Shown here: one piece after another, positions 1-64,000 of the stretch
Position numbering within the stretch: the first letter of the stretch is position 1
Layout: every line of letters begins with the position of its first letter
Source of the DNA: Streptomyces sp. PCS3-D2
Lineage (GTDB): Bacteria > Actinomycetota > Actinomycetes > Streptomycetales > Streptomycetaceae
Length of the DNA: 64,000 bases
NCBI RefSeq assembly: GCF_000612545.2
Contig: NZ_CP097800.1
Span: 1-64,000 of the forward strand
Direction: 5' to 3'
Notes under the pieces: generated by a model
What the model saw: only the letters and a program-made list of their open reading frames with translations
Databases searched by the model: none
Told to the model about the DNA's origin: nothing
Translations under genes and position numbers: made by a program

Positions 1-1120
1 CATGCGGACGGGGAAGCCGTGGTCGAAGGGCAGCGGTTCGCCGTTCATGCCGACCGCGAGGATCGCGTCGCGGCCGTCCATGACGTCCTCGACCGGTGAG
101 CCGAGCGTCATCCCGTCCACGGACCGGGCCACCAGCTGGTCGGCCGGGCCGCCCTTCGACGGCGGTTTCACCCCGCACTCGGCGAGCAGCGCGGCCAGGG
201 GGACGCCGAGCCAGCGGGCGGTACCGAGGTAGGGGCCGCCGACCTCGTTGGAGACGCAGGTCAGGGTGATGTCGCGTTCCACGAGCGGGCGGTCCAGAGC
301 TCGTCGAGGGTGTAGGTGCGCGGTGTGGTGACGCCTTTGCCGTGGAGGCGCAGCCGCCAGCTGCCGGCGTCGACCCTGGGACGGTCAGAGCGGTGTCGAC
401 GCGGTAGAAGTCGGCGTTGGGGGTGGTGAAGGGGCTGATGCCGGGCACCTTCAACCGGGCTCCGGCCGGTACGGGCGGAGCCGGGAGGCCGGTGGGGGCA
501 GGACCAGGCCGGCGCGGGAGGCGACCGCTCCCTGCCCCTGCCGGCCGGAGAGGAACCGGCCGAGGGCGCCTGCCGATGCGGCCGCCACAGCGGTCAGGGC
601 CGCCGAGGCAAGGAAACCGCGCCTGCTCCATCCTTCGGTGCCGCTGTGCCCGTCCCCGCCGCCGGTGCCGGAACGGGTACCGCCTTGGAGGCCAGGACGT
701 ACAGGGCGGTTGCCCCTGCGAGTGCTCCGGCGATCGAGGGCAGTGCATCGCCGATTCCGGTGGAGTCCGGGCGGCTGAGGGCCGCCGCGGAGCCGACGAT
801 CCCGAACAGCAGCACGCCGGCGGCACCGGCCCGCCGGGTCCAAGGCCAGGATGCCCAGACCGACGGCGATGACGGCGAGGATCGCCAGGATTCCCGACTG
901 CAGGACGGTCTTGTCGTTCTCCCCGAACGTACGGATCGCGAAGTCCTTCACCGCGGCCGGGGTCCGGTCGATCACCGCGCCGCCCACCACCGTCACCGGC
1001 CCGGCGGCCGGCCGCACCCAGCCGGCGACCAGCTCGGCCACGGCGAGCGCCGGCAGCGGCCAGAACGCCGGCCGACGCGCCCAGGGCGGCGCGGGGAAGG
1101 GTGCTGCGGAAGTGGTTCAC
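1..1120 (-). CDS. Membrane-anchored molybdopterin oxidoreductase (sulfite-oxidase superfamily), partial, frameshifted
   Basis: The gene starts at a GTG at 1118-1120 and runs off the left edge. Joining frames gives an N-terminal membrane region (VAELVAGWVRP, then ILAILAVIAVGLGILAL), a second hydrophobic stretch, a short SRRGFLASAAL segment, and then the oxidoreductase molybdopterin-binding domain. That domain includes ERDITLTCVSNE, whose Cys (codon at 256-258) is the expected molybdenum ligand, followed by GVPLAALLAECGV, ARSVDGMTLGSP and GMNGEPLPFDHGFPVRM. The family transfers oxygen atoms or electrons at a Mo-pyranopterin centre, here facing the outside of the membrane; the substrate cannot be told. 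At least four single-base shifts (near 1050, 840, 650 and 440) break the frame while homology carries on, so sequence error is more likely than decay. Confidence 0.8.
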   Translation of the reverse strand, partial: MNHFRSTLPRAALGASAGVLAAAGARRGRAGRRLGAAGRRAGDGGGRRGDRPDPGRGEGLRDPYVRGERQDRPAVGNPGDPRRHRRRSGHPGLGPGGPVPPACCCSGSSAPRRPSAARTPPESAMHCPRSPEHSQGQPPCTSWPPRRYPFRHRRRGRAQRHRRMEQARFPCLGGPDRCGGRIGRRPRPVPLRPAGAGSGRLPRRPGPAPTGLPAPPVPAGARLKVPGISPFTTPNADFYRVDTALTVPGSTPAAGGCASTAKASPHRAPTPSTSSGPPARGTRHHPDLRLQRGRRPLPRYRPLARRPPGRAARRVRGETAVEGRPGRPAGGPVRGRDDARLTGRGRHGRPRRDPRGRHERRTAALRPRLPRPH

Positions 1121-1501
1121 GTACCGGATTCGGCAGCATCCACCTGGCGGATTGGCCAGACACGCCGAAAGAGTGACCCGCGCGCCGGAAAGGTGCCGGC
1201 GGTCCGTGGTGCGAGGGCCCGGCCGCGACCCGCGAAGGCGGCGCCGGCACGCAGCGGGACAGAGTGCTGCCCGTGGGCACGGTGGTCGCCGCTCCGCGGC
1301 ACCCGCGGCGGCACGCCCCCGTCACGCCCCCCCTTCGCGGGCCGGGCGCGGGCGTCGAACCCGCCGGCGCGCAGGTCGGCGTCCGGCGCTTCACCCAGAG
1401 GCCCGGAGGCGCCGACCCGGGGGCCTGCGCCGCGCCGGAGGGTTGCCGCCGCTCCCCGTCGGTCCGGAGTCGGGCCGCCGAGGTCCCACCCCTTGCTCGA
1501 C

Positions 1502-1518
1502 CTATCGATTTTCGATAG
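1502..1518. promoter_or_regulatory. Palindromic operator candidate upstream of the DUF2975/HTH pair
   Basis: CTATCGA-TTT-TCGATAG is a perfect 7-bp inverted repeat. The core TCGAT recurs at 1505, 1512, 1522 and 1533, the last copy abutting the ribosome binding site of the DUF2975 gene at 1551. It is an AT-richer patch in a GC-rich stretch. An autoregulatory site for the HTH protein encoded downstream is the simplest reading; this is inference. Confidence 0.55.
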
Positions 1519-1550
1519 ATTTCGATTGTGGGTCGATGGAGGGATGGGTC

Positions 1551-2037
1551 ATGGGCAAGCTGACCGTGCGGGCGTTGCGCGTCGTGCTCGGGGTGGTGTT
1601 CGCCGGCACCGTGTTCGTGCAGGCGGGGATGGTGTGGGCGTTGGTCACGGGCGAGACGGAGGGGGGATCGCTGCCGCTGACCCCGATGCGCGTGATCGTG
1701 GCCCTGGGGATGGTGGCGGCCCAGGTGGCCCTGGTCTGCGTGTGGCGGCTGACGGCGATGGTGCGGCGCGGGACGGTGTTCTCCCACGCCGCGTTCCGGT
1801 ACGTGGACGGCGTGATCGGCGCGATCACGGCTGTGGCCGTGCTGTGGTTCGCGGTCACGGCGGTCAACGCCCCCGGCCAGCGGGAGGATCCGGGCGTTAC
1901 TGTGATCATGGGCGGGATCGGCTTGGCCATCCTGGGGGTCGCGCTCATCGTGCTGGTACTGCGGATGCTGCTCGCGCAGCCGTCGCGCGCGACGGCGAGG
2001 CGGCACGGATGCGGCCGAGTTGGACGAGGTGATCTGA
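1551..2037 (+). CDS. DUF2975 membrane protein
   Basis: A small integral membrane protein with four hydrophobic segments (starting VLGVVFAGTVFVQAGMVWAL and ending ILGVALIVLVLRMLLAQ), the DUF2975 architecture. The ATG at 1551 has GGAGGG at 1538-1543. The frame slips near 1985: the expected tail, ARDGEAARMRAELDEVI, needs one frame change and then ends in TGA at 2035-2037, overlapping the ATG of the HTH gene (TGATG). DUF2975 proteins are regularly encoded directly before a YozG-like HTH regulator, as here. Their molecular function is unknown; a membrane sensor or partner for the regulator is plausible. Confidence 0.8.
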
Positions 2038-2311
2038 TGCCCATCACCGTCGACATCGACGTGATGCTGGCCAGGCGGAAGATGTCCGTGGGCGAACTCG
2101 CCGACCGGGTGGGATCGCCGGCCAACCTGGCGGTGCTGAAGAACGGCCGCGCCAAGGCGGTGCGCTTCGCGACGCTCGCCGCGCTCTGCGAGGCGCTCGA
2201 GTGCCAGCCGGGCGACCTGCTGCGCTGGAGGCCGGGGACACCGCCGCGCAGGACGGCGCGGGGGGCGAAGCCGCCGGGTCCGGGCTGCCCGGGCAGCACC
2301 GGCAGGGCTGA
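2037..2311 (+). CDS. Small Xre-family HTH regulator (YozG-like)
   Basis: A Cro/C1-type protein. It begins MPITVDIDVMLARRKMSVG, then a helix-turn-helix (ELADRVG, PANLAVLKNGRAKAVRF) and the signature ending LCEALECQPGDLLRW. The start overlaps the stop of the DUF2975 gene, so translation is coupled. One single-base shift near 2230 moves the tail to a frame ending GLPGQHRQG at TGA 2309-2311, which matches the usual length of about 90 residues. It probably binds the palindrome at 1502-1518 to control its own two-gene operon (inference). Confidence 0.8.
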
Positions 2312-2375
2312 ACGGCCGCGGAGCCGTACCGGCGGTGCGTGGTGCCCCGGGCGATCGCGGGATGTGAGGGCGTGT

Positions 2376-3220
2376 TCAGGGGCAGGTGCGTACGCCGTCC
2401 AGCCAGGCGGGGCCCTTGATGTAGATGTTGGTGATCCATGCCCGGTATTCGGGCAGGTAGGACCAGGCGTCGTTGGTGTAGCCCTCGGCGGTCACGGGTT
2501 CGGCGTGTTTCTGGCAGTCGACGCGCACCGTGGTGGGGCCGGGGAACTTGTGCACGCGCGGGCTGCCGGTGGAGGGCTCCTGGTGGGTCCACACGTCGGT
2601 GCCCCAGGTGCTGAACGTGCCGGGCGCCTGCGTCGGCGGCGCGATGCGGACCGCTCCGGCATAGTCGCCGCCGAGCCGTACGTCGGCGACGGTGATCCGG
2701 GTGCCCGATTCCCGGGCCTCGACCATCCTGCCCGCGCCCAGGTAGATCGCGATGTGGTGGATGGAGCCGCCCGAGCCCCAGGCCAGGAGGTCTCCCGGGA
2801 GAGCGGGGCGGTCCCCTCGGCGGCGGTGAACCGCTGCCGCACCTGCGGTGCGTGGAACTGGTGGTAGGCGTTGCCGGGCAGGGGGTCGCCGCCGGCGGCG
2901 CGGGCGTAGGCGTAGCGGACCAGTCCCGAGCAGTCGAAGCCGAGCCGCTCGGGTCGTGGGCGCTGTCCGGGTCGCTGGGGTCGACCTGGCCGTAGGTCGG
3001 GCCCGGCTGCGGCCCGTGGCCGCCGCCCCAGGTGTACCAGACGCCGATCTGTTCGCAGGGGCCGCCACGGCCTGCTCCGCCGTGGTGGAGGCGCCGGCGG
3101 CGAGCACCCGGCACTCCCCGCCGCCGCCCTGGGGGCAGCGGTGGCGCTGTGGGCGCCTTCCCCCGCGGCCAGGAGGGTGAGTGCCGCCACCGCCGCCACC
3201 GCTGTCGTGCGCATCGCCAT
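2376..3220 (-). CDS. Secreted NlpC/P60 (C40) peptidoglycan endopeptidase, frameshifted
   Basis: A signal peptide (MAMRTTAVAAVAALTLLAAG) from the ATG at 3218-3220 leads to an NlpC/P60 domain. WYTWGGGHGPQPGPTYG, then FDCSGLVRYAYARAAG with the catalytic Cys, then GDLLAWGSGGSIHHIAIYLG with the catalytic His, are all visible. About 100 residues follow, ending PAWLDGVRTCP, a C-terminal extension of unknown role. C40 enzymes cut D-Glu-diaminopimelate bonds in stem peptides outside the membrane. At least three single-base shifts (near 3105, 2950 and 2800) split the frame, but no segment is missing. Confidence 0.85.
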
Positions 3221-3584
3221 GTCCGGTCCCCCGTTTCCGCCGCGCGGTCGTCCGGCCGCGGGCCGTCGTGCCCGTGGTGTCCTGTCCGGGCGCTTCCGAG
3301 ACTGTCGCCCGCCTCCCCCGTGTGTCGAGCAGGCGCGGGTCGCCCGCTGCGAACGGGAAACGGGAAACTTCCGGAAACCCCTTCCGGTCTGGGGTTTTGA
3401 GTGTCCGTCACCCGTGAGGGGCGGTGTCCTGGTCGGTCGGCTGGAACCGGGGCGCGGCACACCGCATCCCTTGGGGTGGCCGGGGGTCGGCCGGGGCGGT
3501 TGCCCTCGCGGGCCGGCCACGCCTTCGCCCCGACCCGACCTGCCCGAGCCTGACCGAACCGAACCGAACCGGAGAGTGCCGCCG

Positions 3585-4364
3585 ATGAACCCTCAATCAC
3601 CGCCGGGGCCCCTGGGCAGAGCGCTCCGCGTCGTGCGGAGATATCCGCGCCGTGCGCCGCTGACCCTCGCCTATGTCTGCCTGCTGCTGGCCGGCCACGC
3701 CTGGATCGGCCGGGTGTCCGACGAACGGGCGGCGCCGTGCTGGGGTACCTCAGCACCAACCTGGACAACCTGCGCGACCATCCGCTGGCGGCGCTGGCCG
3801 GCAGCGCGCTGTTCTTCGACGGGACGCTCACCGATGTGGCCTCGACGGACTTCGTGGGCACCCTGATCACCCTGGGGCTGGGGGTGTGCTGCTTCCTGCC
3901 TGGGCGGAATCGCGGTGGGGGAAGCGGCGTGCGGTGGCGGTGTTCCTCGGCGGGCATGTCGTGGCGACCCTGCTCACCGCTGCCGTCATCACCGTCGCGC
4001 TGCGGTACGGCTGGTATCCGGCGGCGGTGCGACAGTCCTTGGACTACGGGGTCAGTTACGGTGCGCAGACGGTGCTGGCGGTCGGCACGCTCGCCCTGCC
4101 CCGCCGGGGCGCCTGCCCTGGGCGGCTTTCGTCCTCGCGTGGCCGCTCGGCGGTGCCGAGTGGTCCGGGCCGCTGCCGGACTTCACCACCGTCGGCCATC
4201 TCACGGCGGCAGTGATCGGCTTCGGGCTGCTGGCCGTCCCGGCCTTCCGGCGGCCGCGGGCCGGTGCCGCGGGACCGCCCCGCACCGTGGCGGACGGCGG
4301 GCCGCGGCCGGGTGCTCTCGCGCGGCCGGCGTCGCCGGCGGGCGGATCCGGGCAGCGTTCCTGA
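3585..4364 (+). CDS. Rhomboid-like integral membrane protein, frameshifted
   Basis: The ATG at 3585 follows GGAG at 3571-3574. Joined frames give about 260 residues with five or six membrane segments: PLTLAYVCLLLAGHAWIG, FVGTLITLGLGVCCFLP, AVAVFLGGHVVATLLTAAV, SYGAQTVLAVGTLALP and HLTAAVIGFGLLAVPAF. The pattern matches rhomboid-like actinobacterial proteins. I do not see a clear GxSx serine motif, so protease activity is not claimed. Three single-base shifts (near 3735, 3905 and 4115) break the frame. Upstream lies a GAACC triplet repeat and then the start of the divergent NlpC/P60 gene. Confidence 0.65.
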
Positions 4365-4399
4365 CCGGCCGCTCCCCCTTTGCGGGTTCTCCCGGCGGG

Positions 4400-4868
4400 C
4401 TATTGGGGTGTGTCGGCAGGGGCGAAGTGCACGTCGTAGCGGTCCTGTTCGGGCAGGAGCGCGGCGAAGGTCCAGGCCGTGCCGGATGCGGCCCAGGGTG
4501 CGGAAGTAGTCGAAGCGGTCGACGGCCGGGGTCAGCAGGACGAGCAGGTCCGCCGTGGCTGCGGGAGAAGCGCCGAACGCGTGGACGTGGCCGGGCGGTA
4601 TGCAGACGAGTCCGCCGGCGGCCACGGTCGTGGTGCGGTCGTCGAGGGTGAAGCGGGCGCTTCCGTCGAGTACGTAGAACACCTCGGTCGACCGTGCGTG
4701 GTGGTGGGCGGGGGCGCCGGTGGCGCCGCGGGGGAGGGTGAAGCGGTTGGCTCCCACCGCCGCGCCGGTGTCGGATGCGTCCGCGAGAGGCGGAACCCCC
4801 CGCCGTGGGGAAGTCGATCCGCTCGGCCTGCTCGGCGTGCACGATCAGGGGCTGTCGGGGGCGTTCAT
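4400..4868 (-). CDS. Cupin-domain protein
   Basis: The ATG at 4866-4868 opens MNAPDSPLIVHAEQAERIDF. The single cupin barrel shows motif 1 (HHHARSTEVFYVLDG) and motif 2 (LVCIPPGHVHAFG), giving the usual His/His/Glu/His metal set. It ends LPEQDRYDVHFAPADTPQ at TAG 4400-4402. Single-base shifts near 4790 and 4460 must be bridged. The substrate is unknown; small single cupins of this kind are often dioxygenases, isomerases or sensors. It is divergent from the LysR gene at 5002 and so is that regulator's likely target. Confidence 0.75.
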
Positions 4869-4927
4869 CGGCGGTCTCTCTGTGGTCTGCGGCGTGTCGT
4901 GGATGCGGTTCCATTCGATCCCGGGAA

Positions 4928-4977
4928 GCGGTCGTGATCCACCGGCTGTTGGAGAAGACAGAGATCACCGGTCGTGA
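4928..4977. promoter_or_regulatory. Repeat-bearing divergent promoter region between cupin and LysR genes
   Basis: Within the 133-bp gap, GGTCGTGA occurs directly repeated 40 bp apart (about 4930 and 4970), and GTGATC (4934-4939) faces GATCAC (4963-4968). LysR-type regulators classically bind dyads between themselves and a divergent target. The match here is suggestive only. Confidence 0.3.
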
Positions 4978-5001
4978 CGAATCGCTGCGGGAGGCGGACG
5001 G

Positions 5002-6072
5002 GTGGAACTGCGGCAGTTGAGGTATTTCGTGGCTGTTGCCGAGGAGGGCGGCTTCGGGCGGGCGGCGCAGCGGCTGGGGATCGTCCCGTCGGCCGTCAGC
5101 CAGCAGATCGGCCGGCTCGAACGCGGTTGGGGGGTGGTCCTGTTCGAGCGTACGACCCGGCGGGTGCGGCTCTCCTCGGCGGGCGAGCGGTTGCTCCCCG
5201 AGGCCCGTGCGGTTCTGGCGGCTGCCGAGCGCACGGTGCGGGTGGCCGCCGATGTCACCGCGGGTGCCGACGGTGTGCTGCGGCTGGGCGGTGTCCACGG
5301 CCCCCGGGACCGGCTGGGGCGTGTTCTGGCGCTCCTGTCCGCTGCCGCTCCCCGGCTTCAGGTGCGGCTGCGGAGGATGCCGGTCGGCGATCGGCTGGCC
5401 GCGGTACGTTCCGGGGAGCTCGACGCCGCCCTGGTGCGGGCGGTTCCTTCGGCGGCCGGCCTGGAGTTGCTGCCGCTGTGGAGCGACCCGCTGCATGTGG
5501 CCCTGCCCCAGGGCCATCCGCTGGCGGCCGAACGGGCTGGGGGCTGGACCGTTTGGCGGGGCTCGCGCTGCGTCTGGCTCCGCGCGCGGAGAACCCGTAC
5601 TTCCACGATCTGGTCGTCGACGCGTGCCGCAGGGCGGGGGCGTGCCGCCCGCCGGGCCGCCCTTCGCCGGTCTGCAGGCCACGCTCGCGGCGATCGGCAC
5701 GGCGCGCGAGGCGTCGTGGACCGTCTTCTACGAGGTCCAGGGGATGCCGTCGGTCCCGCGGTGGTGGTGCGCCCGCTGGCCGGCCTGAGCGTGACGACGT
5801 CCCTGGCGGTCCGTCCCGGTCCGCCCGATCCGGCCCTGCGCCATCTCCTGGCGGCGCTGCACCGGGTGGAGGGCGCCGTCGGGCCGGCCGGGGGGGTGTG
5901 CGCGGGTAGGCGGGTGCGGGCGCTCTCGGGCACGTGCGCTGCCTTCGGCGCTGGCAGCCTGTGGCCTGTTGCCGGGCCGCCGTGGGCCGGCCGTGTGCCG
6001 GGCGACCGTGCGACCGCGTCCTGTCCCCCGCAAGGAGTCCGGGCGCCCGGTCGGGCGGGATGTCCGGCCTGA
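5002..6072 (+). CDS. LysR-family transcriptional regulator, frameshifted
   Basis: From the GTG at 5002: MELRQLRYFVAVAEEGGFG, then the winged HTH (AAQRLGIVPSAVSQQIGRLE, FERTTRRVRLSSAGERLL) typical of LysR. The effector domain follows (GVHGPRDRLGRVLALL, RSGELDAALVRAVP). Two single-base shifts, near 5545 and 5650, then lead through NPYFHDLVVDACRRAG and FAGLQATLAAIGTAREA to the last segment, RHLLAALHRVEGAVG. The stop at 6072 lies well past the usual end (about 300 residues), so another uncorrected shift near 5890 is likely and the true 3' end is uncertain. It probably controls the divergent cupin gene. Confidence 0.8.
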   Translation: MELRQLRYFVAVAEEGGFGRAAQRLGIVPSAVSQQIGRLERGWGVVLFERTTRRVRLSSAGERLLPEARAVLAAAERTVRVAADVTAGADGVLRLGGVHGPRDRLGRVLALLSAAAPRLQVRLRRMPVGDRLAAVRSGELDAALVRAVPSAAGLELLPLWSDPLHVALPQGHPLAAERAGGWTVWRGSRCVWLRARRTRTSTIWSSTRAAGRGRAARRAALRRSAGHARGDRHGARGVVDRLLRGPGDAVGPAVVVRPLAGLSVTTSLAVRPGPPDPALRHLLAALHRVEGAVGPAGGVCAGRRVRALSGTCAAFGAGSLWPVAGPPWAGRVPGDRATASCPPQGVRAPGRAGCPA

Positions 6073-6088
6073 GGAGGAGGAGTTCTGT

Positions 6089-6994
6089 GTGTTCAGCGTA
6101 GTTTCGGGCGGGCGGGTGATGCGGCGTGTCGCCGGTCTCCTCGTGGCGCTCGCCCTGTCGGCCGGTGTGCTGGGCGCGGCCGCGCCCGCCGCCATGCCGA
6201 TCCGGACCGGCCGCTGACGGTCGTCGACTGGGACATCAGCGGTCTCGAGCACGGCGGCCAGGGGCACCACGACCGGTACTGGAACATGATCGACCAGGTG
6301 CACCGGATCAGCGGCCACGACTTCTACCAGGTGCTGGACGAGACCACGACGATGCCCGACCGGCTGATCCAGATCCGGGTGAGTCACGCCGGGCAGTACG
6401 TGGTGTCCCTCTACTACTGGGCCAACACCCTGTATCTGGCCGGGATCTACCAGCCCGGGCAGCCCGACGGCACCGGCAACCGGCACTACGTGTTCCCCGA
6501 CGGCTATCCCGACGCGTTCGAGCGGGTCCTGGGGTGCGGGCCCACCGCCTGCCCTGGAACGGGAGTTACGCCACCCTGCCCGGCGGTGGCGCCCGCGCGG
6601 AGCGGCGGCTCACCCCCCAGAACCTCCAGAACGCGCTGCTGACCCTGCGCAACACCCAGCAGCTCCTCACCACCGGGCCGGCCGGCAGACCGTCGGTTCG
6701 TACCTGGTGGACGTCATCGGCGCGACCGCCGAGGCGGCGCGCTTCGGGTACGTCTTCGACGTGATCCGGCAGAACATCGCCCACCACGCGTCGACGCCGA
6801 TCGGCCCGTTCGGTGCCGACCTCGAAACCAGCTGGGGCCAGTTGTCCGCCTGGGTGTACGCGCGGCTGCGCAACCCGGCCGGGAACGGTTTCACCATCGG
6901 TGCCCAGGGCTACAGCAGGTACTACCCGACGGTCGCCGCGCTTATCGCGAACCTGGGGTACATCCAGCTCAACGGGCACAAGCGGGGCGGCTGA
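6089..6994 (+). CDS. Secreted ricin-type ribosome-inactivating protein (rRNA N-glycosidase), frameshifted
   Basis: The GTG at 6089 follows a strong GAGGAGGAGGAG at 6071-6082. The signal peptide is RRVAGLLVALALSAGVLG. The mature chain carries the ricin A-chain signature: a Tyr in ANTLYLAGIY, a second Tyr in NGSYATLPGG, the active-site TAEAARFGYVFDVIRQN (Glu codon 6731-6733, Arg 6740-6742) and the Trp of ETSWGQLSAW (6833-6835). All five residues that line the adenine pocket in plant RIPs are therefore present. The family removes one adenine from the sarcin-ricin loop of large-subunit rRNA and stops translation. Three single-base shifts (near 6205, 6555 and 6690) break the frame. No lectin B-chain or immunity gene is seen. 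The 3' end overlaps the convergent AraC gene by 26 bp. Confidence 0.85.
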
Positions 6995-8027
6995 CACCGG
7001 CCGCCGCCCTGTGCGGCGGCGGCTCCGGGACGGGGGTGAAGGAGGCGCTCCAGTCCCGCGGTGACATCCCGTACCGCTGCCGGAAGACCCGGCTGAAGTG
7101 GTTGGGGCTGACGAAGCCCCAGCGGTGCGCGATGCGGGAGACGGTCTTCCCGCGTCCCGGTCGGGCCAGTTCCCGGGCGGCCTCTTCCAGGCGGCGCTCG
7201 CGGATCCAGGTGCCGACCGTCGTGGCGTCCTGTGCGAAGAGCCGGTGCAGGTAGCGGACGGACATGTGGTGTGCGGCGGCGATCGAGCGTGGGGAGAGGT
7301 CCGGGTCCGCCAGGTGCAGGCCGATGTGGGCGCGGACGCGTGCCATCAGGTCCGCGGTCTCCGCGGTGACGGGGCCTTGGCCGGTGGCGGGCCGGGCTGC
7401 CGGTCGGGTGCCGGCGGCGGCCCGTTCCGTGATGAGGGTGGCCAGCATGCCCGCGATGTGGCCGGCCATGCGGCCGCCGGTTTCGGCGCCCAGGTCCGGG
7501 GCCGCGTCGGCGAAGGCGGCCAGGGAGCGGGAGACGGCGGTGTCCAGGCCCGGGGCGGGCCGGACGGTGCTCCCCAGGACGGCCGTGAGGTCTGCCTGCG
7601 GGACGGCGAGCACGGCGCGCGGCAGCCGGAGCAGGTGCGTGCGGGAGGGCTCGGGAAACTCCACGGCGAGTTCGCCGCCCGAGGGCAGCAGGGCCATGTC
7701 GCCCGGTGCCAGGCGTATCCGCCTGCCGCCGCGGGAGAGCAGTGCGGTGCCCGAGGCTTGGACGGCCACGACGACGAACGGCCCGCCGCTTTCGCCGTGG
7801 GCGCCGTCGTGGTCCGTGCGGTGGGGTGTGGCTTCGAGGGTGCGTATCCGGAGGTATCCGCAGTCGCCGGTCGCGGTCTCGGCGGCGAACAGGCCCGGCT
7901 CCGCCGCCCTGTCCGCTGCCCGGCTCCTGCCCTTGCCCGTGGCCCTGTCCGCTGCCCGGGCGGGAGGGGCTTGGGGGCGCGGGGGTGTGGGGTGGGTGCG
8001 GGCCGGTTCGGTGCGGTGCGCTTGCAT
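6969..8027 (-). CDS. AraC-family regulator with cupin-like sensor domain
   Basis: This 352-residue frame is intact, a rarity in the first 15 kb. The N-terminal AraC-binding/cupin-like domain (RRIRLAPGDMALLPSGGELAV) spans roughly residues 50-180. The C-terminal double HTH has LSPRSIAAAHHMSVRYLHRLF, GTWIRERRLEEAARELA and the hallmark IAHRWGFVSPNHFSRVFRQRYGMSPRDW. The ATG at 8025-8027 gives MQAHRTEPART; a later start is possible because the first 45 residues look disordered. It is divergent from the LAL regulator across 120 bp and convergent with the RIP gene. The effector is unknown. Confidence 0.88.
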   Translation of the reverse strand: MQAHRTEPARTHPTPPRPQAPPARAADRATGKGRSRAADRAAEPGLFAAETATGDCGYLRIRTLEATPHRTDHDGAHGESGGPFVVVAVQASGTALLSRGGRRIRLAPGDMALLPSGGELAVEFPEPSRTHLLRLPRAVLAVPQADLTAVLGSTVRPAPGLDTAVSRSLAAFADAAPDLGAETGGRMAGHIAGMLATLITERAAAGTRPAARPATGQGPVTAETADLMARVRAHIGLHLADPDLSPRSIAAAHHMSVRYLHRLFAQDATTVGTWIRERRLEEAARELARPGRGKTVSRIAHRWGFVSPNHFSRVFRQRYGMSPRDWSASFTPVPEPPPHRAAAGVSRPACAR

Positions 8028-8147
8028 GCCCGGAGCGTGCCCGGGGAGGGCGGTGGTTCGGATCCTGGAAACCTCCCAGTCTCCGCCGCCCGTCCCCCGG
8101 TCCGGCGCGGCCGGTCGGGGGATGCCCGGAGCCGGTATGTTCAGTTC

Positions 8148-11036
8148 ATGATCATGAGAGGCCGGGGTGCGGAGAGCGCTCTGGTGCACCGGCTGCTGGA
8201 CGGCGGGCGCTCGGGTATGAGCGGTGTACTCGTCGTGCGCGGCGATGCCGGGATCGGCAAGACGGCCCTGCTGGACCATGCGGTCGGGTCGGCTTCGGGC
8301 CTGCAGGTCACGCGGGTCGCGGGCGTCGAGGCCGAGCAGGAGCTCGGTTTCGCGGCCGTGCACCGCGTCCTGCTGCCGTTCCTCGTGCCCGGAACCGGCT
8401 GGGCCCCAGCGCGCCGCGCTCGAGACGGCGTTCGCGATGGTGGACGGGACCGCGCCCGACCGGTTCCTGGTGGGGCTCGCCGTTCTCACCCTCCTCGCGG
8501 AGTCCGCCCGCGAAAGGCCGCTGCTGCTCGTGTGCGACGACGCCCAGTGGCTGGACCGGGAGTCGCTCGACGTCCTGGCGTTCGTGGGACGCAGGCTCCA
8601 CGCCGACGGCATCGTCGCCCTCTTCGCGCTGCGCGACGACACGGCGGCGCCGCCGGCGCTGGACGGCCTTCCCGAACTCCGGCTCGGCCGGCTGCCGCAG
8701 GCCGATGCGCTGGCGCTGCTCATGGACCACGCCGGCGGCGGGATCGACCAGGTCGTGGCCGAGCGGATCATCGCCGAGGCGGCGGGCAATCCGCTCGCCC
8801 TGCGGGAACTGGCCCAGGGGCCTCATGTCGTGGAGGCGGGGTTCGCCGGGCCGCCGGCTCTCGGGCGGCGCCTGGAGGCCCGGTTCCTGCGGCGGGTTGA
8901 GGGCCTGCCGGTGCTGACCCGGACGGTGCTGTTGGCGGCGGCCGCCGACGCGACCGGCGATCGGGACGTGCTGCGGCGGGCGGTCCGGCACCTTTCGGGG
9001 GCCGGCAACGACGACCTGGCCGAGGCCTTCGACCAGGCCGAGCGGGAGGAGTTGTTGACGGCCCGGCCCGCTCCCGGTGCGTCCTCGTTCCGTCATCCGC
9101 TGATCCGCTCGGCCGTGTACGGGGGCGCGTCGCGGGCCGCGCGTCGTTCCGTGCACGCCGCGCTCGCCGCCGTGACCGACGCGTGCGCCGAACCCGAACG
9201 GCACGCCTGGCATGCGGCGGCCGCCGCGGACGGCCCCGATGAGCAGGTCGCCTCCGCGTTGCACGGCTGTGCCGAGCGGGCCGGGAACACCGGCGGCTAC
9301 CTGGCCCGGGCCGCGTTCTTGCAGCGGGCCGCGGATCTCACCGACGATCCGGTCCGGCGGGCCACGTGGCTGCTTGAGGCCTGTGCGGCGGCCCTCATGG
9401 CCGGTGCCCCGCGTCGGGCCGAGGAGCTCCTCTCCCGGCTGCCGGCACCGGGACCGGCGGTGCCCGTGCTGGGCGCCCATGCCGGCCGGCTGGGCGGGCT
9501 GGCCCGCCTGATGCTGGGCGGAAAGGGGGCTGTCGGGCTCCTCCTGGATGCCGCCCCGGTGCTCTTCGAGCACGACCCGGCGTCCGGCCGTGACACGCTG
9601 CTGGAGGCCTTCGACGCCTCGATGGTCGCTGCCGGCCCCGGTGGCGGTGCCGGTGGTGGTGGCGGTGCCGGTGGTGGCGGTGCCGATGGTGGTGGCGGTG
9701 CCCTGCGGGTGGCCCGTGCCGCGCTCGGTGTCGCCGGCCGCGGGGACGCGGCGCCCGGTGCGGACGCGTGCGTCGCCGACCTGCTCCTGGACGGTCACGC
9801 CCGGCTGGTCGCCGTCGGCTACCGCGCGGGCGTGCCGTCGCTGCGGGCGGCCCTCGCGGCGATGACCCGGCCCGGCGCGGAAGAGGGCGGAGCGGTCCGC
9901 TGGAGCCTGCTGGGGATGGTCGCCGCCGTCGAGTTGTGGGACATCGACGCCCTGGGGGAATGCGGGCGGCGGTACGCCGATGCCGCGCGCGGCCACGGGG
10001 CGCTGCGCATGCTCCAGATCAGCGCACACGCCAACGCGACCTCGGAGGTGTTCCGCGGCAACCTGGTCGGTGCGCAGGCGCACTTCGCGGAGTTCAAGGA
10101 CATCGCGGACGCGACCGGGGCCGATCCGCGGTTGTCCCACCCCACCGATGTGATGCTGCACGCCTGGCGCGGGGACGAGGCGGCGACTCTGTCGGCGGTC
10201 GCGGCGCAGCGGGAGCTGTGTCCCGAGGCGCCCGGCGGGATCCAGGCGCAACTGGCCCGTGCGGCACTGGTCGTGCTCGGGCTGGGCGGGCGCCGCTACC
10301 CGCAGGCCCAGGCCGCGGCCCAGGCGGTTCTCGACGATCCGCCGCCGCACTGCGCCGGGCTCGGCCTTCCCGGCCTGGTCGAGGCCGCCGTCCGCAACGG
10401 CGATCCGGGCGTGGCCTCGCGGGCGTTGGAGCTGCTGGCCGAGCGGGCCACGGCCAGCGGCACCCCGTGGGCGCTGGGGCTGCTGGCCCGAAGCCGCGCC
10501 CTGGTCGCGCCGGGACCGGCGGCGGAGGAGCTGTTCCGGGAGGCGTCCGCGCATCTGGAGCCGACGCCGCTGCTGACCGAGAAGGCGCACACGGACCTCC
10601 TGCACGGGGAGTGGCTGCGTCGGCAGCGCCGCAGGCACGACGCCCGGGTGCTGCTGCGGCGCGCCCACGAGCGGTTCGCCTCGATGGGGGCGGCCGCCTT
10701 CGCCGAGCGGGCCCGTCTGGAGCTGCGGGCCACGGGCGAGCAGGCGCGCGGGCGGGACGCGGGGGCGGGGCGGCAGCTGACCCGCAGGAGTCCCGGGTCG
10801 CGCGGTTGGCGGCTCGCGGTGCTACCAATCAGGAGATCGCGACGGACTTGTTCCTCAGCGCGAGCACGGTGGAGTACCACCTCGGCAAGGTCTTCCGGAA
10901 GCTCGGCGTCCTCCTCGCGCCGGCAGCTGGCGGGGGTCGCTGCCCCTGGGGTAGCGGAGGGCCCGCGGGGGTGGCCGGTGCCGGGGGGTGCTGTGTCGGC
11001 CGGCCGGTGGCACAAGGGCTGGTCGGGGGCGGGTGA
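8148..11036 (+). CDS. LAL-type LuxR regulator with AAA/STAND ATPase domain, frameshifted
   Basis: A large ATP-binding regulator of the LuxR family. The N-terminal NTPase has Walker [14 protein letters not shown] and Walker [14 protein letters not shown] long helical TPR-like middle follows, and the C-terminal LuxR HTH reads [18 protein letters not shown] and [18 protein letters not shown]. Single-base shifts near 8395, 10785 and 10905 separate the Walker A block, the body and the HTH. The exact 3' end is uncertain because of a further shift around [11 protein letters not shown]. The ATG at 8148 is chosen because it gives the usual short lead into the Walker A, although no strong ribosome binding site precedes it. 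Relatives (MalT, PikD) activate metabolic or antibiotic operons. Confidence 0.85.
9640..9702 (+). repeat. Gly-rich microsatellite-like insert in the LAL gene
   Basis: Repeats of GGTGGTGGCGGTGCC encode a run of about 20 Gly/Ala/Asp residues in the helical middle of the regulator, between SMVAAGP and [10 protein letters not shown]. Low-complexity linkers like this arise by replication slippage and vary between strains. Confidence 0.7.
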
Positions 11037-11288
11037 ATCGTCATCTAAGATTCAAGCTGGCCGCGGGGCCGGGTGCTCGTCGCTGTGTGCGGCGACCGCG
11101 GAAGGGCAGGCCGGCCGGTCGATGAGAGCGGCCCGCGTCAGGGGTTCCGGTGCGGTCCGGACGGGGGACCGTCTGACCGCTGATCACGAAGCTCCCGGGG
11201 AATCGCGTGCCGTCGGCGTGCGTCTCAGTGGTGTGAGATGCCCAGCCCGCACGCCCACGCACAGGAGACCGCCGGGGAGAAGTGAGGT

Positions 11289-11970
11289 ATGGCAGTGATC
11301 TGCGTCGGAGGCATGATCGGGATCGGCAAGACGAGTGTGGCCGAAACTCCCTCGCCAAGGAACTGGGGCAGCGACGTCTTCTAACGAGAGCGTCGAGGAC
11401 AATCCGACTCCTTCCGCTCTTCTACACGGCGAGCCCCGAGGAGATCCAGGCGAGGCGCTACCCCTTCCTGCTCCAGCTCTACTTCCTGCAGACCCGGTTT
11501 CGCCTCGATCAGGAGGCGTACAAGCAGGGCGACAACGTCCTGGACCGGTCCATCTACGAGGACTGTACTTCGCCAAGGTCAACCACGACCTGGGCCGGAT
11601 CAGCTCCCTGGAGATGCGGGTGTAACGAGGGCCTGCTGGGCGAGATGATGCGCGAGATCGACGGCCTGCCGTACCGCAAGGCGCCCGACCTGATGGTCTA
11701 CCTGAAGGCGGACTTCGAGACGGTGCTGCACCGGATCGGCCTGCGGGGGCCGTGACTTCGAACAGGACGAGGGCCTCGTCGAGTACTACCGCACCCTGTG
11801 GTCGGGCTACGACGACTGGGTGAACCTGCACTACTCGGCCAGGCGAGGTTCTCGTCGTCGACATGAACCGCACGGACGTCGTGCACAACCCCGACGACGC
11901 CGCCCGCGTGGTCCGGGAGGTCAAGGACGCCCTGGCCGCGGTCCGGCAGAACGCCGCGGCCGGTCTCTGA
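11289..11970 (+). CDS. Deoxynucleoside kinase, frameshifted
   Basis: Joined frames give a full-length kinase of about 220 residues. It has the P-loop GGMIGIGKTSVA, then LQLYFLQTRF, the DRSIYED motif (nucleoside-site Glu-Asp-Arg region), PDLMVYLKADFETVLHRI, the LID-like RGRDFEQDEGL, and a C-terminus ending AAVRQNAAAGL at TGA 11968-11970. It phosphorylates deoxyadenosine, deoxyguanosine or a related deoxynucleoside with ATP in the salvage pathway. The ATG at 11289 follows GGAGA/GAGG. Seven or more single-base indels (for example extra A in TTCTAACGAG and GTGTAACGAG, extra G in CTGGGGCAGC) occur within 680 bp, the densest cluster in the window. Confidence 0.88.
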
Positions 11971-12098
11971 CCCGCGGGCCGGTGGTCTCCCCCGTGCGGG
12001 GGAGACGCCGCGACCTGCGGACGATGCCCGGACACCTGGCGGGTGGCGACGATCAGGACTCGTCCCGTCAGATTCAGATTCCGGAACCGGAGCTCACC

Positions 12099-12329
12099 AT
12101 GCCGAAGTGGACCCTGCGCGTCATCGCCGTCTCTCGCCGTCCGCCGCCGCGATCGCCGCCCCCGCGGCGGTGGGCCGCGCCCGAGCCGGCGCCCGCCGCA
12201 GCGGCGGCCCCCGTGGCCGCACGGGAGGCATCCGCGGCCGCGCCGTGGGCTCCGCCGCCGCGCCGGAGACCGGGCTCGCCTCCGCCGGTGCGCGAGACGA
12301 CGCCGTCGGACCACGCGTTCTCCCTCTGA
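12099..12329 (+). CDS. Small Ala/Pro-rich, possibly secreted protein
   Basis: The ATG at 12099 follows GGAG (12089-12092). The first 12 residues (MPKWTLRVIAVS) are charged then hydrophobic, and in the next frame continue AIAAPAAVG, so a signal peptide split by one shift near 12135 is likely. The rest is Ala/Pro-rich and ends PSDHAFSL. I do not recognise a family. It sits between the nucleoside kinase and the eIF5A-like gene. It may be a small exported protein or, less likely, chance coding. Confidence 0.35.
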   Translation: MPKWTLRVIAVSRRPPPRSPPPRRWAAPEPAPAAAAAPVAAREASAAAPWAPPPRRRPGSPPPVRETTPSDHAFSL

Positions 12330-12571
12330 GCGACGCCCGGGGGCGGCGCCGTAACCGGGGGCGGGGGGTCCTCGTCGTCGTACCCGTGCGGTGTGCCCGT
12401 GCGGTGTACCCGGTGCCGAGCCGGGAGGGGGCGGGTGCGCTGCCGGCCCCCGGTAGGCGCGGGCTTGCGTGCCCGCGTTCACCCCGTCGGGGGCAATGGC
12501 CGGTGGTTCACGCGGCGGAAGGTGGTCTACTGCGGCTCGACCAGCGCAAACCGGCGTGAGCAGGAGGCAGT

Positions 12572-13040
12572 ATGAGCGGCCGTGGACCTGGATTTCGAAC
12601 CGCCCGCGGAAGCGGGTGGGAGCGGCACGTTCCCGATGCGGGCGGGGGGCCCTGCGCAGGAACGGCCAGTGCTCGTCGACGGCGTTGTCTGCAGGCTCAC
12701 CGACGTCTCGATCTCGAAGCCGGCCAGCACGGTCCGACCGAGGTGCATCTCGCGGGGGTCGACGTGTTCACCGGTGAGAAGCACGAGGACGTGCACCCCT
12801 CCTCCCGCGACGTGGAGGTGCCGGTGGTGGTCTGCACCGAGTACGTGCTGGCCGGTGTCGACGGGCGGTCGCCTCCGCTTGGTGGACGTGTCCACGGGAG
12901 AGGCCGGGGAAGACGTTCGCGCTGCCGGAGGGCGCCCTCGGCCGGCCGTCGAGGGCGACTTCACCGCCGGCAAGGACGTCCGGGTCACCGTGACCCGCGC
13001 GCTGGGCCGGGCAGCGGTCACCGGCCACCGCGCGCGGTAG
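12572..13040 (+). CDS. Eukaryote-type translation factor eIF5A homologue lacking the hypusine lysine, frameshifted
   Basis: The ATG at 12572 follows AGGAGG at 12562-12567. Joined frames read DLDFEP, GTFPMRAGALRRNGHVLVDG, CRLTDVSISKTGQHGPTEVHL, AGVDVFTGEKHEDVHPSS, RDVEVPVVV, then the OB-fold half RLRLVDVSTGEAGEDVRLPEG, VEGDFTAGKDVRVTV, TRALGR. This follows eukaryotic eIF5A from end to end (TFPMQCSALRKNG, STSKTGKHGHAKVHL, DIFTGKKYEDICPSTHN, LRLPEG). Bacteria normally use EF-P instead. The hypusinated lysine of TGKHG is a Gln codon (CAG, 12725-12727). About five single-base indels break the frame (near 12580, 12643, 12720, 12880 and 12925). No deoxyhypusine synthase is in the window. Its role in translation is unknown. 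Confidence 0.8.
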
Positions 13041-13107
13041 GCCCGGCGGCCGTGACCCGCGCACGGCGCCGTCCGCGCGGCTGGGACCTCCCGCCGGACA
13101 CACGCAA

Positions 13108-13140
13108 GACGCCCGGCCGGGAAGGTCCCGGCCGGGCGTC
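13108..13140. terminator. Bidirectional hairpin terminator
   Basis: GACGCCCGGCCGGGA (13108-13122) and TCCCGGCCGGGCGTC (13126-13140) form a perfect 15-bp stem with a 3-nt loop. It lies between the convergent eIF5A-like gene and the transglycosylase-like gene and can serve both. Confidence 0.85.
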
Positions 13141-13172
13141 TTCGATTGTGCGTGGGCCTGCACGCTGGCGGC

Positions 13173-13580
13173 TTAGTACCAGTGGGTGGGTCTGCCAGAA
13201 GTTCCAGGCGCCGACGGTGGCTGCCGTAGCGCGCGTTCATGTAGTTCAGGCCCCACTTGATCTGGGTGGCCGGGTTGGTCTTCCAGTCGGCGCCCGCGGA
13301 GGCCATCTTCGAGGCCGGCAGGGCCTGGACCAGGCCGTACGCGCCGGAGGAGGCGTTGGTGGCGGTGTGTTCCAGCCGCTCTCGCGGGAAACGATGTTGT
13401 TGAAGGCCGCGAACTGCGCCGGGTCCTTGATCATCTGCTGGGCGATCGCCTTGGCGCTCGTCGGGGCCGCCTGGGCGGGAACCGCGGCGAGCATGGAACC
13501 GGCGACACCGAGGGCGGACGACGGTTGCCCGCGAGGGCCTTCTTGGAGGCGGCGATGCGGCGGATGACGGAGTGGGACAC
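13173..13580 (-). CDS. Secreted transglycosylase-like (SLT/lysozyme-like) protein, frameshifted
   Basis: From the GTG at 13578-13580: MSHSVIRRIAASKKALAG, then a signal core (ALGVAGSMLAAVPAQA). The lysozyme-like domain follows: IAQQMIKDPAQFAAFNNIVSRESGWN with a catalytic-type Glu in SRESGWN, SSGAYGLVQALPASKMASAG, ATQIKWGLNYMNARYG, and an ending NFWQTHHWY at TAA 13173-13175. Such short actinobacterial proteins act on peptidoglycan outside the cell. At least three single-base shifts (near 13515, 13375 and 13225) break the frame. The minus-strand ribosome binding site candidate is GGAAGG. Confidence 0.82.
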
Positions 13581-14235
13581 GGAGATACCTTCCACAGGGG
13601 GACAAGGGCGGTCCGCGGCATGCCTGGGGCATGCGTGAGCCACTCACGCGGTGGAGAGGGGTTCGTCCGGCGGCGGGTGAGGACCCGTGCCGCCCGGCGA
13701 CTCATCCAGTTCTACAGACGCCCCGACCCCCTGGCAACGACCGCCATTACTAGGGGGCTTCGCAGTCAGGGAACCGGCGGACCGGTGCCGGGCGGGGCGG
13801 GGTTGGGCGCAGGTGGGAGCCGGATGAGGGGGTTACGGGAGGGGTGCGGGGTCTACTATCGCGGTTCGTGTGTGACGTGAGTCCTATGGGGCGGGTCACC
13901 CCCGGGACGCCCGGACCTCACCGTCTGTCACTGGATGTACCCCTTTGAGAAACCGAGCAAATGTCCGTATTGCGCTGGATTCAAAGGAAATGAACAGTTT
14001 TGGGCTGTCCTTCTGTCCGACGCGGTCCGGCACGTGGAGTCGGGAGCACGCCCACGGAGGGCCCGGGTCTGGACCCGCCGGGGGTCGAGGTCGCCGGGGC
14101 GAGCCGCCCGCGATCGCCCGGAAGACCACGCCGCGGACCGCGGCGGACCGCGGCGGACCGCGGGAGGGCAGGCCGTGCGCGAGGTGCGGCGCGGGTTCGC
14201 GGCGGGCGGGGGCGGCCGGCGGTAGGGTGCGGGCC
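13581..14235. other. Gene-free interval
   Basis: No supported gene. It holds promoter-like AT-rich patches near 13960-14000 and three tandem copies of the 10-mer CGGCGGACCG around 14133-14163, just before the allantoinase-like gene. Confidence 0.5.
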
Positions 14236-15161
14236 GTGTCCGATCAGCAGCGTGAGCAGCAGCGGCGTGATCTCGCCGGCTACGGGGCCGAGCCGCCGCG
14301 CGCGGCGTGGCCCGGGGGCGCCCGTGTCGCCGTCAGCCTCGTACTGAACTACGAGGAGGGCGGGGAGCAGAACGTCCTGGAGGGCGACCGCACCTCGGAG
14401 GGGTACCTCCACGAAGTCGTAGGCGCGCCGCCCGTGACCGGCGGGCGCGACCTGAACGTGGAGTCGATGTTCGCCTACGGCTCGCGCGCCGGCTTCTGGC
14501 GCATCCACCGCACACTGGCGGCGCACCGTGCGCCACTGACCGTGTACCGCCGTGGGACAGGCCCTGGAACGCAACCCGACGCGGCGCGCGCGATGGGGGC
14601 GGCGGGCTGGGAGGTGGCGGGCCACGGCTGGCGCTGGATCGACTACCGGCACGTGCCCGAGAACGTCGAGCGGGACGACATCGCACGCACGGCCGAGGCG
14701 ATCGGGCGGCTCGTCGGGCGCCGGCCGGTGGGCTGGTACACCGGCCGGACCAGCGCGAACACACGGCGCCTGGTCGCCGGGGAGGGCGGCTTCCTCTACG
14801 ACAGCGACGACTACTCGGACGACCTGCCGTTCTATGTGGAGGCGGGCGGCCGGCGCCCGCACCTGGTGGTGCCGTACAGCCTCGACGCAAACGACTTCAA
14901 GTTCCTGATCGTCCACGGCTTCACCACCGCGGACGACATGCTCGCCTACCTGGTCGACACCTTCGAGACGCTCCGCGCCGAGGGCGCGGACCGGCCGCGG
15001 ATGATGAGCGTCGGCATGCACTGCCGAATCATCGGGCGGCCCGGGCGAATCCGCGCGCTCGACGGGTTCTTGAAACACGTCGCGCAGCGGGGCGGGGCGT
15101 GGATGGCCACGCGGGAGGAGATCGCACGGCACTGGCTGGCCACGCACCGCCCGCCGACTGA
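14236..15161 (+). CDS. puuE: PuuE-type allantoinase / polysaccharide-deacetylase-fold hydrolase
   Basis: The GTG at 14236 gives SDQQREQQRRDLAGYG. Family signatures follow: ARVAVSLVLNYEEGGEQNVL, NVESMFAYGSRAGFWRIHR, EVAGHGWRWIDY, DDYSDDLPFYVE and MMSVGMHCRIIGRPGR. PuuE is a metal-independent allantoinase of the polysaccharide deacetylase fold that opens the allantoin ring in urate catabolism. Other members deacetylate chitin oligomers, so the substrate is inferred. An inserted C near 14552 and a lost G near 14578 break the frame around VYAVGQALERNPDAA. The TGA at 15159-15161 lies out of the main frame, so the exact end is uncertain by a few codons. Confidence 0.83.
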
Positions 15162-15187
15162 CTGCACACCGTGCACGCACGGCGTGC

Positions 15188-15215
15188 AGGACGCAGGACG
15201 CAGGACGCAGGACGC
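15188..15215. repeat. Four tandem AGGACGC heptamers
   Basis: AGGACGC is repeated four times without spacer directly after the allantoinase-like gene and about 20 bp before the tRNA gene. Seen directly; function unknown. Confidence 0.85.
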
Positions 15216-15236
15216 CTCTAGGATGCCGGGCGGGCG

Positions 15237-15310
15237 GGGGCGTAGCGCAGAGGTCGTCGCGCGCGGTCTCCAAAACCGTGAGGACGCCGGTTCGAATCCG
15301 GTCGGCCCCG
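15237..15310 (+). tRNA. Atypical tRNA-Trp (CCA)
   Basis: The order is acceptor GGGGCGT, D-arm GCGC with AGAGGTCGTC in the loop, anticodon arm GCGGT-CTCCAAA-ACCGT (anticodon CCA), T-arm GCCGG-TTCGAAT-CCGGT, and acceptor GGCCCC with discriminator G. The acceptor pairs fully only if one extra G near 15303 is dropped, in line with the indel-rich stretch just upstream. Streptomyces usually carry one tRNA-Trp, so this may be an extra copy or a decayed one. tRNA genes are common attachment sites for integrative elements; none is seen here. Confidence 0.75.
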
Positions 15311-15340
15311 TCCGCTCCGCCCCTCGGCCACCTCGCGACC

Positions 15341-15400
15341 GTCCCCACGTCACCCTTCGGCCGCCGGCAGGGACCGGCGACCGAAGGGTGACGTGGGGAC
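15341..15400. terminator. Long perfect inverted repeat after the tRNA
   Basis: The arms 15341-15360 (GTCCCCACGTCACCCTTCGG) and 15381-15400 are exact reverse complements over 20 bp with a 20-nt spacer. It lies between the tRNA and the end of the convergent secreted-protein gene. Bidirectional terminator is likely; a protein-binding dyad is the alternative. Confidence 0.65.
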
Positions 15401-15475
15401 CGGTTCGCGCCGAACATTCCCGGCCCTGCCGGTCGCCCCGCAGGGCCTGCGCCTGCGGGGCCTGCGCCTGCGGGT

Positions 15476-15907
15476 CTACGCGGGGGTCTGGACCTTGTCG
15501 GGGTTGTCCTTGCCCACGACCACCGGGTCCGGCTTGGTGTCCGGCTTGGGGGTCGGGGCGGGCTTGTCGGGCTGGTGCTCGCAGTAGACCTTGCCCTGGT
15601 AGAACTTGCAGCCCGGCATGTTCTCCACGTCGCGGACCTTGTCCTTCTTGCCGTGACGCTTCTGGTTCTTCTCGCCCTTGTCGCGCTTGTCGTGCTTATC
15701 GCGCTTGTCGTGGTTCTGACCCTTCTCCCACGCCTCCTTCTTGCCGCTGTTCTCGTGACCGCTCTTCGCGTGGGCAGCGGCCGAGGTCGCGCCGGTCGCG
15801 GCCGGGGCGGCGAAAGCGCTGGTGGGGACCAGTGCGCCCCCTCCGACGATCGCGGCCGAGACGGCGTACAGGGCGAAGCGCTGCTTTCGGGAGGTGGTGC
15901 GGAACAT
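15476..15907 (-). CDS. Secreted Lys/Asp-rich low-complexity protein
   Basis: This 143-residue frame is intact. MFRTTSRKQRFALYAVSAAIVG begins a signal peptide ending near AFAAPAATG. The mature chain is strongly charged (EKGQNHDKRDKHDKRDKGEK), then has a short unit with two Cys (MPGCKFYQGKVYCEHQ) and a Pro/Lys/Asp tail ending DNPDKVQTPA. No family is recognised. The two Cys could form a disulfide outside the cell. The basic linker resembles that of the repeat protein at 21169-22035, suggesting a related cell-surface role (inference). Confidence 0.75.
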   Translation of the reverse strand: MFRTTSRKQRFALYAVSAAIVGGGALVPTSAFAAPAATGATSAAAHAKSGHENSGKKEAWEKGQNHDKRDKHDKRDKGEKNQKRHGKKDKVRDVENMPGCKFYQGKVYCEHQPDKPAPTPKPDTKPDPVVVGKDNPDKVQTPA

Positions 15908-16261
15908 GAGGACGACTCCAGATGAGAGGTGGGGGGAGGGTCGGATCCAGAGAACTCGGTGCGAAATGTCTGGTTTGTTCTCTTATGGAAAAGGCTGGCT
16001 GTCTGACTTCATGGAGCTGTCCGCCGACTGTCACAGGCGCGTGACAGGCCGCGCGGCTCCTGGCGCCTGGCATCTGCGGCGCCCCTGCGGCTGCCCTGGT
16101 ACGGGGGCCGGGACAGCAGGACCGGTGGGCGCGGGGCGTGGCACGGGGCCGAAGTCGGGCCGGGAGGCGTCGCTGCCTGCCCGGCTCCTCCCGCAGGAGT
16201 CGGTGGACGCGGGCCGGGAGCGCGGTGGATCGGCCCCGGCCCAGGGTCCGCGGCCGGGCGG

Positions 16262-17086
16262 TCAGCCGGCCAGGGGGACGGCGATGTCGCAGGCCGGGTC
16301 GGCCGGGCCGATCCCGGACCAGTCCGCGAAGTAGACCTCGCGGGGCGCAGCCGCCGTGGTGCGGGCCTCGCGCTGCGCCCAGGCGTAGACCGCGTCGTAG
16401 GCGGAGAGGATCTGCGGGTAGGCCGTCTGCGCCTTGGTGAGGCGGGTGTAGGCCTGGGTGTGGGCCGGTTCGGTGCGGGAGGCCGCCGGGAGCAGGCCGG
16501 CGCGGGCCGGGTCCACCGGCACGCAGAGCTCGACGGGGCCGTCGCTGTCCTCATTGACCTCCCCGTGGTAGATGACGAACGGGTGGCCGAAGAAGCCACC
16601 GTGCGCGTGTGCCACCTGAGCCAGTCGGCCCAGGGCCGCGGGGATCCAGTCGGGCAGCTCTTCCGGGGTGATGTGCCGCTGTTCCGTGAGGACCAGCTGC
16701 TGCGGCACCTCACGCTCCTTGATCTCGTACATGTCCGTACTCCCTTCGCCTCCGAGCAGGTGGATACGGAGGTGCGCCGCCAGCTCGCGCTGTGCCGCGT
16801 GGCGGCGCTCGACGCCGTCCCAGTACTCGGCCACCAGCCGGGCCGCCTCCGGGGCGGGGGCGGCCAGGACCGCGCCGACGTCGGCCAGCGGCATGTCCAG
16901 CCCGCGCAGCCGCACGATCAGCCGGGCGGCGGCGAGCCGGCTCTCCCGGTAGTACCGGTATCCGGTGACGGCGTCGACGTGGTCGGGCGGCAGCAGGCCG
17001 TGGCGGTCGTACAGCCGCAGGGCCTTGTGCGACAGCCGCGCCCGGCGGGCGAACGCGCCGATGCTGAGCAGTGCTTCTTCCTCCAT
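16262..17086 (-). CDS. MerR-family regulator with GyrI-like effector domain
   Basis: A 274-residue intact gene. The N-terminal MerR HTH has LLSIGAFARRARLSHKALRLY, DRHGLLPPDHVDAVTGYRYY and a coiled-coil linker. The C-terminal half begins YEIKEREVPQQLVL and continues with PDWIPAALGRLAQVA, GPVELCVPVDPA and the closing SGIGPADPACDIAVPLAG, matching the GyrI-like/BmrR-type small-molecule-binding fold. BmrR relatives activate multidrug efflux when they bind cationic drugs; no transporter is adjacent, so the target is unknown. Confidence 0.88.
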   Translation of the reverse strand: MEEEALLSIGAFARRARLSHKALRLYDRHGLLPPDHVDAVTGYRYYRESRLAAARLIVRLRGLDMPLADVGAVLAAPAPEAARLVAEYWDGVERRHAAQRELAAHLRIHLLGGEGSTDMYEIKEREVPQQLVLTEQRHITPEELPDWIPAALGRLAQVAHAHGGFFGHPFVIYHGEVNEDSDGPVELCVPVDPARAGLLPAASRTEPAHTQAYTRLTKAQTAYPQILSAYDAVYAWAQREARTTAAAPREVYFADWSGIGPADPACDIAVPLAG

Positions 17087-17841
17087 GGCCGCTACGCTCC
17101 CCTCTCCCCCAGGGTCAGGGTCAACCGGGCGGGCTCAGCAGTCACCGGGGTCGCCCAGCAGGGGTGCGCCGACAGTAGCGGGCGGCGGCGTGCGCGACGG
17201 CGAGCAGGCCCCGGGCGGCGCGGGGCGGCGGCCCGGGACGAGTTGAGGCGGCCGGCGAGGGGGTTCCGGCGGGCTTCGCGGCCCATCGGGGGCAGTCCGC
17301 CGGAGGCCTCCAGTCCGAGGAGGGGAACCGCACCCCCCTTTCTCTCCCCTTCTCTCACCTCCTCTCCCCCTTTTTCCCTCCTTCTCCCCCGTCCTGTCCC
17401 GCGTCTTCTCCTCCGTCAGGGTCCGGTCCGCGCCGCGGCTCCGGTGTTCCGCGACGGCATGGGCGCGTCCGTCCGCCGCGGCCGCGCCGAGGAACTCGGC
17501 CTGGACACCCGCCTCGCCGGGGCGGCGGTCTGCTGCGGGACATCGGCCAGCCCGTCGTCCGGCTTGCCGTCCTGCGCATCACCCTCGAGGTGGAGGTGCG
17601 TGTCACTCCGCCCGAGGAGGAAGGGGGCGAACGGCCCAACGGGAGCCACGAGGTCGGCGTGATCGAGCCGATCGGCTTCCGCCGGGCCGTCCGGCTCCCG
17701 AACTTGCGGGCTTGCGGGCTTGCGGTGCCGCTCCTGCCGCGCTGGCCGCCCTCCGTGCGGCGGGGGCCGTCCCCGCCTTGGCCTCTGTCGCCGACGACCG
17801 CCATCGGGGAACACCCGGCGCAGCCACGGGCGGTCGGGCGG
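17087..17841. other. Gene-free or undecoded interval
   Basis: No gene can be supported. A pyrimidine-rich run of C and T tracts lies at about 17335-17410. Downstream, on the plus strand, a patch reads EELGLDTRLAG then DIGQPVVRLAVLRITLEVEVRV across a frame change, which might be a decayed or misread gene, but I cannot assign it. Confidence 0.4.
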
Positions 17842-18384
17842 TCAGGCGGTGCGGCGCGGGCGCATGGGACGGCGCGGGCGGCGGCGGACAGCAGGGGCCT
17901 CCGGGGCAGCCTGCGGTGAGGAGAACCCGCCTGCCACGGGCAGGGGGGACGCAGCCGGTGCGGTGGCCGGAGTGGGGACTGCGGCCGCGGGCGGGGCCTG
18001 GCGGGCCGGCGGTCGGGCACTGCCGAGGATGGCGGTGTGCGCGATGAGCGGCGCGCAGGACTGGCAGATCTCGGCGAGCGTCCAGACCTGTCCCACGGCC
18101 GGGTTGTGGACCAGGACCAGGAGGGCGGAGCCGGTGCACTGGGTGCGGGCCTCGTGGAAGGCGCACTGCGCGGCCCGGCAGGCGCACGCGGCGTTGGGCC
18201 GGACGGTCGCCAACCGGGCGTGGGCCCGGACGTGCTCGGCGGCGAACCGTTTCAGGGCCGCGGTGTCCTTCGAACGGGGCGGCATCCGGCAGGCTTCGGT
18301 GCTGCAGGTGACGGAGGCGCTGTGATCGGCGTGGCCGGTGAGCCGGACCGTCCAGGTCCGGCCGGGCACGCGGGATCCGGGCAT
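17842..18384 (-). CDS. Cys-containing hypothetical protein
   Basis: An intact frame of 180 residues from the ATG at 18382-18384 (MPGSRVPGRTWTVRLTGHAD). Six or seven Cys/His residues are clustered: SVTCSTEACRMPP, ACACRAAQCAFHEA, TQCTGS and EICQSCAPLIAH, a pattern suggesting bound zinc. The C-terminal 50 residues are Ala/Pro/Arg-rich. It resembles a conserved uncharacterised actinomycete protein with no known function. Neighbours give no clue. Confidence 0.65.
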   Translation of the reverse strand: MPGSRVPGRTWTVRLTGHADHSASVTCSTEACRMPPRSKDTAALKRFAAEHVRAHARLATVRPNAACACRAAQCAFHEARTQCTGSALLVLVHNPAVGQVWTLAEICQSCAPLIAHTAILGSARPPARQAPPAAAVPTPATAPAASPLPVAGGFSSPQAAPEAPAVRRRPRRPMRPRRTA

Positions 18385-19584
18385 GAGGGTCAAGTCGGGG
18401 TCCGATCGTCGTGTTTCAGGTGGGTCGGTCGCGGCCGGTCGCACCGACGTGGCGCCGATCGCGGCGGGGTGGACCCCGCGGACTGTCGTCCCGGGCGGCG
18501 TCTGCGGTGGCGGCGCCGGGCAGCGGAGAAACGGACATCGCGCGGCCTCGGACCTGGGGTCTTCGGCCTTTTTCGCACGTCCCGCAGGTCCTGTCAATGG
18601 CGCGTACCCGTCCGGCCGTCCGCCGGACAGGGGCAGGAAGGGGAGGGGAAGGGACGGGGACCGGACGGGACAGGACAAGTGGGCCCGGGGTCCGCCCGGG
18701 ACGCGCCCGGGAGGCCTGTCGGCCGTGGCGGGTGCGGGCGATTCGGGCGGCGGAGCGGGCGGGCGAAAACTCCCGGGAAGTCAGCACGCCCACGGAACGG
18801 GCCGGCGGGGCGCCGGCGCCGGCTCCGTGGCCGCCTGCGGGCAGCGCTCCGACTGCCTCGTCTGCCGTTCCTGGGCACCGTCTGCGGCGCACAATTCCCC
18901 CGGCGGGTGCGGACGATGGTCCTGTCCTGAACCGGGCCTGCGCCCCGCGCCCGTACGCGGAGGTGTACGGGCAACACGGCCGTCTGCGGGTTCGGCGAAG
19001 ACGCTGGAGGCGACCCCGGCCATCACCGCGAGCGGACACCGGCGCGGGCCGCGAGGTCCGTCGTCCCGACCGGAGCGCGGCGCTGCGGGCGGCAGGCTCT
19101 ACCCCGATCCGGTGCCGGCGACGACCGGGCCCCGCCCCCCTCTACGGGACGCCGCGGCCCCCGCCCGGGGCGCTGGAGATCGGCCGGCTGCCGGTCTTCG
19201 CCGCCGAGGCGCACTGATTGCGACCACAGCGTGTGGGGCAGCGCTCTCGCCTCCGGCCGCCTCGCGACTGCGGCGCTGCCCGCAAGGGCGTCGCCCGCAC
19301 CGGACGAGCTCTCGGAACCGGTCGGCAGGCGCAGCACGGGTTCCGGGGCCGACGAGACACGCATTGTGGTCCCCTCAGTGATCTCCGCGTAGCACCCGGC
19401 ACCGCGTCGAGTACCCGAACCGGACAGGCGGACTGGCGGTGTGGGCGGGAGGGGAAGCGGGCGAGGTACGGCCCCCGTCGCAGCCATGAGGGCCAGGACC
19501 GCACCCCGCACCAGGCACCTACCCGACACCGCCCGGCCGACACCCGCCGGCGCGGGCGGTGCCTGAGCCCGCGCCGCACATACG
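18385..19584. other. Gene-free interval
   Basis: About 1.2 kb with many overlapping open frames on both strands but no recognisable protein. A minus-strand ATG at about 19364 preceded by GAGGGG could start a short protein (MRVSSAPEPVLRLPTG), but nothing in it is familiar. Confidence 0.45.
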
Positions 19585-19621
19585 GCGACTCCTCGCAGAG
19601 GTTGCCTCTGCGAGGAGTCGC
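19585..19621. terminator. Hairpin terminator of the first repeat protein
   Basis: GCGACTCCTCGCAGAG (19585-19600) pairs perfectly with CTCTGCGAGGAGTCGC (19606-19621) over 16 bp with loop GTTGC. It lies 28 bp past the stop of the minus-strand gene at 19650. The loop-proximal half CTCGCAGAG is shared with the hairpin after the second repeat protein. Confidence 0.85.
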
Positions 19622-19649
19622 ACTCGACCACCGGCCGCTGGTCTGCTGG

Positions 19650-20747
19650 TCAGCCCTGGGTTCCGCCCTGGGTGTTGCCGTTACCGCCACCCTGGGTTCC
19701 GCCCTGGGTGTTGCCGTTACCGCCACCCTGGGTTCCACCCTGAGTGTTCCCGGTGCCACCACCCTGGGTTCCACCCTGCGTGTTCCCGGTGCCACCACCC
19801 TGCGTACCACCCTGCGTGTTCCCGGTGCCACCACCCTGCGTACCACCCTGAGTGTTCCCGGTGCCACCACCCTGCGTACCACCCTGAGTGTTCCCGGTGC
19901 CACCACCCTGCGTACCACCCTGAGTGTTCCCGGTGCCACCACCCTGCGTACCACCCTGAGTGTTCCCGGTGCCACCACCCTGCGTACCACCCTGAGTGTT
20001 GCCATTGCCGCCACCCTGGGTTCCACCCTGAGTGTTCCCGGTGCCGCCACCCTGGGTTCCACCCTGAGTGTTCCCGGTGCCACCACCCTGCGTACCGCCC
20101 TGAGTGTTGCCATTGCCGCCACCCTGGGTTCCACCCTGAGTGTTGCCATTACCGGCGCCCTGCGTACCACCCTGGGTGTTGCCATTACCGATCTGGGTGC
20201 CACCAATGGTGTTGTTCGAACCGCCGATGATCGTGTTGTTGACGATGTTCGTTACGTTGTTGGTCACCTGGTTCACCACGGAGGGCGCCAGCCCGAGCTT
20301 CTTCGCTTCCGAAGCCGCTGCCTTTCGACCGATGGCGGCTGCCTGCGCCTTGGAGGCTCCGCCTCGCGCTGCCTGCTGGGCTGCGGCTGTGCCTCGTGCT
20401 GTTGCCACTGCGATGTCGGCCTTCGTGGAGGCGGATCCGGTCGGGGTGCATCGGACCGTGCCTACGGAGACCGGACCGCTGCCGGTGATTTCGACCCGGA
20501 TGTCGCCCTTCGGTCCGGTGGCGGCGCGGGCGATGGTCTTCCCGTTGCGCTTGACGTCGTAGGTCTGCTTGAGGGCGAAGCCCTTGCCGCGGATCTCGCC
20601 GTTCTTCAGGCTGCACACCGCCGCCGCCGGGGCTGCGGTCGAAAGTGCGGAAGCCTGGGAAGCGAATGTCACTCCCGCCGTTCCGGCGAGTATCGCGGTG
20701 ACACAGGACAGACCGGCAATGTTGGCGACGCGCTTCTTCCTCGACAT
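19650..20747 (-). CDS. Secreted Gly/Asn/Thr/Gln repeat protein A
   Basis: A 365-residue intact frame. The signal peptide is MSRKKRVANIAGLSC then AILAGTAGVTFASQASA. A globular segment follows with two Cys (VCSLKNGEIRG, GTVRCTPTGS), then an Ala-rich helix and an Asn-rich spacer (VNQVTNNVTNIVNNT). The rest is about 15 copies of the 12-mer GGTQGGG(N/T)GNTQ ending GGTQG. The same unit dominates the paralogue at 21169. No family is recognised. Gln/Asn/Gly repeats of this type suggest an extended or self-associating surface or matrix protein (inference). Own promoter region and own terminator; not in an operon. Confidence 0.8.
   Translation of the reverse strand: MSRKKRVANIAGLSCVTAILAGTAGVTFASQASALSTAAPAAAVCSLKNGEIRGKGFALKQTYDVKRNGKTIARAATGPKGDIRVEITGSGPVSVGTVRCTPTGSASTKADIAVATARGTAAAQQAARGGASKAQAAAIGRKAAASEAKKLGLAPSVVNQVTNNVTNIVNNTIIGGSNNTIGGTQIGNGNTQGGTQGAGNGNTQGGTQGGGNGNTQGGTQGGGTGNTQGGTQGGGTGNTQGGTQGGGNGNTQGGTQGGGTGNTQGGTQGGGTGNTQGGTQGGGTGNTQGGTQGGGTGNTQGGTQGGGTGNTQGGTQGGGTGNTQGGTQGGGTGNTQGGTQGGGNGNTQGGTQGGGNGNTQGGTQG
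19651..20195 (-). repeat. 36-bp tandem array in repeat protein A
   Basis: About 15 in-frame 36-bp units encoding GGTQGGGNGNTQ or the Thr variant GGTQGGGTGNTQ. Seven Thr-type units are consecutive, flanked by Asn-type units, so the array looks homogenised in the middle and diverged at the edges, as expected for slippage or unequal exchange. Confidence 0.9.
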
Positions 20748-20896
20748 TTAAATCTCCTTTGAATGGTCGACCCGGATTCCGAGTTTTTCTGCGAGCCGGG
20801 GATTCGGCTTGCCAGGTGCCTCGGTTCCGTTTACTGGCCGATCGGTTTATCTGTCTCCAGATTGCCGTTTTCGGGCGCGGGGAGAAAGCGACGGAG

Positions 20897-20910
20897 ATTC
20901 GGGGCTTGAC
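20897..20910. promoter_or_regulatory. Conserved ATTCGGGGCTTGAC element, copy 1
   Basis: The same 14-mer recurs exactly at 22210-22223, and all but its first T at 23549-23561. This copy sits 150 bp upstream of repeat protein A. On the plus strand it contains a TTGACA -35-like hexamer; on the minus strand it reads GTCAAGCCCCGAAT. Orientation of action is undecided. Confidence 0.5.
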
Positions 20911-21060
20911 AATCTCGTATGAGGGTGGGTGGTCGTGTGGCGCCTGGCGGTGGGGGCTGGTGGCCCATGGTGTGCCTGGGGGCAGCTGCGGGGTGGACCG
21001 GGCCGCGCTCGGCGGTGCTTCCTCGCCCGTCGGGCTGGGTTTCGGGGCCTGGTACGGGTT

Positions 21061-21104
21061 CAGCCGTTGCCCGCCCCGACGTGGGTCGGGGCGGGCAACG
21101 GCTG
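21061..21104. terminator. Strong 20-bp hairpin
   Basis: CAGCCGTTGCCCGCCCCGAC (21061-21080) and its exact complement at 21085-21104 flank a 4-nt loop. It is the distal of two hairpins following repeat protein B on the minus strand. Confidence 0.8.
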
Positions 21105-21113
21105 AAGGGGACG

Positions 21114-21150
21114 GCACCACCTCGCAGAGAGAGCCTCTGCGAGGTGGTGC
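21114..21150. terminator. Hairpin terminator of repeat protein B
   Basis: GCACCACCTCGCAGAG (21114-21129) pairs with CTCTGCGAGGTGGTGC (21135-21150) over 16 bp with a 5-nt loop. It lies 18 bp past the stop of the gene at 21169 and shares CTCGCAGAG with the hairpin after repeat protein A. Confidence 0.85.
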
Positions 21151-21168
21151 GTCTTTCGGCTGGCTTGG

Positions 21169-21813
21169 TCAGCCCTGCGTACCGCCCTGGGTGTTCCCAT
21201 TACCGCCACCCTGCGTACCGCCCTGGGTGTTCCCATTACCGCCACCCTGCGTACCGCCCTGGGTGTTCCCATTACCGCCACCCTGCGTACCGCCCTGGGT
21301 GTTCCCATTACCGCCACCCTGCGTACCGCCCTGGGTGTTCCCATTACCGCCACCCTGCGTACCGCCCTGGGTGTTCCCATTACCGCCACCCTGCGTACCG
21401 CCCTGGGTGTTCCCATTACCGCCACCCTGCGTACCGCCCTGGGTGTTCCCATTACCGCCACCCTGCGTACCGCCCTGGGTGTTCCCATTACCGCCACCCT
21501 GCGTACCGCCCTGGGTGTTCCCATTACCGCCACCCTGCGTACCGCCCTGGGTGTTCCCATTACCGCCACCCTGCGTACCGCCCTGGGTGTTCCCATTACC
21601 GCCACCCTGCGTACCGCCCTGGGTGTTCCCATTGCCGCCACCCTGCGTACCGCCCTGGGTGTTCCCATTGCCGCCACCCTGCGTACCGCCCTGGGTGTTC
21701 CCGTTACCGCCACCCTGCGTACCGCCCTGGGTGTTCCCGTTACCGCCACCCTGCGTACCGCCCTGGGTGTTCCCGTTACCGCCACCCTGCGTACCGCCCT
21801 GGGTGTTGCCGCC
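21169..21813 (-). repeat. 36-bp tandem array in repeat protein B
   Basis: Seventeen near-identical 36-bp units. Variation is almost only a synonymous A/G change (ATTACC, ATTGCC, GTTACC) grouped by position: units with the same variant are adjacent, a sign of recent local duplication. Confidence 0.92.
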
Positions 21814-22035
21814 CTTGTTGCGCTTCTTCTTCTTGCCGTGGTGGTTGCCGTCGTGCTTCTTGTGGTCGTGCTTGCTGTGGCTGACGACGCTTTCCACCGA
21901 TGTGGTGGGGGCCGCCATCGCGGAGGTCGAGGGGATGAGGATCCCGCCGGCGATGGCGGCGGCCGCCACGGCGGTCGCGAGGCGGAAACCTCGGCGCTTG
22001 CGGCGGGGCTGGGACGTCTCGAACTTACGGTTCAT
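21169..22035 (-). CDS. Secreted Gly/Asn/Thr/Gln repeat protein B
   Basis: A 288-residue intact frame. MNRKFETSQPRRKRRGFRLA leads into a signal core ATAVAAAAIAGGILIP ending near SAMAAP. A short basic His/Lys segment follows (HSKHDHKKHDGNHHGKKKKR), then 17 uninterrupted copies of GGTQGGGNGNTQ and a final GGTQG. It is a paralogue of the protein at 19650 but lacks its two-Cys globular part. The ribosome binding site AGGAG is close to the ATG at 22033-22035. The His/Lys patch could bind metal or polyanion; function is unknown. Confidence 0.8.
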   Translation of the reverse strand: MNRKFETSQPRRKRRGFRLATAVAAAAIAGGILIPSTSAMAAPTTSVESVVSHSKHDHKKHDGNHHGKKKKRNKGGNTQGGTQGGGNGNTQGGTQGGGNGNTQGGTQGGGNGNTQGGTQGGGNGNTQGGTQGGGNGNTQGGTQGGGNGNTQGGTQGGGNGNTQGGTQGGGNGNTQGGTQGGGNGNTQGGTQGGGNGNTQGGTQGGGNGNTQGGTQGGGNGNTQGGTQGGGNGNTQGGTQGGGNGNTQGGTQGGGNGNTQGGTQGGGNGNTQGGTQGGGNGNTQGGTQG

Positions 22036-22056
22036 GGTTTTCTCCTGATCGGAATT

Positions 22057-22073
22057 GGGCCCTGAAAGGGCCC
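22057..22073 (-). promoter_or_regulatory. Leader stem-loop of repeat protein B
   Basis: GGGCCC-TGAAA-GGGCCC lies 22-38 nt before the start codon, just ahead of the AGGAG on the minus strand. It could protect or regulate the leader mRNA; evidence is the perfect hairpin only. Confidence 0.4.
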
Positions 22074-22209
22074 GTCATTTCGCGGCCTCCGCGATGTGGG
22101 GTTGCTTCCATCGCGTCCACGGCCTCTCCGGCTTTCCGACTTTCTGGCTTTCCGGTGGGGCCGCGTAACCAGTAAGCCCATTCACTGTGGCGGCGGTCAT
22201 GTTCCGATA

Positions 22210-22223
22210 ATTCGGGGCTTGAC
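22210..22223. promoter_or_regulatory. Conserved ATTCGGGGCTTGAC element, copy 2
   Basis: This copy lies 175 bp upstream of repeat protein B (minus) and 125 bp upstream of the LLM oxidoreductase (plus). On the plus strand TTGACG is followed 16 nt later by TTATTT, a possible -10. See copy 1. Confidence 0.5.
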
Positions 22224-22347
22224 GTTTTCTCGCATGCGGGTTATTTGGAGAGCTTGGGGGATCCGGCCGACGGGTGTGGCCGTCCGGGGTGGCGCGAAAA
22301 CGATCATCGGGGGCGTTGTCGGGGAGGGTGATCCCTATGCTGACGGG

Positions 22348-23331
22348 ATGCTCGACATACCTCTTTCAGCGTTGGAAGTCGCGATGGTGCAGACGGGCAC
22401 CCGCGCCGTGGACACCCTGCGGGACACCGCGGCTTTCGCTCAGGAGGTGGAGCGGCTGGGTTATCGCCGTCTGTGGTACGCGGAGCATCACCACTCCCCC
22501 GCGATCGGCGCGTTCCCGCCGGTCGTGCTGACGGCGCACGCGGCTGCCTCGACCTCGGTGATCCGTCTCGGTTCGGGCGGGGTGCTGGCCCCCAACCACG
22601 CGCCGATCATGCTGGCGGAACAGTTTGGGACGCTGGCCGCCTTGCATGAGGACCGTATCGATCTGGGTGTCGGGCGTGGTCCGGGCACGTTCGACGAGGG
22701 TGTCGCGCGGGCGCTTCGCCGTGGGGCGGGGCCGGCGTCGGACGCGGAGTACCGCGACGACGTGGCCGCGATCTTGTCGTTCCTGGTGGAGGAGGTCGCG
22801 CTCGGGCCGCTGCCGGAGCCGTGGCTGCTGGCTTCCAGTGTCGCGGGGGCCTCTCTCGCCGCGGCGCTCGGTCTGCCGGTGGCGATCGCGCATCACATTC
22901 GCCCGGACAACACCCTTACGGCCGTGGAGGGTTACCGGGCGGCGTTCACCCCGTCGCGCTGGTGCGAGCGGCCCCGGGTGCTGCTGTGTGTGGAGACGGT
23001 GTGTGCGCCGACGCAGGAGGAGGCGGTGTGGCGGGCGGGTCCGATGAACGTCGTCAAGGCCGGGCTGTTGAAGGGGCTGAGCGAGGTGCCGTTCCCCACG
23101 CCGGCGCAGGCGGCGGTCCATCCGTTCACCGAGCAGGAGCGGCAGGCGCTGGACGGTTTCCGTGCGCAGCAGGCGGTCGGGGCGCCGGGGGTGGTGGTGG
23201 AGCGGCTCGCGCACCTGGCGGGTGAGACCGGGGCGGACGAGTTGATGCTGACCACGCCTGTCTACGACCTGCGTGACCGGGTCGGTTCGTATGAGTTGGT
23301 CAGGAAGTACTGGGGGGCGACGGCGCCGTAG
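22348..23331 (+). CDS. LLM-class flavin-dependent oxidoreductase (MsnO8-like)
   Basis: A 327-residue luciferase-like monooxygenase. It begins MLDIPLSALEVAMVQTG, then GYRRLWYAEHHHSPAIG with the family's conserved WYAEHH, SVIRLGSGGVLAPNHAPIMLAEQFGTL, RIDLGVGRGPGTFD and the closing GADELMLTTPVYD and RVGSYELVRKYW. Such enzymes use reduced flavin (FMNH2 or F420H2) and oxygen; the substrate is unknown. The frame is intact. The start at 22348 gives the usual N-terminus; the ribosome binding site is weak (GAGGGTGA region). Confidence 0.88.
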   Translation: MLDIPLSALEVAMVQTGTRAVDTLRDTAAFAQEVERLGYRRLWYAEHHHSPAIGAFPPVVLTAHAAASTSVIRLGSGGVLAPNHAPIMLAEQFGTLAALHEDRIDLGVGRGPGTFDEGVARALRRGAGPASDAEYRDDVAAILSFLVEEVALGPLPEPWLLASSVAGASLAAALGLPVAIAHHIRPDNTLTAVEGYRAAFTPSRWCERPRVLLCVETVCAPTQEEAVWRAGPMNVVKAGLLKGLSEVPFPTPAQAAVHPFTEQERQALDGFRAQQAVGAPGVVVERLAHLAGETGADELMLTTPVYDLRDRVGSYELVRKYWGATAP

Positions 23332-23548
23332 GGCGTGTCGGCGGGGCGGGGGTGGCGGGGTGTTTTCTCGTACGCCTGGACCGTTTCCGTAGGCGTGTGC
23401 GAAGGAGTGGCGGGGGTGGCTGTTACAGGGCCGTGCACCCGTTCGGCGTAGGGGTGTGGGTCGTGGCGGGTGCCGGGGCTTGGGCGGTGGGGGGGCTGCT
23501 GCGCAGGCGTGTCACGGCGGGTGGCGAGCTGTCGTGTTCGGGGCGTCA

Positions 23549-23561
23549 ATCGGGGCTTGAC
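23549..23561. promoter_or_regulatory. Conserved CGGGGCTTGAC element, copy 3
   Basis: ATCGGGGCTTGAC lies 218 bp upstream of the lamin-tail gene on the plus strand. No minus-strand gene follows it, which favours plus-strand action for this copy. Confidence 0.45.
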
Positions 23562-23778
23562 GGTTGCCCGATACAAGGGAGGGTTACGGACATATCCGGA
23601 TTGGGAAACGGGGGTCGGGCGGGCGGTGTCCGGGGGGCGCCGGGGGCCAGAGTGTGACTCCTCGGCCAGCGCCGGGATTTGTTTCAGGCCAGACCGGCAG
23701 CACCCGTATGCGTATTCGTGTCCGTGTGTGCTGGTGCCGGTCGGGGCCGTTCGTCGACGTCGAAGGGGTTCTTCCTCC

Positions 23779-24261
23779 ATGTCCGCTTCCCCCGCCATCC
23801 GCCGTGTCCTCGCCGTTGTCCTGGCGGCCGGCACCCTTGCCGGAGCCGCCGCCGTGCCCGCCGCGGCGGACGACCACCGCCGCGACCACCACGGCCGTCA
23901 CTCCGCCCTCGTCATCGGCGACGTCAGCCACGACAACCCGGTTCGGGGCGACCGTTCCAACCGCGCCCTGAACCGTGAATGGGTCGAGATCAGGAACACC
24001 GGCCGGAGCGGCGTCAACCTCCGCGGCTACACCCTCACCGACCAGCAGGGCAACCGCTACCGCTTCCCCGACTTCCGTCTGGAGGGCCGCTCCGCCGTCA
24101 AGGTCCACACCGGACGGGGCCGCGACAGCCGCCACGACCTCTACCAGGGCCGCACCCGCCAGATCTGGGACGACCGCGACACCGCCACTCTGCGCGACCA
24201 CCGCGGCGGTGTCGTCGACACCGAGTCCTGGGGCCGTCGCGGGCACCAGCACCGCGGCTGA
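23779..24261 (+). CDS. Secreted lamin-tail-domain (LTD) protein
   Basis: A 160-residue intact frame. The signal peptide MSASPAIRRVLAVVLAAG ends near VPAAADD. The LTD follows: ALVIGDVSHDNPV, REWVEIRNTGRSGVNLRGYTL, NRYRFPDFRLEGRSAVKVHTG, QIWDDRDTATLRDHRGG and VVDTESWG. LTDs are small Ig-like domains found in exported bacterial nucleases and surface proteins; no catalytic domain accompanies it here. Ribosome binding site AAGGGG precedes the ATG. The chain is His/Arg-rich. Confidence 0.88.
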   Translation: MSASPAIRRVLAVVLAAGTLAGAAAVPAAADDHRRDHHGRHSALVIGDVSHDNPVRGDRSNRALNREWVEIRNTGRSGVNLRGYTLTDQQGNRYRFPDFRLEGRSAVKVHTGRGRDSRHDLYQGRTRQIWDDRDTATLRDHRGGVVDTESWGRRGHQHRG

Positions 24262-24499
24262 TCCCGGTCGGCGGTCGCCCCGACGGGGACGGTGACCGCC
24301 GGCCGCCCGGGGGCGGGGTGTCACGGCCGGGCGGGCCGTGGCACCCCGCAGTCGTGCGCAGGTGGGTGGGTGCGGGTGCATTCGGGTGGCGGCGTGCCGT
24401 GTCGGGCTGGTGGCGGGGGGCCGGTTGGCGATGCTGGGCCGGGCGCGGCCCGGCGGGCGGCGCGTTCTCCCCCTGTCCCACGATGTGTAGGAGTACGGC

Positions 24500-24712
24500 A
24501 TGACGGCGGACGCGGTCGGGCGTTTCCTGGCGGCTTTGGAGCCGCTGCGGCGGGAGGCCGTGGCGGGCAGGCCGCGCGAGGAGCAGGAGCGGCTGGCGGC
24601 CGCGTGGGAGGAGGAGCTGGGTTCGGACGACGAGCTCGACACCCTCGACGAGTTGTCGCCGCCGGCGGCGGAGGCCGAGGCGGCCCGCCGGGTGATGGAC
24701 CGCGAGGCCTGA
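24500..24712 (+). CDS. Small acidic hypothetical protein
   Basis: A 70-residue protein from the ATG at 24500 with AGGAG at 24489-24493. It is helical and acidic (REEQERLAAAWEEELG, DDELDTLDELSPPAAEAEAA). No membrane or signal segment. No family is recognised; it may be a short coiled-coil adaptor. Confidence 0.6.
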   Translation: MTADAVGRFLAALEPLRREAVAGRPREEQERLAAAWEEELGSDDELDTLDELSPPAAEAEAARRVMDREA

Positions 24713-24945
24713 CCCGGCCACCGGGGCGGGTCTCGCGGCGAGGTGCGGGCCGGTCCCGGGCGGGCGGGCCTGCTGCCGGACCCGCTCGTGGTGCGCGGCA
24801 GGGGCAGGGGGCGCCGGCGGTGTCTTGGAGGGGCTGTGTGGGCCGGACGGCGGGAGGAGTCCGCGGTGGGGGTGGTCTGCCCTCCGGGCCCGGCCGGTGT
24901 GCGTCGAGCGGGCCGGGCGGGGGCTGGTGTGTGTGGTGGGGGGGG

Positions 24946-26532
24946 TCAGCGGCGGTGGATGCGGTCGATGCCGTACCAGCGGGAGACACAGGCGGCGACC
25001 CAGTCCCGGCTGTAGGCGGTGGTGAAGAAGGGTTCGGCGAGGCTGGCGATGGGCAGCGGGCGGTAGCCGATGTCCGTGGCGCCTTGTGCCGCGGCGGTGC
25101 GGATGCGGGCGTTCTGGGCGTCCCAGGCGATGGAGCGGGCCACCGTGGTGGTGGTGAGTTGCTGGAGGGCGGGGACGAGGGAGGCCAGGGGGGCCAGGGT
25201 GAGGCAGAGCGCGGCGGTGACGGCGGCTGCCGGGGTGCCGGGGCTGGTGGGGTGGCGGCGGGCGGCCAGGCGGGGGCCGGCCCAGGCGCCGAGCAGGACT
25301 CCGTAGCCGCACAGGGCCAGTTCCATGGGTAGCAGGTAGCTCGTCCAGGTACGGGCGTACGTCCAGCCGGTGGGCCCGTATCCGCTGCGCAGGCCGACCG
25401 CGACGGCGAACGATCCCAGGATGACCACGGGCAGGGGGAGCAGGAGCAGGGCGGCCCGTGTCGCCCGCCCGGGCGGCGGCGGGATCAGGGGCGGGGATGA
25501 GGACGGGGATGAGGGCGGGGGTGAGGGGCGGGGTCGGGGGGTGCGGAGGGTGGCGGCGGCCAGGCCCAGGAGGAGGCCGGCGGCCGCGGCGGCGAGGTAG
25601 GCCCACTGGCCGGTGACGGTGTCCCACATGCGCAGCCAGTCCTCGTAGGTGGCCCGTAGTCCGCTCGCGGAGAGCAGTGGTTCTTTCTCCGGCTGTTGGG
25701 CGCGACGCCAGCGGGCGCCGGGGGAGGTGTAGAGGACGGTGAGGCCGCACAGGAGGCCGGTGCACCACAACAGGCACCAGGTGACGGGGCGCCAGGTGGT
25801 GGTCAGGCGTAGGCGGGGCAGGCACAGCAGGGCGGTCAGGGTGGCGGTCAGGCCGCTGACGAGGGCGAAGGGTTCGCTGAGGGTGCCGAGGGCGAAGCCG
25901 ATGAGGAGGGCGCCGGTGAGGCCGGCGGTGCGGACGGCGCGGCGGGGGTGGTTGATGGTGGCCAGGGCCAGCAGGAGGGCCCACAGGCCGATGACGCCGG
26001 GCAGGGTGTGGGAGATGGTGGCGGGTGCCCACAGCAGGACCTGGTAGCTGCGGGTGCCCGCGTAGTAGAGGAGGGCCTGGAGGGTCAGGGCGCAGGCGGT
26101 CAGGAGCAGCAGGGGTGGGGTGCGGCCGAGGGCGTGCAGGAGGCGGCGGCCGAGGAGGACCAGGGCGGCGGTGAGCAGGACGGTGATGAGGGTGGGGAGG
26201 ATTTTGGTGCCGGCCGGTCCGCCGCTGTAGAGGAGGCCGCTGAGGAAGGCGTTGGTGATGCGGCCGTTCTGGGTGGTGTAGAAGTCGGCGGTGATACCGA
26301 GGATGCCCAGGTCGCGGGTTTTCCAGGCGGCGCACCAGTCGTCGGAGGCGGGGCGGGTGTAGAGGCCGAGGAAGCATCCGACAGCGACGAGGGCTCCGGC
26401 GGCGGCGAGGAGGGTCGCGGCGGCGGGCAGGGCGACGCGTCGGAGCGGGTGGGGGTGGGAGTGGGTTCTTGGGCCGGTGCGGGAGGAGGGGGGCAGGTGT
26501 TCTTCCTCGTCCTCGGCCGCCACGGTGCTCAT
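24946..26532 (-). CDS. DUF6056-type polytopic membrane protein
   Basis: A 528-residue protein with a charged N-terminus (AEDEEEHLPPSSRTG) and about twelve hydrophobic segments. The first extracytoplasmic loop holds LYTRPASDDWCAAWK; an Asp-Asp/Trp motif after the first helix is the hallmark of GT-C-like glycosyltransferase folds, and DUF6056 proteins have this layout. A polyprenyl-sugar-using glycosyltransferase or related envelope function is inferred. A Pro/Ser spacer sits in the middle. It is divergent from the GH15-like gene over 290 bp. The start at 26532 (MSTVAAEDEEE) is used because a longer reading crosses promoter sequence. Confidence 0.7.
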   Translation of the reverse strand: MSTVAAEDEEEHLPPSSRTGPRTHSHPHPLRRVALPAAATLLAAAGALVAVGCFLGLYTRPASDDWCAAWKTRDLGILGITADFYTTQNGRITNAFLSGLLYSGGPAGTKILPTLITVLLTAALVLLGRRLLHALGRTPPLLLLTACALTLQALLYYAGTRSYQVLLWAPATISHTLPGVIGLWALLLALATINHPRRAVRTAGLTGALLIGFALGTLSEPFALVSGLTATLTALLCLPRLRLTTTWRPVTWCLLWCTGLLCGLTVLYTSPGARWRRAQQPEKEPLLSASGLRATYEDWLRMWDTVTGQWAYLAAAAAGLLLGLAAATLRTPRPRPSPPPSSPSSSPPLIPPPPGRATRAALLLLPLPVVILGSFAVAVGLRSGYGPTGWTYARTWTSYLLPMELALCGYGVLLGAWAGPRLAARRHPTSPGTPAAAVTAALCLTLAPLASLVPALQQLTTTTVARSIAWDAQNARIRTAAAQGATDIGYRPLPIASLAEPFFTTAYSRDWVAACVSRWYGIDRIHRR

Positions 26533-26822
26533 GGGCCTCCCCTTCGCAGTGGGGCCCCTCGGGAGGGGCGGCCGGTGCGCCCCGCCGGCTGTGGTGATCA
26601 CACGGCCCGCGAACACCCATGATGTGCACGGTTTGCCGTGTGCGGCATCCGGGCGGGGCGGGTGGGGTGCGGGCTGCTCACCCGGGCGGCGGGGTTGTGG
26701 TGGCGGGGCGGGTGGTGGTCTTCGAGGATGGGCCGCAGGGGCGGGGTGGTGCGCCCGGTGTGCGGGGGCGTGGTGTGCGGGGCGTGGGTGTGCGGGGCGT
26801 GGGTGTGGCGGAGGGAGTGGCG

Positions 26823-28211
26823 GTGCCCGGTGTCCTTGGCTGCTGGGCGGTGGTCGCGGCGGCGCTCGCGGGTACGGCTTTCCCGGTGTGTGGTGCGGGG
26901 GGTCATGCGCCGCTGTCGCGGTTCACGGCTCCCACCGTGGGTGTGCTGTCCAATGTGGCTGCCGCCGAGGGGGTTTCGGCCGCGCGGGCCGCCGGTGCCC
27001 GGTATGTGGAGGGCAGTAATGTGCTGCGGCTGGCGTCGGGGCGGTGGTTGTATCTGCCGGAGGGGCGGTCGGCGTCGGTGGTGGTCGCGGCCGGGGACGG
27101 GCGGGCGTTGCGGCAGATCGGGCAGAGCCGGGCCTGGCTGGCCTCCGGGCGGATTCCGGGCAGGTCCGCGGCCGAGCGGGCGGCGGCCGGGCGGGCACTG
27201 TTGGCGATGCGGGCGCTGTTGCGGCCGAACGGGGCGATGGCGGCGGGGTGGAGTCCGGGCTGGATGTATGCGTGGCCCCGGGATTCGAGTTTCGCGTGTG
27301 CCGCGTTCGCACACACCGGGCATGACGCGGAGGCCTTCCGGATCCTGCGGCACAGTGCCGCCACCCAGCGTGCGGACGGCAGCTGGGAGGCGCGTACGAA
27401 GCTGGACGGTTCGGGTCCGCCGGACGGCCGGCGGTGGCAGCTCGATGCCAACGGCTGGGTGCCGTGGGCGGCGTGGCAGTGGTATCGGGCGGCGCCGGCG
27501 CAGGGGCGTCGGGAGCGGCTGATGGCCCTGTATCCGATGATCGTCAGGGCGGCCGACCGTGCGGCGGGTTCACTGGCGGCGGACGGGCTGCCCCCGGCGT
27601 CCGCGGACTACTGGGAGTTGATGACGGCCACGGCGAACATCGGTACGGCGGCTCCGTTGCTGGCCGGGCTGAACGCGTCAGCGGACCTGGCGCGGGAGGC
27701 GGGCCGGCCGCAGGATGCGGTGCGGTGGGCGCGGGCGGCGAGGCGACTGTCGGCGGGGATCGCGAAGCGGTTCCTGCCGCTGGGCTATCAGCGGACCGTC
27801 GACGGGCGGCACGGGCGTGACAGTGCGGTGGCGTTCATGGCGCCGCCGTTCAATACGGCGGCCGCGGGTGTGCCGGCGGCGCTGGATGCGACCTATCGGG
27901 CGCTGCTGCTGCCCAACGGGGGGCTGACCCCGGGTGATGACCCGGGGGCTCCGTGGGGGCCCGTGGCGTGGACGCCCAGTACGGCGTTCTTCGCGCTGGC
28001 GTGGGCCGCGGAGGGCCGGCCGGCGAAGGCGGGGCCGGTGCTGGAGTGGGTGCTGTCGAAACGGAACGCGCTGGGAGAGCTGCCGGAAAAGGTGGACAAG
28101 GAGGGCCGGCCGGCGTCGGTGGCACCACTGGCGTGGACGGCATCGATCGTGCTGCTGTCGCTGGTGGCGCTCGAAGCCGGCGGGATGGCGGCCCCTCCGC
28201 TGCAGCGGTAG
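26823..28211 (+). CDS. Secreted GH15-like (six-hairpin) glycosidase
   Basis: The GTG at 26823, 7 nt after GGAGGG, gives a clean signal peptide (MPGVLGCWAVVAAALAGTAF). The mature enzyme has the (alpha/alpha)6 toroid landmarks of GH15: GWSPGWMYAWPRDSSFACAAF (Trp-Pro-Arg-Asp substrate site), DGSWEARTKLDGSGPPD, WQLDANGWVPWAAWQWY, PPASADYWELM (catalytic-type acid) and LPEKVDKEGRPASVAPLAWT. These hydrolyse alpha-glucosidic or related bonds outside the cell. About 462 residues and intact. Its pairing with the DUF6056 membrane protein suggests a shared polysaccharide. Confidence 0.82.
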   Translation: MPGVLGCWAVVAAALAGTAFPVCGAGGHAPLSRFTAPTVGVLSNVAAAEGVSAARAAGARYVEGSNVLRLASGRWLYLPEGRSASVVVAAGDGRALRQIGQSRAWLASGRIPGRSAAERAAAGRALLAMRALLRPNGAMAAGWSPGWMYAWPRDSSFACAAFAHTGHDAEAFRILRHSAATQRADGSWEARTKLDGSGPPDGRRWQLDANGWVPWAAWQWYRAAPAQGRRERLMALYPMIVRAADRAAGSLAADGLPPASADYWELMTATANIGTAAPLLAGLNASADLAREAGRPQDAVRWARAARRLSAGIAKRFLPLGYQRTVDGRHGRDSAVAFMAPPFNTAAAGVPAALDATYRALLLPNGGLTPGDDPGAPWGPVAWTPSTAFFALAWAAEGRPAKAGPVLEWVLSKRNALGELPEKVDKEGRPASVAPLAWTASIVLLSLVALEAGGMAAPPLQR

Positions 28212-29168
28212 GAGAGCAGACACGCAGGCCCCCCGGCAGTCGGGGGCGGTGTGGAGGTTCCCCGGGGCGGACGTCTGGCGGGGCGGGGGCGGACACGTCC
28301 CGGGGCGGGGCGGCAGCGCAGGCGCCTATGCGGCGGCCACCACCCGCTGCGCCTGCGGCTGCGGCTCGGGCTGGGGCTGGGACTGGGGCTGGGGCTGGGG
28401 CTGGGGGCTGGGGCTGGGGGCTGGGGGCTGGGACTGGGGGCTGGGACTGGGGGCTGAGAGATGGGGCCGAACGGTGCTTGTGCTTGTTCCGGGGCGGGGT
28501 GGCGGAGGTGCTTCCGGCGGGACGGCGTCTGCGCCCGCGTCCTGGGCCGCGCCTGCGGCTGCTTCTGTGTCTGGGCGGGGCGGTGGCGGCCGGGCGCGGG
28601 GCTCTGGCCCGGTGTACCGCGTACCGCTCTCGGCCGCGAGGCAGGCCAGTGGGGACGGCAAGGGGAGGCGAGGGGCTTCGGTGCAGGCGCGCCGGGCCGG
28701 GGGGGCGGCGAGGCGGTCGAGGCCGGGGGCGGGGCAGGTGAGGGGCGGGGGTGGTGCGGCCCTGGGCGGGGCGGCGGAGAGGTCGTTCAGGGGCCGGAGA
28801 GTCTCGGGTACTCCCGGGCCGGGACGGTGTCCTCAGGGCAGGCGGCGGTGCGGGCCGCGGCGGTGGCGGGGAGGGTGGTGAGGGCGGGGCGGCGCAGGGG
28901 CACCGTCGTGCGTGGGGCGCAGGCGGGTGGTGCGGGAAGCGGTCACGGCGGCCCCGGTCGCCGGTGGCCAAGGCCGGGCAAGCCGGGCAGGTGAGGCGGG
29001 CAGGGCAGGTGAGGCGGGCAGGGCAGGTGAGGCGGGCCGGGCAGGTGGGGGGCGAAGGCCGGCCGCCGCGATCTGACCCGAGGTGGTCGAGCGGGCCGCC
29101 TCGGACGGCAGCAATGGCGAGGACGGCCGGGGTGGCCCGGGGTGGTCATCGTCGCTCGCGCGGGGTGG
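28212..29168. other. Repeat-rich gene-free interval
   Basis: No supported gene. Two tandem arrays lie here: GGGCTGGGACTGGGGCTGG-type 6-bp units at 28368-28455, and three and a half copies of an 18-bp unit GGGCAGGTGAGGCGGGCA at 28985-29050. Confidence 0.6.
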
Positions 29169-31337
29169 TTATTCGTGGCGGACGGCCTGGGCGACGGCGG
29201 TGGGGGTGACGGCGCGGTGCCAGGGCACGGACGGTGCGGGTCCGCCGGGGACCGGAGTGGGAGTGGGGGTGGGGGTGGGGGTGGGGGTGGGGGTGGGGGT
29301 GGGGGTGGGCGGGGGCGTGGTGGTCAGGTGCAGGTCGGCGTCCAGGCCGAGGGCGGCGGCCAGACCGGTGCCGTCGGGTGCGGTCATGGCGGCCGGGGCG
29401 CCGGTGTAGAGCATCTGGGACTCGGGCCAGAGGGGCGCTTGGCCGGGGAGGGTGACGGCGGCGGTGCCGGTGGCGGCGCGGCCGGCGAGGAGGTGGCCGG
29501 CGGCGGCGACGGCGCCGTAGCCGCCTTCGGCGCCCGCTTCGGCGGGTGGGGAGAAGGAGGGGGCGGCACCGGTGGTGGTGGCCAGGGTGGTGGTGACGGT
29601 GCCGGTGGAGGGGCGGCGGAAGGTGAGGAGGATGCCGTCGTCGTGTGGTGTCGCGGACAGGACACCGGTGGTGGCGGGCAGGCCGGTGGGGAAGGGTCCG
29701 GCGAGCGGGGCGCCGGGGGCGGGTTGGGTCCAGGCCAGGACGGTGCGGTCGGTGGCCGCGTACACGTGGCGGCGTCCGGCGCTGTCGGTAGCGGTGACCG
29801 GGTCGCCTTGCAGACCGGTGCCGCCCAGGGACTGCCAGGGGCCGAAGGCGGTGTCGGGGGCGGGCTGGGTGCGGGTGTGCAGGGTGCGGCGGGAGTCGCG
29901 CATGTAGACGGTGATGCGGCCGGTGGCGTCCGCGGTGGCGGTCGGTGCGCCGGTGGCGATGATGTCGGCAGCGGCGGTGGTGTCGGGGGTGGCGAGGCTG
30001 TGCCAGGGGCCGAAGGCGGTGTCGGGGGTGTTTTGGAGGGCGTAGACGGCTTCGCGCCGGTAGTCCTGGGGGGTGCTGCCCAGGGTGGTGCGGGTGGCGA
30101 AGACGGCGATGCGGCCGTCGGGCAGGCGGGTGGTGGACACGCCGGGGTCGATGGTGGTGCCGGGTGCGGTGGCGGGCAGGAAGCGGGGGCCCTGCCAGTC
30201 GGCGTCGGGGGTGGGGCGGGTCCAGTAGGCCATCTGGCCGTCCAGGGCGGCGAAGGCGTAGAGCCGGCCGGGGGTGCCTTCGGTCATCCAGGTGGTGCTC
30301 TCGCCGCGGCTGTAGCGGATGGTCTGGTTCCATCCGGCGCCGGTGGGACGTGTCGCGGTCTTGCGGTCGCCGCAGCCGGCGGGGCTGCCGCACCAGTCCT
30401 GGTGGTCGCTCCAGGCGTAGGTCTTGAGGTAGCCGAGTTTCTCCTCGGCGGCCTTCGCGTCGAGGGTGGGGGGCAGGGAGCTGTTGGGGTAGCTCACATA
30501 GTTCTGGACGGAGAAGTGCGGCCGGCCGGTGGAGGCGGCGTAGCGTTCGGTGGCGGCCTGTACGAAGCGGGCCCCGTACATGTGGTCCTGGTGGTCGAGG
30601 AAGGCGCCGGCGGGCCGGGTGCGGCCGGGGGTGGGGTCCTGGGTGCGGATGGTGGTGGGCCGGTAGAGCGCGAAGACGTTCGCGATGGCCTGGACGGCCT
30701 GTTCCCTGGTGTAGGAGAAGGGGGTGGTGACGGGGGTGCCGGAGGCGAGTTGGGAGCCGAGGGCGGGGATCGTGCCGTCCCACAGGCCGCGCAGGCTGTC
30801 GGGGTTGTCACCGGAGATGCTGCGGGCTTCGCGCATCTGCATCCACACCAGGTTGACTTCGGGACGGTCCAGGAGGATGTCGATCTCGGCGCTGCCGCCG
30901 CCGGTGGTGGGTACCAGGGTGCGCTGCCAGGCGCTGGTGCGGCGGCCGGTGGCCATCTCGGCGTAGGCGGCGCGTATGCCGTTCTGGCGGGCTTCGGCGT
31001 AGGCGGCACGGTCAGCGGGGCGGGTGGGGTCCTGCAGGTGGGGGCTGTGGGCTTCGTTCCTGCCGTCGGACTCGCCGGCGGTCAGGTAGACGGTGGTGAC
31101 CTTGACGCCGGTGGATATGGAGCGGCTGAGGTCGGGGTTCATGAAGAAGAGATCGTCGTCGGGGTGCGCGACGACCTGGAGGACCGTGCCCTGGGTCACA
31201 CTGGGGCGCTGGAGGGTGTGGGGGGCCGCGGGCCGGGGAGTGCTGGTGTATCCGTAGGCCCAGGTGGTGATCCCGGCGGCGCCGGCGGTGAGCACGGCGA
31301 GCAGGGCCGCGGTGCGGGTGCGGCTGGCCAGGGACAT
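29169..31337 (-). CDS. Secreted PIG-L deacetylase with beta-propeller-like region and Pro-Thr tail
   Basis: A 722-residue intact frame. MSLASRTRTAALLAVLTAG begins the signal segment. The PIG-L domain has the zinc motif VVAHPDDDLFFMNPD, VTTVYLTAGESDGRNEA and FLDHQDHMYGARFVQAA. PIG-L/LmbE enzymes remove acetyl groups from N-acetylglucosamine conjugates. Residues of roughly 370-680 hold repeats (GQMAYWTRPTPDADWQGP, DTAFGPWHSLATP, DTAFGPWQSLGGTG) of a PLL-like beta-propeller, probably a glycan-binding module. The C-terminal linker is about 10 Thr-Pro pairs followed by VPGGPAPSVPWH. A cell-surface glycan deacetylase is the inference. Confidence 0.88.
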   Translation of the reverse strand: MSLASRTRTAALLAVLTAGAAGITTWAYGYTSTPRPAAPHTLQRPSVTQGTVLQVVAHPDDDLFFMNPDLSRSISTGVKVTTVYLTAGESDGRNEAHSPHLQDPTRPADRAAYAEARQNGIRAAYAEMATGRRTSAWQRTLVPTTGGGSAEIDILLDRPEVNLVWMQMREARSISGDNPDSLRGLWDGTIPALGSQLASGTPVTTPFSYTREQAVQAIANVFALYRPTTIRTQDPTPGRTRPAGAFLDHQDHMYGARFVQAATERYAASTGRPHFSVQNYVSYPNSSLPPTLDAKAAEEKLGYLKTYAWSDHQDWCGSPAGCGDRKTATRPTGAGWNQTIRYSRGESTTWMTEGTPGRLYAFAALDGQMAYWTRPTPDADWQGPRFLPATAPGTTIDPGVSTTRLPDGRIAVFATRTTLGSTPQDYRREAVYALQNTPDTAFGPWHSLATPDTTAAADIIATGAPTATADATGRITVYMRDSRRTLHTRTQPAPDTAFGPWQSLGGTGLQGDPVTATDSAGRRHVYAATDRTVLAWTQPAPGAPLAGPFPTGLPATTGVLSATPHDDGILLTFRRPSTGTVTTTLATTTGAAPSFSPPAEAGAEGGYGAVAAAGHLLAGRAATGTAAVTLPGQAPLWPESQMLYTGAPAAMTAPDGTGLAAALGLDADLHLTTTPPPTPTPTPTPTPTPTPTPTPVPGGPAPSVPWHRAVTPTAVAQAVRHE
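29255..29312 (-). repeat. GGGGGT hexamer array encoding a Thr-Pro tail
   Basis: About nine GGGGGT units in a row on the plus strand encode the Pro-Thr linker of the PIG-L protein. The G-rich strand could form G-quadruplexes and the length is prone to slippage. Confidence 0.85.
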
Positions 31338-31508
31338 CTGCGGGCGCCTTGGGGGTCGGTCCGGTGCGGGGGTGCGCCGAAGGGCGGAGGGGGTCGGGGC
31401 CCCGACGGCTCGAGCACTTCCGGAGACGACCGGGGCCGATTATGCCCGGCAGGTTTTCCACTGACACACCCTCATAAGGCATATGAAAACAAACCAGTTG
31501 AATGCGAT

Positions 31509-31521
31509 ATATAAGTTATAT
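31509..31521. promoter_or_regulatory. AT-rich palindrome upstream of the PIG-L gene
   Basis: ATATAA-G-TTATAT is a perfect palindrome inside an AT-rich island (about 31465-31525) that stands out in this GC-rich DNA. It lies 172 bp before the minus-strand PIG-L gene and also precedes the gene desert. Promoter or operator is likely. Confidence 0.5.
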
Positions 31522-31824
31522 GTCCGCATTTGGGGGTGTTGGGTGGGGGGTGCGGCGAGGGGTGGCATGGCGTGCGTCACCGCCGGGGGTCGCTCCGGGC
31601 CGGCCGGTGTGCCGCTGCCGGGCGCGTGCGGGTTTCCGTGAGTTCCCGAGGGATTCTCAACAGTCGCCGCAGGCCCTGCGGGACTACAGCGCCGCGGAAC
31701 GGGCGGGGGCAGGCCGTACGGGTTCCTTCACGGGTGCGCCGGCCGGCGGACGGCCGGAGAACGGGCAGGCACGCGGTCGCGCGGGGCGGCGGTGAGGTCG
31801 CTCACACCGGCCAGTACGGAGACC

Positions 31825-31914
31825 GCCGGCACGAGGGCAGCCGGCACGGGGGCAGCCGGTACGAGGGCAGCCGGTACGAGGGCAGCCGGTACGAGGGCCG
31901 CCGGTACGAGGGCA
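31825..31914. repeat. Six 15-bp tandem units
   Basis: GCCGG(T/C)ACGAGGGCA is repeated six times with one or two mismatches, each unit being five codons long. No supported reading frame contains it. Confidence 0.85.
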
Positions 31915-31941
31915 GCCGGCGGGCATCACAGCGCCGATCCC

Positions 31942-32020
31942 GAACCAGAACCAGAACCAGGGCCAGGACCAGAACCAGGGCCGGGACCAGGGCCAGGGCC
32001 GGGGCCGGGACCAGGGCCGG
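31942..32020. repeat. CCAGAA/CCAGGG hexamer array
   Basis: A run of about 13 hexamers drifting from CCAGAA to CCAGGG and CCGGGG. It follows the 15-bp array by about 25 bp. Confidence 0.8.
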
Positions 32021-33076
32021 GCGGGGCGATCACCCCGGCGCCGCGTGGCGTGGCGCGTCCCGGCTCGGCGCGGCGCACGGACGGGATCTGATGGACGGGC
32101 AGGAGGCTGGTAAACGGGCGGGGGGGGTTGGTGGCCGGTGCCGCCGGACCGGCGCGCTGCCGTGCAGCTCCCGACCGGCATACCCGCCGGTGCGGCCGTG
32201 GGCGACGCCGGGGAGCGCCGCGAGCAGTCTCGGCGCACCGACGCCGCCCGCAGCAGATGCACCCCACCCCCCGCCCACCGCGGCAGCGCCCCGAGCGGTG
32301 TGGCGACGCACCGGCACAACGGAAACCCGATACGCAGGCAGGCCGACTCCGCCAGCGACCACCCTGACCCACCCGCCGAAACCAGCGGCCCCGACACCCG
32401 AGACAGTACGGAGGTTACTACCGAGCAGGGCACGTCCCGGCACCCCGTCCGGCCGGACAACACGCCGACGGGCCGACGCCGGAGACCCACGGACGGACGG
32501 GGGCCACGCCCGGGACCGGCAGAGCAGAACGGCCCGGAACCACCACACCCGGGCCCCTGCCACACCGGGCGGCACACCACAAAACCCCCGACACCACAAA
32601 CGGCATACGGCCGAGCCAACACGAACACACAGCCGACAATCCCACCGACACCACGCACCACGGAACCCGGCGCCACTACGCCCAGGCTGGACGCAAGACG
32701 CCAAGGCCAGCACCGGCCCCACTCCCCCACCCCCCACCCCCCGGGCCGACAGCGGACGACACCACGCCTCAGGCCCAGCCGACGAATCGACCACGACAAG
32801 GGCACCTCACCAGCGCCGGCACCCCCGGCCCCGCGACCGCGGGCACGGCCGAAGCCAGGCCGAGGCGGAGGCGCAGCCGAAAACGAGGCAGGGGTGAGGC
32901 AGAAGACGCGGCGGGGGCGGGGCGGCCTGCCCGACCGCCGCGATGCGGTGCCGTACGCCGGCTTGGCCGGCCCCACCTGCGGGCAGGGACCGCCGGCCGG
33001 CAGGAGCACCCGACACACCCACCCGGGCCCGCCCGGGCCGGGTGCGCGGCGCGTGCCCGAACGGCGCCGGCGGGCC

Positions 33077-33108
33077 GGCGGGTTGGCGGGTTGGCGGGTT
33101 GGCGGGTT
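33077..33108. repeat. Four exact GGCGGGTT octamers
   Basis: Four perfect tandem copies of an 8-bp unit, in the 3' flank of the sugar-binding protein gene. Confidence 0.85.
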
Positions 33109-33281
33109 GGTCCTGCCAGCCGCACGAACACACGGGGAGTACGGGTGCGCGAAGCGTGCGGAGGCGCGGGGGGTGGTGCGGGGTGGGCGGTGGGGTTCTG
33201 TCGCCTGTGTGCCTCGTGTGCCGCCGCCGGTTCCTCCGCCGGGGTGCGCCTGCCCGTGTCCCTCCCACGGGCGGGCGGGTG

Positions 33282-34376
33282 TTACCTCAGGCCGATCTCC
33301 TCGCAGGTGGCCTTGAGGGCGTCGGTGCAGATCTCGTCGATGGTGTAGACACCGTCGAGGACCACGGTGGCGCGGATGTTGTCACGGGTCACCGATGTGC
33401 CGGGGATGAGGACGGCCGGGATGCGCTTGGCGGTCGGACTGCTGACCACCTGGTTGATGATCCCGTCGATCTTCTCTCCCCGGGCGAGGAGGACGGCGAG
33501 TTCAGCGGCGGCCTCGGCCTCGCGGGCGTAGGGCTTGTAGACAGTCATGTACTGCTCGCCCGCCACGATGCGCCGCACGCCTGCGAGTTCGGCGTCCTGA
33601 CCGGTGACCGGGGGCAGCGGGGACACGCCGGCGGCCTTGAGGGCGGTGATGATACCGCCGGCCATGCCGTCGTTGGCGGAGTAGACACCGACGATCCTGT
33701 CCTTGCCGAGCGCGGAAAGCGCGGCCGCCATGTTGGTACCTGCGTTCTCCGGCTTCCACTCGACGGTGTCGTACTCCTTACCGACGTTGACCTTGCCGTC
33801 CAAGACGGAGCGGGCACCGGCCTTGAAGCTGGCAGCGTTGGGGTCGGTGACCGCGCCGTTCATCATGACGATCCTGCCGGTCCTGGCCCGATCACCCAGG
33901 GCCGCGAGCAGGGCCTTGCCCTGGACGCGGCCGACGTCCTCGTTATCGAAGGACGTATACGCGTCAATGGGGCCCTCGGCCAAGCGGTCGTAAGCGACCA
34001 CGGCGATGCCGGCCTCCTTGGCCTTCACCACCGCGCCCGCGATCGCCTTGGAGTCCACCGCGTCGATGACCAGAACGTCGACCTTGTCCTTGATCATCTC
34101 GTCGGCCTGGGCACTCTGCCTGGCCGCATCCCCCGCCGCGTTGGCGTAGAAGACCCTGCCCTTGCCGAGGGTCAGCAGGGCAACCTTCTTCTCCATCAGC
34201 GGCTTGTCGAACTTCTCGTACCGCGCAGTCTCGTTCTCGGGCAGCAGCAGACCGATCCTGACCGCATCACTACTCCCGGCATCAGCGGCGCCATCCGTGG
34301 TACCGCAGGCGGTAAGCGTGACAGCAAACGCCGCGACAGCCAAAGCAACGGGGGCACGCCCCAAATACACGTTCAC
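33282..34376 (-). CDS. Orphan sugar ABC transporter substrate-binding lipoprotein (xylose-type)
   Basis: A 364-residue intact lipoprotein. The signal peptide has lipobox LTAC, then VRIGLLLPENETARYEKFD, the periplasmic-binding-protein fold with VDVLVIDAVDSKAIAGAV, AYDRLAEGPIDAYTSFDNEDVG, GVYSANDGMAGGIITAL and PVTGQDAELAGVRRIVAGEQ, closely like XylF/ChvE. These bind xylose or related pentoses for uptake. The GTG at 34374-34376 has GGGAGG upstream. No permease or ATPase gene is adjacent, so the rest of the operon was lost or lies elsewhere; mobile elements begin 350 bp upstream. A LacI-type palindrome lies 100 bp before the start. Confidence 0.88.
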   Translation of the reverse strand: MNVYLGRAPVALAVAAFAVTLTACGTTDGAADAGSSDAVRIGLLLPENETARYEKFDKPLMEKKVALLTLGKGRVFYANAAGDAARQSAQADEMIKDKVDVLVIDAVDSKAIAGAVVKAKEAGIAVVAYDRLAEGPIDAYTSFDNEDVGRVQGKALLAALGDRARTGRIVMMNGAVTDPNAASFKAGARSVLDGKVNVGKEYDTVEWKPENAGTNMAAALSALGKDRIVGVYSANDGMAGGIITALKAAGVSPLPPVTGQDAELAGVRRIVAGEQYMTVYKPYAREAEAAAELAVLLARGEKIDGIINQVVSSPTAKRIPAVLIPGTSVTRDNIRATVVLDGVYTIDEICTDALKATCEEIGLR

Positions 34377-34475
34377 GAGGTGAGCCTCCCTAACAGGGCC
34401 GTGTCCTTACGGCCAAAGTGGACGCAGTCAACGCGCCCCCACACACCGCCGTCAAGAAGTGAACCCTTAACGAGA

Positions 34476-34489
34476 TGACAACGCTGTCA
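34476..34489. promoter_or_regulatory. LacI-family operator candidate (TGACAACGCTGTCA)
   Basis: A near-perfect palindrome of the TGACAACG-TTGTCA class bound by LacI/GalR regulators of sugar operons in actinomycetes. It lies 100 bp upstream of the sugar-binding lipoprotein. On the minus strand a TTGACG -35-like hexamer follows about 20 bp downstream. Sugar-induced derepression is inferred. Confidence 0.6.
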
Positions 34490-34731
34490 CCACACCGCCC
34501 CACCACACCCGATCAGCACACTCCCCCAACCGAAACCACCCAACCCCAACCATGACATCAACTCCTGAACGAAACCGAGCCAATCAACGGTCGACACCCG
34601 ACACGAAAACCCCACAGACGACTCCAGCAAAACCCCCAACACCTCCCCAAACCCCCAACCGTTCCGACGGAGCAGGACGCGCGAGGATCCGTACCGTCAA
34701 CGGTGGATCTTCGAACGGGAAGTGACACCTG

Positions 34732-35150
34732 ATGACAGACGTGACGATCGCGGCTGAGGCCGTGGACGGAATGAAGCCCGCCGAGGCGCCGGACGCTCTG
34801 GACGACCCGCTGATCAGCCAGCTGGTGGACCGGGCCAAAACCGACGGGATCAGGCTGACCCGACAAGGTGGCCTGTCGCAGCAACTCACGAAGACGATCA
34901 TCGAATCCGCTCGCGAGGGCGAGATCACCGATCACCTCGGGCACGAGAAGCACGAGAAGACCGGGGCGGGCAACACACGCAACGGCACTCGCTCGAAGAC
35001 CGTGGCCACCGAGGCCGGTCCGGTCGAGACTGACGTCCCCAGGAACCGGGCGGGCAGCTTCGAGCCGCAGATCGTCAAGAAACGGCAGAGCCAGCTGACC
35101 GGCGTGGACGAGATGGCCCTCTCCCTGTCCACCCACGGCCTCACGCTCCG
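34732..35150 (+). pseudogene. IS256-family (Mutator) transposase, N-terminal fragment
   Basis: The ATG at 34732, after GGAAGTGA, opens about 140 residues: LISQLVDRAKTDGIRLTRQG, LTKTIIESAREGEITDHLG, NTRNGTRSKTV, VETDVPRNRAGSFEPQIVKK and VDEMALSLSTHGLTLRD. This is the start of an IS256-type transposase of about 410 residues, up to the zone before the catalytic core, and no DDE residues are present. It is cut at about 35150, where an IS5-type sequence begins. The matching C-terminal end, same orientation, is at 43085-43331. Confidence 0.85.
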
Positions 35151-35883
35151 TGACGGGAGATGCCCGTCGAGTACGGGCCGAGGAGCCGGATCTACGGCCT
35201 GTTCCGCCGGTGGCAGCGGAGCGGCACCTGGCACCGGATCATGACCCGGCTGCAGTCCCTGGCCGACGCGAAGGGGGAGATCACGTGGGACCTGAGCGTC
35301 GACTCCACGGCCTGCCGCGCCCACCAGCATGCGGCCGGGGCCCGCAAGCGGGGTGACCTGCAGAAGGAACCGTCGGGCGGTGTGTTCACCGAGCTGGATG
35401 ATCATGGACTGGGTCGCTCACGCGGCGGGTTCACCACCAAGCTGCGCCTGGCGGTTGAGCAGGGCCAGAAGCCCATGTCGATCGCGATCACGGCCGGGCA
35501 GCGCGGCGACTCGCCGCAGCTCGAACCCGTGCTGGAGCAGGTCCGCGTGCCCCACATCGGGCCGGGCCGGCCACGCGTCCGCCCCAATCGGGTGCGGGCC
35601 AGACAACGCGTACGCCTCCCGCAAGAACCGCGCCTGCCTGCGCCGCCACGGGAGCCGCTGCACCATCCCGGACAAGGCCGACCAGGCGCGCAACCGTCGA
35701 AGGCTCGGCTCCCGCGGAGGCCGGCCGCCACGCTTCGACCCGGTCGACTACCGCGAACGCCATGCGGTCGAGCGCGGCATCAACCGCCTCAAAAGGCACC
35801 GGGCGGTCGCGACCCGCCTCGACAAGCTCGCCGTCCGCTTCGAAGCCACCGTCCTTGTCGCCGCGATCGGAGAATGGCTGTGA
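35150..35883 (+). pseudogene. IS5-family transposase, 5'-truncated and frameshifted
   Basis: It starts mid-protein (EMPVEYGPRSRIYGLFRRWQ) at the junction with the IS256 fragment. DDE landmarks follow: WDLSVDSTACRAHQHAAGA, GRSRGGFTTKLRLAVEQGQK, then after a single-base shift near 35605, NAYASRKNRACLRRHG, YRERHAVERGINRLKRHRAVA and VLVAAIGEWL at TGA. The N-terminal DUF4096-type part is missing, so the copy is dead. Confidence 0.88.
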
Positions 35884-35936
35884 CGGACGGAGCCGTCGAT
35901 GCTGCCTGCTCGCGTCGAGCGTACCCTCGCCGACGA

Positions 35937-36119
35937 TCACAGCCAGCTGGCCCAGCCGAAAGCCAGGAGGTAAGCGCGCTTGACCGCGGTCCACCCGCGG
36001 CGACCGCCACCCACAGTTGCAGCAAGAGCGACGGTGAACCAGAACGCAACAGCTCCGCCAACGATCAGAACCCATGCGGTGCCGCCAAAGGCAGCGAACA
36101 AGACCACGATGAAGACCAC
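35937..36119 (-). CDS. Small membrane protein or fragment
   Basis: About 60 residues with two hydrophobic segments (VVLFAAFGGTAWVLIVGGAVAF region) and a basic end (GGGRRGWTAVKRAYLLAFGW). The open frame continues upstream to the edge of the next IS5 copy (GAHAGLVVVVFIV), so the true start may have been removed by that insertion. No family is recognised. Confidence 0.35.
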   Translation of the reverse strand: MVFIVVLFAAFGGTAWVLIVGGAVAFWFTVALAATVGGGRRGWTAVKRAYLLAFGWASWL

Positions 36120-36139
36120 TACGACGAGCCCGGCATGGG

Positions 36140-36899
36140 CACCGCCGATGCCGGTGCCGGGCTGGATGCGAGGCCCGGGCGGGCAGCCGGAGGCGTGCTG
36201 CCACCGGGCGGTACTGGACGCGATCCGCTATCTCGTGGACAACGGGATCAAGTGGCGGGCGACGCCGTCCGACTTCCCGCCGTGGGACCGGGTCTACGCG
36301 TTCTTCCGCCGCTGGCGCGACCACATGCTCGTCGGGGAGTTCCACGACCGGCTGCGCGACCGGGTCCGCCAGAAGGCGGGCCGGGACGCGGAGCCGACGG
36401 CCGGCGTGATCGACTCACCATCCGTCAAGGCCGACGCCGTCGTCGGCGCGGACAGCCGCGGCTTCGACGGCGGCAAGCTGATCAACGGCCGCAAGCGGCA
36501 CGTCGTGGTCGACACCTCGGCCTACTGCTCGTCCTGGTCACCGCAGCGGACATCGGAGATCGCGCCGCCTCGAAGGCACTCCTCGCTGAGGTGGCCGGCA
36601 CCCACCACCAGCTGGAACTCGTCTGGGCCGACGGCTGCTACACCGGCAGCCTCGTCGAGCACTACCTAGCCGCGTTCGCCCTGGTCCTGGCGATCGTCAA
36701 ACGCAGCGACGACACGCGCGGCTTCGTGGTGCTGCCCAAGCGGTGAATCGTCGAGCGGCTCTTCGCCCACCTGATGCGAAGCCGCCGCCTGGTGCGCGAC
36801 TTCGAACGATCCACGACCAGCGCCGAGGCAATGATCATGTGGTCGATGAGCATGATCACGACCCGTCGCCTTACCCGCTCACGTTCCGCGCGAGGGTGA
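36140..36899 (+). pseudogene. Second IS5-family transposase, 5'-truncated, frameshift and Trp-to-stop
   Basis: Homology begins near MPVPGWMRGPGGQPEA and runs through RYLVDNGIKWRATPSDFPPW, YAFFRRWRDHMLVGEFHDRL, VIDSPSVKADAVVGADSRGFDGGK and NGRKRHVVVDT. A shift near 36520 moves the frame to AADIGDRAASKALLAEVAG, LVWADGCYTGSLVEH and AIVKRSDDTRGFVVLPKR. The expected Trp there is TGA at 36744-36746, after which IVERLFAHLMRSRRLVRDFE continues to 36899. It belongs to a different IS5 subgroup from its neighbour. Confidence 0.88.
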
Positions 36900-37394
36900 A
36901 CCGGCCAGGCTGCCGCTCGGCCAGCCCCCCGCCACCAGACATTTCGCCTTCAACCGCAGCGCCTCCATCTTTGACGGCACCGCGTCCAGGCCGAACAAGA
37001 CGGCCATCTCCTGGCACAGCGGCCCTTGATGAAGGCGATGCCGGTCCGCGAGGGCCTACAGGATGCGCTGGTAGTCCATCGACAGCACGGACCCGTCCAG
37101 CCCCTCGCACCACACCGGCACCTGCGCCTTCGGCATCGCTGCCATCGACGCCGACGGTGCCTCCGCCGCCTGCCCCTGCGCCGGCCTCGCCGGTTCGGTC
37201 CGTGCGTGATCTGCGGTTTCGTCCACCGGACCCAGCACCTCGCCGACCGGCGAGCGGGCGATCACCCACTCCTTCCATTCCCGCTCGGCCACGGCCAGCT
37301 CGGCCTGGACGCGGTCGGCCTCCTCCCGCAGCTCGTCCACATGGCGGCGAGCACCCAGCTCACGCTGCTCGAGCAACCCCACGACCGAAGACAT
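36871..37394 (-). pseudogene. Conserved actinomycete hypothetical protein, broken by a stop and a frameshift
   Basis: From the ATG at 37394: MSSVVGLLEQRELGARRHVD, then a coiled coil (ELREEADRVQAELAVAEREW), WKEWVIARSPVGEVLG, an Ala/Pro linker, and LDGSVLSMDYQRIL. TAG then replaces an expected Gln codon, followed by ALADRHRLHQGPLCQEMAVLFGLDA, a winged-helix-like segment, and after one shift LAERQPGRFTLARNVSG. I know this layout as a widespread uncharacterised actinomycete family often found beside IS elements. The 3' end overlaps the IS5 remnant by 29 bp. Confidence 0.65.
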
Positions 37395-37736
37395 CCGGCC
37401 TCCCCAGGAACGACGACACGACAAGCCACCCCTCCCACGAGAGCACCGAACCTATGCCTGACCAGCGAAAACACCGGTCTCAGGTTCGGTACGACAACAC
37501 CTACTGACGTCGGCACCGTTGTCTCCTCGGCCGCCGATCTGCCTTGGTCCGGGGTGCTGATGCTGCTACCGATTGGCGGGACTGGCTGCGTCGGCTGGCT
37601 GCTCGGACTGCGGCCGGCCGGCGACGGCGCGGCGGCGAGCACCTGACGGTCACAGCACCGCGCACGCACAGTGCGCGGTGCCGGCTGAGGTTGCGGAGAA
37701 CCGGAACGGATCATGCACCGCTGCACCAGGCCCTGC
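37395..37736. other. Gene-free interval
   Basis: Short overlapping frames only. GCGCACGCACAGTGCGC near 37661-37677 is a hairpin that could end transcription. Nothing else is recognised. Confidence 0.45.
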
Positions 37737-39074
37737 TCAGCACTGTCTGAGTCCCGCGGCGGTCGGGGCTTCTTGCAACGCGGTGCCTGTGACCCAGCCG
37801 AGGCCCCCTGACTTCAGCCGGAGTTGCACCCATATGCCGCCCGTGGAGCCGTGACCGTCGGTGGTTTCACCGTAGCGGTAGCACGCTGCCGGGTACCGGC
37901 CTCCCACTGCCACGGAGCTCACCTTGGGGCTGGTGGACGAGGGGGACTTGCGGACCGCTGCATTCGCGAGCGCGGTCACGAGGGTTGTACCCGGGCCATT
38001 GGTCGGCGAGGAGGACAGAGGAGGTGGGGAGGACGATACCGTCCCGGACGGGCTCGGGCCCGGTGCCAGGGTGAGCGTCACGGTGGTGCCCGGGGCAACT
38101 TGCTCGTCCGCGGCCGGGTCCTGGCCGAGGACCGTACCGGGGGCGGCATTGCCGGACGCTCCGTCGTTCGTCTGTACCCGCAGCCCCTGGTCCTCGAGGA
38201 TCTGCGTCGCCTCCTGGGCCGACCTGCCCTTCACTGCGGGAACGCGAATTTCAGGCATCCGGGTGCTGGGGTCCTTCCCATCGCTGGGGTCCTCCGGCAG
38301 TGCTTCGTCCTGCGCACCGTCCGTCCCGACACGCCGTTTGAGGCCCGCGTCCTTCTCCTCGATGTCGACCAGTTCGTACGTCGTGACCGGCTGCTTCTCC
38401 GCCACGGGTTCGACCTTGACGACCTTCCTGGGATCGTACGCCTTCCACTTCTTTCCGTTGCCCCTACCGTTTCCGTCGAACGTCACGTCGGCGCTGTCGA
38501 CGTCGTGCTCGAAGGTACGGAGCGGGTTGCCGCAGCTGCACTGCACGACCGGCTTGCCGTAGGTGTCGACCAGGACGGCGATGCCCGCCTCCAGCAGGGC
38601 GTCGAAGCCGACCGCCTCGCCCTCCTCGTAGTCGTGGTTCTTCACGAGGGTGTCGTTGCGCAGCACCACAGGCGTGAGCTTCTCCACGAATGCTTCGATC
38701 CGGTCAACGTCAATGTCCAGCGTCTTGGCCCACTGGACTGCTTTCTGGCGGTTCCCCGGATTCTTCAGGAAGCGGACGAGTTTGTTCTTGTCGCAGCTCT
38801 TGCTGTTCCGCGATCCTCCGTACAGGCCGGGCTGGTTGCCCTTCTTCGCTCCGCCCTCAAGGGCTAGGGTCTTGCCGACCGGGGCATCTGTCCCCAGGTT
38901 GAGGGCCGCCTCGAAGAACGGCGCGGCGGTCGGAACGCCCCGGGCCACCGCCCGTACGGCGACCTTGACTCCCTGGGATGCGATCTTGGCACAGCCCGTG
39001 GTGATGACTGCGAGGCCGACGAGGATCGCCGCGAGGGCGACAGCCCTGCGCCTGATCACCTGTGGATGTTTCAT
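37737..39074 (-). CDS. DUF6777-type lipoprotein with PASTA and SH3-like domains
   Basis: A 445-residue intact protein. Lipobox VITTGC follows AVALAAILVGLA. Then the DUF6777-like region: GLYGGSRNSKSCDKNKLVRF, AVQWAKTLDIDVDRIEAFVE, LTPVVLRNDTLVKNHDYEEG and VDTYGKPVVQCSCGNPLRTF. A PASTA domain follows (MPEIRVPAVKGRSAQEATQI, LGQDPAADEQVAPGTTVTL), a Ser/Pro linker, and a C-terminal bacterial SH3-like unit (GGRYPAACYRYGETTD, WVQLRLKSGGLGWVTGTAL). PASTA and SH3 units suggest contact with peptidoglycan. It is flanked by IS remnants on one side and the STAND ATPase, divergently, on the other. Confidence 0.8.
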   Translation of the reverse strand: MKHPQVIRRRAVALAAILVGLAVITTGCAKIASQGVKVAVRAVARGVPTAAPFFEAALNLGTDAPVGKTLALEGGAKKGNQPGLYGGSRNSKSCDKNKLVRFLKNPGNRQKAVQWAKTLDIDVDRIEAFVEKLTPVVLRNDTLVKNHDYEEGEAVGFDALLEAGIAVLVDTYGKPVVQCSCGNPLRTFEHDVDSADVTFDGNGRGNGKKWKAYDPRKVVKVEPVAEKQPVTTYELVDIEEKDAGLKRRVGTDGAQDEALPEDPSDGKDPSTRMPEIRVPAVKGRSAQEATQILEDQGLRVQTNDGASGNAAPGTVLGQDPAADEQVAPGTTVTLTLAPGPSPSGTVSSSPPPLSSSPTNGPGTTLVTALANAAVRKSPSSTSPKVSSVAVGGRYPAACYRYGETTDGHGSTGGIWVQLRLKSGGLGWVTGTALQEAPTAAGLRQC

Positions 39075-39591
39075 GTCAATTCCTCCTCAATGGATGTCGG
39101 TCCGTATGGCAGTCGGGGTTGCCGGCAGCCGGCACGCTGCGGGTCACGGGGCAGGCAGAGGCAGCGCGGGTTTCGTCCGGTACGACGCCGCGGAGCGGGG
39201 TGTCCCCTTCTTGTGCGGGCAGCCCGATCGCCAGGCACAGGCGGGCCGGACAGAGTCGGGATCACGACGGCCAAGGAGGTCACAAGACATCGATGCGATC
39301 GAGCGCGCATGACGGTTCTCCTCCCCCATACTGGTTTCGCCGTGGTGGCGAAATCTCCTTCGCGCGGCTGCTCCGCGCTGCGCATGGCCGTCCCTGTCAA
39401 GCGCAAGGACGGCACAGGGCAGACAGGGCAGACCGGGCGGCCTGTGCGCACCGATTGACGCATCCGGTGCGTGGAAGATCGGTGCCGGTTCCGTCACGGC
39501 CGGGGCATCGCTGCTGATGAAGCCCTGCAATGGCTTTTTCCGGTCCGGTCCGGTCCGGATACTGCGGTCTGCTGGGGGCTGGGGGCTGGGC
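39075..39591. other. Divergent intergenic region
   Basis: 517 bp between the DUF6777 lipoprotein and the STAND ATPase. Short ORFs overlap on both strands, with none supported. CCGGT repeats (CGGTCCGGTCCGGTCCGG) lie at about 39541-39558. Confidence 0.45.
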
Positions 39592-42500
39592 ATGGCAGAG
39601 GCGGATCCGACACCACGACGGGTGTTCGCCGACCGACTGAGCGAGCTGCTCGCACAAACGGCCGATCTCCCGATCAAGAGTGCTGTGGCCGAAGCCAACC
39701 GGCGCCGGCCCGCCGGGCGGGGCCGGCCGATTTCGGGACGCCGGGTCAGCGACTGGAAGCAGGGACGGCACCTGCCCGAGTCGGAGGCAGCGTTCCTGAT
39801 TCTGGTCCGGGTGCTGCTCGAGCACCGCCGCGGCCGGCAGATCCCTGCCGATGGGGTCAGCGCAGGACTTCTGGACGAAGAGCAGTGGCGGCGGTGGCTG
39901 CGTTCCGCCCGCACTTCCCCGCCCGACTCCGGGCCACGGGCCCAGAAGTCACCCGGGCAGGATCAGCGGGCCGAGCAGGTGGCGCCCGGCCCAGTGTCGG
40001 CGGGAACCCGGCCAGACCGTCTGGCCAGTGCCCATCCGCAATCGTGGCGAACCGTCGGTCCAGCCGGGGTTGCCGACCGGATGGACGTCAGTCAGTGGCT
40101 GCCCGGTGAGATGCATGCCGACAGCGGCGGTCCGAGCAGAGCGTCGGGGGCATCCCTGCCTCCACTGGACCGTGGCAGACAGGACCTCGTCCTACGCGGC
40201 TGCAGGATGCTACCGGGGTGGGAAGACTTCGTCGGGCGCGCAAGTGAACTCGGGTTTCTGAGAGAGCGGATCGAAGGCGCGGCGCGCGGCAGCGGATCCG
40301 TCGTGCTGCTTGCGGGCCCGGCAGGCGTCGGCAAGAGCACCCTTGCGGCCGAGGTGCTGCGCCGCCACGCCGATTCCGCAAGCTTCACCGTCGCACGGGG
40401 CCATTGCCCCCGGGATGCGGTAGCGCCACCGCTATGGCCCTGGCAACAAGCGCTGCGCCTTGCGGGGGTCACCCCTGCGGTACCGGCGCAGCGTACGGGG
40501 CCACCGCCGGGAGCCGCGTCCGCGGCCGGACGGCAGCTGTGGCCTGTGACAGAGCCGGTCAATGCGCGGGCAGCGAGGTTTCAGGAGCTGGCCCGGTTAT
40601 GCGAGTCGCTGGCCATGGCAGCCTCCAGACGCTCCCTGCTCATCGTGCTGGAGGATCTTCACTGGGCCGACACCGCCAGCCTTGACCTGCTGTGGCAGGT
40701 GGCCGAAAAGGCGGCCGAGTGCAGACTGTTCGTGCTCGGCACCTTCCGGCAACCCGGGCCCGAGGAAGCCGCTGGGGCGCTGGCGAACCTGGGCCGCTAC
40801 GCTGCCACACTGCGTCTGGTCCCGTTCACCCGGGAGGAGGTCGCCCAGTGCGTCGGCGAGACGGACGCGGCGGAAGCGTACCGGCGTACCGGTGGGCTGC
40901 CGCTGCTCGTTTCAGCACTGCGCACGCACGCGGGCGACCTCCATACCATCGTCAGCGGGCTGCTGACCGGGCTCACCGCTGAGCAGCGGGAAGTCATGGA
41001 CGCCGCAGCCGTGCTCGGCGAACGGCCGGACACGGCTCAGCTCTCCGCGGTCCTGCCGAAGTTGGGCGAGACCGTCATCGCCCGAGCACTGGAGGCGGCC
41101 TGGCACGCCGGTGTCCTGACCGTGGTGGAAACCACCGACGCTGGACGCATCTACCGCTTCACTCACGATCTGGTACGCGACGAGATGCTCGGCCGAACCG
41201 CCCCAGCCGTCGCCCGTGCCTTGCACAGAGCCGCCGCTCAGGCACTGGAAAGGACCGGGGACCCCACCGAGGCGGCACGCATCGCCGCGCACTGGCGACG
41301 GGCCGGTAAGGAGCCCGGCCACCGTGCCGCCGCCGCGCACTGGTCCCGGATCGCCGCGGATCAGGCCTGTGAACGGCACGCCTACGCCGATGCCGCCCGG
41401 CACCTGTCGGACGCTGCCGCCGTACTCGTCCCGACGGACCCGCAGCGCGCACCGGCGCTCATCGAGCTGGCCCGCGCCGAGTTCCTTGCCGGGCTCTACG
41501 ACGCCAGCCTGCGCCACTGCACCGAAGCGGCCGACTCGGCGAACGCGACCAACCAGCCTGCCCTGCTCGCCGAGGTCGCCTTGGTACTCCAGGGCGTCAC
41601 ATTCCCGCAGGCCTCCCAGGCGATCAGCCAACTGTGCGAGGCGGCGCTGGCCGTCGAGGACATGCCGAGCGCCGTACGGGCTCGGCTGCTCGCGCAGCTC
41701 GCCACTGCTTCGGCCGATCTCGGCTCGCCCGACACGGCGGCCGGGCATGCCCGAGCCGCCCTCGGTCTGGCCAGGGCCACCGGTGACTTGCGTGCCGAAC
41801 TCGACGCGGCCCGGGCCATGGAGATGACCTTGGCCCATCCGGACGACACAGCCGGACGCTTGCGCCTGGGTGAGCAGTCCGTGTCCCGCGCCGAGCAGCT
41901 CGGCGACCCGCTCGCCGCGGTGCTCGGCCACGAGTGGCGTATCCAGGCTGGCTACATGATGGGTCTCCTGGAACTGGTGGACGACGCGATTGGCGGCATC
42001 GAGGCGATCGCGGACCGTTCTCCGCTCCCGCTCGCCCGCTGGCATCTGCTGCGCGTCAGCACCGCACGCGCTGCGCTGAAAGGACAGTTCGCCACCGCCC
42101 GCCGCTGCAATGCGGACGCCGCCAAGATCGCCGAGGCCAGCGGAGACAAGACGGCGATCAGGATGAACTACGTGCTGTGCCTGCAACTGGCCCTGATTCG
42201 CGGGGACCCCGCAGAACTACCCAGGGAGATGTGGCGTGACCTCGACCGCGCTCCGAGAAGCCCGCTCATCCTGTCCGCGCGGGCGCGGGCGCTGTTCCTT
42301 GCAGGGCGACTGAACGAGGCGCGGGGGATGTACTCCCAACTGCGTCCGGTGCTACCGATCCCGATGACGAACCCGACGTGGCCAGCGGTGCTGCTGCACC
42401 TGGTCGACCTCATTGAACTGGTCGGCGATGCTGAAGCTGCGCAGCTGGTGCATGACCAGCTCGTGCTGTTCCGGCGGTACCCGGGAGCGCTCGGCACGCC

Positions 42501-42843
42501 CACAGCCTACTTCTCCGGTACGGTCAGTCGTGAACTCGGCCGTCTGGCCCTGGCCGCCGGCAGCCCGGAGAAGGCCGAGAAGCTGCTACGCGAGGCACTG
42601 GTCCGCAACCAGGCCCTCGGCGCCTGGCCATACGTGGCGCTGACCTGCCTGGACCTCGCAGTCGTCCAACGCGACCGGGGTGTCCTGACAGAGGCGGCAG
42701 CCCTCGCCGGGAAGGCGCTGGCGATCGCCGATCGGCTGAGCCAGCCCGGCCCCTCCGCCGCTGCCGTAGACCTCATCGGCGACATCACTGCCCTGCGGGT
42801 CAACGCCACCCGCTCACGGCGGGAACCGGGAGAAGGCCGTTGA
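39592..42843 (+). CDS. Large STAND-type AAA ATPase (LAL-like without LuxR HTH)
   Basis: A 1083-residue intact frame from the ATG at 39592. The first 90 residues (RRVFADRLSELLAQTADLP, SGRRVSDWKQGRHLPESEAA) look like a helix-turn-helix-type domain, followed by a disordered Ser/Pro stretch. The NTPase has FVGRASELGFLRERIEG, Walker A LLAGPAGVGKSTLAAEVL and Walker B LLIVLEDLHWADTASLDLLW. The C-terminal 600 residues are TPR-like helices. Unlike LAL regulators it ends at RREPGEGR with no LuxR HTH, so any DNA binding would be N-terminal. Its position among IS remnants and a CD-NTase fragment makes a signalling or defence role worth testing, but this is speculation. Confidence 0.8.
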   Translation: MAEADPTPRRVFADRLSELLAQTADLPIKSAVAEANRRRPAGRGRPISGRRVSDWKQGRHLPESEAAFLILVRVLLEHRRGRQIPADGVSAGLLDEEQWRRWLRSARTSPPDSGPRAQKSPGQDQRAEQVAPGPVSAGTRPDRLASAHPQSWRTVGPAGVADRMDVSQWLPGEMHADSGGPSRASGASLPPLDRGRQDLVLRGCRMLPGWEDFVGRASELGFLRERIEGAARGSGSVVLLAGPAGVGKSTLAAEVLRRHADSASFTVARGHCPRDAVAPPLWPWQQALRLAGVTPAVPAQRTGPPPGAASAAGRQLWPVTEPVNARAARFQELARLCESLAMAASRRSLLIVLEDLHWADTASLDLLWQVAEKAAECRLFVLGTFRQPGPEEAAGALANLGRYAATLRLVPFTREEVAQCVGETDAAEAYRRTGGLPLLVSALRTHAGDLHTIVSGLLTGLTAEQREVMDAAAVLGERPDTAQLSAVLPKLGETVIARALEAAWHAGVLTVVETTDAGRIYRFTHDLVRDEMLGRTAPAVARALHRAAAQALERTGDPTEAARIAAHWRRAGKEPGHRAAAAHWSRIAADQACERHAYADAARHLSDAAAVLVPTDPQRAPALIELARAEFLAGLYDASLRHCTEAADSANATNQPALLAEVALVLQGVTFPQASQAISQLCEAALAVEDMPSAVRARLLAQLATASADLGSPDTAAGHARAALGLARATGDLRAELDAARAMEMTLAHPDDTAGRLRLGEQSVSRAEQLGDPLAAVLGHEWRIQAGYMMGLLELVDDAIGGIEAIADRSPLPLARWHLLRVSTARAALKGQFATARRCNADAAKIAEASGDKTAIRMNYVLCLQLALIRGDPAELPREMWRDLDRAPRSPLILSARARALFLAGRLNEARGMYSQLRPVLPIPMTNPTWPAVLLHLVDLIELVGDAEAAQLVHDQLVLFRRYPGALGTPTAYFSGTVSRELGRLALAAGSPEKAEKLLREALVRNQALGAWPYVALTCLDLAVVQRDRGVLTEAAALAGKALAIADRLSQPGPSAAAVDLIGDITALRVNATRSRREPGEGR

Positions 42844-43084
42844 GGACCAGGCGGCAGTCATGCTCGACTCCGGCGTCGAGCGCCACGGGCGTGGCAGATC
42901 AGGCCTCCTCCCGGAGTGCCGGTGCCAAGACGGCGGCAGCTTCGGCGCCGGGCAGAGCGCCGATCGCAGCCCGACCGCGTCGGTGAGGTACTCCAGGCGC
43001 TCCAGCGAGAGGTGCGGAGAGACCGGTCCTGCACCAGGCGGGGCGCAGACACCGCCGCGAGGAGCTTCTCATGATGTGCTCTCC
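42844..43084. other. Short interval between STAND ATPase and IS256 remnant
   Basis: No gene supported. The IS256 homology starts at about 43085, so a junction lies in this stretch. Confidence 0.4.
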
Positions 43085-43331
43085 GCTTCGATACCGAGAT
43101 CCGCCGCATCGTCTGCACCACCAACGCGATCGAAACGCCAGGATCCGGCGCGCGGTCAAGGCCCGCGGATACTTCCCGAACGAAACCGCCGCCCTGAAAC
43201 GCGTCTACACGGCGATCATGTCGCTCGACCCCACCGGCCGTCGTCAGGCCCGCTGAACCATGCGCCGGAAGACCGCGCTGAACGCCTTCGACATCACCTT
43301 CGACGGCCGCCTCTCCGCAACACGCCAGTAA
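43085..43331 (+). pseudogene. IS256-family transposase, C-terminal fragment
   Basis: TEIRRIVCTTNAIE, the conserved C-terminal signature of Mutator-type transposases, is followed by a deletion of about 7 nt, then ARIRRAVKARGYFPNETAAL and KRVYTAIMSLDPTG. TGA at 43254-43256 replaces an expected Trp, and TMRRKTALNAFDITFDGRLS continues to TAA 43329-43331. It has the same orientation as, and is complementary to, the N-terminal fragment at 34732. Confidence 0.85.
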
Positions 43332-43537
43332 CCCCAACCACCCTCGTTACACGTTCGACTGACAGACCCTACGCCGGGGGTCAGACGCGGCCCCGTGGAC
43401 GGCACGCATCCTCCATCGGCACTACGACGTGCTGGCCCTGCAGGGTCCACACGGGTTGCATTCCACCGCTGAGTCGCTGTCAGTGCCCGCTCATACGCTG
43501 TCAGCCGGCGCAGGCACGCCGGAGCCTGGAGGCTTTC

Positions 43538-43803
43538 ATGGCACGACAGCTGACGTATGAACAGCGGATCGCTTTGATCAACAAGTGGAAGAGCCCCCGG
43601 ATGCTTCCGAACAGCTCCGGCTGGAACGCGCCGAGCGCATCGTGAAACAGGCGGTGCTCCCACACGAGCCGTTCGAGGAGCTCGACATCACCGTGGCGTC
43701 GAAGGGCTCGTATCCCAACAACACCAACGTCCGCGGTGACAGCGACGTCGACATTACGGTGAAGCTCAACGACCCCTTCCACACAGAGGGCCTGGCGGCA
43801 TGA
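43538..43803 (+). pseudogene. Truncated CD-NTase-like nucleotidyltransferase (CBASS-type) N-terminus
   Basis: The ATG at 43538 follows GGAGG. MARQLTYEQRIALINKWKS is followed, after one frame change near 43595, by PPDASEQLRLERAERIVKQA, FEELDITVASKGSYPNNTNV and RGDSDVDITVKL. The Gly-Ser (43705-43710) and Asp-x-Asp (43744-43752) form the catalytic motif of the Pol-beta/OAS fold, and the GSYxNNTNVRxDSDVD arrangement is that of cyclic-oligonucleotide synthases of CBASS anti-phage systems. It stops after about 90 residues, so two thirds of the enzyme, including the third catalytic acid, are missing. No effector gene is nearby. Confidence 0.7.
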
Positions 43804-44133
43804 TGGTTTGGGCAGCAGGCCAGTCACGCGGGGCCGTGGACCCGGCAGAAGCTCCGCCGAGAGCGCCGACCACCACAACGGCACCAACGACCGCATCCAC
43901 ACCTGAGCCCGTCCGTCTGCACCCTCAGCGCGACCCCGGTTTGCCTCGTCCACGGCCGGACCGACGCCCACCAGGGAGCCGTACAGCACCCTCCCCAGCT
44001 CCCGGAACACGGGCCCAGCCACCCACCTCCTCCGGTAACAGCGGCGGGGCCGGGCCCGCCCGGCGGGACAACCCCAGAAACACGCTCCCTCCCCAGCCGC
44101 CTGAGCGGCCGGCGGCGGCGCCAGTCGGCGCAC
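43804..44133. other. Gene-free interval
   Basis: Pro/Arg-rich chance frames only; probably the scar where the rest of the CD-NTase gene was lost. Confidence 0.4.
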
Positions 44134-44442
44134 CTATCGCGGGCTCCGGGTCGGCGGCGTGTTCCGGGCGTTGTACTGCGAGACCCGCTCGGCGACGTCG
44201 CGGCAGTCGGCCGACGGGAAGGCGACGTCGGGCGCGAGCCGGAGCGCCTCGGTGATGTCCGCGCCCGGGTGCACCTCGCGGACATGGGCTCGGGCGCGGG
44301 CCCGTGCCTGGTCCGGCCGACCTCCCAGGACCAGTTCACCGAACGCCCCGCACAGGACGCACCGGACGTACGTCACCTCGACCGCGGTCCGCATCCAGTG
44401 CAGCGACCGCCCGCCTGCCAGCACAGGCAGGCTAAATGTCAC
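44134..44442 (-). CDS. Small Cys/His hypothetical protein
   Basis: 102 residues, MTFSLPVLAGGRSLHWMRTA, then VTYVRCVLCGAFGELV, ARAHVREVHPGADI and FPSADCRDVAERVSQYN. A Cys-x2-Cys followed by a His-x3-His-type pair resembles a C2H2 zinc-binding unit. Codon usage agrees with a real gene. A 7-bp stem GCCTGCC/GGCAGGC overlaps its 5' end. No family assigned. Confidence 0.45.
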   Translation of the reverse strand: MTFSLPVLAGGRSLHWMRTAVEVTYVRCVLCGAFGELVLGGRPDQARARARAHVREVHPGADITEALRLAPDVAFPSADCRDVAERVSQYNARNTPPTRSPR

Positions 44443-44490
44443 CTGTGCCGGCGTGGCGGCCGGTCCCCGACGGTCTGGTGGTTGTCCGAC

Positions 44491-45852
44491 CTACTTGCGG
44501 ACGGTGAGGGTGTAGTCGTCGCCGTTCTTTCCTGTGACCTCGATGGTCGTGCCGGATTCGGCGTCCCTGAAGCTACCGACGGAGCCGGGGCCGATGCCGA
44601 AGGTGGCGTCGTTCAGTTCGCTGCCCCCGCAGCCTCCCGAGCTGGGGCGGGCGTCCTGGATCCGGATGGGCCCGCTCCCGGACTCGGTGGCGGTGTCGAC
44701 GGTGTAGATCAGGACTCCGGTCGCACAGGCTCTGGCGTCATTGCCCTGTTTGGAGCGGACCTCGGCCACGACGGCCCGGGTGGGACCGGTCTTCACCACC
44801 GTCATCTTCTTCCCGCCGGGCTTCTCCACCGGCGTGAGGGTCGCGGTGGAGGTACCCGGACCGTCGACGCAGTCGACCTGCTCGTCCCCGATCCAGTGCT
44901 GCTTCCACTTGTGCCATGCCGTCATGTCCGGGCTCGGCCCCGATATGAGGCCCATGACGTCCCAGCCCCCTACGAAGGGGTGGCCGCTGCCACCACCGGC
45001 GTAGGAGTACAGGTCGGGCAGGCCCATGGCGTGCCCGGTCTCGTGATTGAGGACCTTCGCACCCCAGGAGTGCATGTCCTGCCCGAAGGTGACGGTCTTG
45101 GGGATGGTGGTGCCGTCGGCCGCGGTGACCGACCCCATGAACGTCGGGGAGAAGGAGATCGCCGAGGCACGTTTGGTCGGGACGATGTAGAAGGCCTGGC
45201 TGCCGCGGAAGTCCACCGAACGCCCGACCGCCCGGATGGCGTCCTCGATGTATTGCTGGTGGGCCGCGGCGCTCAGCCCCCGCTGGTAGCCGTAGCTGTC
45301 CGAGGACCTCGGCATGCGGTAGAAGCGGCTGGTGTCGGCGTTGACGGTCAGGTTCAGCTTGCCGAACGAGGCAGTGCGGAACCACTGGGTCGACTCGGGA
45401 ACCAGCCGGTCGCGCAGAGCGGCCGGGGAGTCGTCCGCAGGCGCGTCGGGAAAGTCCACGAAGATCATCGTGGTTTTGACGTTGCCGACGCTCGGGGTGA
45501 AGCCCGCTCGGGGACCGAAGCCCTCGGACAGGTGGGCGCCGGTCGCCGGCAGCTTGCAGGCCGCGGCAGGCCCCGCTGCAGGTTCCTGGGACGCCGCTGC
45601 CTCGTCCGCGTCCTCGGCGTCGGGGGCCTCGGACTCCCCGGTCGCTGCGGCGGCGTCGTTCTCGCCGCGGGGAGACTCGACGGCCCGGGGGGCTTCGGTC
45701 ATGGCACCTTGGCGGCTGCGCGATGCGGCGGCTTCGGGGGCGACGGCGGAGGCGTTCTCGCTGCTGACGGCTAGGTGTAGGCCGCCCCCGACGACGAGTG
45801 CTGACGTCAGCACAACCCCTGCCATGCGCTGTTTGCGGCGGTGACGTGCCAT
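44491..45852 (-). CDS. Secreted M6-like metalloprotease
   Basis: A 453-residue intact protein. MARHRRKQRMAGVVLTSALV is the signal start, followed by an acidic Ala/Glu/Asp-rich propeptide-like stretch to about residue 95. The catalytic domain reads VKTTMIFVDFPDAPADD, TQWFRTASFGKLNLTVNAD and the zinc site LNHETGHAMGLPDLYSY, then FVGGWDVMGLISGPSPDMTAW, as in immune-inhibitor-A/M6 peptidases. A C-terminal beta domain (ending NGDDYTLTVRK) follows. It is a secreted zinc endopeptidase; its substrate is unknown. Confidence 0.88.
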   Translation of the reverse strand: MARHRRKQRMAGVVLTSALVVGGGLHLAVSSENASAVAPEAAASRSRQGAMTEAPRAVESPRGENDAAAATGESEAPDAEDADEAAASQEPAAGPAAACKLPATGAHLSEGFGPRAGFTPSVGNVKTTMIFVDFPDAPADDSPAALRDRLVPESTQWFRTASFGKLNLTVNADTSRFYRMPRSSDSYGYQRGLSAAAHQQYIEDAIRAVGRSVDFRGSQAFYIVPTKRASAISFSPTFMGSVTAADGTTIPKTVTFGQDMHSWGAKVLNHETGHAMGLPDLYSYAGGGSGHPFVGGWDVMGLISGPSPDMTAWHKWKQHWIGDEQVDCVDGPGTSTATLTPVEKPGGKKMTVVKTGPTRAVVAEVRSKQGNDARACATGVLIYTVDTATESGSGPIRIQDARPSSGGCGGSELNDATFGIGPGSVGSFRDAESGTTIEVTGKNGDDYTLTVRK

Positions 45853-46492
45853 GGAACTTTTCTCCTTCGATCATTACTCAAGCGAGGCCAACTGCTGTTG
45901 CAGTAAGGCCGAATCGGCGCTGCGCGGACTCACAGCGCAGGGCCGTACAGGACGTGGATGCCGTCATGGTGGATGTGGGACCGTGTGCCAGGAGTGCGCC
46001 CTGGATCCGAGATGAATCCCGGTCAGGCGGTCGGTCATGACCGGCTCGGATGAAGGGCGGGGGGGCTCCGCCGGGCGGTTGCCGACACGCACCGGCTGCT
46101 GCGCGGCGGGGGCCTGGTTCCCCGTCGAGTGGCCCGCCGCCTCCCTCCGCAGCGGGACCGGCGTTGTCACCCCGGGTGGCATGGCCGAACTGGAGCCCCC
46201 CGTTCGTTCTGCGATGACGGCCTGCTGCAGTCGGCTGGCGGCGTCTGTGGGGAACAGCCCGGGTCGAGTGCGAGCGGCGCACTGACGGCCGTCACACCCG
46301 GCCGGCCGGCGGCCCACGATCAGCTCGGCGGGCGTGGATTTGACGCTGCCGGAGCCGGTGCGCCCCCGTCAGCGGCGTGAACACACAGGCTCACCCGTCT
46401 GCAGCGACGGGGCAGGAAGCCTGCCCGGCCCACCCTCCGCGCTCGTGCGGTCAGCGATGTCCCGGCCCCATGACCAAGGTCTCGCCGCACGG
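45853..46492. other. Gene-free interval
   Basis: 640 bp between the M6 protease start and the end of the thioredoxin-fusion gene. It should contain the promoter of the protease. No gene or repeat is supported. Confidence 0.45.
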
Positions 46493-47701
46493 TCAAGGCG
46501 CAGGCACGGGCACGCAGGTGAGGTACAGCTCGATGGGCGGGAAGCAGACGCCGTCCTGACACACCTGCACGCTGACTTCGAGGTCGAGGCAGTCACCCGT
46601 GCCCACAAGATCCATTGCGATCAGCACGGCTCCGGTCACCTGGACGTCGGCAGCGTGTGGAAAGACCGGTTCCCCGACGAAACGCCACGAGGATCCCTCG
46701 GGCAGCGTGACGCTGACGGGGCGCCCTTCGGTGCTGCCAGGCGTGAAGGCGTGAGCCCTTTCAGGAAGCGTCAGTACGAGATATGCGGTCACGTTGCCCT
46801 CACCGCGATGCCTGGCCTCCAGGGCCGCCTCGACCACTCCCCCGGGCTCCTGCACGCCCTGGTCCTCCTCGGTCAGCAAGTGGAGCAACTCGCGGGAGGC
46901 CCACTGACCATTGATCTCGGTGTCGGGCAGGGACACGTGCAGCGCTCGAATCGCCTCCTCGAAGGCGAGGGCACCGTCGTCGTACTCGTCGTCGGGTTCT
47001 TCCACCTGCAGGTGGCGCAGCCTGCGCAAAGCAGACAGTCGTGCCACCTGGCCGGCGTCGAGGCCCGGGGCGTCCAGCTCAAGGAAGGACAGGCCGGTGA
47101 GCCGTACCACCAGGCTCAGGTCGACCGGGGTCTCGCTGGAGATGATCAGGCCGTCCAGGGCGTCGGGGCATACTCCGGCCAGGGCGTGTAGTTCCTCCGC
47201 GGTGCGGACCTCAGCCACGGCGGAGTGCCCGCCCGGGACAGCGATCGTGACTTCGGGCACGCCCGCTTCATCGCGGGGCTTGGCCGCAGGCTTGATCGTC
47301 ACGGTGGGGCCGGTGCCGCACAGCACCAGGCTTCGTTTCGGAGGCGGGGCCGGGTTCGAGGCATCGGGCTCGGCAGGTGCGGCGCCGGGCCCCGTCGTAT
47401 AGAGGGCATCGAGGCCGGCCGCGACCTTCTCGAGGCCGTCCGGCCCGGCGAGCCTGAGGACGGGGGCGCCGTCCGCGAACAGCACCAGGGTGGGCAGCGA
47501 TTCGATGTCATAGCGGTCGGACAGTTCCGGGTGCGCGTCGAAGTCGACGGACACCACGCGCAGCCTGTCCTGCTCCGCCTGTGCGAACCGCTCCAGTTCC
47601 GGCGCGAGGTCGCCGCACGGCCCGCACCATTCGGCGCTGAAGTCCACCAGTACCGGCCGCGCCTCGTCGGCAAGTATCTCGTCGAAGTGTGCCCGGCTCA
47701 T
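46493..47701 (-). CDS. Thioredoxin-domain protein with C-terminal DsbD-like region
   Basis: About 402 residues. The thioredoxin fold comes first: FDEILADEARPVLVDFSAEW, the active site WCGPC, YDIESLPTLVLFADGAPV. A middle domain with leucine-rich-repeat-like spacing (GLIISSETPVDLSLVV, LTGLSFLELDAPGL, LSALRRLRHLQVEEP) follows. The last 120 residues end VSVQVCQDGVCFPPIELYL, the Cys-bearing signature of the DsbD N-terminal domain. No signal peptide is seen, so it is probably cytoplasmic. The ATG at 47699-47701 is preferred because AAGGGA lies upstream; a start 21 bp earlier is possible. A dithiol-disulfide exchange role is inferred. Confidence 0.78.
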   Translation of the reverse strand: MSRAHFDEILADEARPVLVDFSAEWCGPCGDLAPELERFAQAEQDRLRVVSVDFDAHPELSDRYDIESLPTLVLFADGAPVLRLAGPDGLEKVAAGLDALYTTGPGAAPAEPDASNPAPPPKRSLVLCGTGPTVTIKPAAKPRDEAGVPEVTIAVPGGHSAVAEVRTAEELHALAGVCPDALDGLIISSETPVDLSLVVRLTGLSFLELDAPGLDAGQVARLSALRRLRHLQVEEPDDEYDDGALAFEEAIRALHVSLPDTEINGQWASRELLHLLTEEDQGVQEPGGVVEAALEARHRGEGNVTAYLVLTLPERAHAFTPGSTEGRPVSVTLPEGSSWRFVGEPVFPHAADVQVTGAVLIAMDLVGTGDCLDLEVSVQVCQDGVCFPPIELYLTCVPVPAP

Positions 47702-47959
47702 CACAGCTGTTCCCTTGTCCATACGTACTCATTTCCACTCATCGTCGATTGCAGGAAGCCCGAGACCGTGCCGGCTGGACCGCCACCCCAGGAATGTTTT
47801 GGTATGCCGCTCAGGGTCGCCGGCCGGGCTCGCGAATGGCGCTCTGCGGCGCCTGTCCGTCGGCGATGGAAAGCGGGCTTCTCCTCGGTCAGGACGACGT
47901 CCCGTGTGACCAAAAGACTTCCTCGACGTGTGGCGAAAATCCAGTCCTTTTGTGTTTCT

Positions 47960-47997
47960 CCGTCGAAGTGATGAGGCTGATTCCACCCCTTCGACGG
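47960..47997. promoter_or_regulatory. 9-bp inverted repeat upstream of the DUF418 operon
   Basis: CCGTCGAAG (47960-47968) and CTTCGACGG (47989-47997) are exact complements separated by 20 nt, centred 55 bp before the DUF418 start. It could be an operator for the response regulator of the same operon, or a leader hairpin. Confidence 0.45.
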
Positions 47998-48032
47998 AGG
48001 CAGCCCCCAGCTCAGCCCTCTAGCCTTCCGGC

Positions 48033-49310
48033 ATGCGAAATTCCCATAGTTCCGCGCGTGTTCAGTCCCTGGACGTACTGCGCGGCACAGCCATCATCGG
48101 CACCCTGCTGACCAACATCTGGATATTCACCCAGATCACGGATTCACACGAATCGGTTCGCGGAGCACCCGCCGGCCTCTTCGGGAACTCGCTGAACACA
48201 GGAATCGCCGATGTTTCCGACATGCTTTCCAACGGAAAGTTTCTGTCCCTCTTGTCGATTCTCTTCGGCGTCGGCATGGCGATCCAGTTCGAGTCCGCGA
48301 TGCGTCACGGACACCGGTGGCCCTGGCGCTACGAATGGCGTTCGCTGCTACTCCTGGCGGACGGCTTCCTGCACTTCGCGCTGGTCGTGGAATTCGACAT
48401 CCTCATGGGCTATGCGCTGGTGGCGATGGTGGTCGCCCCTCTGCTGCTGTTGCGTACCCGTTGGCTGGTCCTCGCGGGGGTGGTCGCGGGAGCGTTCCAT
48501 CTGTTCATGCAGTTCGGCGAGGCGAGCACGTCCCTGAACGCCGGCTCCGTGGCCGAAGCACCGGAGCGACTTCCGGCCGGTGATTCGATTGCCCGAGGCG
48601 GAGACGGCGGGGCTGCGTCCCTGGGCTACTTCGACCAGGTCGCCCACCGGCTGGGCAATTTCTGGGAACTGCGGGCAGAGGCATTCCAGATCGCTCCCCC
48701 GCTGACGGCCTTCTTGCTCATCATGGGTGTTCTGATGTGGCGGGCCGGGCTGTTCACGGCAGACGAGCGTGCCAAGCGGCTCAGCACGTGGCTGGCCGTG
48801 GGCGGTCTGGGCGTCGGGGTCCCGGCGATGCTGTGGCCCCGCCTTTCTCTGCCCGGCGCCGAAGTGCTCGATTCTCTGGCCCGCTACACCGTCGCCCCGA
48901 TCGTGGCCTTCGGCTACCTGGGCCTGATCCTCATCCTTCTGCGCCGCGGTGGTGGTAAGAGCCCTCTCTCCCGCCATATGGCCGCCGTGGGCCGGACGGC
49001 GCTGTCCTGCTACATGCTGCAGAACGTCCTCGCGATGATCGCCTTCAGTACCTGGGGGCTACACCTGGGACCGCTGGACAGCGTCGGAACGATCATCGCC
49101 TGGGCCGTGATCAGCGCGATACTGATGCTGGCCGCATCGCTGTGGCTACGGCGCTTCCGACAGGGGCCGTTCGAACTGGCGTGGAAGGCCGCGGTCGAGG
49201 CGCCCTTCCGCCGACGGGACCGCATGCGGGCCGAGAAGGCCGCAGCACACCAGCGGGCACAGGGAGAGCGGCATCACAACGACAACAACGCCCCGACCGG
49301 GGCGACGTAA
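48033..49310 (+). CDS. DUF418 membrane protein
   Basis: 425 residues, intact, with about ten membrane segments. The start is typical of the DUF418/YeiB group: RVQSLDVLRGTAIIGTLLTN. Further landmarks are SNGKFLSLLSILFGVGMAIQ and SPLSRHMAAVGRTALSCYML then QNVLAMIAF, like the acyltransferase-3 fold. Function is unknown; an envelope acyl-transfer or transport role has been proposed for related folds. First gene of an operon: the kinase starts 10 bp after its stop. Confidence 0.88.
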   Translation: MRNSHSSARVQSLDVLRGTAIIGTLLTNIWIFTQITDSHESVRGAPAGLFGNSLNTGIADVSDMLSNGKFLSLLSILFGVGMAIQFESAMRHGHRWPWRYEWRSLLLLADGFLHFALVVEFDILMGYALVAMVVAPLLLLRTRWLVLAGVVAGAFHLFMQFGEASTSLNAGSVAEAPERLPAGDSIARGGDGGAASLGYFDQVAHRLGNFWELRAEAFQIAPPLTAFLLIMGVLMWRAGLFTADERAKRLSTWLAVGGLGVGVPAMLWPRLSLPGAEVLDSLARYTVAPIVAFGYLGLILILLRRGGGKSPLSRHMAAVGRTALSCYMLQNVLAMIAFSTWGLHLGPLDSVGTIIAWAVISAILMLAASLWLRRFRQGPFELAWKAAVEAPFRRRDRMRAEKAAAHQRAQGERHHNDNNAPTGAT

Positions 49311-49320
49311 CGGAGTCCTC

Positions 49321-50562
49321 ATGTCCAGCAGGTCGACGAGATCGTCGGCAGCGGCGCACCCCCGTGTTCCAGGTGCGCCCCGTTCGCATCGTCTGACGGT
49401 GGCGGCTCTGGTCGCCGTAGCGGCCGCGATCGATCTCGGTGACCTGTACTGGATCGGGTTCACGGTGGAACGGCTGGCGGTCATCGTCGCCGCCGGAGCC
49501 GGACTGGGTGCGGCCGTCGCGCTGCGCCGCACGCGTCCGGTCGCGGCGCTGGCGGTGGCCGGTCTGGGGTATCTGGCCGCTTGGGTCGCATCGGCTTCCC
49601 TTCACGAGGCCTGGCTGCTTCCCGCCATGGCACAGTCCGCCGTATGGGTGGTGGTGTTCAGCCACATCGCCGAGGGGACCAGCCGGATGCGGCTCGTCTC
49701 CCTCGCCGTTCTGAGCGCCTGCACGGCTCTGGAGGCGATACAGGACATATGGCTGCTTGACCAGGATGGTGCCGGGCCAACGGGGCTCTTCTTCAGCGCT
49801 ATGACCTACACGCTGGTCCCGCTGGTCCTGTGCGCGGCGGCCGACGCGGTGCGCGGGCGCGTTCAACTGGCCACGGCGCAGGCCGAGCAGGCCGAGCGGA
49901 TGCGTGAACTGGACACACAGGCCGCCGCGCACGATGAGCGGTTGCGCATCGCGCGGGAGTTGCACGATGTCGTCGCCAACAGACTGAGCGCGGTAACCAT
50001 GCGGATCACCGCCGCCGGCCACGTCCGCAGGCTTCCCGCGACGGCGGAGAGCAAGGTACTCGACGAGATCGGCAAGGAGCTCGACACCGCGCTCGACGAG
50101 CTGCGCAGCATGCTGGGCGCCCTGCGCGGAGCCCGGGACGGCGCCGACAACACGGCCCCGCCCTCGCTGAGGAACGCGAAGGAACTCGCCGACCTCGCCC
50201 GCCGAACCGGTGCCCGGGTGGACTTCGTCGTCCACGGGACCCCGGTGCCGCTGCCCAGCATGGTGGACCTGACGGCCTACCGCATCCTCCAGGAGGCCCT
50301 TGCCAACGTGACCCGCCACGCCCGCCCGCCGCACGCGACCGTCACGATCGACTACCGGCAGGAAGGAGTGCACCTGCGCGTCGATGACGACGGCACACAC
50401 ACAGCACCGCCCTCGCCGCCGCCGTCGCGATCGGGCCATGGGATCATCGGGATGCGCGAACGCGCGGCGCTGTGCGGCGGCCGGGCCACTGCGGGCATCC
50501 GCCAGGGTGGGGGCTGGACCGTCGAAGCGACGCTGCCCCTACCAGCACCAAGGACCCCATGA
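49321..50562 (+). CDS. NarL-family sensor histidine kinase
   Basis: 413 residues. Five or six N-terminal membrane helices (VAALVAVAAAIDLGDLYWIG to YTLVPLVLCAAADAV) lead to a HisKA_3 domain: ERLRIARELHDVVANRLSAV with the phosphoaccepting His, then the HATPase_c N-box AYRILQEALANVTRHA and G-box SGHGIIGMRERAALCGG. It senses an unknown signal at the membrane. It is translated 10 bp after DUF418, and its stop overlaps the response regulator start (ATGA). Confidence 0.93.
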   Translation: MSSRSTRSSAAAHPRVPGAPRSHRLTVAALVAVAAAIDLGDLYWIGFTVERLAVIVAAGAGLGAAVALRRTRPVAALAVAGLGYLAAWVASASLHEAWLLPAMAQSAVWVVVFSHIAEGTSRMRLVSLAVLSACTALEAIQDIWLLDQDGAGPTGLFFSAMTYTLVPLVLCAAADAVRGRVQLATAQAEQAERMRELDTQAAAHDERLRIARELHDVVANRLSAVTMRITAAGHVRRLPATAESKVLDEIGKELDTALDELRSMLGALRGARDGADNTAPPSLRNAKELADLARRTGARVDFVVHGTPVPLPSMVDLTAYRILQEALANVTRHARPPHATVTIDYRQEGVHLRVDDDGTHTAPPSPPPSRSGHGIIGMRERAALCGGRATAGIRQGGGWTVEATLPLPAPRTP

Positions 50563-51197
50563 CAGTCTCGATACTCCTCGCCGACGACCAGGACATGGTG
50601 CGCACCAGCATGCGCATCATGATCGATGTCGAACCGGACCTGGAAGTGGTCGGCGAAGCCGCCGACGGACACACGGCGGTGGAGCTCGCCGCCCGTCTCC
50701 ACCCCGATGTCGTGGTCATGGACATCCGGATGCCGCACATGGACGGCGTGGACGCCACACGCCGGATCACGGACCGGCCGGACGCCCCGGCCGTCCTGGC
50801 TCTGACAACCTTCGACCTCGACGAGTACCTCTTCGGAGTGCTGCGCGCCGGCGCAGCCGGCTTCGTCCTCAAACACGACCCTGCCACCACCCTGCTGGAA
50901 GGCATCCGGGCCGTCGCCCGAGGAGAGGGCTTCGTCTCGCCCGGTCCCACGATGAGACTCATCACCCAGGTCACGAAGAGCGACACCGAGTCAGCAGCCC
51001 TGCCCGATGGCCTGACCCCCCGAGAACGCGACGTACTGGCACTCCTGGGACAGGCCATGAGCAACGCTCAGATCGCCCGCAGGCTCCACATCGAGGAAAG
51101 CACCGTCAAGACCCACGTCCAGAGCGTGCTGGCCAAGCTGGACGTCCGCACCCGCGTCCAGGCCGCTCTGGTGGCCAGCCGGGCCGGGCTGGTCTGA
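50559..51197 (+). CDS. NarL/FixJ-family response regulator
   Basis: 212 residues. The receiver domain has ILLADDQDMVRTSMRIMI, the phosphoacceptor Asp in HPDVVVMDIRMPHMDGV and the conserved Lys in GFVLKHDP. The LuxR HTH reads LTPRERDVLALLGQAMSNAQ and STVKTHVQSVLAKLDVRTR. It pairs with the kinase just upstream by a 4-bp overlap. The DUF418 operon itself is a plausible target. Confidence 0.94.
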   Translation: MTVSILLADDQDMVRTSMRIMIDVEPDLEVVGEAADGHTAVELAARLHPDVVVMDIRMPHMDGVDATRRITDRPDAPAVLALTTFDLDEYLFGVLRAGAAGFVLKHDPATTLLEGIRAVARGEGFVSPGPTMRLITQVTKSDTESAALPDGLTPRERDVLALLGQAMSNAQIARRLHIEESTVKTHVQSVLAKLDVRTRVQAALVASRAGLV

Positions 51198-51210
51198 CTG
51201 GTGTGGGGGG

Positions 51211-51461
51211 GTGCCCAGTTCCTTGACGATTCTGCATCTCGGCCGGCTCCACCACGGTGGCCGCGGAACGGACACGGCCGCCCTCGTCCCCTTCGCCGCC
51301 ACACTCAGCGGTACCGCCGCCGGGACGGCAGCCGCAGCGGGCAAGACCATCGGCACCACGCTGGTGCTCGCCGGCATCGGCACGTACGGCCTCCTGCCCT
51401 CCCAGCCCGAACACGACGAGGTGAAGCCCCCGCCGGCAGTCGCACGGGGGCTGTCATGTCA
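51211..51461 (+). other. Short stretch of unknown origin before IS fragments
   Basis: An open frame reads TILHLGRLHHGGRGTD, then an Ala/Gly-rich hydrophobic part (AATLSGTAAGTAAAAGKTIG, TLVLAGIGTYGLLP). It may be the remnant of a small exported or membrane gene cut by the IS6 fragment; not assigned. Confidence 0.3.
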
Positions 51462-51535
51462 GCCGGTGGGTGAGATGAAGATCGGCGGTGAGCGGCAGTA
51501 CCTGTGGCGGGCCATTGACCAGCACGGTGACGTCC
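51462..51535 (+). pseudogene. IS6-family transposase fragment
   Basis: VGEMKIGGERQYLWRAIDQHGDV matches the DDE-domain opening of IS6-type transposases (KVNGERKYLWRAVDQDGNV). Only about 23 codons survive before IS5-type sequence takes over. Confidence 0.7.
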
Positions 51536-51920
51536 CGGACGGCACGTGGGACGGATCCTGCGTGCTGTCCAGGCGGACGCCGATCTCCAGGGCCGGATCG
51601 ACTGGAGCACGGTCAGCCTCGATTCGCCGTCCTGCCGTGCCCATCAGCACTCGGCCGGGGCATGCAAGCAAAGGCCGCGCATCCCGAAAAGGACGACGCC
51701 TCGGCACCACCGACCCGACGAAGGACTCGGACGGTCCCGGGGCGGACTGACCTGCAAGATCCACCTCGCCAGTGAGGGCGGCTGCCCGCCTATGGCGTTT
51801 CTGCTCACGCCCGGCCAGTGGGGCGACGCCCCGCAAATGCTCGAGGTCCTCGAACGCGTCGCCGTTCCCCGACCGCAGGGCGGACGGCCACGCACCCGGC
51901 CCGCAAACGTTGGCAGGTTG
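51536..51920 (+). pseudogene. IS5-family transposase, internal fragment
   Basis: DRILRAVQADADLQGRIDWS, then SLDSPSCRAHQHSAGACKQR, DEGLGRSRGGLTCKIHLASE and FLLTPGQWGDAPQMLEVLER, VPRPQGGRPRTRPANV. This is the central part of an IS5-type transposase; the N-terminus and the C-terminal catalytic Glu region are missing. It abuts the 3' end of the next gene. Confidence 0.85.
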
Positions 51921-51970
51921 GGTAAGGATGCTGGATTGCTCTCCGCATCGGAAGGCATCGCGCCTTCGTT

Positions 51971-54900
51971 TCAGGCTGTGCCGCACCTGTCCGCCCAGGC
52001 TCGGGTGAACCGCTCGTGCGCGGGTGCCGGGATCGCAGCGGGGGCTTGTGCCGGGGCGGCGGGTTTGGGGCGCGGGGCCTTCGCTGCGGTCAGCTCCTTG
52101 CGGACGGCGCGGTGATGCTCGATGGACCAGGAGTTCCAGCGGCGGACGGTGCGGTCGGCCGGGCGGTCGAAAGCATGCAGCTGGAGCTGGAGGGCGGCCG
52201 CGTCGCGGCTGACACCGAGAGCCGCCGCCACCTCGTCCACCAGGTCCGGGACGCTGAACAGCGGGTTGGTCTCGTACTGGCCAGGGGGAACGGGGGTAGT
52301 GGCGGACCGGTCCGCAAGCCTGCGCAGAGCGGTGAGCAGATCGGCGGGCAGGTCCGTAAGTCCACCGAGCAGGACGCGGGCACCCTGGGCCGCGGGGTCT
52401 TCTACCGGGCGCTCGGCGAGGGCCCAGACGACAGCGGTGGCGGCGGCCCGCATGCTGTCGGCCTCAAGGGGTTCCTCAAGGCGGCCGGTGAGCAGGGCCG
52501 TGGTCCAGATCTCCGGGAGTCCGTGGTCCGCGGCGAGGGCAGCGGCATGGCTGCCGTCATCGGTGTACGGGGCGGCACCGAGCAGCTGGGTCCAGGCCGC
52601 GGCCATGCGTTCCGCGGCGGCGGTCATCCCGCCGGGGGCCCAGAGCTCTGCCGGGTCGCCGGGCAGAGCGGCGGCGAGCACGGTGTGCCGGCCGGCCGGA
52701 CCGAGCCGTTGCTGGAACTCGTTGTACGCGTGGAGGGTGTTCTGGTCGGCCTTGTACGGCTTGGAGCGGACCAGCTTGCGGTGCGCATCGTAGTCATCGC
52801 TGCCGGCGAATCCGTCGAGGACCAGGGCGGCGATCGGGCGCGGCACCCCGGTGCGCCAGCGGAACAGGTCCACGGCCTCCTCGGGCACCGGCAGCGGGCC
52901 CTGTCCGGCGAGCAGCGCCAGCAGGCGGGAGAGCCGGTTGGTGTCATCGGCGGCGACGATGTGCGTGGCGCACTCTTCGGCATCGGCGGGCACCGGATCG
53001 GCTGCTCGCTGGAGGAAGGGGGCGAGGCCGCTGCGCTCCGGGCCGGAGGTCACGGCGAAACCGTCCGCGCGCAGTGCGGCGATCCGCTGTTCCGGGGCTC
53101 GGCCGGTCCGCCAGGAACTGCCGGCTTCCGCGAACGGCTGCCGGCTCCACACCGCGAGCAGTGCCGCGAGCGCTTGTCGCTGCTCGTCGGGGGTGGCCGC
53201 GACGACGGTCCGCCAGGCCACGGCATCGATCCGGCCGGTCAGCACTACCCACTCGGGGGGCGGCGCGGGCAGGGCGAGCACCCGCACCTCGTCGTCGATC
53301 TCGCCGCGCAGGTAACGGCCGTCGGCGGCCACCGAGGTGAGGAGGGCGGGCTGTGGCTGCGGCTGCCGTTCCTCGTAGCCGCGCAGCTGGGGCAGCAGGC
53401 CGTGGAGGGCCGGTACGAGCCGGTTGTCCGGCGCCGGGTCGGGCAGGGCCACGACCGGCCCGGCCCGCATGACGGCGACCCGGTAGGACAGTTCCTGGCG
53501 GCGGCGCAGTACGTCAGCGGCGAGCCGGACGGCGCGGTCGACGCCCTCTTGGACCCGCGGGTCGGTCACTCCCGGCAGGGCGCGCCCCGTGCCCTGGTGC
53601 AGCAGGTCGCGCACCGCACTGTCCGTGACCGTCCGCAGGGCCCGGGACGAGGGCTCGTCGCGCGGGGTGAGGAAGTGCCAGAAGGCAGGGGGCGGCACCG
53701 GCCCGGCCAGTTCGCCCAGGGTGGCCCGACTCCGGCTTCGGCGGCGGTTGCCGGGGAAGCCCTGGACCTGCCAGAGCAACGAGTTGTCGCCGGCGGCATG
53801 GCAGCGGATGGTGGTCCCTCCGGCGAGGACGGCGTCCTCACCGCCGAGCGGCAGGGCAAGGATTCCCCACGGGCGCCGGCCCCAGGTGTTGCTGCGGTAG
53901 GAGGCGGTGCGGCCGTCGATGGCCTCCAGTACGAACTCGCGGGGCGAGGGACCCGCGTACGGGGTGCGGTAGTCGACCCGGCAGCCGGTGAGTGTGCCGT
54001 CCTGGCCGAGCGGGGACGGCGCGGCGCCGGACGGCAGTGCGGCGAGGATGCGGTGGTCGGGGAAGGGCTTCATGCCGGGCGGAGACCGGTCGGGGTCGTG
54101 GAAGGCGGGCAGGGTGCGGTCGGCGATGGGAACGCCGGTGGCCGCGTCGATGCGGTTCCAGCCGCCGTGGTCCTCGCTGAACACCTCGGTGCTCCAGAAG
54201 TCGTGGCCGTCATTCATCTGGTAGTCGCGGTGGCCGATGCCCTCACGTCCGCCGGCCCGCAGGACGCGCTCTCCGTCGAACCGGCCGCCCCCGTCCGGGG
54301 TTTCGAACTGGTAGCCGAGGCCGCCCTGGATACTGCCGCCGTAGGGGCGCAGTCCGTACGTCTGCTCCGGTTCGAACCTCTCACCGGGCTGGTCGGACCA
54401 GTAGGCGGTGTGGGAAGGGCTCTCCTTGTGCTCCTCGTTCCAGGCGACAAGGAACTGGCCACCGACCCAGTGCACGGTGTGGCCGATTGCGCCGTCGGGC
54501 AGTTCCAGGGTGTGCTCCGCGCGCAGCCCGGCGTGGTCGACGGCGAGAGCGCGGTTCTCTCCGTACACGGTGAGAACCGGCCAGGTGCAGGTGACGTGCA
54601 CGGTTTCGTCGGGCCGGAACGCCGCGAGGGCCTGGTCCAAGGCGGGCCAGCCCAGCTCCTCGGGGAGCCCGGCCCGCAGCGCGCGGGCCAGCGGGCCGGT
54701 GAGGTCGAGTGCCTCGAGGGCCTCCTCGAGGCCGTCCAGGGCGATGGCGGTGGGCCGGTCGAGGAGGCTGCGCAGCTCGTCGACGGCCTCGTCGGCGGCG
54801 GCGAGTCCGCCGCACCGCAGAGAGTCGAGCAGCTTCTCGACGCGGGCATGCACCTCGGCCGTGATGCCCGGATTGTGCGGGAGCCGGCTGATGGCGGTGC

Positions 54901-56080
54901 CGTTGATGGCAGTGCCGCCACGGGTGCGGAGCCCGGCGTGGACGGTGCCTTCCAGCCGGGGGCCGAACACCGGGTCGGTGGCGAGTGCCTTGAGGTCGCG
55001 CTGGGAGTGCTCACCCCAGAATTCCAGGCCGATCGCAGCACCGGGGTCGTGGACGGGTATGCCCTCGGCGAGGCAGAGGTCGAGGAGGTCGGCGTCCAGA
55101 TGCGGCCACCGGTAGCGGTCCTCGTGCAGCCGGACCGGGTTGCCGTGCGCGCGCAGCAGCGGAGCGAACCGGCCGACCAGGTCGAAGAGTTCCGCGGGCA
55201 TGGGCTGGCGGGTCACCCCACCGCCGCTGACCGTGCGGTGCGAGTATCCGGCGGCGTACCGGCGCAGCCAGTCGCCGAGGCCGCCCTCCGGGGTGATCCG
55301 CCCGGCCGCGGCTGCGTCTGCGGCACCGCACGCGATGAGCAGCCGCAGCCAGGCAGCCGCATCGTTCTTCGACTCGGGAAACAGGTCGAGGAGGGCGGTA
55401 GCCTGCGCGTCGGCGGGCGGGTGGTGGCCGAGCGGGCCGGCTGCCGCGTCGAGCAGCCGATCGGGGACGGCCTTGCCGCGGGCCGCGGCCAGCACCCCGC
55501 CCAGTACCCGGGCCTCCTCCTCGCTGCCGAGTCCGGCCGCACGGGCCGAGTCCCCGACCCTGCGGGCCAGATCGGCGGGAAGCTCACCGGGGGACGCCGC
55601 CCAGGCGCTCAGCAGGCCGACGAACTCGTGGTGCGCGTCACCTGGTGCGAGGACGCCGGTCAACCAGGCTGCCGCTCCGCTGAGTTCACTGGCGGGCAGG
55701 GCGCCGAAGCGGGCGAACAGCAGCTGATTCGCCCGCCGCCAGTCGGGGTCGACCGGCAGAGCGTGGGTGCGCTCGGCGGCGCGGGCCTGCGCGTAGGCGC
55801 GGGCGGCGGAGCGGCGGTGCGTCTCCAGCATCCAATGACCGATGGTGTCCCAGAACCAGGGAAGGTGGGCGGCCGGCAGGCCGCGGGCCAGGCGCTCCGC
55901 GTCGTCCACGAACCGGCCGGGCTTCTCCCAAGCTCGGTACCGACCGCTGCCCGCCCGTTCCAGCGTGTCGCGGGCTTCGGTTTCGACGCCCGAACCCTGA
56001 GTACGTGCCCAGTCGGCGTACGTCTCGGAGATGCGGTGATTGGCCGGGAGTGGGACGGGAGTTCCGGTGTTGCTGGTCAT
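51971..56080 (-). CDS. Very large uncharacterised protein (1369 residues)
   Basis: An intact frame from the ATG at 56078-56080 (MTSNTGTPVPLPANHRISET). No signal peptide, membrane helix or Walker motif is obvious. Features include an Ala/Leu-rich helical N-terminal half, a central beta-rich stretch with Gly/Trp motifs (HTVHWVGGQFLVAWNEEH, YWSDQPGERFEPEQTYGLRP, NTWGRRPWGILALPLGGED, NSLLWQVQGFPG), and a helical C-terminal part ending RFTRAWADRCGTA. I do not recognise the family. Proteins of this size and style occur in Streptomyces near MoxR/VWA ATPase loci, but none is seen here. Confidence 0.75.
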   Translation of the reverse strand: MTSNTGTPVPLPANHRISETYADWARTQGSGVETEARDTLERAGSGRYRAWEKPGRFVDDAERLARGLPAAHLPWFWDTIGHWMLETHRRSAARAYAQARAAERTHALPVDPDWRRANQLLFARFGALPASELSGAAAWLTGVLAPGDAHHEFVGLLSAWAASPGELPADLARRVGDSARAAGLGSEEEARVLGGVLAAARGKAVPDRLLDAAAGPLGHHPPADAQATALLDLFPESKNDAAAWLRLLIACGAADAAAAGRITPEGGLGDWLRRYAAGYSHRTVSGGGVTRQPMPAELFDLVGRFAPLLRAHGNPVRLHEDRYRWPHLDADLLDLCLAEGIPVHDPGAAIGLEFWGEHSQRDLKALATDPVFGPRLEGTVHAGLRTRGGTAINGTAISRLPHNPGITAEVHARVEKLLDSLRCGGLAAADEAVDELRSLLDRPTAIALDGLEEALEALDLTGPLARALRAGLPEELGWPALDQALAAFRPDETVHVTCTWPVLTVYGENRALAVDHAGLRAEHTLELPDGAIGHTVHWVGGQFLVAWNEEHKESPSHTAYWSDQPGERFEPEQTYGLRPYGGSIQGGLGYQFETPDGGGRFDGERVLRAGGREGIGHRDYQMNDGHDFWSTEVFSEDHGGWNRIDAATGVPIADRTLPAFHDPDRSPPGMKPFPDHRILAALPSGAAPSPLGQDGTLTGCRVDYRTPYAGPSPREFVLEAIDGRTASYRSNTWGRRPWGILALPLGGEDAVLAGGTTIRCHAAGDNSLLWQVQGFPGNRRRSRSRATLGELAGPVPPPAFWHFLTPRDEPSSRALRTVTDSAVRDLLHQGTGRALPGVTDPRVQEGVDRAVRLAADVLRRRQELSYRVAVMRAGPVVALPDPAPDNRLVPALHGLLPQLRGYEERQPQPQPALLTSVAADGRYLRGEIDDEVRVLALPAPPPEWVVLTGRIDAVAWRTVVAATPDEQRQALAALLAVWSRQPFAEAGSSWRTGRAPEQRIAALRADGFAVTSGPERSGLAPFLQRAADPVPADAEECATHIVAADDTNRLSRLLALLAGQGPLPVPEEAVDLFRWRTGVPRPIAALVLDGFAGSDDYDAHRKLVRSKPYKADQNTLHAYNEFQQRLGPAGRHTVLAAALPGDPAELWAPGGMTAAAERMAAAWTQLLGAAPYTDDGSHAAALAADHGLPEIWTTALLTGRLEEPLEADSMRAAATAVVWALAERPVEDPAAQGARVLLGGLTDLPADLLTALRRLADRSATTPVPPGQYETNPLFSVPDLVDEVAAALGVSRDAAALQLQLHAFDRPADRTVRRWNSWSIEHHRAVRKELTAAKAPRPKPAAPAQAPAAIPAPAHERFTRAWADRCGTA

Positions 56081-56560
56081 ACGTGTGATCTTGCCAGGCG
56101 GTTCTGACAGCGGTCCGGGGGTGCCAGGAAGGGTCCGCCAAACCAGCCGGAGGCGGCTCGGCGGGACGGCCCTCGCATCCATCCGCCCGGGGAAGACGCA
56201 GCGGACCCGTCAGAGGCGCCCCTGCGGGGCTTGTGCGGCACGGTGGCGGCATGCGTCGCCGGTACCTGCCGCTGCTCCTCGTCGCACTGCTCGACGCCGT
56301 GGCGCTGTCCGGCGACCGCGCAGTGGGCACCCTTCGGTTGCCCCGTTGACAGCCGGTTGGGCAACACGTGGGCGCCGGATAGACGACCCTGGCCTTCCAT
56401 CAGCCCCGTTATGTTTTCTGCGGTTCCGCAATGGGGCCGCTGGCCTCCGGGCCCGGCATGACTGTTGCCCCCTGTCGAAGGTATGACCTGGGGGGTGGTG
56501 TCACCGGGTCCGGGGGTGTTCGTCGGAGACGCTGATCAGACATCCCATGGCGCAGGGATG
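56081..56560. other. Gene-free interval
   Basis: 480 bp between the large gene and the IS110 transposase. It should hold the promoter of the large gene and the IS110 right end. No gene is supported. Confidence 0.45.
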
Positions 56561-57793
56561 TCAAGCGGAGGTGGCGAGGGTTGCGTGGTGTGACCACGCG
56601 GTGGCCTCGTCGTAGGGGGTGCGGGTCTTGAGACACCCGTGGAGGATGCCGACGAGCCGGTTGCCGAGCTGGCGCAGGGCGGGGTTGTAGCCGGCGTCGC
56701 GAGCGCGTTGCTTGTCGTAGTAGCGCCGGGCGCCGGGCGAGGTGTTGATGGCGGAGAACGCCTGCCGGTGGAGGGCGTCGGCGAGGCGGTCGTTGCGCGC
56801 GTGGCGGGCGTGGACGGCGTGGGTCCTGCCGGAGGCGCGGGTGATCGGGCTGGTGCCCGCGTAGTTCTTGCGGGCCTTGGCGGAGGTGTAGCGGGTGGGG
56901 TCGTCCCCGAACTCGGCCAGCACCCGGGCGCCGGTGATCGCGCCGATGCCGGGCATCGACAGGTAGATCTCAGCGTCCGGGTGCGCGAGAAAATGCGCGC
57001 TCACCTGCTCTTCCATCGCAGCTATCTGTTCGTTCAGCGCGATCAGCAGGTTGGCGTGTGCGGTCGCCGCCGCGGCGTAGGCGGCGACCGGTGCGGCGAC
57101 ACCGAGCTGCGGCTCGCGCAGGCCGGCCTGGATCGCGGCGGCCCTCTGGTCCCGGTTGCGGCGGCGGTGCCGGGCCAGGACGGCGGTGATCTGCTGCTTG
57201 GTCAGCTTCGCAGCCTGCTCGGGCGTCGGGGCCTTGAGCAGCAGTTCCAGTGCGTCGGTGCTGGTCAATTCCAGGGAGGCGTAGGCGGTCAGCGCGCCGG
57301 GGAAGTACTCGCGCAGCGTGTTGCGCAGGCGCTGGAAGGCGCGGGTGCGTTCCCAGATCAGGGTCTGGTGGGCGCGGGCGACGACCTTGATCGCCTGGGC
57401 CTGGTCGCTGTCTCCGGCGACCGGCCGCAGCTGGTCACCGTCGATGCGGACCATGTCCGCCAGCGCGTGGGCGTCTCCCTTGTCGCTCTTGGCCCCGGAG
57501 GTGCCGTACCGCTCCTTAAACCGCGCCGCCTGTCGGGGGTTGACCGCGTAGATGCGGTAGCCGGCTGCGATCAGCGCCTGCACCCAAGGCCCCCGATCGG
57601 TCTCGATCCCGACCATCACCTGGGCGGATTCCGGGTCTTCGCCACTGTGCCGGGCGACGAGGGTGTGAAGCTTCGCGATGCCCTCCACGCCTTCCGGTAG
57701 CCGCGCGGTGGCGAGCTTGCGGCCTGCCTCGTCTTGGATCTCGACATCGTGGTGGTCTTCGGCCCAGTCGTCGCCGATGAACAGCATCAGCAC
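56561..57793 (-). CDS. IS110-family transposase (DEDD), copy 1
   Basis: 410 residues, intact. The N-terminal DEDD/RuvC-like domain has LMLFIGDDWAEDHHDVEIQD, VMVGIETDRGPWVQALIAAG and AKSDKGDAHALADMVRIDG. The C-terminal transposase_20 (IS116/110/902) domain has LSMPGIGAITGARVLAEFGD, NYAGTSPITRASG and NDRLADALHRQAF with the conserved Ser region. IS110 elements move via a circular intermediate, and many encode a bridge RNA in their flanks, so the noncoding ends are of interest. Confidence 0.92.
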   Translation of the reverse strand: MLMLFIGDDWAEDHHDVEIQDEAGRKLATARLPEGVEGIAKLHTLVARHSGEDPESAQVMVGIETDRGPWVQALIAAGYRIYAVNPRQAARFKERYGTSGAKSDKGDAHALADMVRIDGDQLRPVAGDSDQAQAIKVVARAHQTLIWERTRAFQRLRNTLREYFPGALTAYASLELTSTDALELLLKAPTPEQAAKLTKQQITAVLARHRRRNRDQRAAAIQAGLREPQLGVAAPVAAYAAAATAHANLLIALNEQIAAMEEQVSAHFLAHPDAEIYLSMPGIGAITGARVLAEFGDDPTRYTSAKARKNYAGTSPITRASGRTHAVHARHARNDRLADALHRQAFSAINTSPGARRYYDKQRARDAGYNPALRQLGNRLVGILHGCLKTRTPYDEATAWSHHATLATSA

Positions 57794-58167
57794 CCGCCCC
57801 CTCGCTCTCGTCCGATCATGACGTGCAGCCCGCGGAAGGCACGGCTCGCTCTCTAATGGATCAAGTGCTCACGCCCAACCACCGGGCGGGCACGCCATCC
57901 CATCAGCAGTCAGGCCTCCCGGCCGACCAACGGGGGCACGGTCTGACCACAGAACTCGCAATGGCTCGGAGGTACGGAGTGCTCACCCGCTGGCAGCTAC
58001 GAACCGTAGTCTCCTACGGCCCGACGAGACCCATTAGAGGTCCGGCCACCGTCCGGTCCGGCGCAATGCTGGACAGTTCGCGGGCGGCAGGTCTGCATAA
58101 CGTGGATGCGCGAGCACGACACCCGAGCCGAGGCCGGCACCGTCAACACCCCCTGGGAAGGGGCACG
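57794..58167. other. Interval between divergent IS110 genes
   Basis: 374 bp holding the left flanks of both IS110 elements. Bridge-RNA-like structures would be expected here or after each gene; I cannot confirm one by eye. Confidence 0.4.
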
Positions 58168-59385
58168 ATGTTCGAGATCGAAGACGTGGGCGTGTTCCTG
58201 GGCCTGGACGTCGGCAAGAGCAGCCATCACGGTCATGGGCTCACCCCGGGCGGGAAGAAGGTCTTCGACAAGCAGCTGCCCAACAGCGAGCCCAAGCTGC
58301 GGGCCGTCTTCGACAAACTGACCGCGAAGTTCGGCACCGTGCTGGTGATCGTGGACCAGCCCGCCTCCATCGGCGCCCTGCCACTGACCGTCGCCCGCGA
58401 CGCGGGCTGCCAGGTCGCCTACCTGCCCGGACTGGCGATGCGCCGGATCGCCGACCTCTACCCGGGCGAGGCCAAGACCGACGCCAAGGACGCCGCCGTC
58501 ATCGCGGACGCCGCCCGGACGATGCCGCACACCCTGCGCTCGCTGGAGCTGACCGACCAGATCACCGCCGAGCTGACCGTGCTCGTCGGCTTCGACCAGG
58601 ACCTGGCCGCCGAGGCCACCCGCACCTCCAACCGGATACGGGGCCTGCTCACCCAGTTCCACCCCAGCCTGGAACGCGTCCTGGGCCCGCGCCTGGACCA
58701 CCAGGCCGTGACCTGGCTGCTGGAGCGCTACGGATCCCCAGCCGCCCTGCGCAAGGCCGGACGCCGCAGACTCGTCGAGCTGATCCGTCCAAAGGCCCCG
58801 CGCATGGCCACCAGGCTGATCGACGACGTCTTCAACGCGCTCGACGAGCAGACCGTCGTCGTTCCCGGGACCGGCACCCTCGACATCGTCATCCCCTCCC
58901 TGGCCGCCTCGCTGGCCGCTGTCCACACCCAGCGCCGGGCGATGGAAGCCCAGATCAACGCCCTGCTGGAGGCTCACCCTCTTTCCCCGGTCCTGACGTC
59001 GATGCCCGGCGTCGGCGTCAGGACCGCCGCCGTCCTGCTGGTCACCGTCGGCGACGGCACCAGCTTCCCCACCGCCGCCCACCTCGCCTCCTACGCCGGC
59101 CTCGCCCCCACCACGAAGCAGTCCGGGACCTCGATCCACATCGAACACGCACCCCGAGGCGGAAACCGGCAGCTCAAACGGGCGATGTTTCTCTCCGCCT
59201 TCGCCTGCATGAACGCCGACCCGGCCTCCCGCGCCTACTACGACAAGCAACGAGCACGCGGCAAAACCCACACCCAGGCCCTCCTCCGCCTCGCCCGCCA
59301 ACGCATCAGCGTCCTGTTCGCCATGCTCCGCGACGGCACCTTCTACGAATCCCGGACACCGACGGACATCGAGCTCGCCGCTTAG
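58168..59385 (+). CDS. IS110-family transposase (DEDD), copy 2
   Basis: 405 residues from the ATG at 58168 (MFEIEDVGVFLGLDVGKSSH). The N-terminal catalytic residues are in LGLDVGKSSHHGH, VLVIVDQPASIGALPL and KTDAKDAAVIADAAR; the C-terminal domain is LTSMPGVGVRTAAVLLVTVG, LASYAGLAPTTKQSG and GGNRQLKRAMFLSAFACMN. It differs clearly from copy 1 (separate subgroup) and is divergent from it. Intact and possibly mobile. Confidence 0.92.
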   Translation: MFEIEDVGVFLGLDVGKSSHHGHGLTPGGKKVFDKQLPNSEPKLRAVFDKLTAKFGTVLVIVDQPASIGALPLTVARDAGCQVAYLPGLAMRRIADLYPGEAKTDAKDAAVIADAARTMPHTLRSLELTDQITAELTVLVGFDQDLAAEATRTSNRIRGLLTQFHPSLERVLGPRLDHQAVTWLLERYGSPAALRKAGRRRLVELIRPKAPRMATRLIDDVFNALDEQTVVVPGTGTLDIVIPSLAASLAAVHTQRRAMEAQINALLEAHPLSPVLTSMPGVGVRTAAVLLVTVGDGTSFPTAAHLASYAGLAPTTKQSGTSIHIEHAPRGGNRQLKRAMFLSAFACMNADPASRAYYDKQRARGKTHTQALLRLARQRISVLFAMLRDGTFYESRTPTDIELAA

Positions 59386-59502
59386 CCTCAGCGAGCCCGA
59401 ACCACCCGAAACCCGACACAGATGCCTTGACGAAAGACATAGAGGCACCCCCCAGGGAGCATATGTCGCATTTCTAACAGATCTCCTGACGGAAGGCATG
59501 TC

Positions 59503-59550
59503 ATGAAGTTCGCAGTCATGGGCGGTACCGGGCTGATCGGGTCGCGGCCT
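59503..59550 (+). pseudogene. Stub of an NAD(P)-binding dehydrogenase gene
   Basis: The ATG at 59503 follows GGAAGG and reads MKFAVMGGTGLIGSR, the Rossmann GxxGxxG start of an SDR/NAD(P)H-binding oxidoreductase. After about 15 codons the sequence loses all similarity and runs into the end of the NUDIX gene. It is the 5' scrap of a deleted gene beside the IS110 copy. Confidence 0.6.
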
Positions 59551-59652
59551 CGCCGCTCATCGCGCTGCCCTCGGCGTCGGGGCGGCCCCGCGGACGGGCG
59601 CCGGGCCGGACGCCCGGCCCAGGCCCGCGGCTGGTCGGCGTACGCACGTCCT

Positions 59653-61122
59653 TCACCAGCCCATCTGCGCATAGGCACGGCCCTCGGCGATGCTGCTGAT
59701 GGCTGTCCGGGTGTAGGAGACGAGACGGTCCGGAAGCTCGTGGGTCGGCCACCACTTCCAGGTCAGGCACTTGTCCGGCTCGCGGACCTCGGGGGTGCCC
59801 TCCCAGCGGCGTGCCCGGAAGACGAGTTGCATCAAGGGCAGGCTGCCCGGGGCGTCGACGACATGGACGACGTGCGCGAGCTCGACGTCAGCGGCGTCGA
59901 TGACCAGCCCCGCCTCCTCCCACGCCTCGCGGACCAGGCACGCGAGGGCGGACTCCTGCTCGCACCGACCGGCGAGGTAGTGCCAGGTGTCGCCCGCGTA
60001 CTTCACATCGGGGTGACGCAGGCCGAGCAGCACCCGGCCTTCGGCGTCTTCGATGTGGAGGTGGACCCCGACGCCGTTCAGCACCACCCGCTCGCCCCCG
60101 TCCCACACCGGAGGAGCCACGGCCCGGCCGTCGCCCGGAGGGTTCGCGGCGGCGTGCCGGTGAATCAGAGCACGGGTGGCGGGGCTCAGCCGCAGCCGGT
60201 CCAGATCATCGGGCGCGAACCAGCGCAGCAGCACACCCTCGTGCAGCGTGAGATGGTCGGGATTGCCGCGCCACCGGCCGGCGAAGACCCGGACGGGGAC
60301 GCTGAGGCCGTCGATGCTGGTGGCGTCCTCCACGGCGTAGGGCGTGAGGTCCTCAAGGTGGAGGTCGGGCACCTCCTCGGACAGCTCCCGCAGCAGCGTG
60401 CCCTCAAGGCTCCGGTCCCCGTGCGTACGCCCGCCGCCGAGGAGTGCGAACGCCCCCGACTCCCAGATGACACCGGGCTTGTGGTCGCGCAAATGGAGCA
60501 GGTAACGGCCGGCCCCGTCGTGGATGAGCGCGGAGGCGTTCACCGGCTCCGGCCGGCCGTCCAGGCGTGCCTGGAGGAGCTTCGCGCGCAGGGTCGGCGA
60601 GGTGACCTCCGGCTGTGGGAGCCACTGGGCGCCGGACGCCCCCACGTCCTGCAACGCGATCGCCGGCGGCTCCTCGCCGGCGAGGTAGAAGACGTAGCGG
60701 ACGTCGTGGTGGCGGTGGGCCGGTTCGCCCGTGGCGGGGTTGGCGTCGACATCGTGGACGCCGATGTCGATCGGAGAGCCGAGCAGCTGCCGGGTCAGGC
60801 ACAGGGCGCCCGGCGCGATCCCGGCCTGCTCCGACACCTCGCGCAGCGCCGCGGCGAGCAGTGTCCGGTCCTCGGGCTCGATGCGGCCGCCCGGGGCGGA
60901 GATGAGGCCGCCGGTGGCCCGGAGCGGGGTGCGCAGCACCCGGCCCTGCCGGTCGATCACGACGGCGCTGCACGTGACGTGCCCGGGCAGCGTCGTCCGG
61001 GCGGTCGTGTCGACGGGCCGGTCCAGGGCGGCGAGCAGCCCGGCCAGGGCGTCGCGCTCGCCGGGGTGGCGGTAGAGGTAGTCCTCGACGGTCCTGCGGA
61101 CTGCGGTGGGGCTGGGGGGCAT
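59653..61122 (-). CDS. Triple-domain NUDIX hydrolase
   Basis: 489 residues with three NUDIX boxes. Box 1 is GGRIEPEDRTLLAAALREVS then EQAGI (about residues 75-100), box 2 GGGRTHGDRSLEGTLLRELS then EEVPD (about 225-250), box 3 AGRCEQESALACLVREAWEE then AGL (about 390-415). Box 3 keeps the full REXXEE core; box 1 has EQ and box 2 EE with an irregular glycine, so specificities or activity may differ. NUDIX enzymes hydrolyse nucleoside-diphosphate-linked compounds with Mg2+. Fusion of three is uncommon. It is downstream of the ABC transporter remnant on the same strand. Confidence 0.88.
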   Translation of the reverse strand: MPPSPTAVRRTVEDYLYRHPGERDALAGLLAALDRPVDTTARTTLPGHVTCSAVVIDRQGRVLRTPLRATGGLISAPGGRIEPEDRTLLAAALREVSEQAGIAPGALCLTRQLLGSPIDIGVHDVDANPATGEPAHRHHDVRYVFYLAGEEPPAIALQDVGASGAQWLPQPEVTSPTLRAKLLQARLDGRPEPVNASALIHDGAGRYLLHLRDHKPGVIWESGAFALLGGGRTHGDRSLEGTLLRELSEEVPDLHLEDLTPYAVEDATSIDGLSVPVRVFAGRWRGNPDHLTLHEGVLLRWFAPDDLDRLRLSPATRALIHRHAAANPPGDGRAVAPPVWDGGERVVLNGVGVHLHIEDAEGRVLLGLRHPDVKYAGDTWHYLAGRCEQESALACLVREAWEEAGLVIDAADVELAHVVHVVDAPGSLPLMQLVFRARRWEGTPEVREPDKCLTWKWWPTHELPDRLVSYTRTAISSIAEGRAYAQMGW

Positions 61123-61192
61123 GTGACTGATCTCGCCTTCGACGGAATGGGGCGGTACGGCCGGCCGGGCTGGAGGAAGTCGTGCTGGCGGA

Positions 61193-61774
61193 TCAGCTCA
61201 CCGTCTCGTGACCGGAGGGCTGGGTGCCGCGGGGCCTGGGAACCGGGTCGGGTACGGGCGCCTGCCCGTACTGGGCGGCCTGGGCGGCCTGGGCGGTGAA
61301 CATCCCCTGGTACAGGCCGCCCGTGCGGGCCATCAGATCCTCGTGGGTGCCGTCCTCGACGACACAGCCTTGATCGAGGACGTGGATGTGGTCGGCGTGC
61401 ATGGTCGCGGCGGTGGCGACCACGCCGAGAGCACTGTGGTCGCCACCGCCGCGACCGCGAGCACGACCCGGGACGGCAGCGCGTCGTGGAGCTTGTCCAC
61501 GGTGGGACCGTCGGCGAACCACTGCGCCAGGACGCCGTTGACCGCGACCAGCCCCCCACGCTGCCGTGGCGCCCTGCCCGAGCTCGGCCGACACAACCCC
61601 CAACAGGGCGCGCCGGTCCGCCTTCCAGCCGGTGCGCAGCACCATGCCCACCATGTGCGGCAGCGCGGCCGCCATGCGCCCGAACTTCATCCGGGTCAGC
61701 GGCCCTTCGTGACGGACGTAGGACTGGTCGTAGCGCAGTCGGCCGCCGTACAGCTCCCGCTCGGCATCCGACAT
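61193..61774 (-). pseudogene. ABC exporter (fused permease-ATPase) with large internal deletion
   Basis: MSDAERELYGGRLRYDQSYV, KFGRMAAALPHMVGMVLRTG and KADRRALLGVVSAELGQGA form the permease N-terminus. After a shift, GLVAVNGVLAQWFADGPTVD and ALPSRVVLAVAAVATTVLSA continue it. The sequence then jumps to the very end of the ATPase: ADHIHVLDQGCVVEDGTHED then LMARTGGLYQGMFTAQAAQA (the segment after the H-loop). Walker A, the signature motif and Walker B are all missing, about 400 residues, so it cannot work. Confidence 0.8.
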
Positions 61775-62628
61775 ACTCTCCGTGTCTTCGACCCTCGGGC
61801 CGCTTCCGATCGTGTCGCTGCCCGGTTCGACCGGCGTCAACGTGTTCCCCCTTCGTGGGCATGGTGGCGTCCCCGTGTTCAACGACGCCGCGGGATTTCG
61901 AGCACCTGTTCCTTTCGGACGCGTTGCGCACCCTGTGATTCAGCGGTTTCCCGAAGGTGCGCAGTGCACCGACCCTTGCCGCGCAAGAACTGTCGGTCGG
62001 GGTGGATTGGCCGAAACGCCGACGTTCCGCCGCAGCGGCAGCACGCGGTCAGCAACAGCTCTCGCCTGATCCCTCGCTTGTGCGTTGTCGCCAGCCGACC
62101 CGTGCGCGGGGGGCCGGGGTGACCAGGGGCACCTGGCCCGTGAGGGGCATCGGTCTGTGTCCAGCCGTTCGTGGGACACTTCGCCGGGGATTCCAGGTCC
62201 TGTTGGAACCGATGGGTCGCGTAGCGACGGAGACGGCTCAGACCGCGGTCGATGGTGGCCGGGGTTTAAGCGAGGTTGATCCGCCGGAGCCGACTACCGG
62301 ATGACAGCGCCTCCCGGGTGGCGGTGGTGCCGCCGTAGGCAGCAGTCGGCACGGTTGCCCGGCCGTTCCGCGGGGAGGCGGGCCCGAATCGCCTGGTTCC
62401 TCGGCCCGAACACCGGCTCCGAACCCCCCAGGGCTACGGAGCCGGCCCGGCTGGAGTCGGGCCCGTACCCGCCTTATCGAGTCGTCCGCACCCTCGGGGC
62501 CGGTTGCGCGCGGGGGACGGCGCCGGCTCATGCAGGGCTCCGACGATGGTGCGTAGGGGGCGGACACACACGGCGCATCCCGCCCTGACGAAGGCGCCCC
62601 GGGGACGGGAACAGCGACGGGGAGGAGG
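61775..62628. other. Gene-free interval
   Basis: About 850 bp with chance frames on both strands and no recognisable gene. It separates the decayed transporter from the downstream (minus-strand) end of the ligase operon. Confidence 0.5.
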
Positions 62629-63726
62629 TCAGTACAGGCCTTCGGGGGCCGAACTGGTGGTCTGGAGGGGGCGGACGTTGGCGACGCCGTCGGAGGGCCA
62701 GTGTCCGCTGCGATGGCGGAGCGCCTGGTCGCGTTCCAGGATGTTGGGGAGGAAGAGGTCCTCGTGGAGGACGGTCAGCCGGACCTGGCCGACCGAGCCG
62801 GGCGCGACCGGGGCGGCGGGGTCGTCCTTGTCCACCACCGCCATGGTGACCTCCGGGTAGTTCGGGACGTAGCTGATGAGTTCGCCGTCCCGCTCGACGT
62901 CCAGGCAGGCCGCGTTGCCGAAGGTGTTGCCGTACGTCAGTCCGCAGATCCCGCCCTCCAGGGCGGCGGTGAAGGTCCGGTACATGTCGCCGCTGATCTG
63001 GGTGCCGCTCAGGCGTACGCCGTCGAGGGCGGCGACCAGTTCCGGCCGGCGCTGGCGGAGGGCCTGGAAGAGGGCGGGGGTGGTGTTGAGGTAGTGGACC
63101 CGGCCCTGCCGGAGCACGTCGGTGATCTGCTCCAGCAGGTGGGTGGTGTAGTCGCCGACCTCGGCCAGCCGTCCGGCCCGGATGAGGCGCTTGACCCACC
63201 GCGGGTCCATGTCCACGGCGTACACCTGGCCGGCGTGGAGTTCCGAGACCTCCCGGACGCCGTTGCCGATCAGGTGCGGTCCGGTGGGGGTGGCCTGGAG
63301 CCAGGCGCGGCCCGGCGCGAAGCCCTCCCGTACGAAGGACCAGCGGCGCCAGATCGCCCGGTGCAGCAGCATGTCCGAGGTGTAGAACACCCGGCAGGGG
63401 GTGCCGGTGGTGCCGCCGCTGTCCCAGACCCGCCCGGCGAGCGGCCGGGGCACGGCCAGCGGGACGAGGTCCGCCGGGTCCTCCTCGCGGAGGCGGTCGA
63501 GCGGGAACGGGCCGAAGGCCGTGAGCTCGTCGTAGCGGGTGATGTCGCGCGGGTCGAAGTCCAGCTTGGCGGCGCGGCCCAGCCAGTAGGGGCTGCCGGC
63601 CACCGGGTCGAAGTGCCGCCGGACCACGGTACGGGTCCACGCGTCGAGGTCGGTGTCCAGCCGGCGCGCGACGTAGGCGTCCGGGTCGACGGGGGTGCCG
63701 GGGTCGGCGCGGGTGGCGGCGGTCAT
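62629..63726 (-). CDS. PaaK-like AMP-dependent ligase / adenylating enzyme
   Basis: 365 residues, intact. The fold follows phenylacetate-CoA ligase-type enzymes: YWLGRAAKLDFDPRDITRYD, the P-loop-like VWDSGGTTGTPCRVFYTSD, HYLNTTPALFQALRQRRPEL, SGTQISGDMYRTFTAALEGG, CGLTYGNTFGNAACLDV and the acidic LTVLHEDLFLPNILERD (ATP-ribose-binding type). It is shorter than PaaK (about 430) and lacks most of the C-terminal lid, as in EhpF-like enzymes of secondary metabolism. It would activate an aryl or acyl acid as adenylate. Its start overlaps the upstream gene (ATGA). Confidence 0.82.
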   Translation of the reverse strand: MTAATRADPGTPVDPDAYVARRLDTDLDAWTRTVVRRHFDPVAGSPYWLGRAAKLDFDPRDITRYDELTAFGPFPLDRLREEDPADLVPLAVPRPLAGRVWDSGGTTGTPCRVFYTSDMLLHRAIWRRWSFVREGFAPGRAWLQATPTGPHLIGNGVREVSELHAGQVYAVDMDPRWVKRLIRAGRLAEVGDYTTHLLEQITDVLRQGRVHYLNTTPALFQALRQRRPELVAALDGVRLSGTQISGDMYRTFTAALEGGICGLTYGNTFGNAACLDVERDGELISYVPNYPEVTMAVVDKDDPAAPVAPGSVGQVRLTVLHEDLFLPNILERDQALRHRSGHWPSDGVANVRPLQTTSSAPEGLY

Positions 63727-64000
63727 GACAGCGCCGTGGCGCCGGTGAGGTCGATGCCGAGGTCGTAGGCGGTGGTCAGGGCCTGCTCGATGTGCTCCGG
63801 CCGCTCGATGTGCACCACCGGGAAGGGGAACGCGAGGATGCCTTCGGGGATCGACGGGCCCATCACGAGGCCGAGCTGTACACCGTGCTCCTTCATGCCG
63901 TCGTAGACGTCGACCAGGCTGATCGGATCCGTGGAGTTGCGCTGGAAGAGGTCCCGGACGTCGTCCGCGGAGCGCAGGACCTTGGGTTCCAGGCAGGACA
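63723..64000 (-). CDS. Unidentified gene, C-terminal 92 residues
   Basis: The frame enters from the right edge and ends at TGA 63723-63725, overlapping the ligase start by 4 bp, so the two are translationally coupled. Visible sequence: LEPKVLRSADDVRDLFQRNS, LVDVYDGMKEHGVQLGLVMG, PSIPEGILAFPFPVVHIERP, EHIEQALTTAYDLGIDLTG. I do not recognise a family from this end. Joint transcription with the adenylating enzyme suggests a biosynthetic operon. Confidence 0.7.
   Translation of the reverse strand, partial: SCLEPKVLRSADDVRDLFQRNSTDPISLVDVYDGMKEHGVQLGLVMGPSIPEGILAFPFPVVHIERPEHIEQALTTAYDLGIDLTGATALS

Follow-up and report, generated by a model that had tools for sequence, protein, structure and literature searches.

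What is a gene for a eukaryote-type translation factor doing at the end of a Streptomyces replicon, and what can its product do if the hypusine lysine has been replaced? These questions are raised by the window, i.e. the whole 64,000-nucleotide stretch of Streptomyces sp. PCS3-D2 analysed here, which is the left end of contig C1 of its assembly (G000). A core eukaryotic translation factor entering bacteria would be an unusual case, and literature searches for Streptomyces with eIF5A and with eukaryote-to-prokaryote transfer listed no publication whose title or abstract beginning deals with a Streptomyces eIF5A. According to passages of PMC9117371, the hypusine loop is strictly conserved and hypusine is absent from bacteria. 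The features at issue are:

12572..13040, + strand: eIF5A-like gene found with Pfam eIF-5a, frame broken in this copy; intact copy of 155 aa at G000:C2:88018-88485
12725..12727, + strand: CAG codon, giving Gln where eIF5A has its hypusine Lys (human K50); same residue in both other copies and in S. amritsarensis
1..36151, no strand: part of a terminal inverted repeat, recurring inverted at the right end of C1

A Pfam eIF-5a search of the assembly found three copies of the gene, in the window, at the right end of C1 and on contig C2. They are copies of one terminal repeat, since the right end of C1 holds window 1-36151 in inverted form and C2 (75414-100000) also contains window 1-24526. The C2 copy is an open frame encoding the 155-aa protein P0001, so that the window gene needs no mending. 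Over 469 window bases the two are set apart by a single substitution and by differences in length at seven places, each of one base, and the third copy shows other length differences than the window copy; the frame breaks in the window gene are assembly-level. The preliminary description had bridged single-base shifts to recover segments of eIF5A; these segments are present in the window, and the bridging was correct, the C2 copy reading as one intact frame. Many single-base length differences to C2 occur in window 11290-13614, where the kinase and transglycosylase frames are also broken, and this end of C1 looks unpolished. C2 itself runs about 75 kb past the shared terminal repeat (G000:C2:1-75413). 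The ends of C1 are not the telomeres if C2 is chromosomal; alternatively, C2 may be a linear plasmid sharing that end.

The family assignment is clear from sequence profiles. P0001 scores above the curated cut-offs of Pfam IF5A-like_N (E 2.9e-22) and Pfam eIF-5a (E 5.2e-12) and reaches 94.9 bits with NCBIfam TIGR00037 eIF_5A (cut-off 75.45); it thus has the N-terminal KOW-like and the C-terminal OB domain of the eIF5A family and shares the two-domain architecture of eukaryotic eIF5A (TIGR00037, Pfam PF21485 and PF01287) along its full length. It also has the N-terminal stretch type and the FTGxKxED segment of the eukaryotic proteins, with identities of 43-46% (human, yeast and 9rvu chains) and 34% (Arabidopsis). 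All 28 PDB sequences matched with phmmer at E up to 1e-3 are named eIF5A or IF5A; eukaryotic chains rank on top (best 133 bits), and 1eif, which we take to be archaeal, is the best of its kind with 67 bits. Taken together, these matches go far beyond what chance would give. Bacterial EF-P (actinobacterial, PGKGP loop) belongs to the same superfamily and likewise has KOW-like and OB domains, but it is a three-domain protein, and none of the models EFP_N, EFP and Elong-fact-P_C matches P0001 at E up to 1, nor is there a third EF-P domain. The genome carries both proteins: the EF-P domain was found once in it, in an ordinary EF-P with all three domains and the loop HVKPGKGPAFVR. We could therefore rule out that P0001 is EF-P, and the initial identification as a eukaryote-type eIF5A, which was to be checked by eIF-5a and EF-P profile searches, holds. 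AlphaFold on A6 returned a mean pLDDT of 31, useless as a model, so that the assignment of the fold rests on the profiles.

The preliminary description had further proposed that the hypusine lysine is replaced by Gln through no indel error and that the protein works independently of hypusine. In the loop region, human STSKTGKHGHAKV corresponds to SISKPGQHGPTEV in the window protein and to SISKSAQRGLVEV in the S. amritsarensis orthologue. All three copies in the assembly encode Gln at the hypusine position, as does this second species, which rules out a sequencing artefact; the conserved Lys in an exposed loop that marks a hypusinated eIF5A is thus missing. Nor was the enzyme found: a hypusinated eIF5A needs deoxyhypusine synthase in its cell, whereas Pfam PF01916 found no such synthase in the window protein's own genome, in any of four further sequence sets (S. 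amritsarensis, G247 and two S. anulatus plasmids) or in any of 96 genus genomes, own included. The positive control of this search matched in 7 of 14 control genomes. With no modifiable Lys, no synthase found, an ordinary EF-P in the same genome, and Gln together with purifying selection in a second species, hypusine independence stands. Around the Gln, 8 of 13 residues are alike in the two orthologues, below the 75% of the whole protein, and the Gln itself may therefore not be functional.

Along with the Lys, the basic residues within the loop are lost, and with them the basic N-domain of a hypusinated eIF5A. The net charge of the N-domain is -2 (pI 6.1) in the window protein and -1 (pI 6.4) in S. 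amritsarensis, compared with +5 in both human and yeast eIF5A (pI 9.4 and 9.6, respectively). A Lys-keeping homologue of S. anulatus has +4, and a loop-deleted homologue of another genus (G449) has -1. The C-domain carries -1 and -2 in the Gln-type proteins, -9 in human, -11 in yeast and -8 in G449. Judging from the sequences, both lineages that lost the hypusine site have also ceased to have a basic N-domain. This loss of charge would argue against canonical ribosome binding and makes RNA binding and ribosome competition, two roles suggested at the outset, less likely.

Is the gene functional at all? S. amritsarensis carries a syntenic, gapless orthologue (L026:7626-8093) with 75% protein identity to the window protein. 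The genes are 86% identical at the DNA level without a gap in 468 bases, compared with 61% identity and seven gap openings in the upstream spacer. The 66 differences over 155 codons are spread 20/24/22 across the codon positions. For these two orthologues, the only ones found, dN/dS is 0.76 with NG86, 0.28 with YN00 and 0.29 with ML; GY94 with F3x4 frequencies gives 0.284 and rejects neutrality (dN/dS = 1; 2dlnL 15.6, p = 8e-5). The open frame in both species and the GY94 value speak for purifying selection on a functional gene, and the NG86 value speaks against it. The neighbouring kinase is much tighter (dN/dS 0.037), and beside it the constraint on the eIF5A gene is weak, given the even spread over codon positions and the NG86 value. 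We read the eIF5A gene here as real yet loosely constrained.

Upstream conservation with S. amritsarensis is confined to roughly 100 bases immediately ahead of the start, with the following elements:

12521..12546, + strand: 26-bp leader block; the S. amritsarensis orthologue is preceded by an identical block, and S. anulatus eif5A by a similar one in register
12562..12567, + strand: AGGAGG, resembling a ribosome-binding site and preceding the ATG at 12572 (direct reading)

The 26-bp block is possibly a promoter or 5' UTR element. When leaders were compared in start-codon register, the 105-base leader of S. anulatus eif5A ranked first among those of 49 S. anulatus genes in the comparison with both G000 (7.5, next -1.5) and S. 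amritsarensis (11.0, next -0.5), and it stayed on top when the last 15 bases were taken away (9.0 versus 0.5 and 4.0 versus 0.5). The 49 genes (eif5A included) came from 58 annotated features of L013 and L014, after exclusion of cut genes, of L014 genes repeating L013 ones and of the gene at L013:8580. A local comparison of upstream regions was non-specific, other 120-base stretches of window and plasmid scoring 20.5 and 18.5 versus 14.5; the comparison in start-codon register is the only one that singles out the eif5A leader.

The genes around eIF5A are:

11290..11970, + strand: deoxynucleoside kinase, upstream neighbour (its C2 copy matches Pfam dNK); broken here, start approximate
12099..12329, + strand: small alanine-rich protein between kinase and eIF5A, limits approximate; the S. 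yangpuensis block has a related one
13173..13614, - strand: transglycosylase SLT-domain protein, downstream neighbour; broken here, limits approximate
14257..15153, + strand: allantoinase (PuuE)-like gene, 90% identical to an S. yangpuensis protein in tblastn (299 residues); start approximate

The order in the window is thus dNK, small protein, eIF5A, SLT transglycosylase and PuuE-like gene; in S. amritsarensis it is dNK, eIF5A, DUF4344 metallopeptidase, ferritin-like, SLT and PuuE-like. A plasmid of S. yangpuensis has a related block (L067:1274-9143) of dNK, small protein, sialidase, DUF4344, DUF998, hypothetical, ferritin-like, SLT and PuuE, in which eIF5A is missing and the sialidase takes its place. 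A comparable block lies on an S. lavendulae plasmid (query coverage 46%, identity 89%), in which P0001 has no match. Of 121 genus genomes, 13 carry a close dNK gene, the own genome being one of them; near the 12 others (11-12 kb stretches for nine, 3-kb loci for three) we found neither an eIF5A nor the SLT protein. As these dNK blocks without it show, a block of linear-replicon ends can do without eIF5A, which is an optional insert there. No secondary-metabolism genes were seen among the immediate neighbours (kinase, alanine-rich protein, transglycosylase, PuuE-like gene), and the suggestion of a factor linked to secondary metabolism is not supported.

We found eIF5A to be very rare in related bacteria. 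Searching with P0001, three of 393 genomes drawn from the genus gave a match (own, G247 and G058), and with profile A2 two did (own, G247). The G058 match (E 9e-4) was dropped, as there is no eIF5A frame at the locus and the match is absent with the profile. The draws from the family (own and G449 out of 395) and the phylum (own and G854 out of 396) gave two each, and among 199 relatives of S. amritsarensis only this species itself carries the gene; these draws overlap. Six of 72,556 plasmid records match, all from S. anulatus, and none of 50,697 phage records does. Two scans of genome contigs with short exact peptide patterns yielded nothing in one and two loci in the other, S. amritsarensis and a eukaryotic contaminant. 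The G854 locus (G854:C114, L062) encodes, as judged by eye, an archaeal-type aIF5A on a small contig of an actinobacterial genome and is probably contamination. A contig titled Verrucomicrobiaceae (JAIYDP010000409.1, L027) reads as eukaryotic, with a split gene and a neighbour that is presumably XPF-like; it is probably contamination, too, and was used only as a eukaryotic row in the tree. G247 (C1:122196-122345, L006) has kept no more than the 5' part of a eukaryote-type eIF5A gene, and this truncated piece still encodes the Lys.

The homologue in G449, another genus of the Streptomycetaceae (G449:C1:533895-534308, L035:1477-2040), sits between what we recognised by eye as transposase genes. 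It shares with the window protein the eukaryote-type sequence, the missing hypusine site and the negative N-domain, but is only 37% identical to it and has lost the site by deletion of six alignment columns of the hypusine loop, where the window protein has a substitution. The S. anulatus plasmid protein (WP_097967592) is likewise eukaryote-type and encoded near linear-replicon ends, 5.4 kb from an end in five of six records and 20.7 kb in one. In contrast to P0001, to which it is 43% identical, it keeps the Lys (SKAGKNG), and the neighbours of its gene differ from those of the window gene. It is 64% identical to yeast eIF5A. In its record it is annotated as 'translation initiation factor IF-5A'; such genes are thus already annotated.

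On plasmid NZ_CP109284.1 of this species, the fungal-like eIF5A (L013:5441-5911) and a TCTP gene (L013:12072-12563) lie 6.2 kb apart near the linear end. TCTP occurs in four of the six records with eif5A, and also on plasmids of S. fungicidicus (65%) and S. globisporus (34%).

Where did these genes come from? Contamination by a eukaryotic contig can be ruled out as the source of the window gene, which lies within a Streptomyces block that is also conserved by S. amritsarensis and has a GC3 of 0.90 itself. This value is nearer to those of two resident genes (0.96 and 0.98) than are the values of the S. anulatus (0.80) and G449 (0.73) genes, pointing to long residence. An origin outside bacteria is supported, in line with the horizontal acquisition suggested at the outset. 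A tree of 17 rows split the Streptomycetaceae rows, eukaryotes and Hex-1 from archaea at 100/100. The tree does not place the Gln-type inside any eukaryotic group, nor does it reject a position of this type between eukaryotes and archaea. A single clade uniting the four Streptomycetaceae proteins received p-AU values of 0.03 and 0.067 in two tests, for which reason the G449 eIF5A may have a separate origin. Not rejected were one clade of G000, S. amritsarensis and S. anulatus (p 0.35), S. anulatus with yeast (p 0.22), the Gln-type and archaea on one side of a branch (p 0.36) and the Gln-type with G449 (p 0.078); all five groupings of the second test were picked after the first tree had been seen. 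The likeness of the leaders in start register suggests that the Lys-keeping and Gln types share one bacterial ancestor, which the tree does not reject. For the S. anulatus plasmid a fungal source is plausible, given the identity of its eIF5A to that of yeast and a TCTP that is closest in the PDB to 1h6q, which we take to be from S. pombe.

What the protein does can be approached by weighing several explanations. We favour, with a probability of roughly 55%, that a eukaryote-type eIF5A was acquired, kept and repurposed as a hypusine-independent binding or assembly protein while EF-P serves translation. The gene would have entered Streptomyces and been kept as accessory cargo of linear-replicon ends, and in the window lineage its product would have become hypusine-independent. 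It would no longer stimulate peptide-bond formation from the ribosomal E site, unlike hypusinated eIF5A, and the surfaces of the eIF5A fold might be used for binding or assembly as in fungal Hex-1, with EF-P presumably doing the translation job in the same cell. Unmodified EF-P-type loops that work are known, so that a translation role is possible for the window protein too: as an auxiliary factor it could still bind bacterial ribosomes close to the E site and function with its loop tip unmodified, like E. coli EfpL, and serve a subset of mRNAs or compete with EF-P. We consider this a rather doubtful alternative. Both eIF5A domains are intact, the EfpL loop tip is given as unmodified in passages of PMC11611912, and the G000 loop PGQHGP recalls PGKGP of the host EF-P; however, this PGxxGP likeness is missing in S. 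amritsarensis (SAQRGL), a third EF-P domain is lacking, the N-domain charge has shifted to -2/-1 from +5, basic residues of the loop have disappeared, and unmodified human eIF5A was inactive in a methionyl-puromycin assay, as a passage of PMC9117371 has it.

The gene could also be decaying, an acquired eIF5A that was never useful in bacteria and drifts, its hypusine site lost for want of a modifier. The very patchy distribution, the 20/24/22 spread with the NG86 value, the truncated fragment in G247, the loop deletion between transposases in G449 and the related S. yangpuensis block without eIF5A would all fit. We nevertheless regard decay as unlikely, because the two orthologous genes, 86% identical in DNA, both keep an open frame and align without gaps between gapped flanks, dN/dS is 0.28 (p = 8e-5) after correction for codon frequencies, and leader and ribosome-binding site are conserved. 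Very unlikely, in our view, is a protein directed at eukaryotes, i.e. a mimic of eIF5A that targets fungi or other neighbours and might, for instance, occupy a eukaryotic partner while not being open to hypusination. Its eukaryote-type sequence and the eukaryote-type TCTP on Streptomyces replicons, near eif5A in S. anulatus, are in keeping with such a role, but we recognised no secretion signal on direct reading of the translated start and, in incidental reading, no delivery genes among the named neighbours, and in loop and charge the Gln-type has lost its likeness to the eukaryotic surface.

Our preferred reading of a repurposed eIF5A has its model in Hex-1, which self-assembles into a solid core and has a non-translational job. 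Hex-1, the Woronin body major protein (1khi), and the window protein are both related to eIF5A and without the hypusine Lys, the Hex-1 loop reading TGQH. The N-terminal part of 1khi is longer and its chain ends in SRL, presumably a peroxisomal signal, whereas P0001 ends in RAR; the 28 PDB sequences that P0001 matched at E 1e-3 include no Hex-1. In a passage of PMC6371581, Hex-1 is suggested to have arisen by eIF-5A gene duplication. By analogy, filamentous bacteria might have repeated this route, an eIF5A on linear-replicon ends losing hypusine and ribosome binding more than once and becoming a structural or assembly protein of hypha or cell; we hold this wider scenario to be improbable. The site was lost in two modes, by substitution in Streptomyces and by loop deletion in the second genus. 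A eukaryote-type eIF5A is under selection in a bacterium without a detected hypusine-making enzyme, and a second genus has lost the loop; these natural hypusine-free proteins, together with the Lys-keeping S. anulatus relative, offer a test of what the fold can do without the modification.

Finally, the window holds two arrays of a 36-bp tandem repeat, at 19654-20180 and 21173-21807, with 14.6 and 17.6 copies, respectively.
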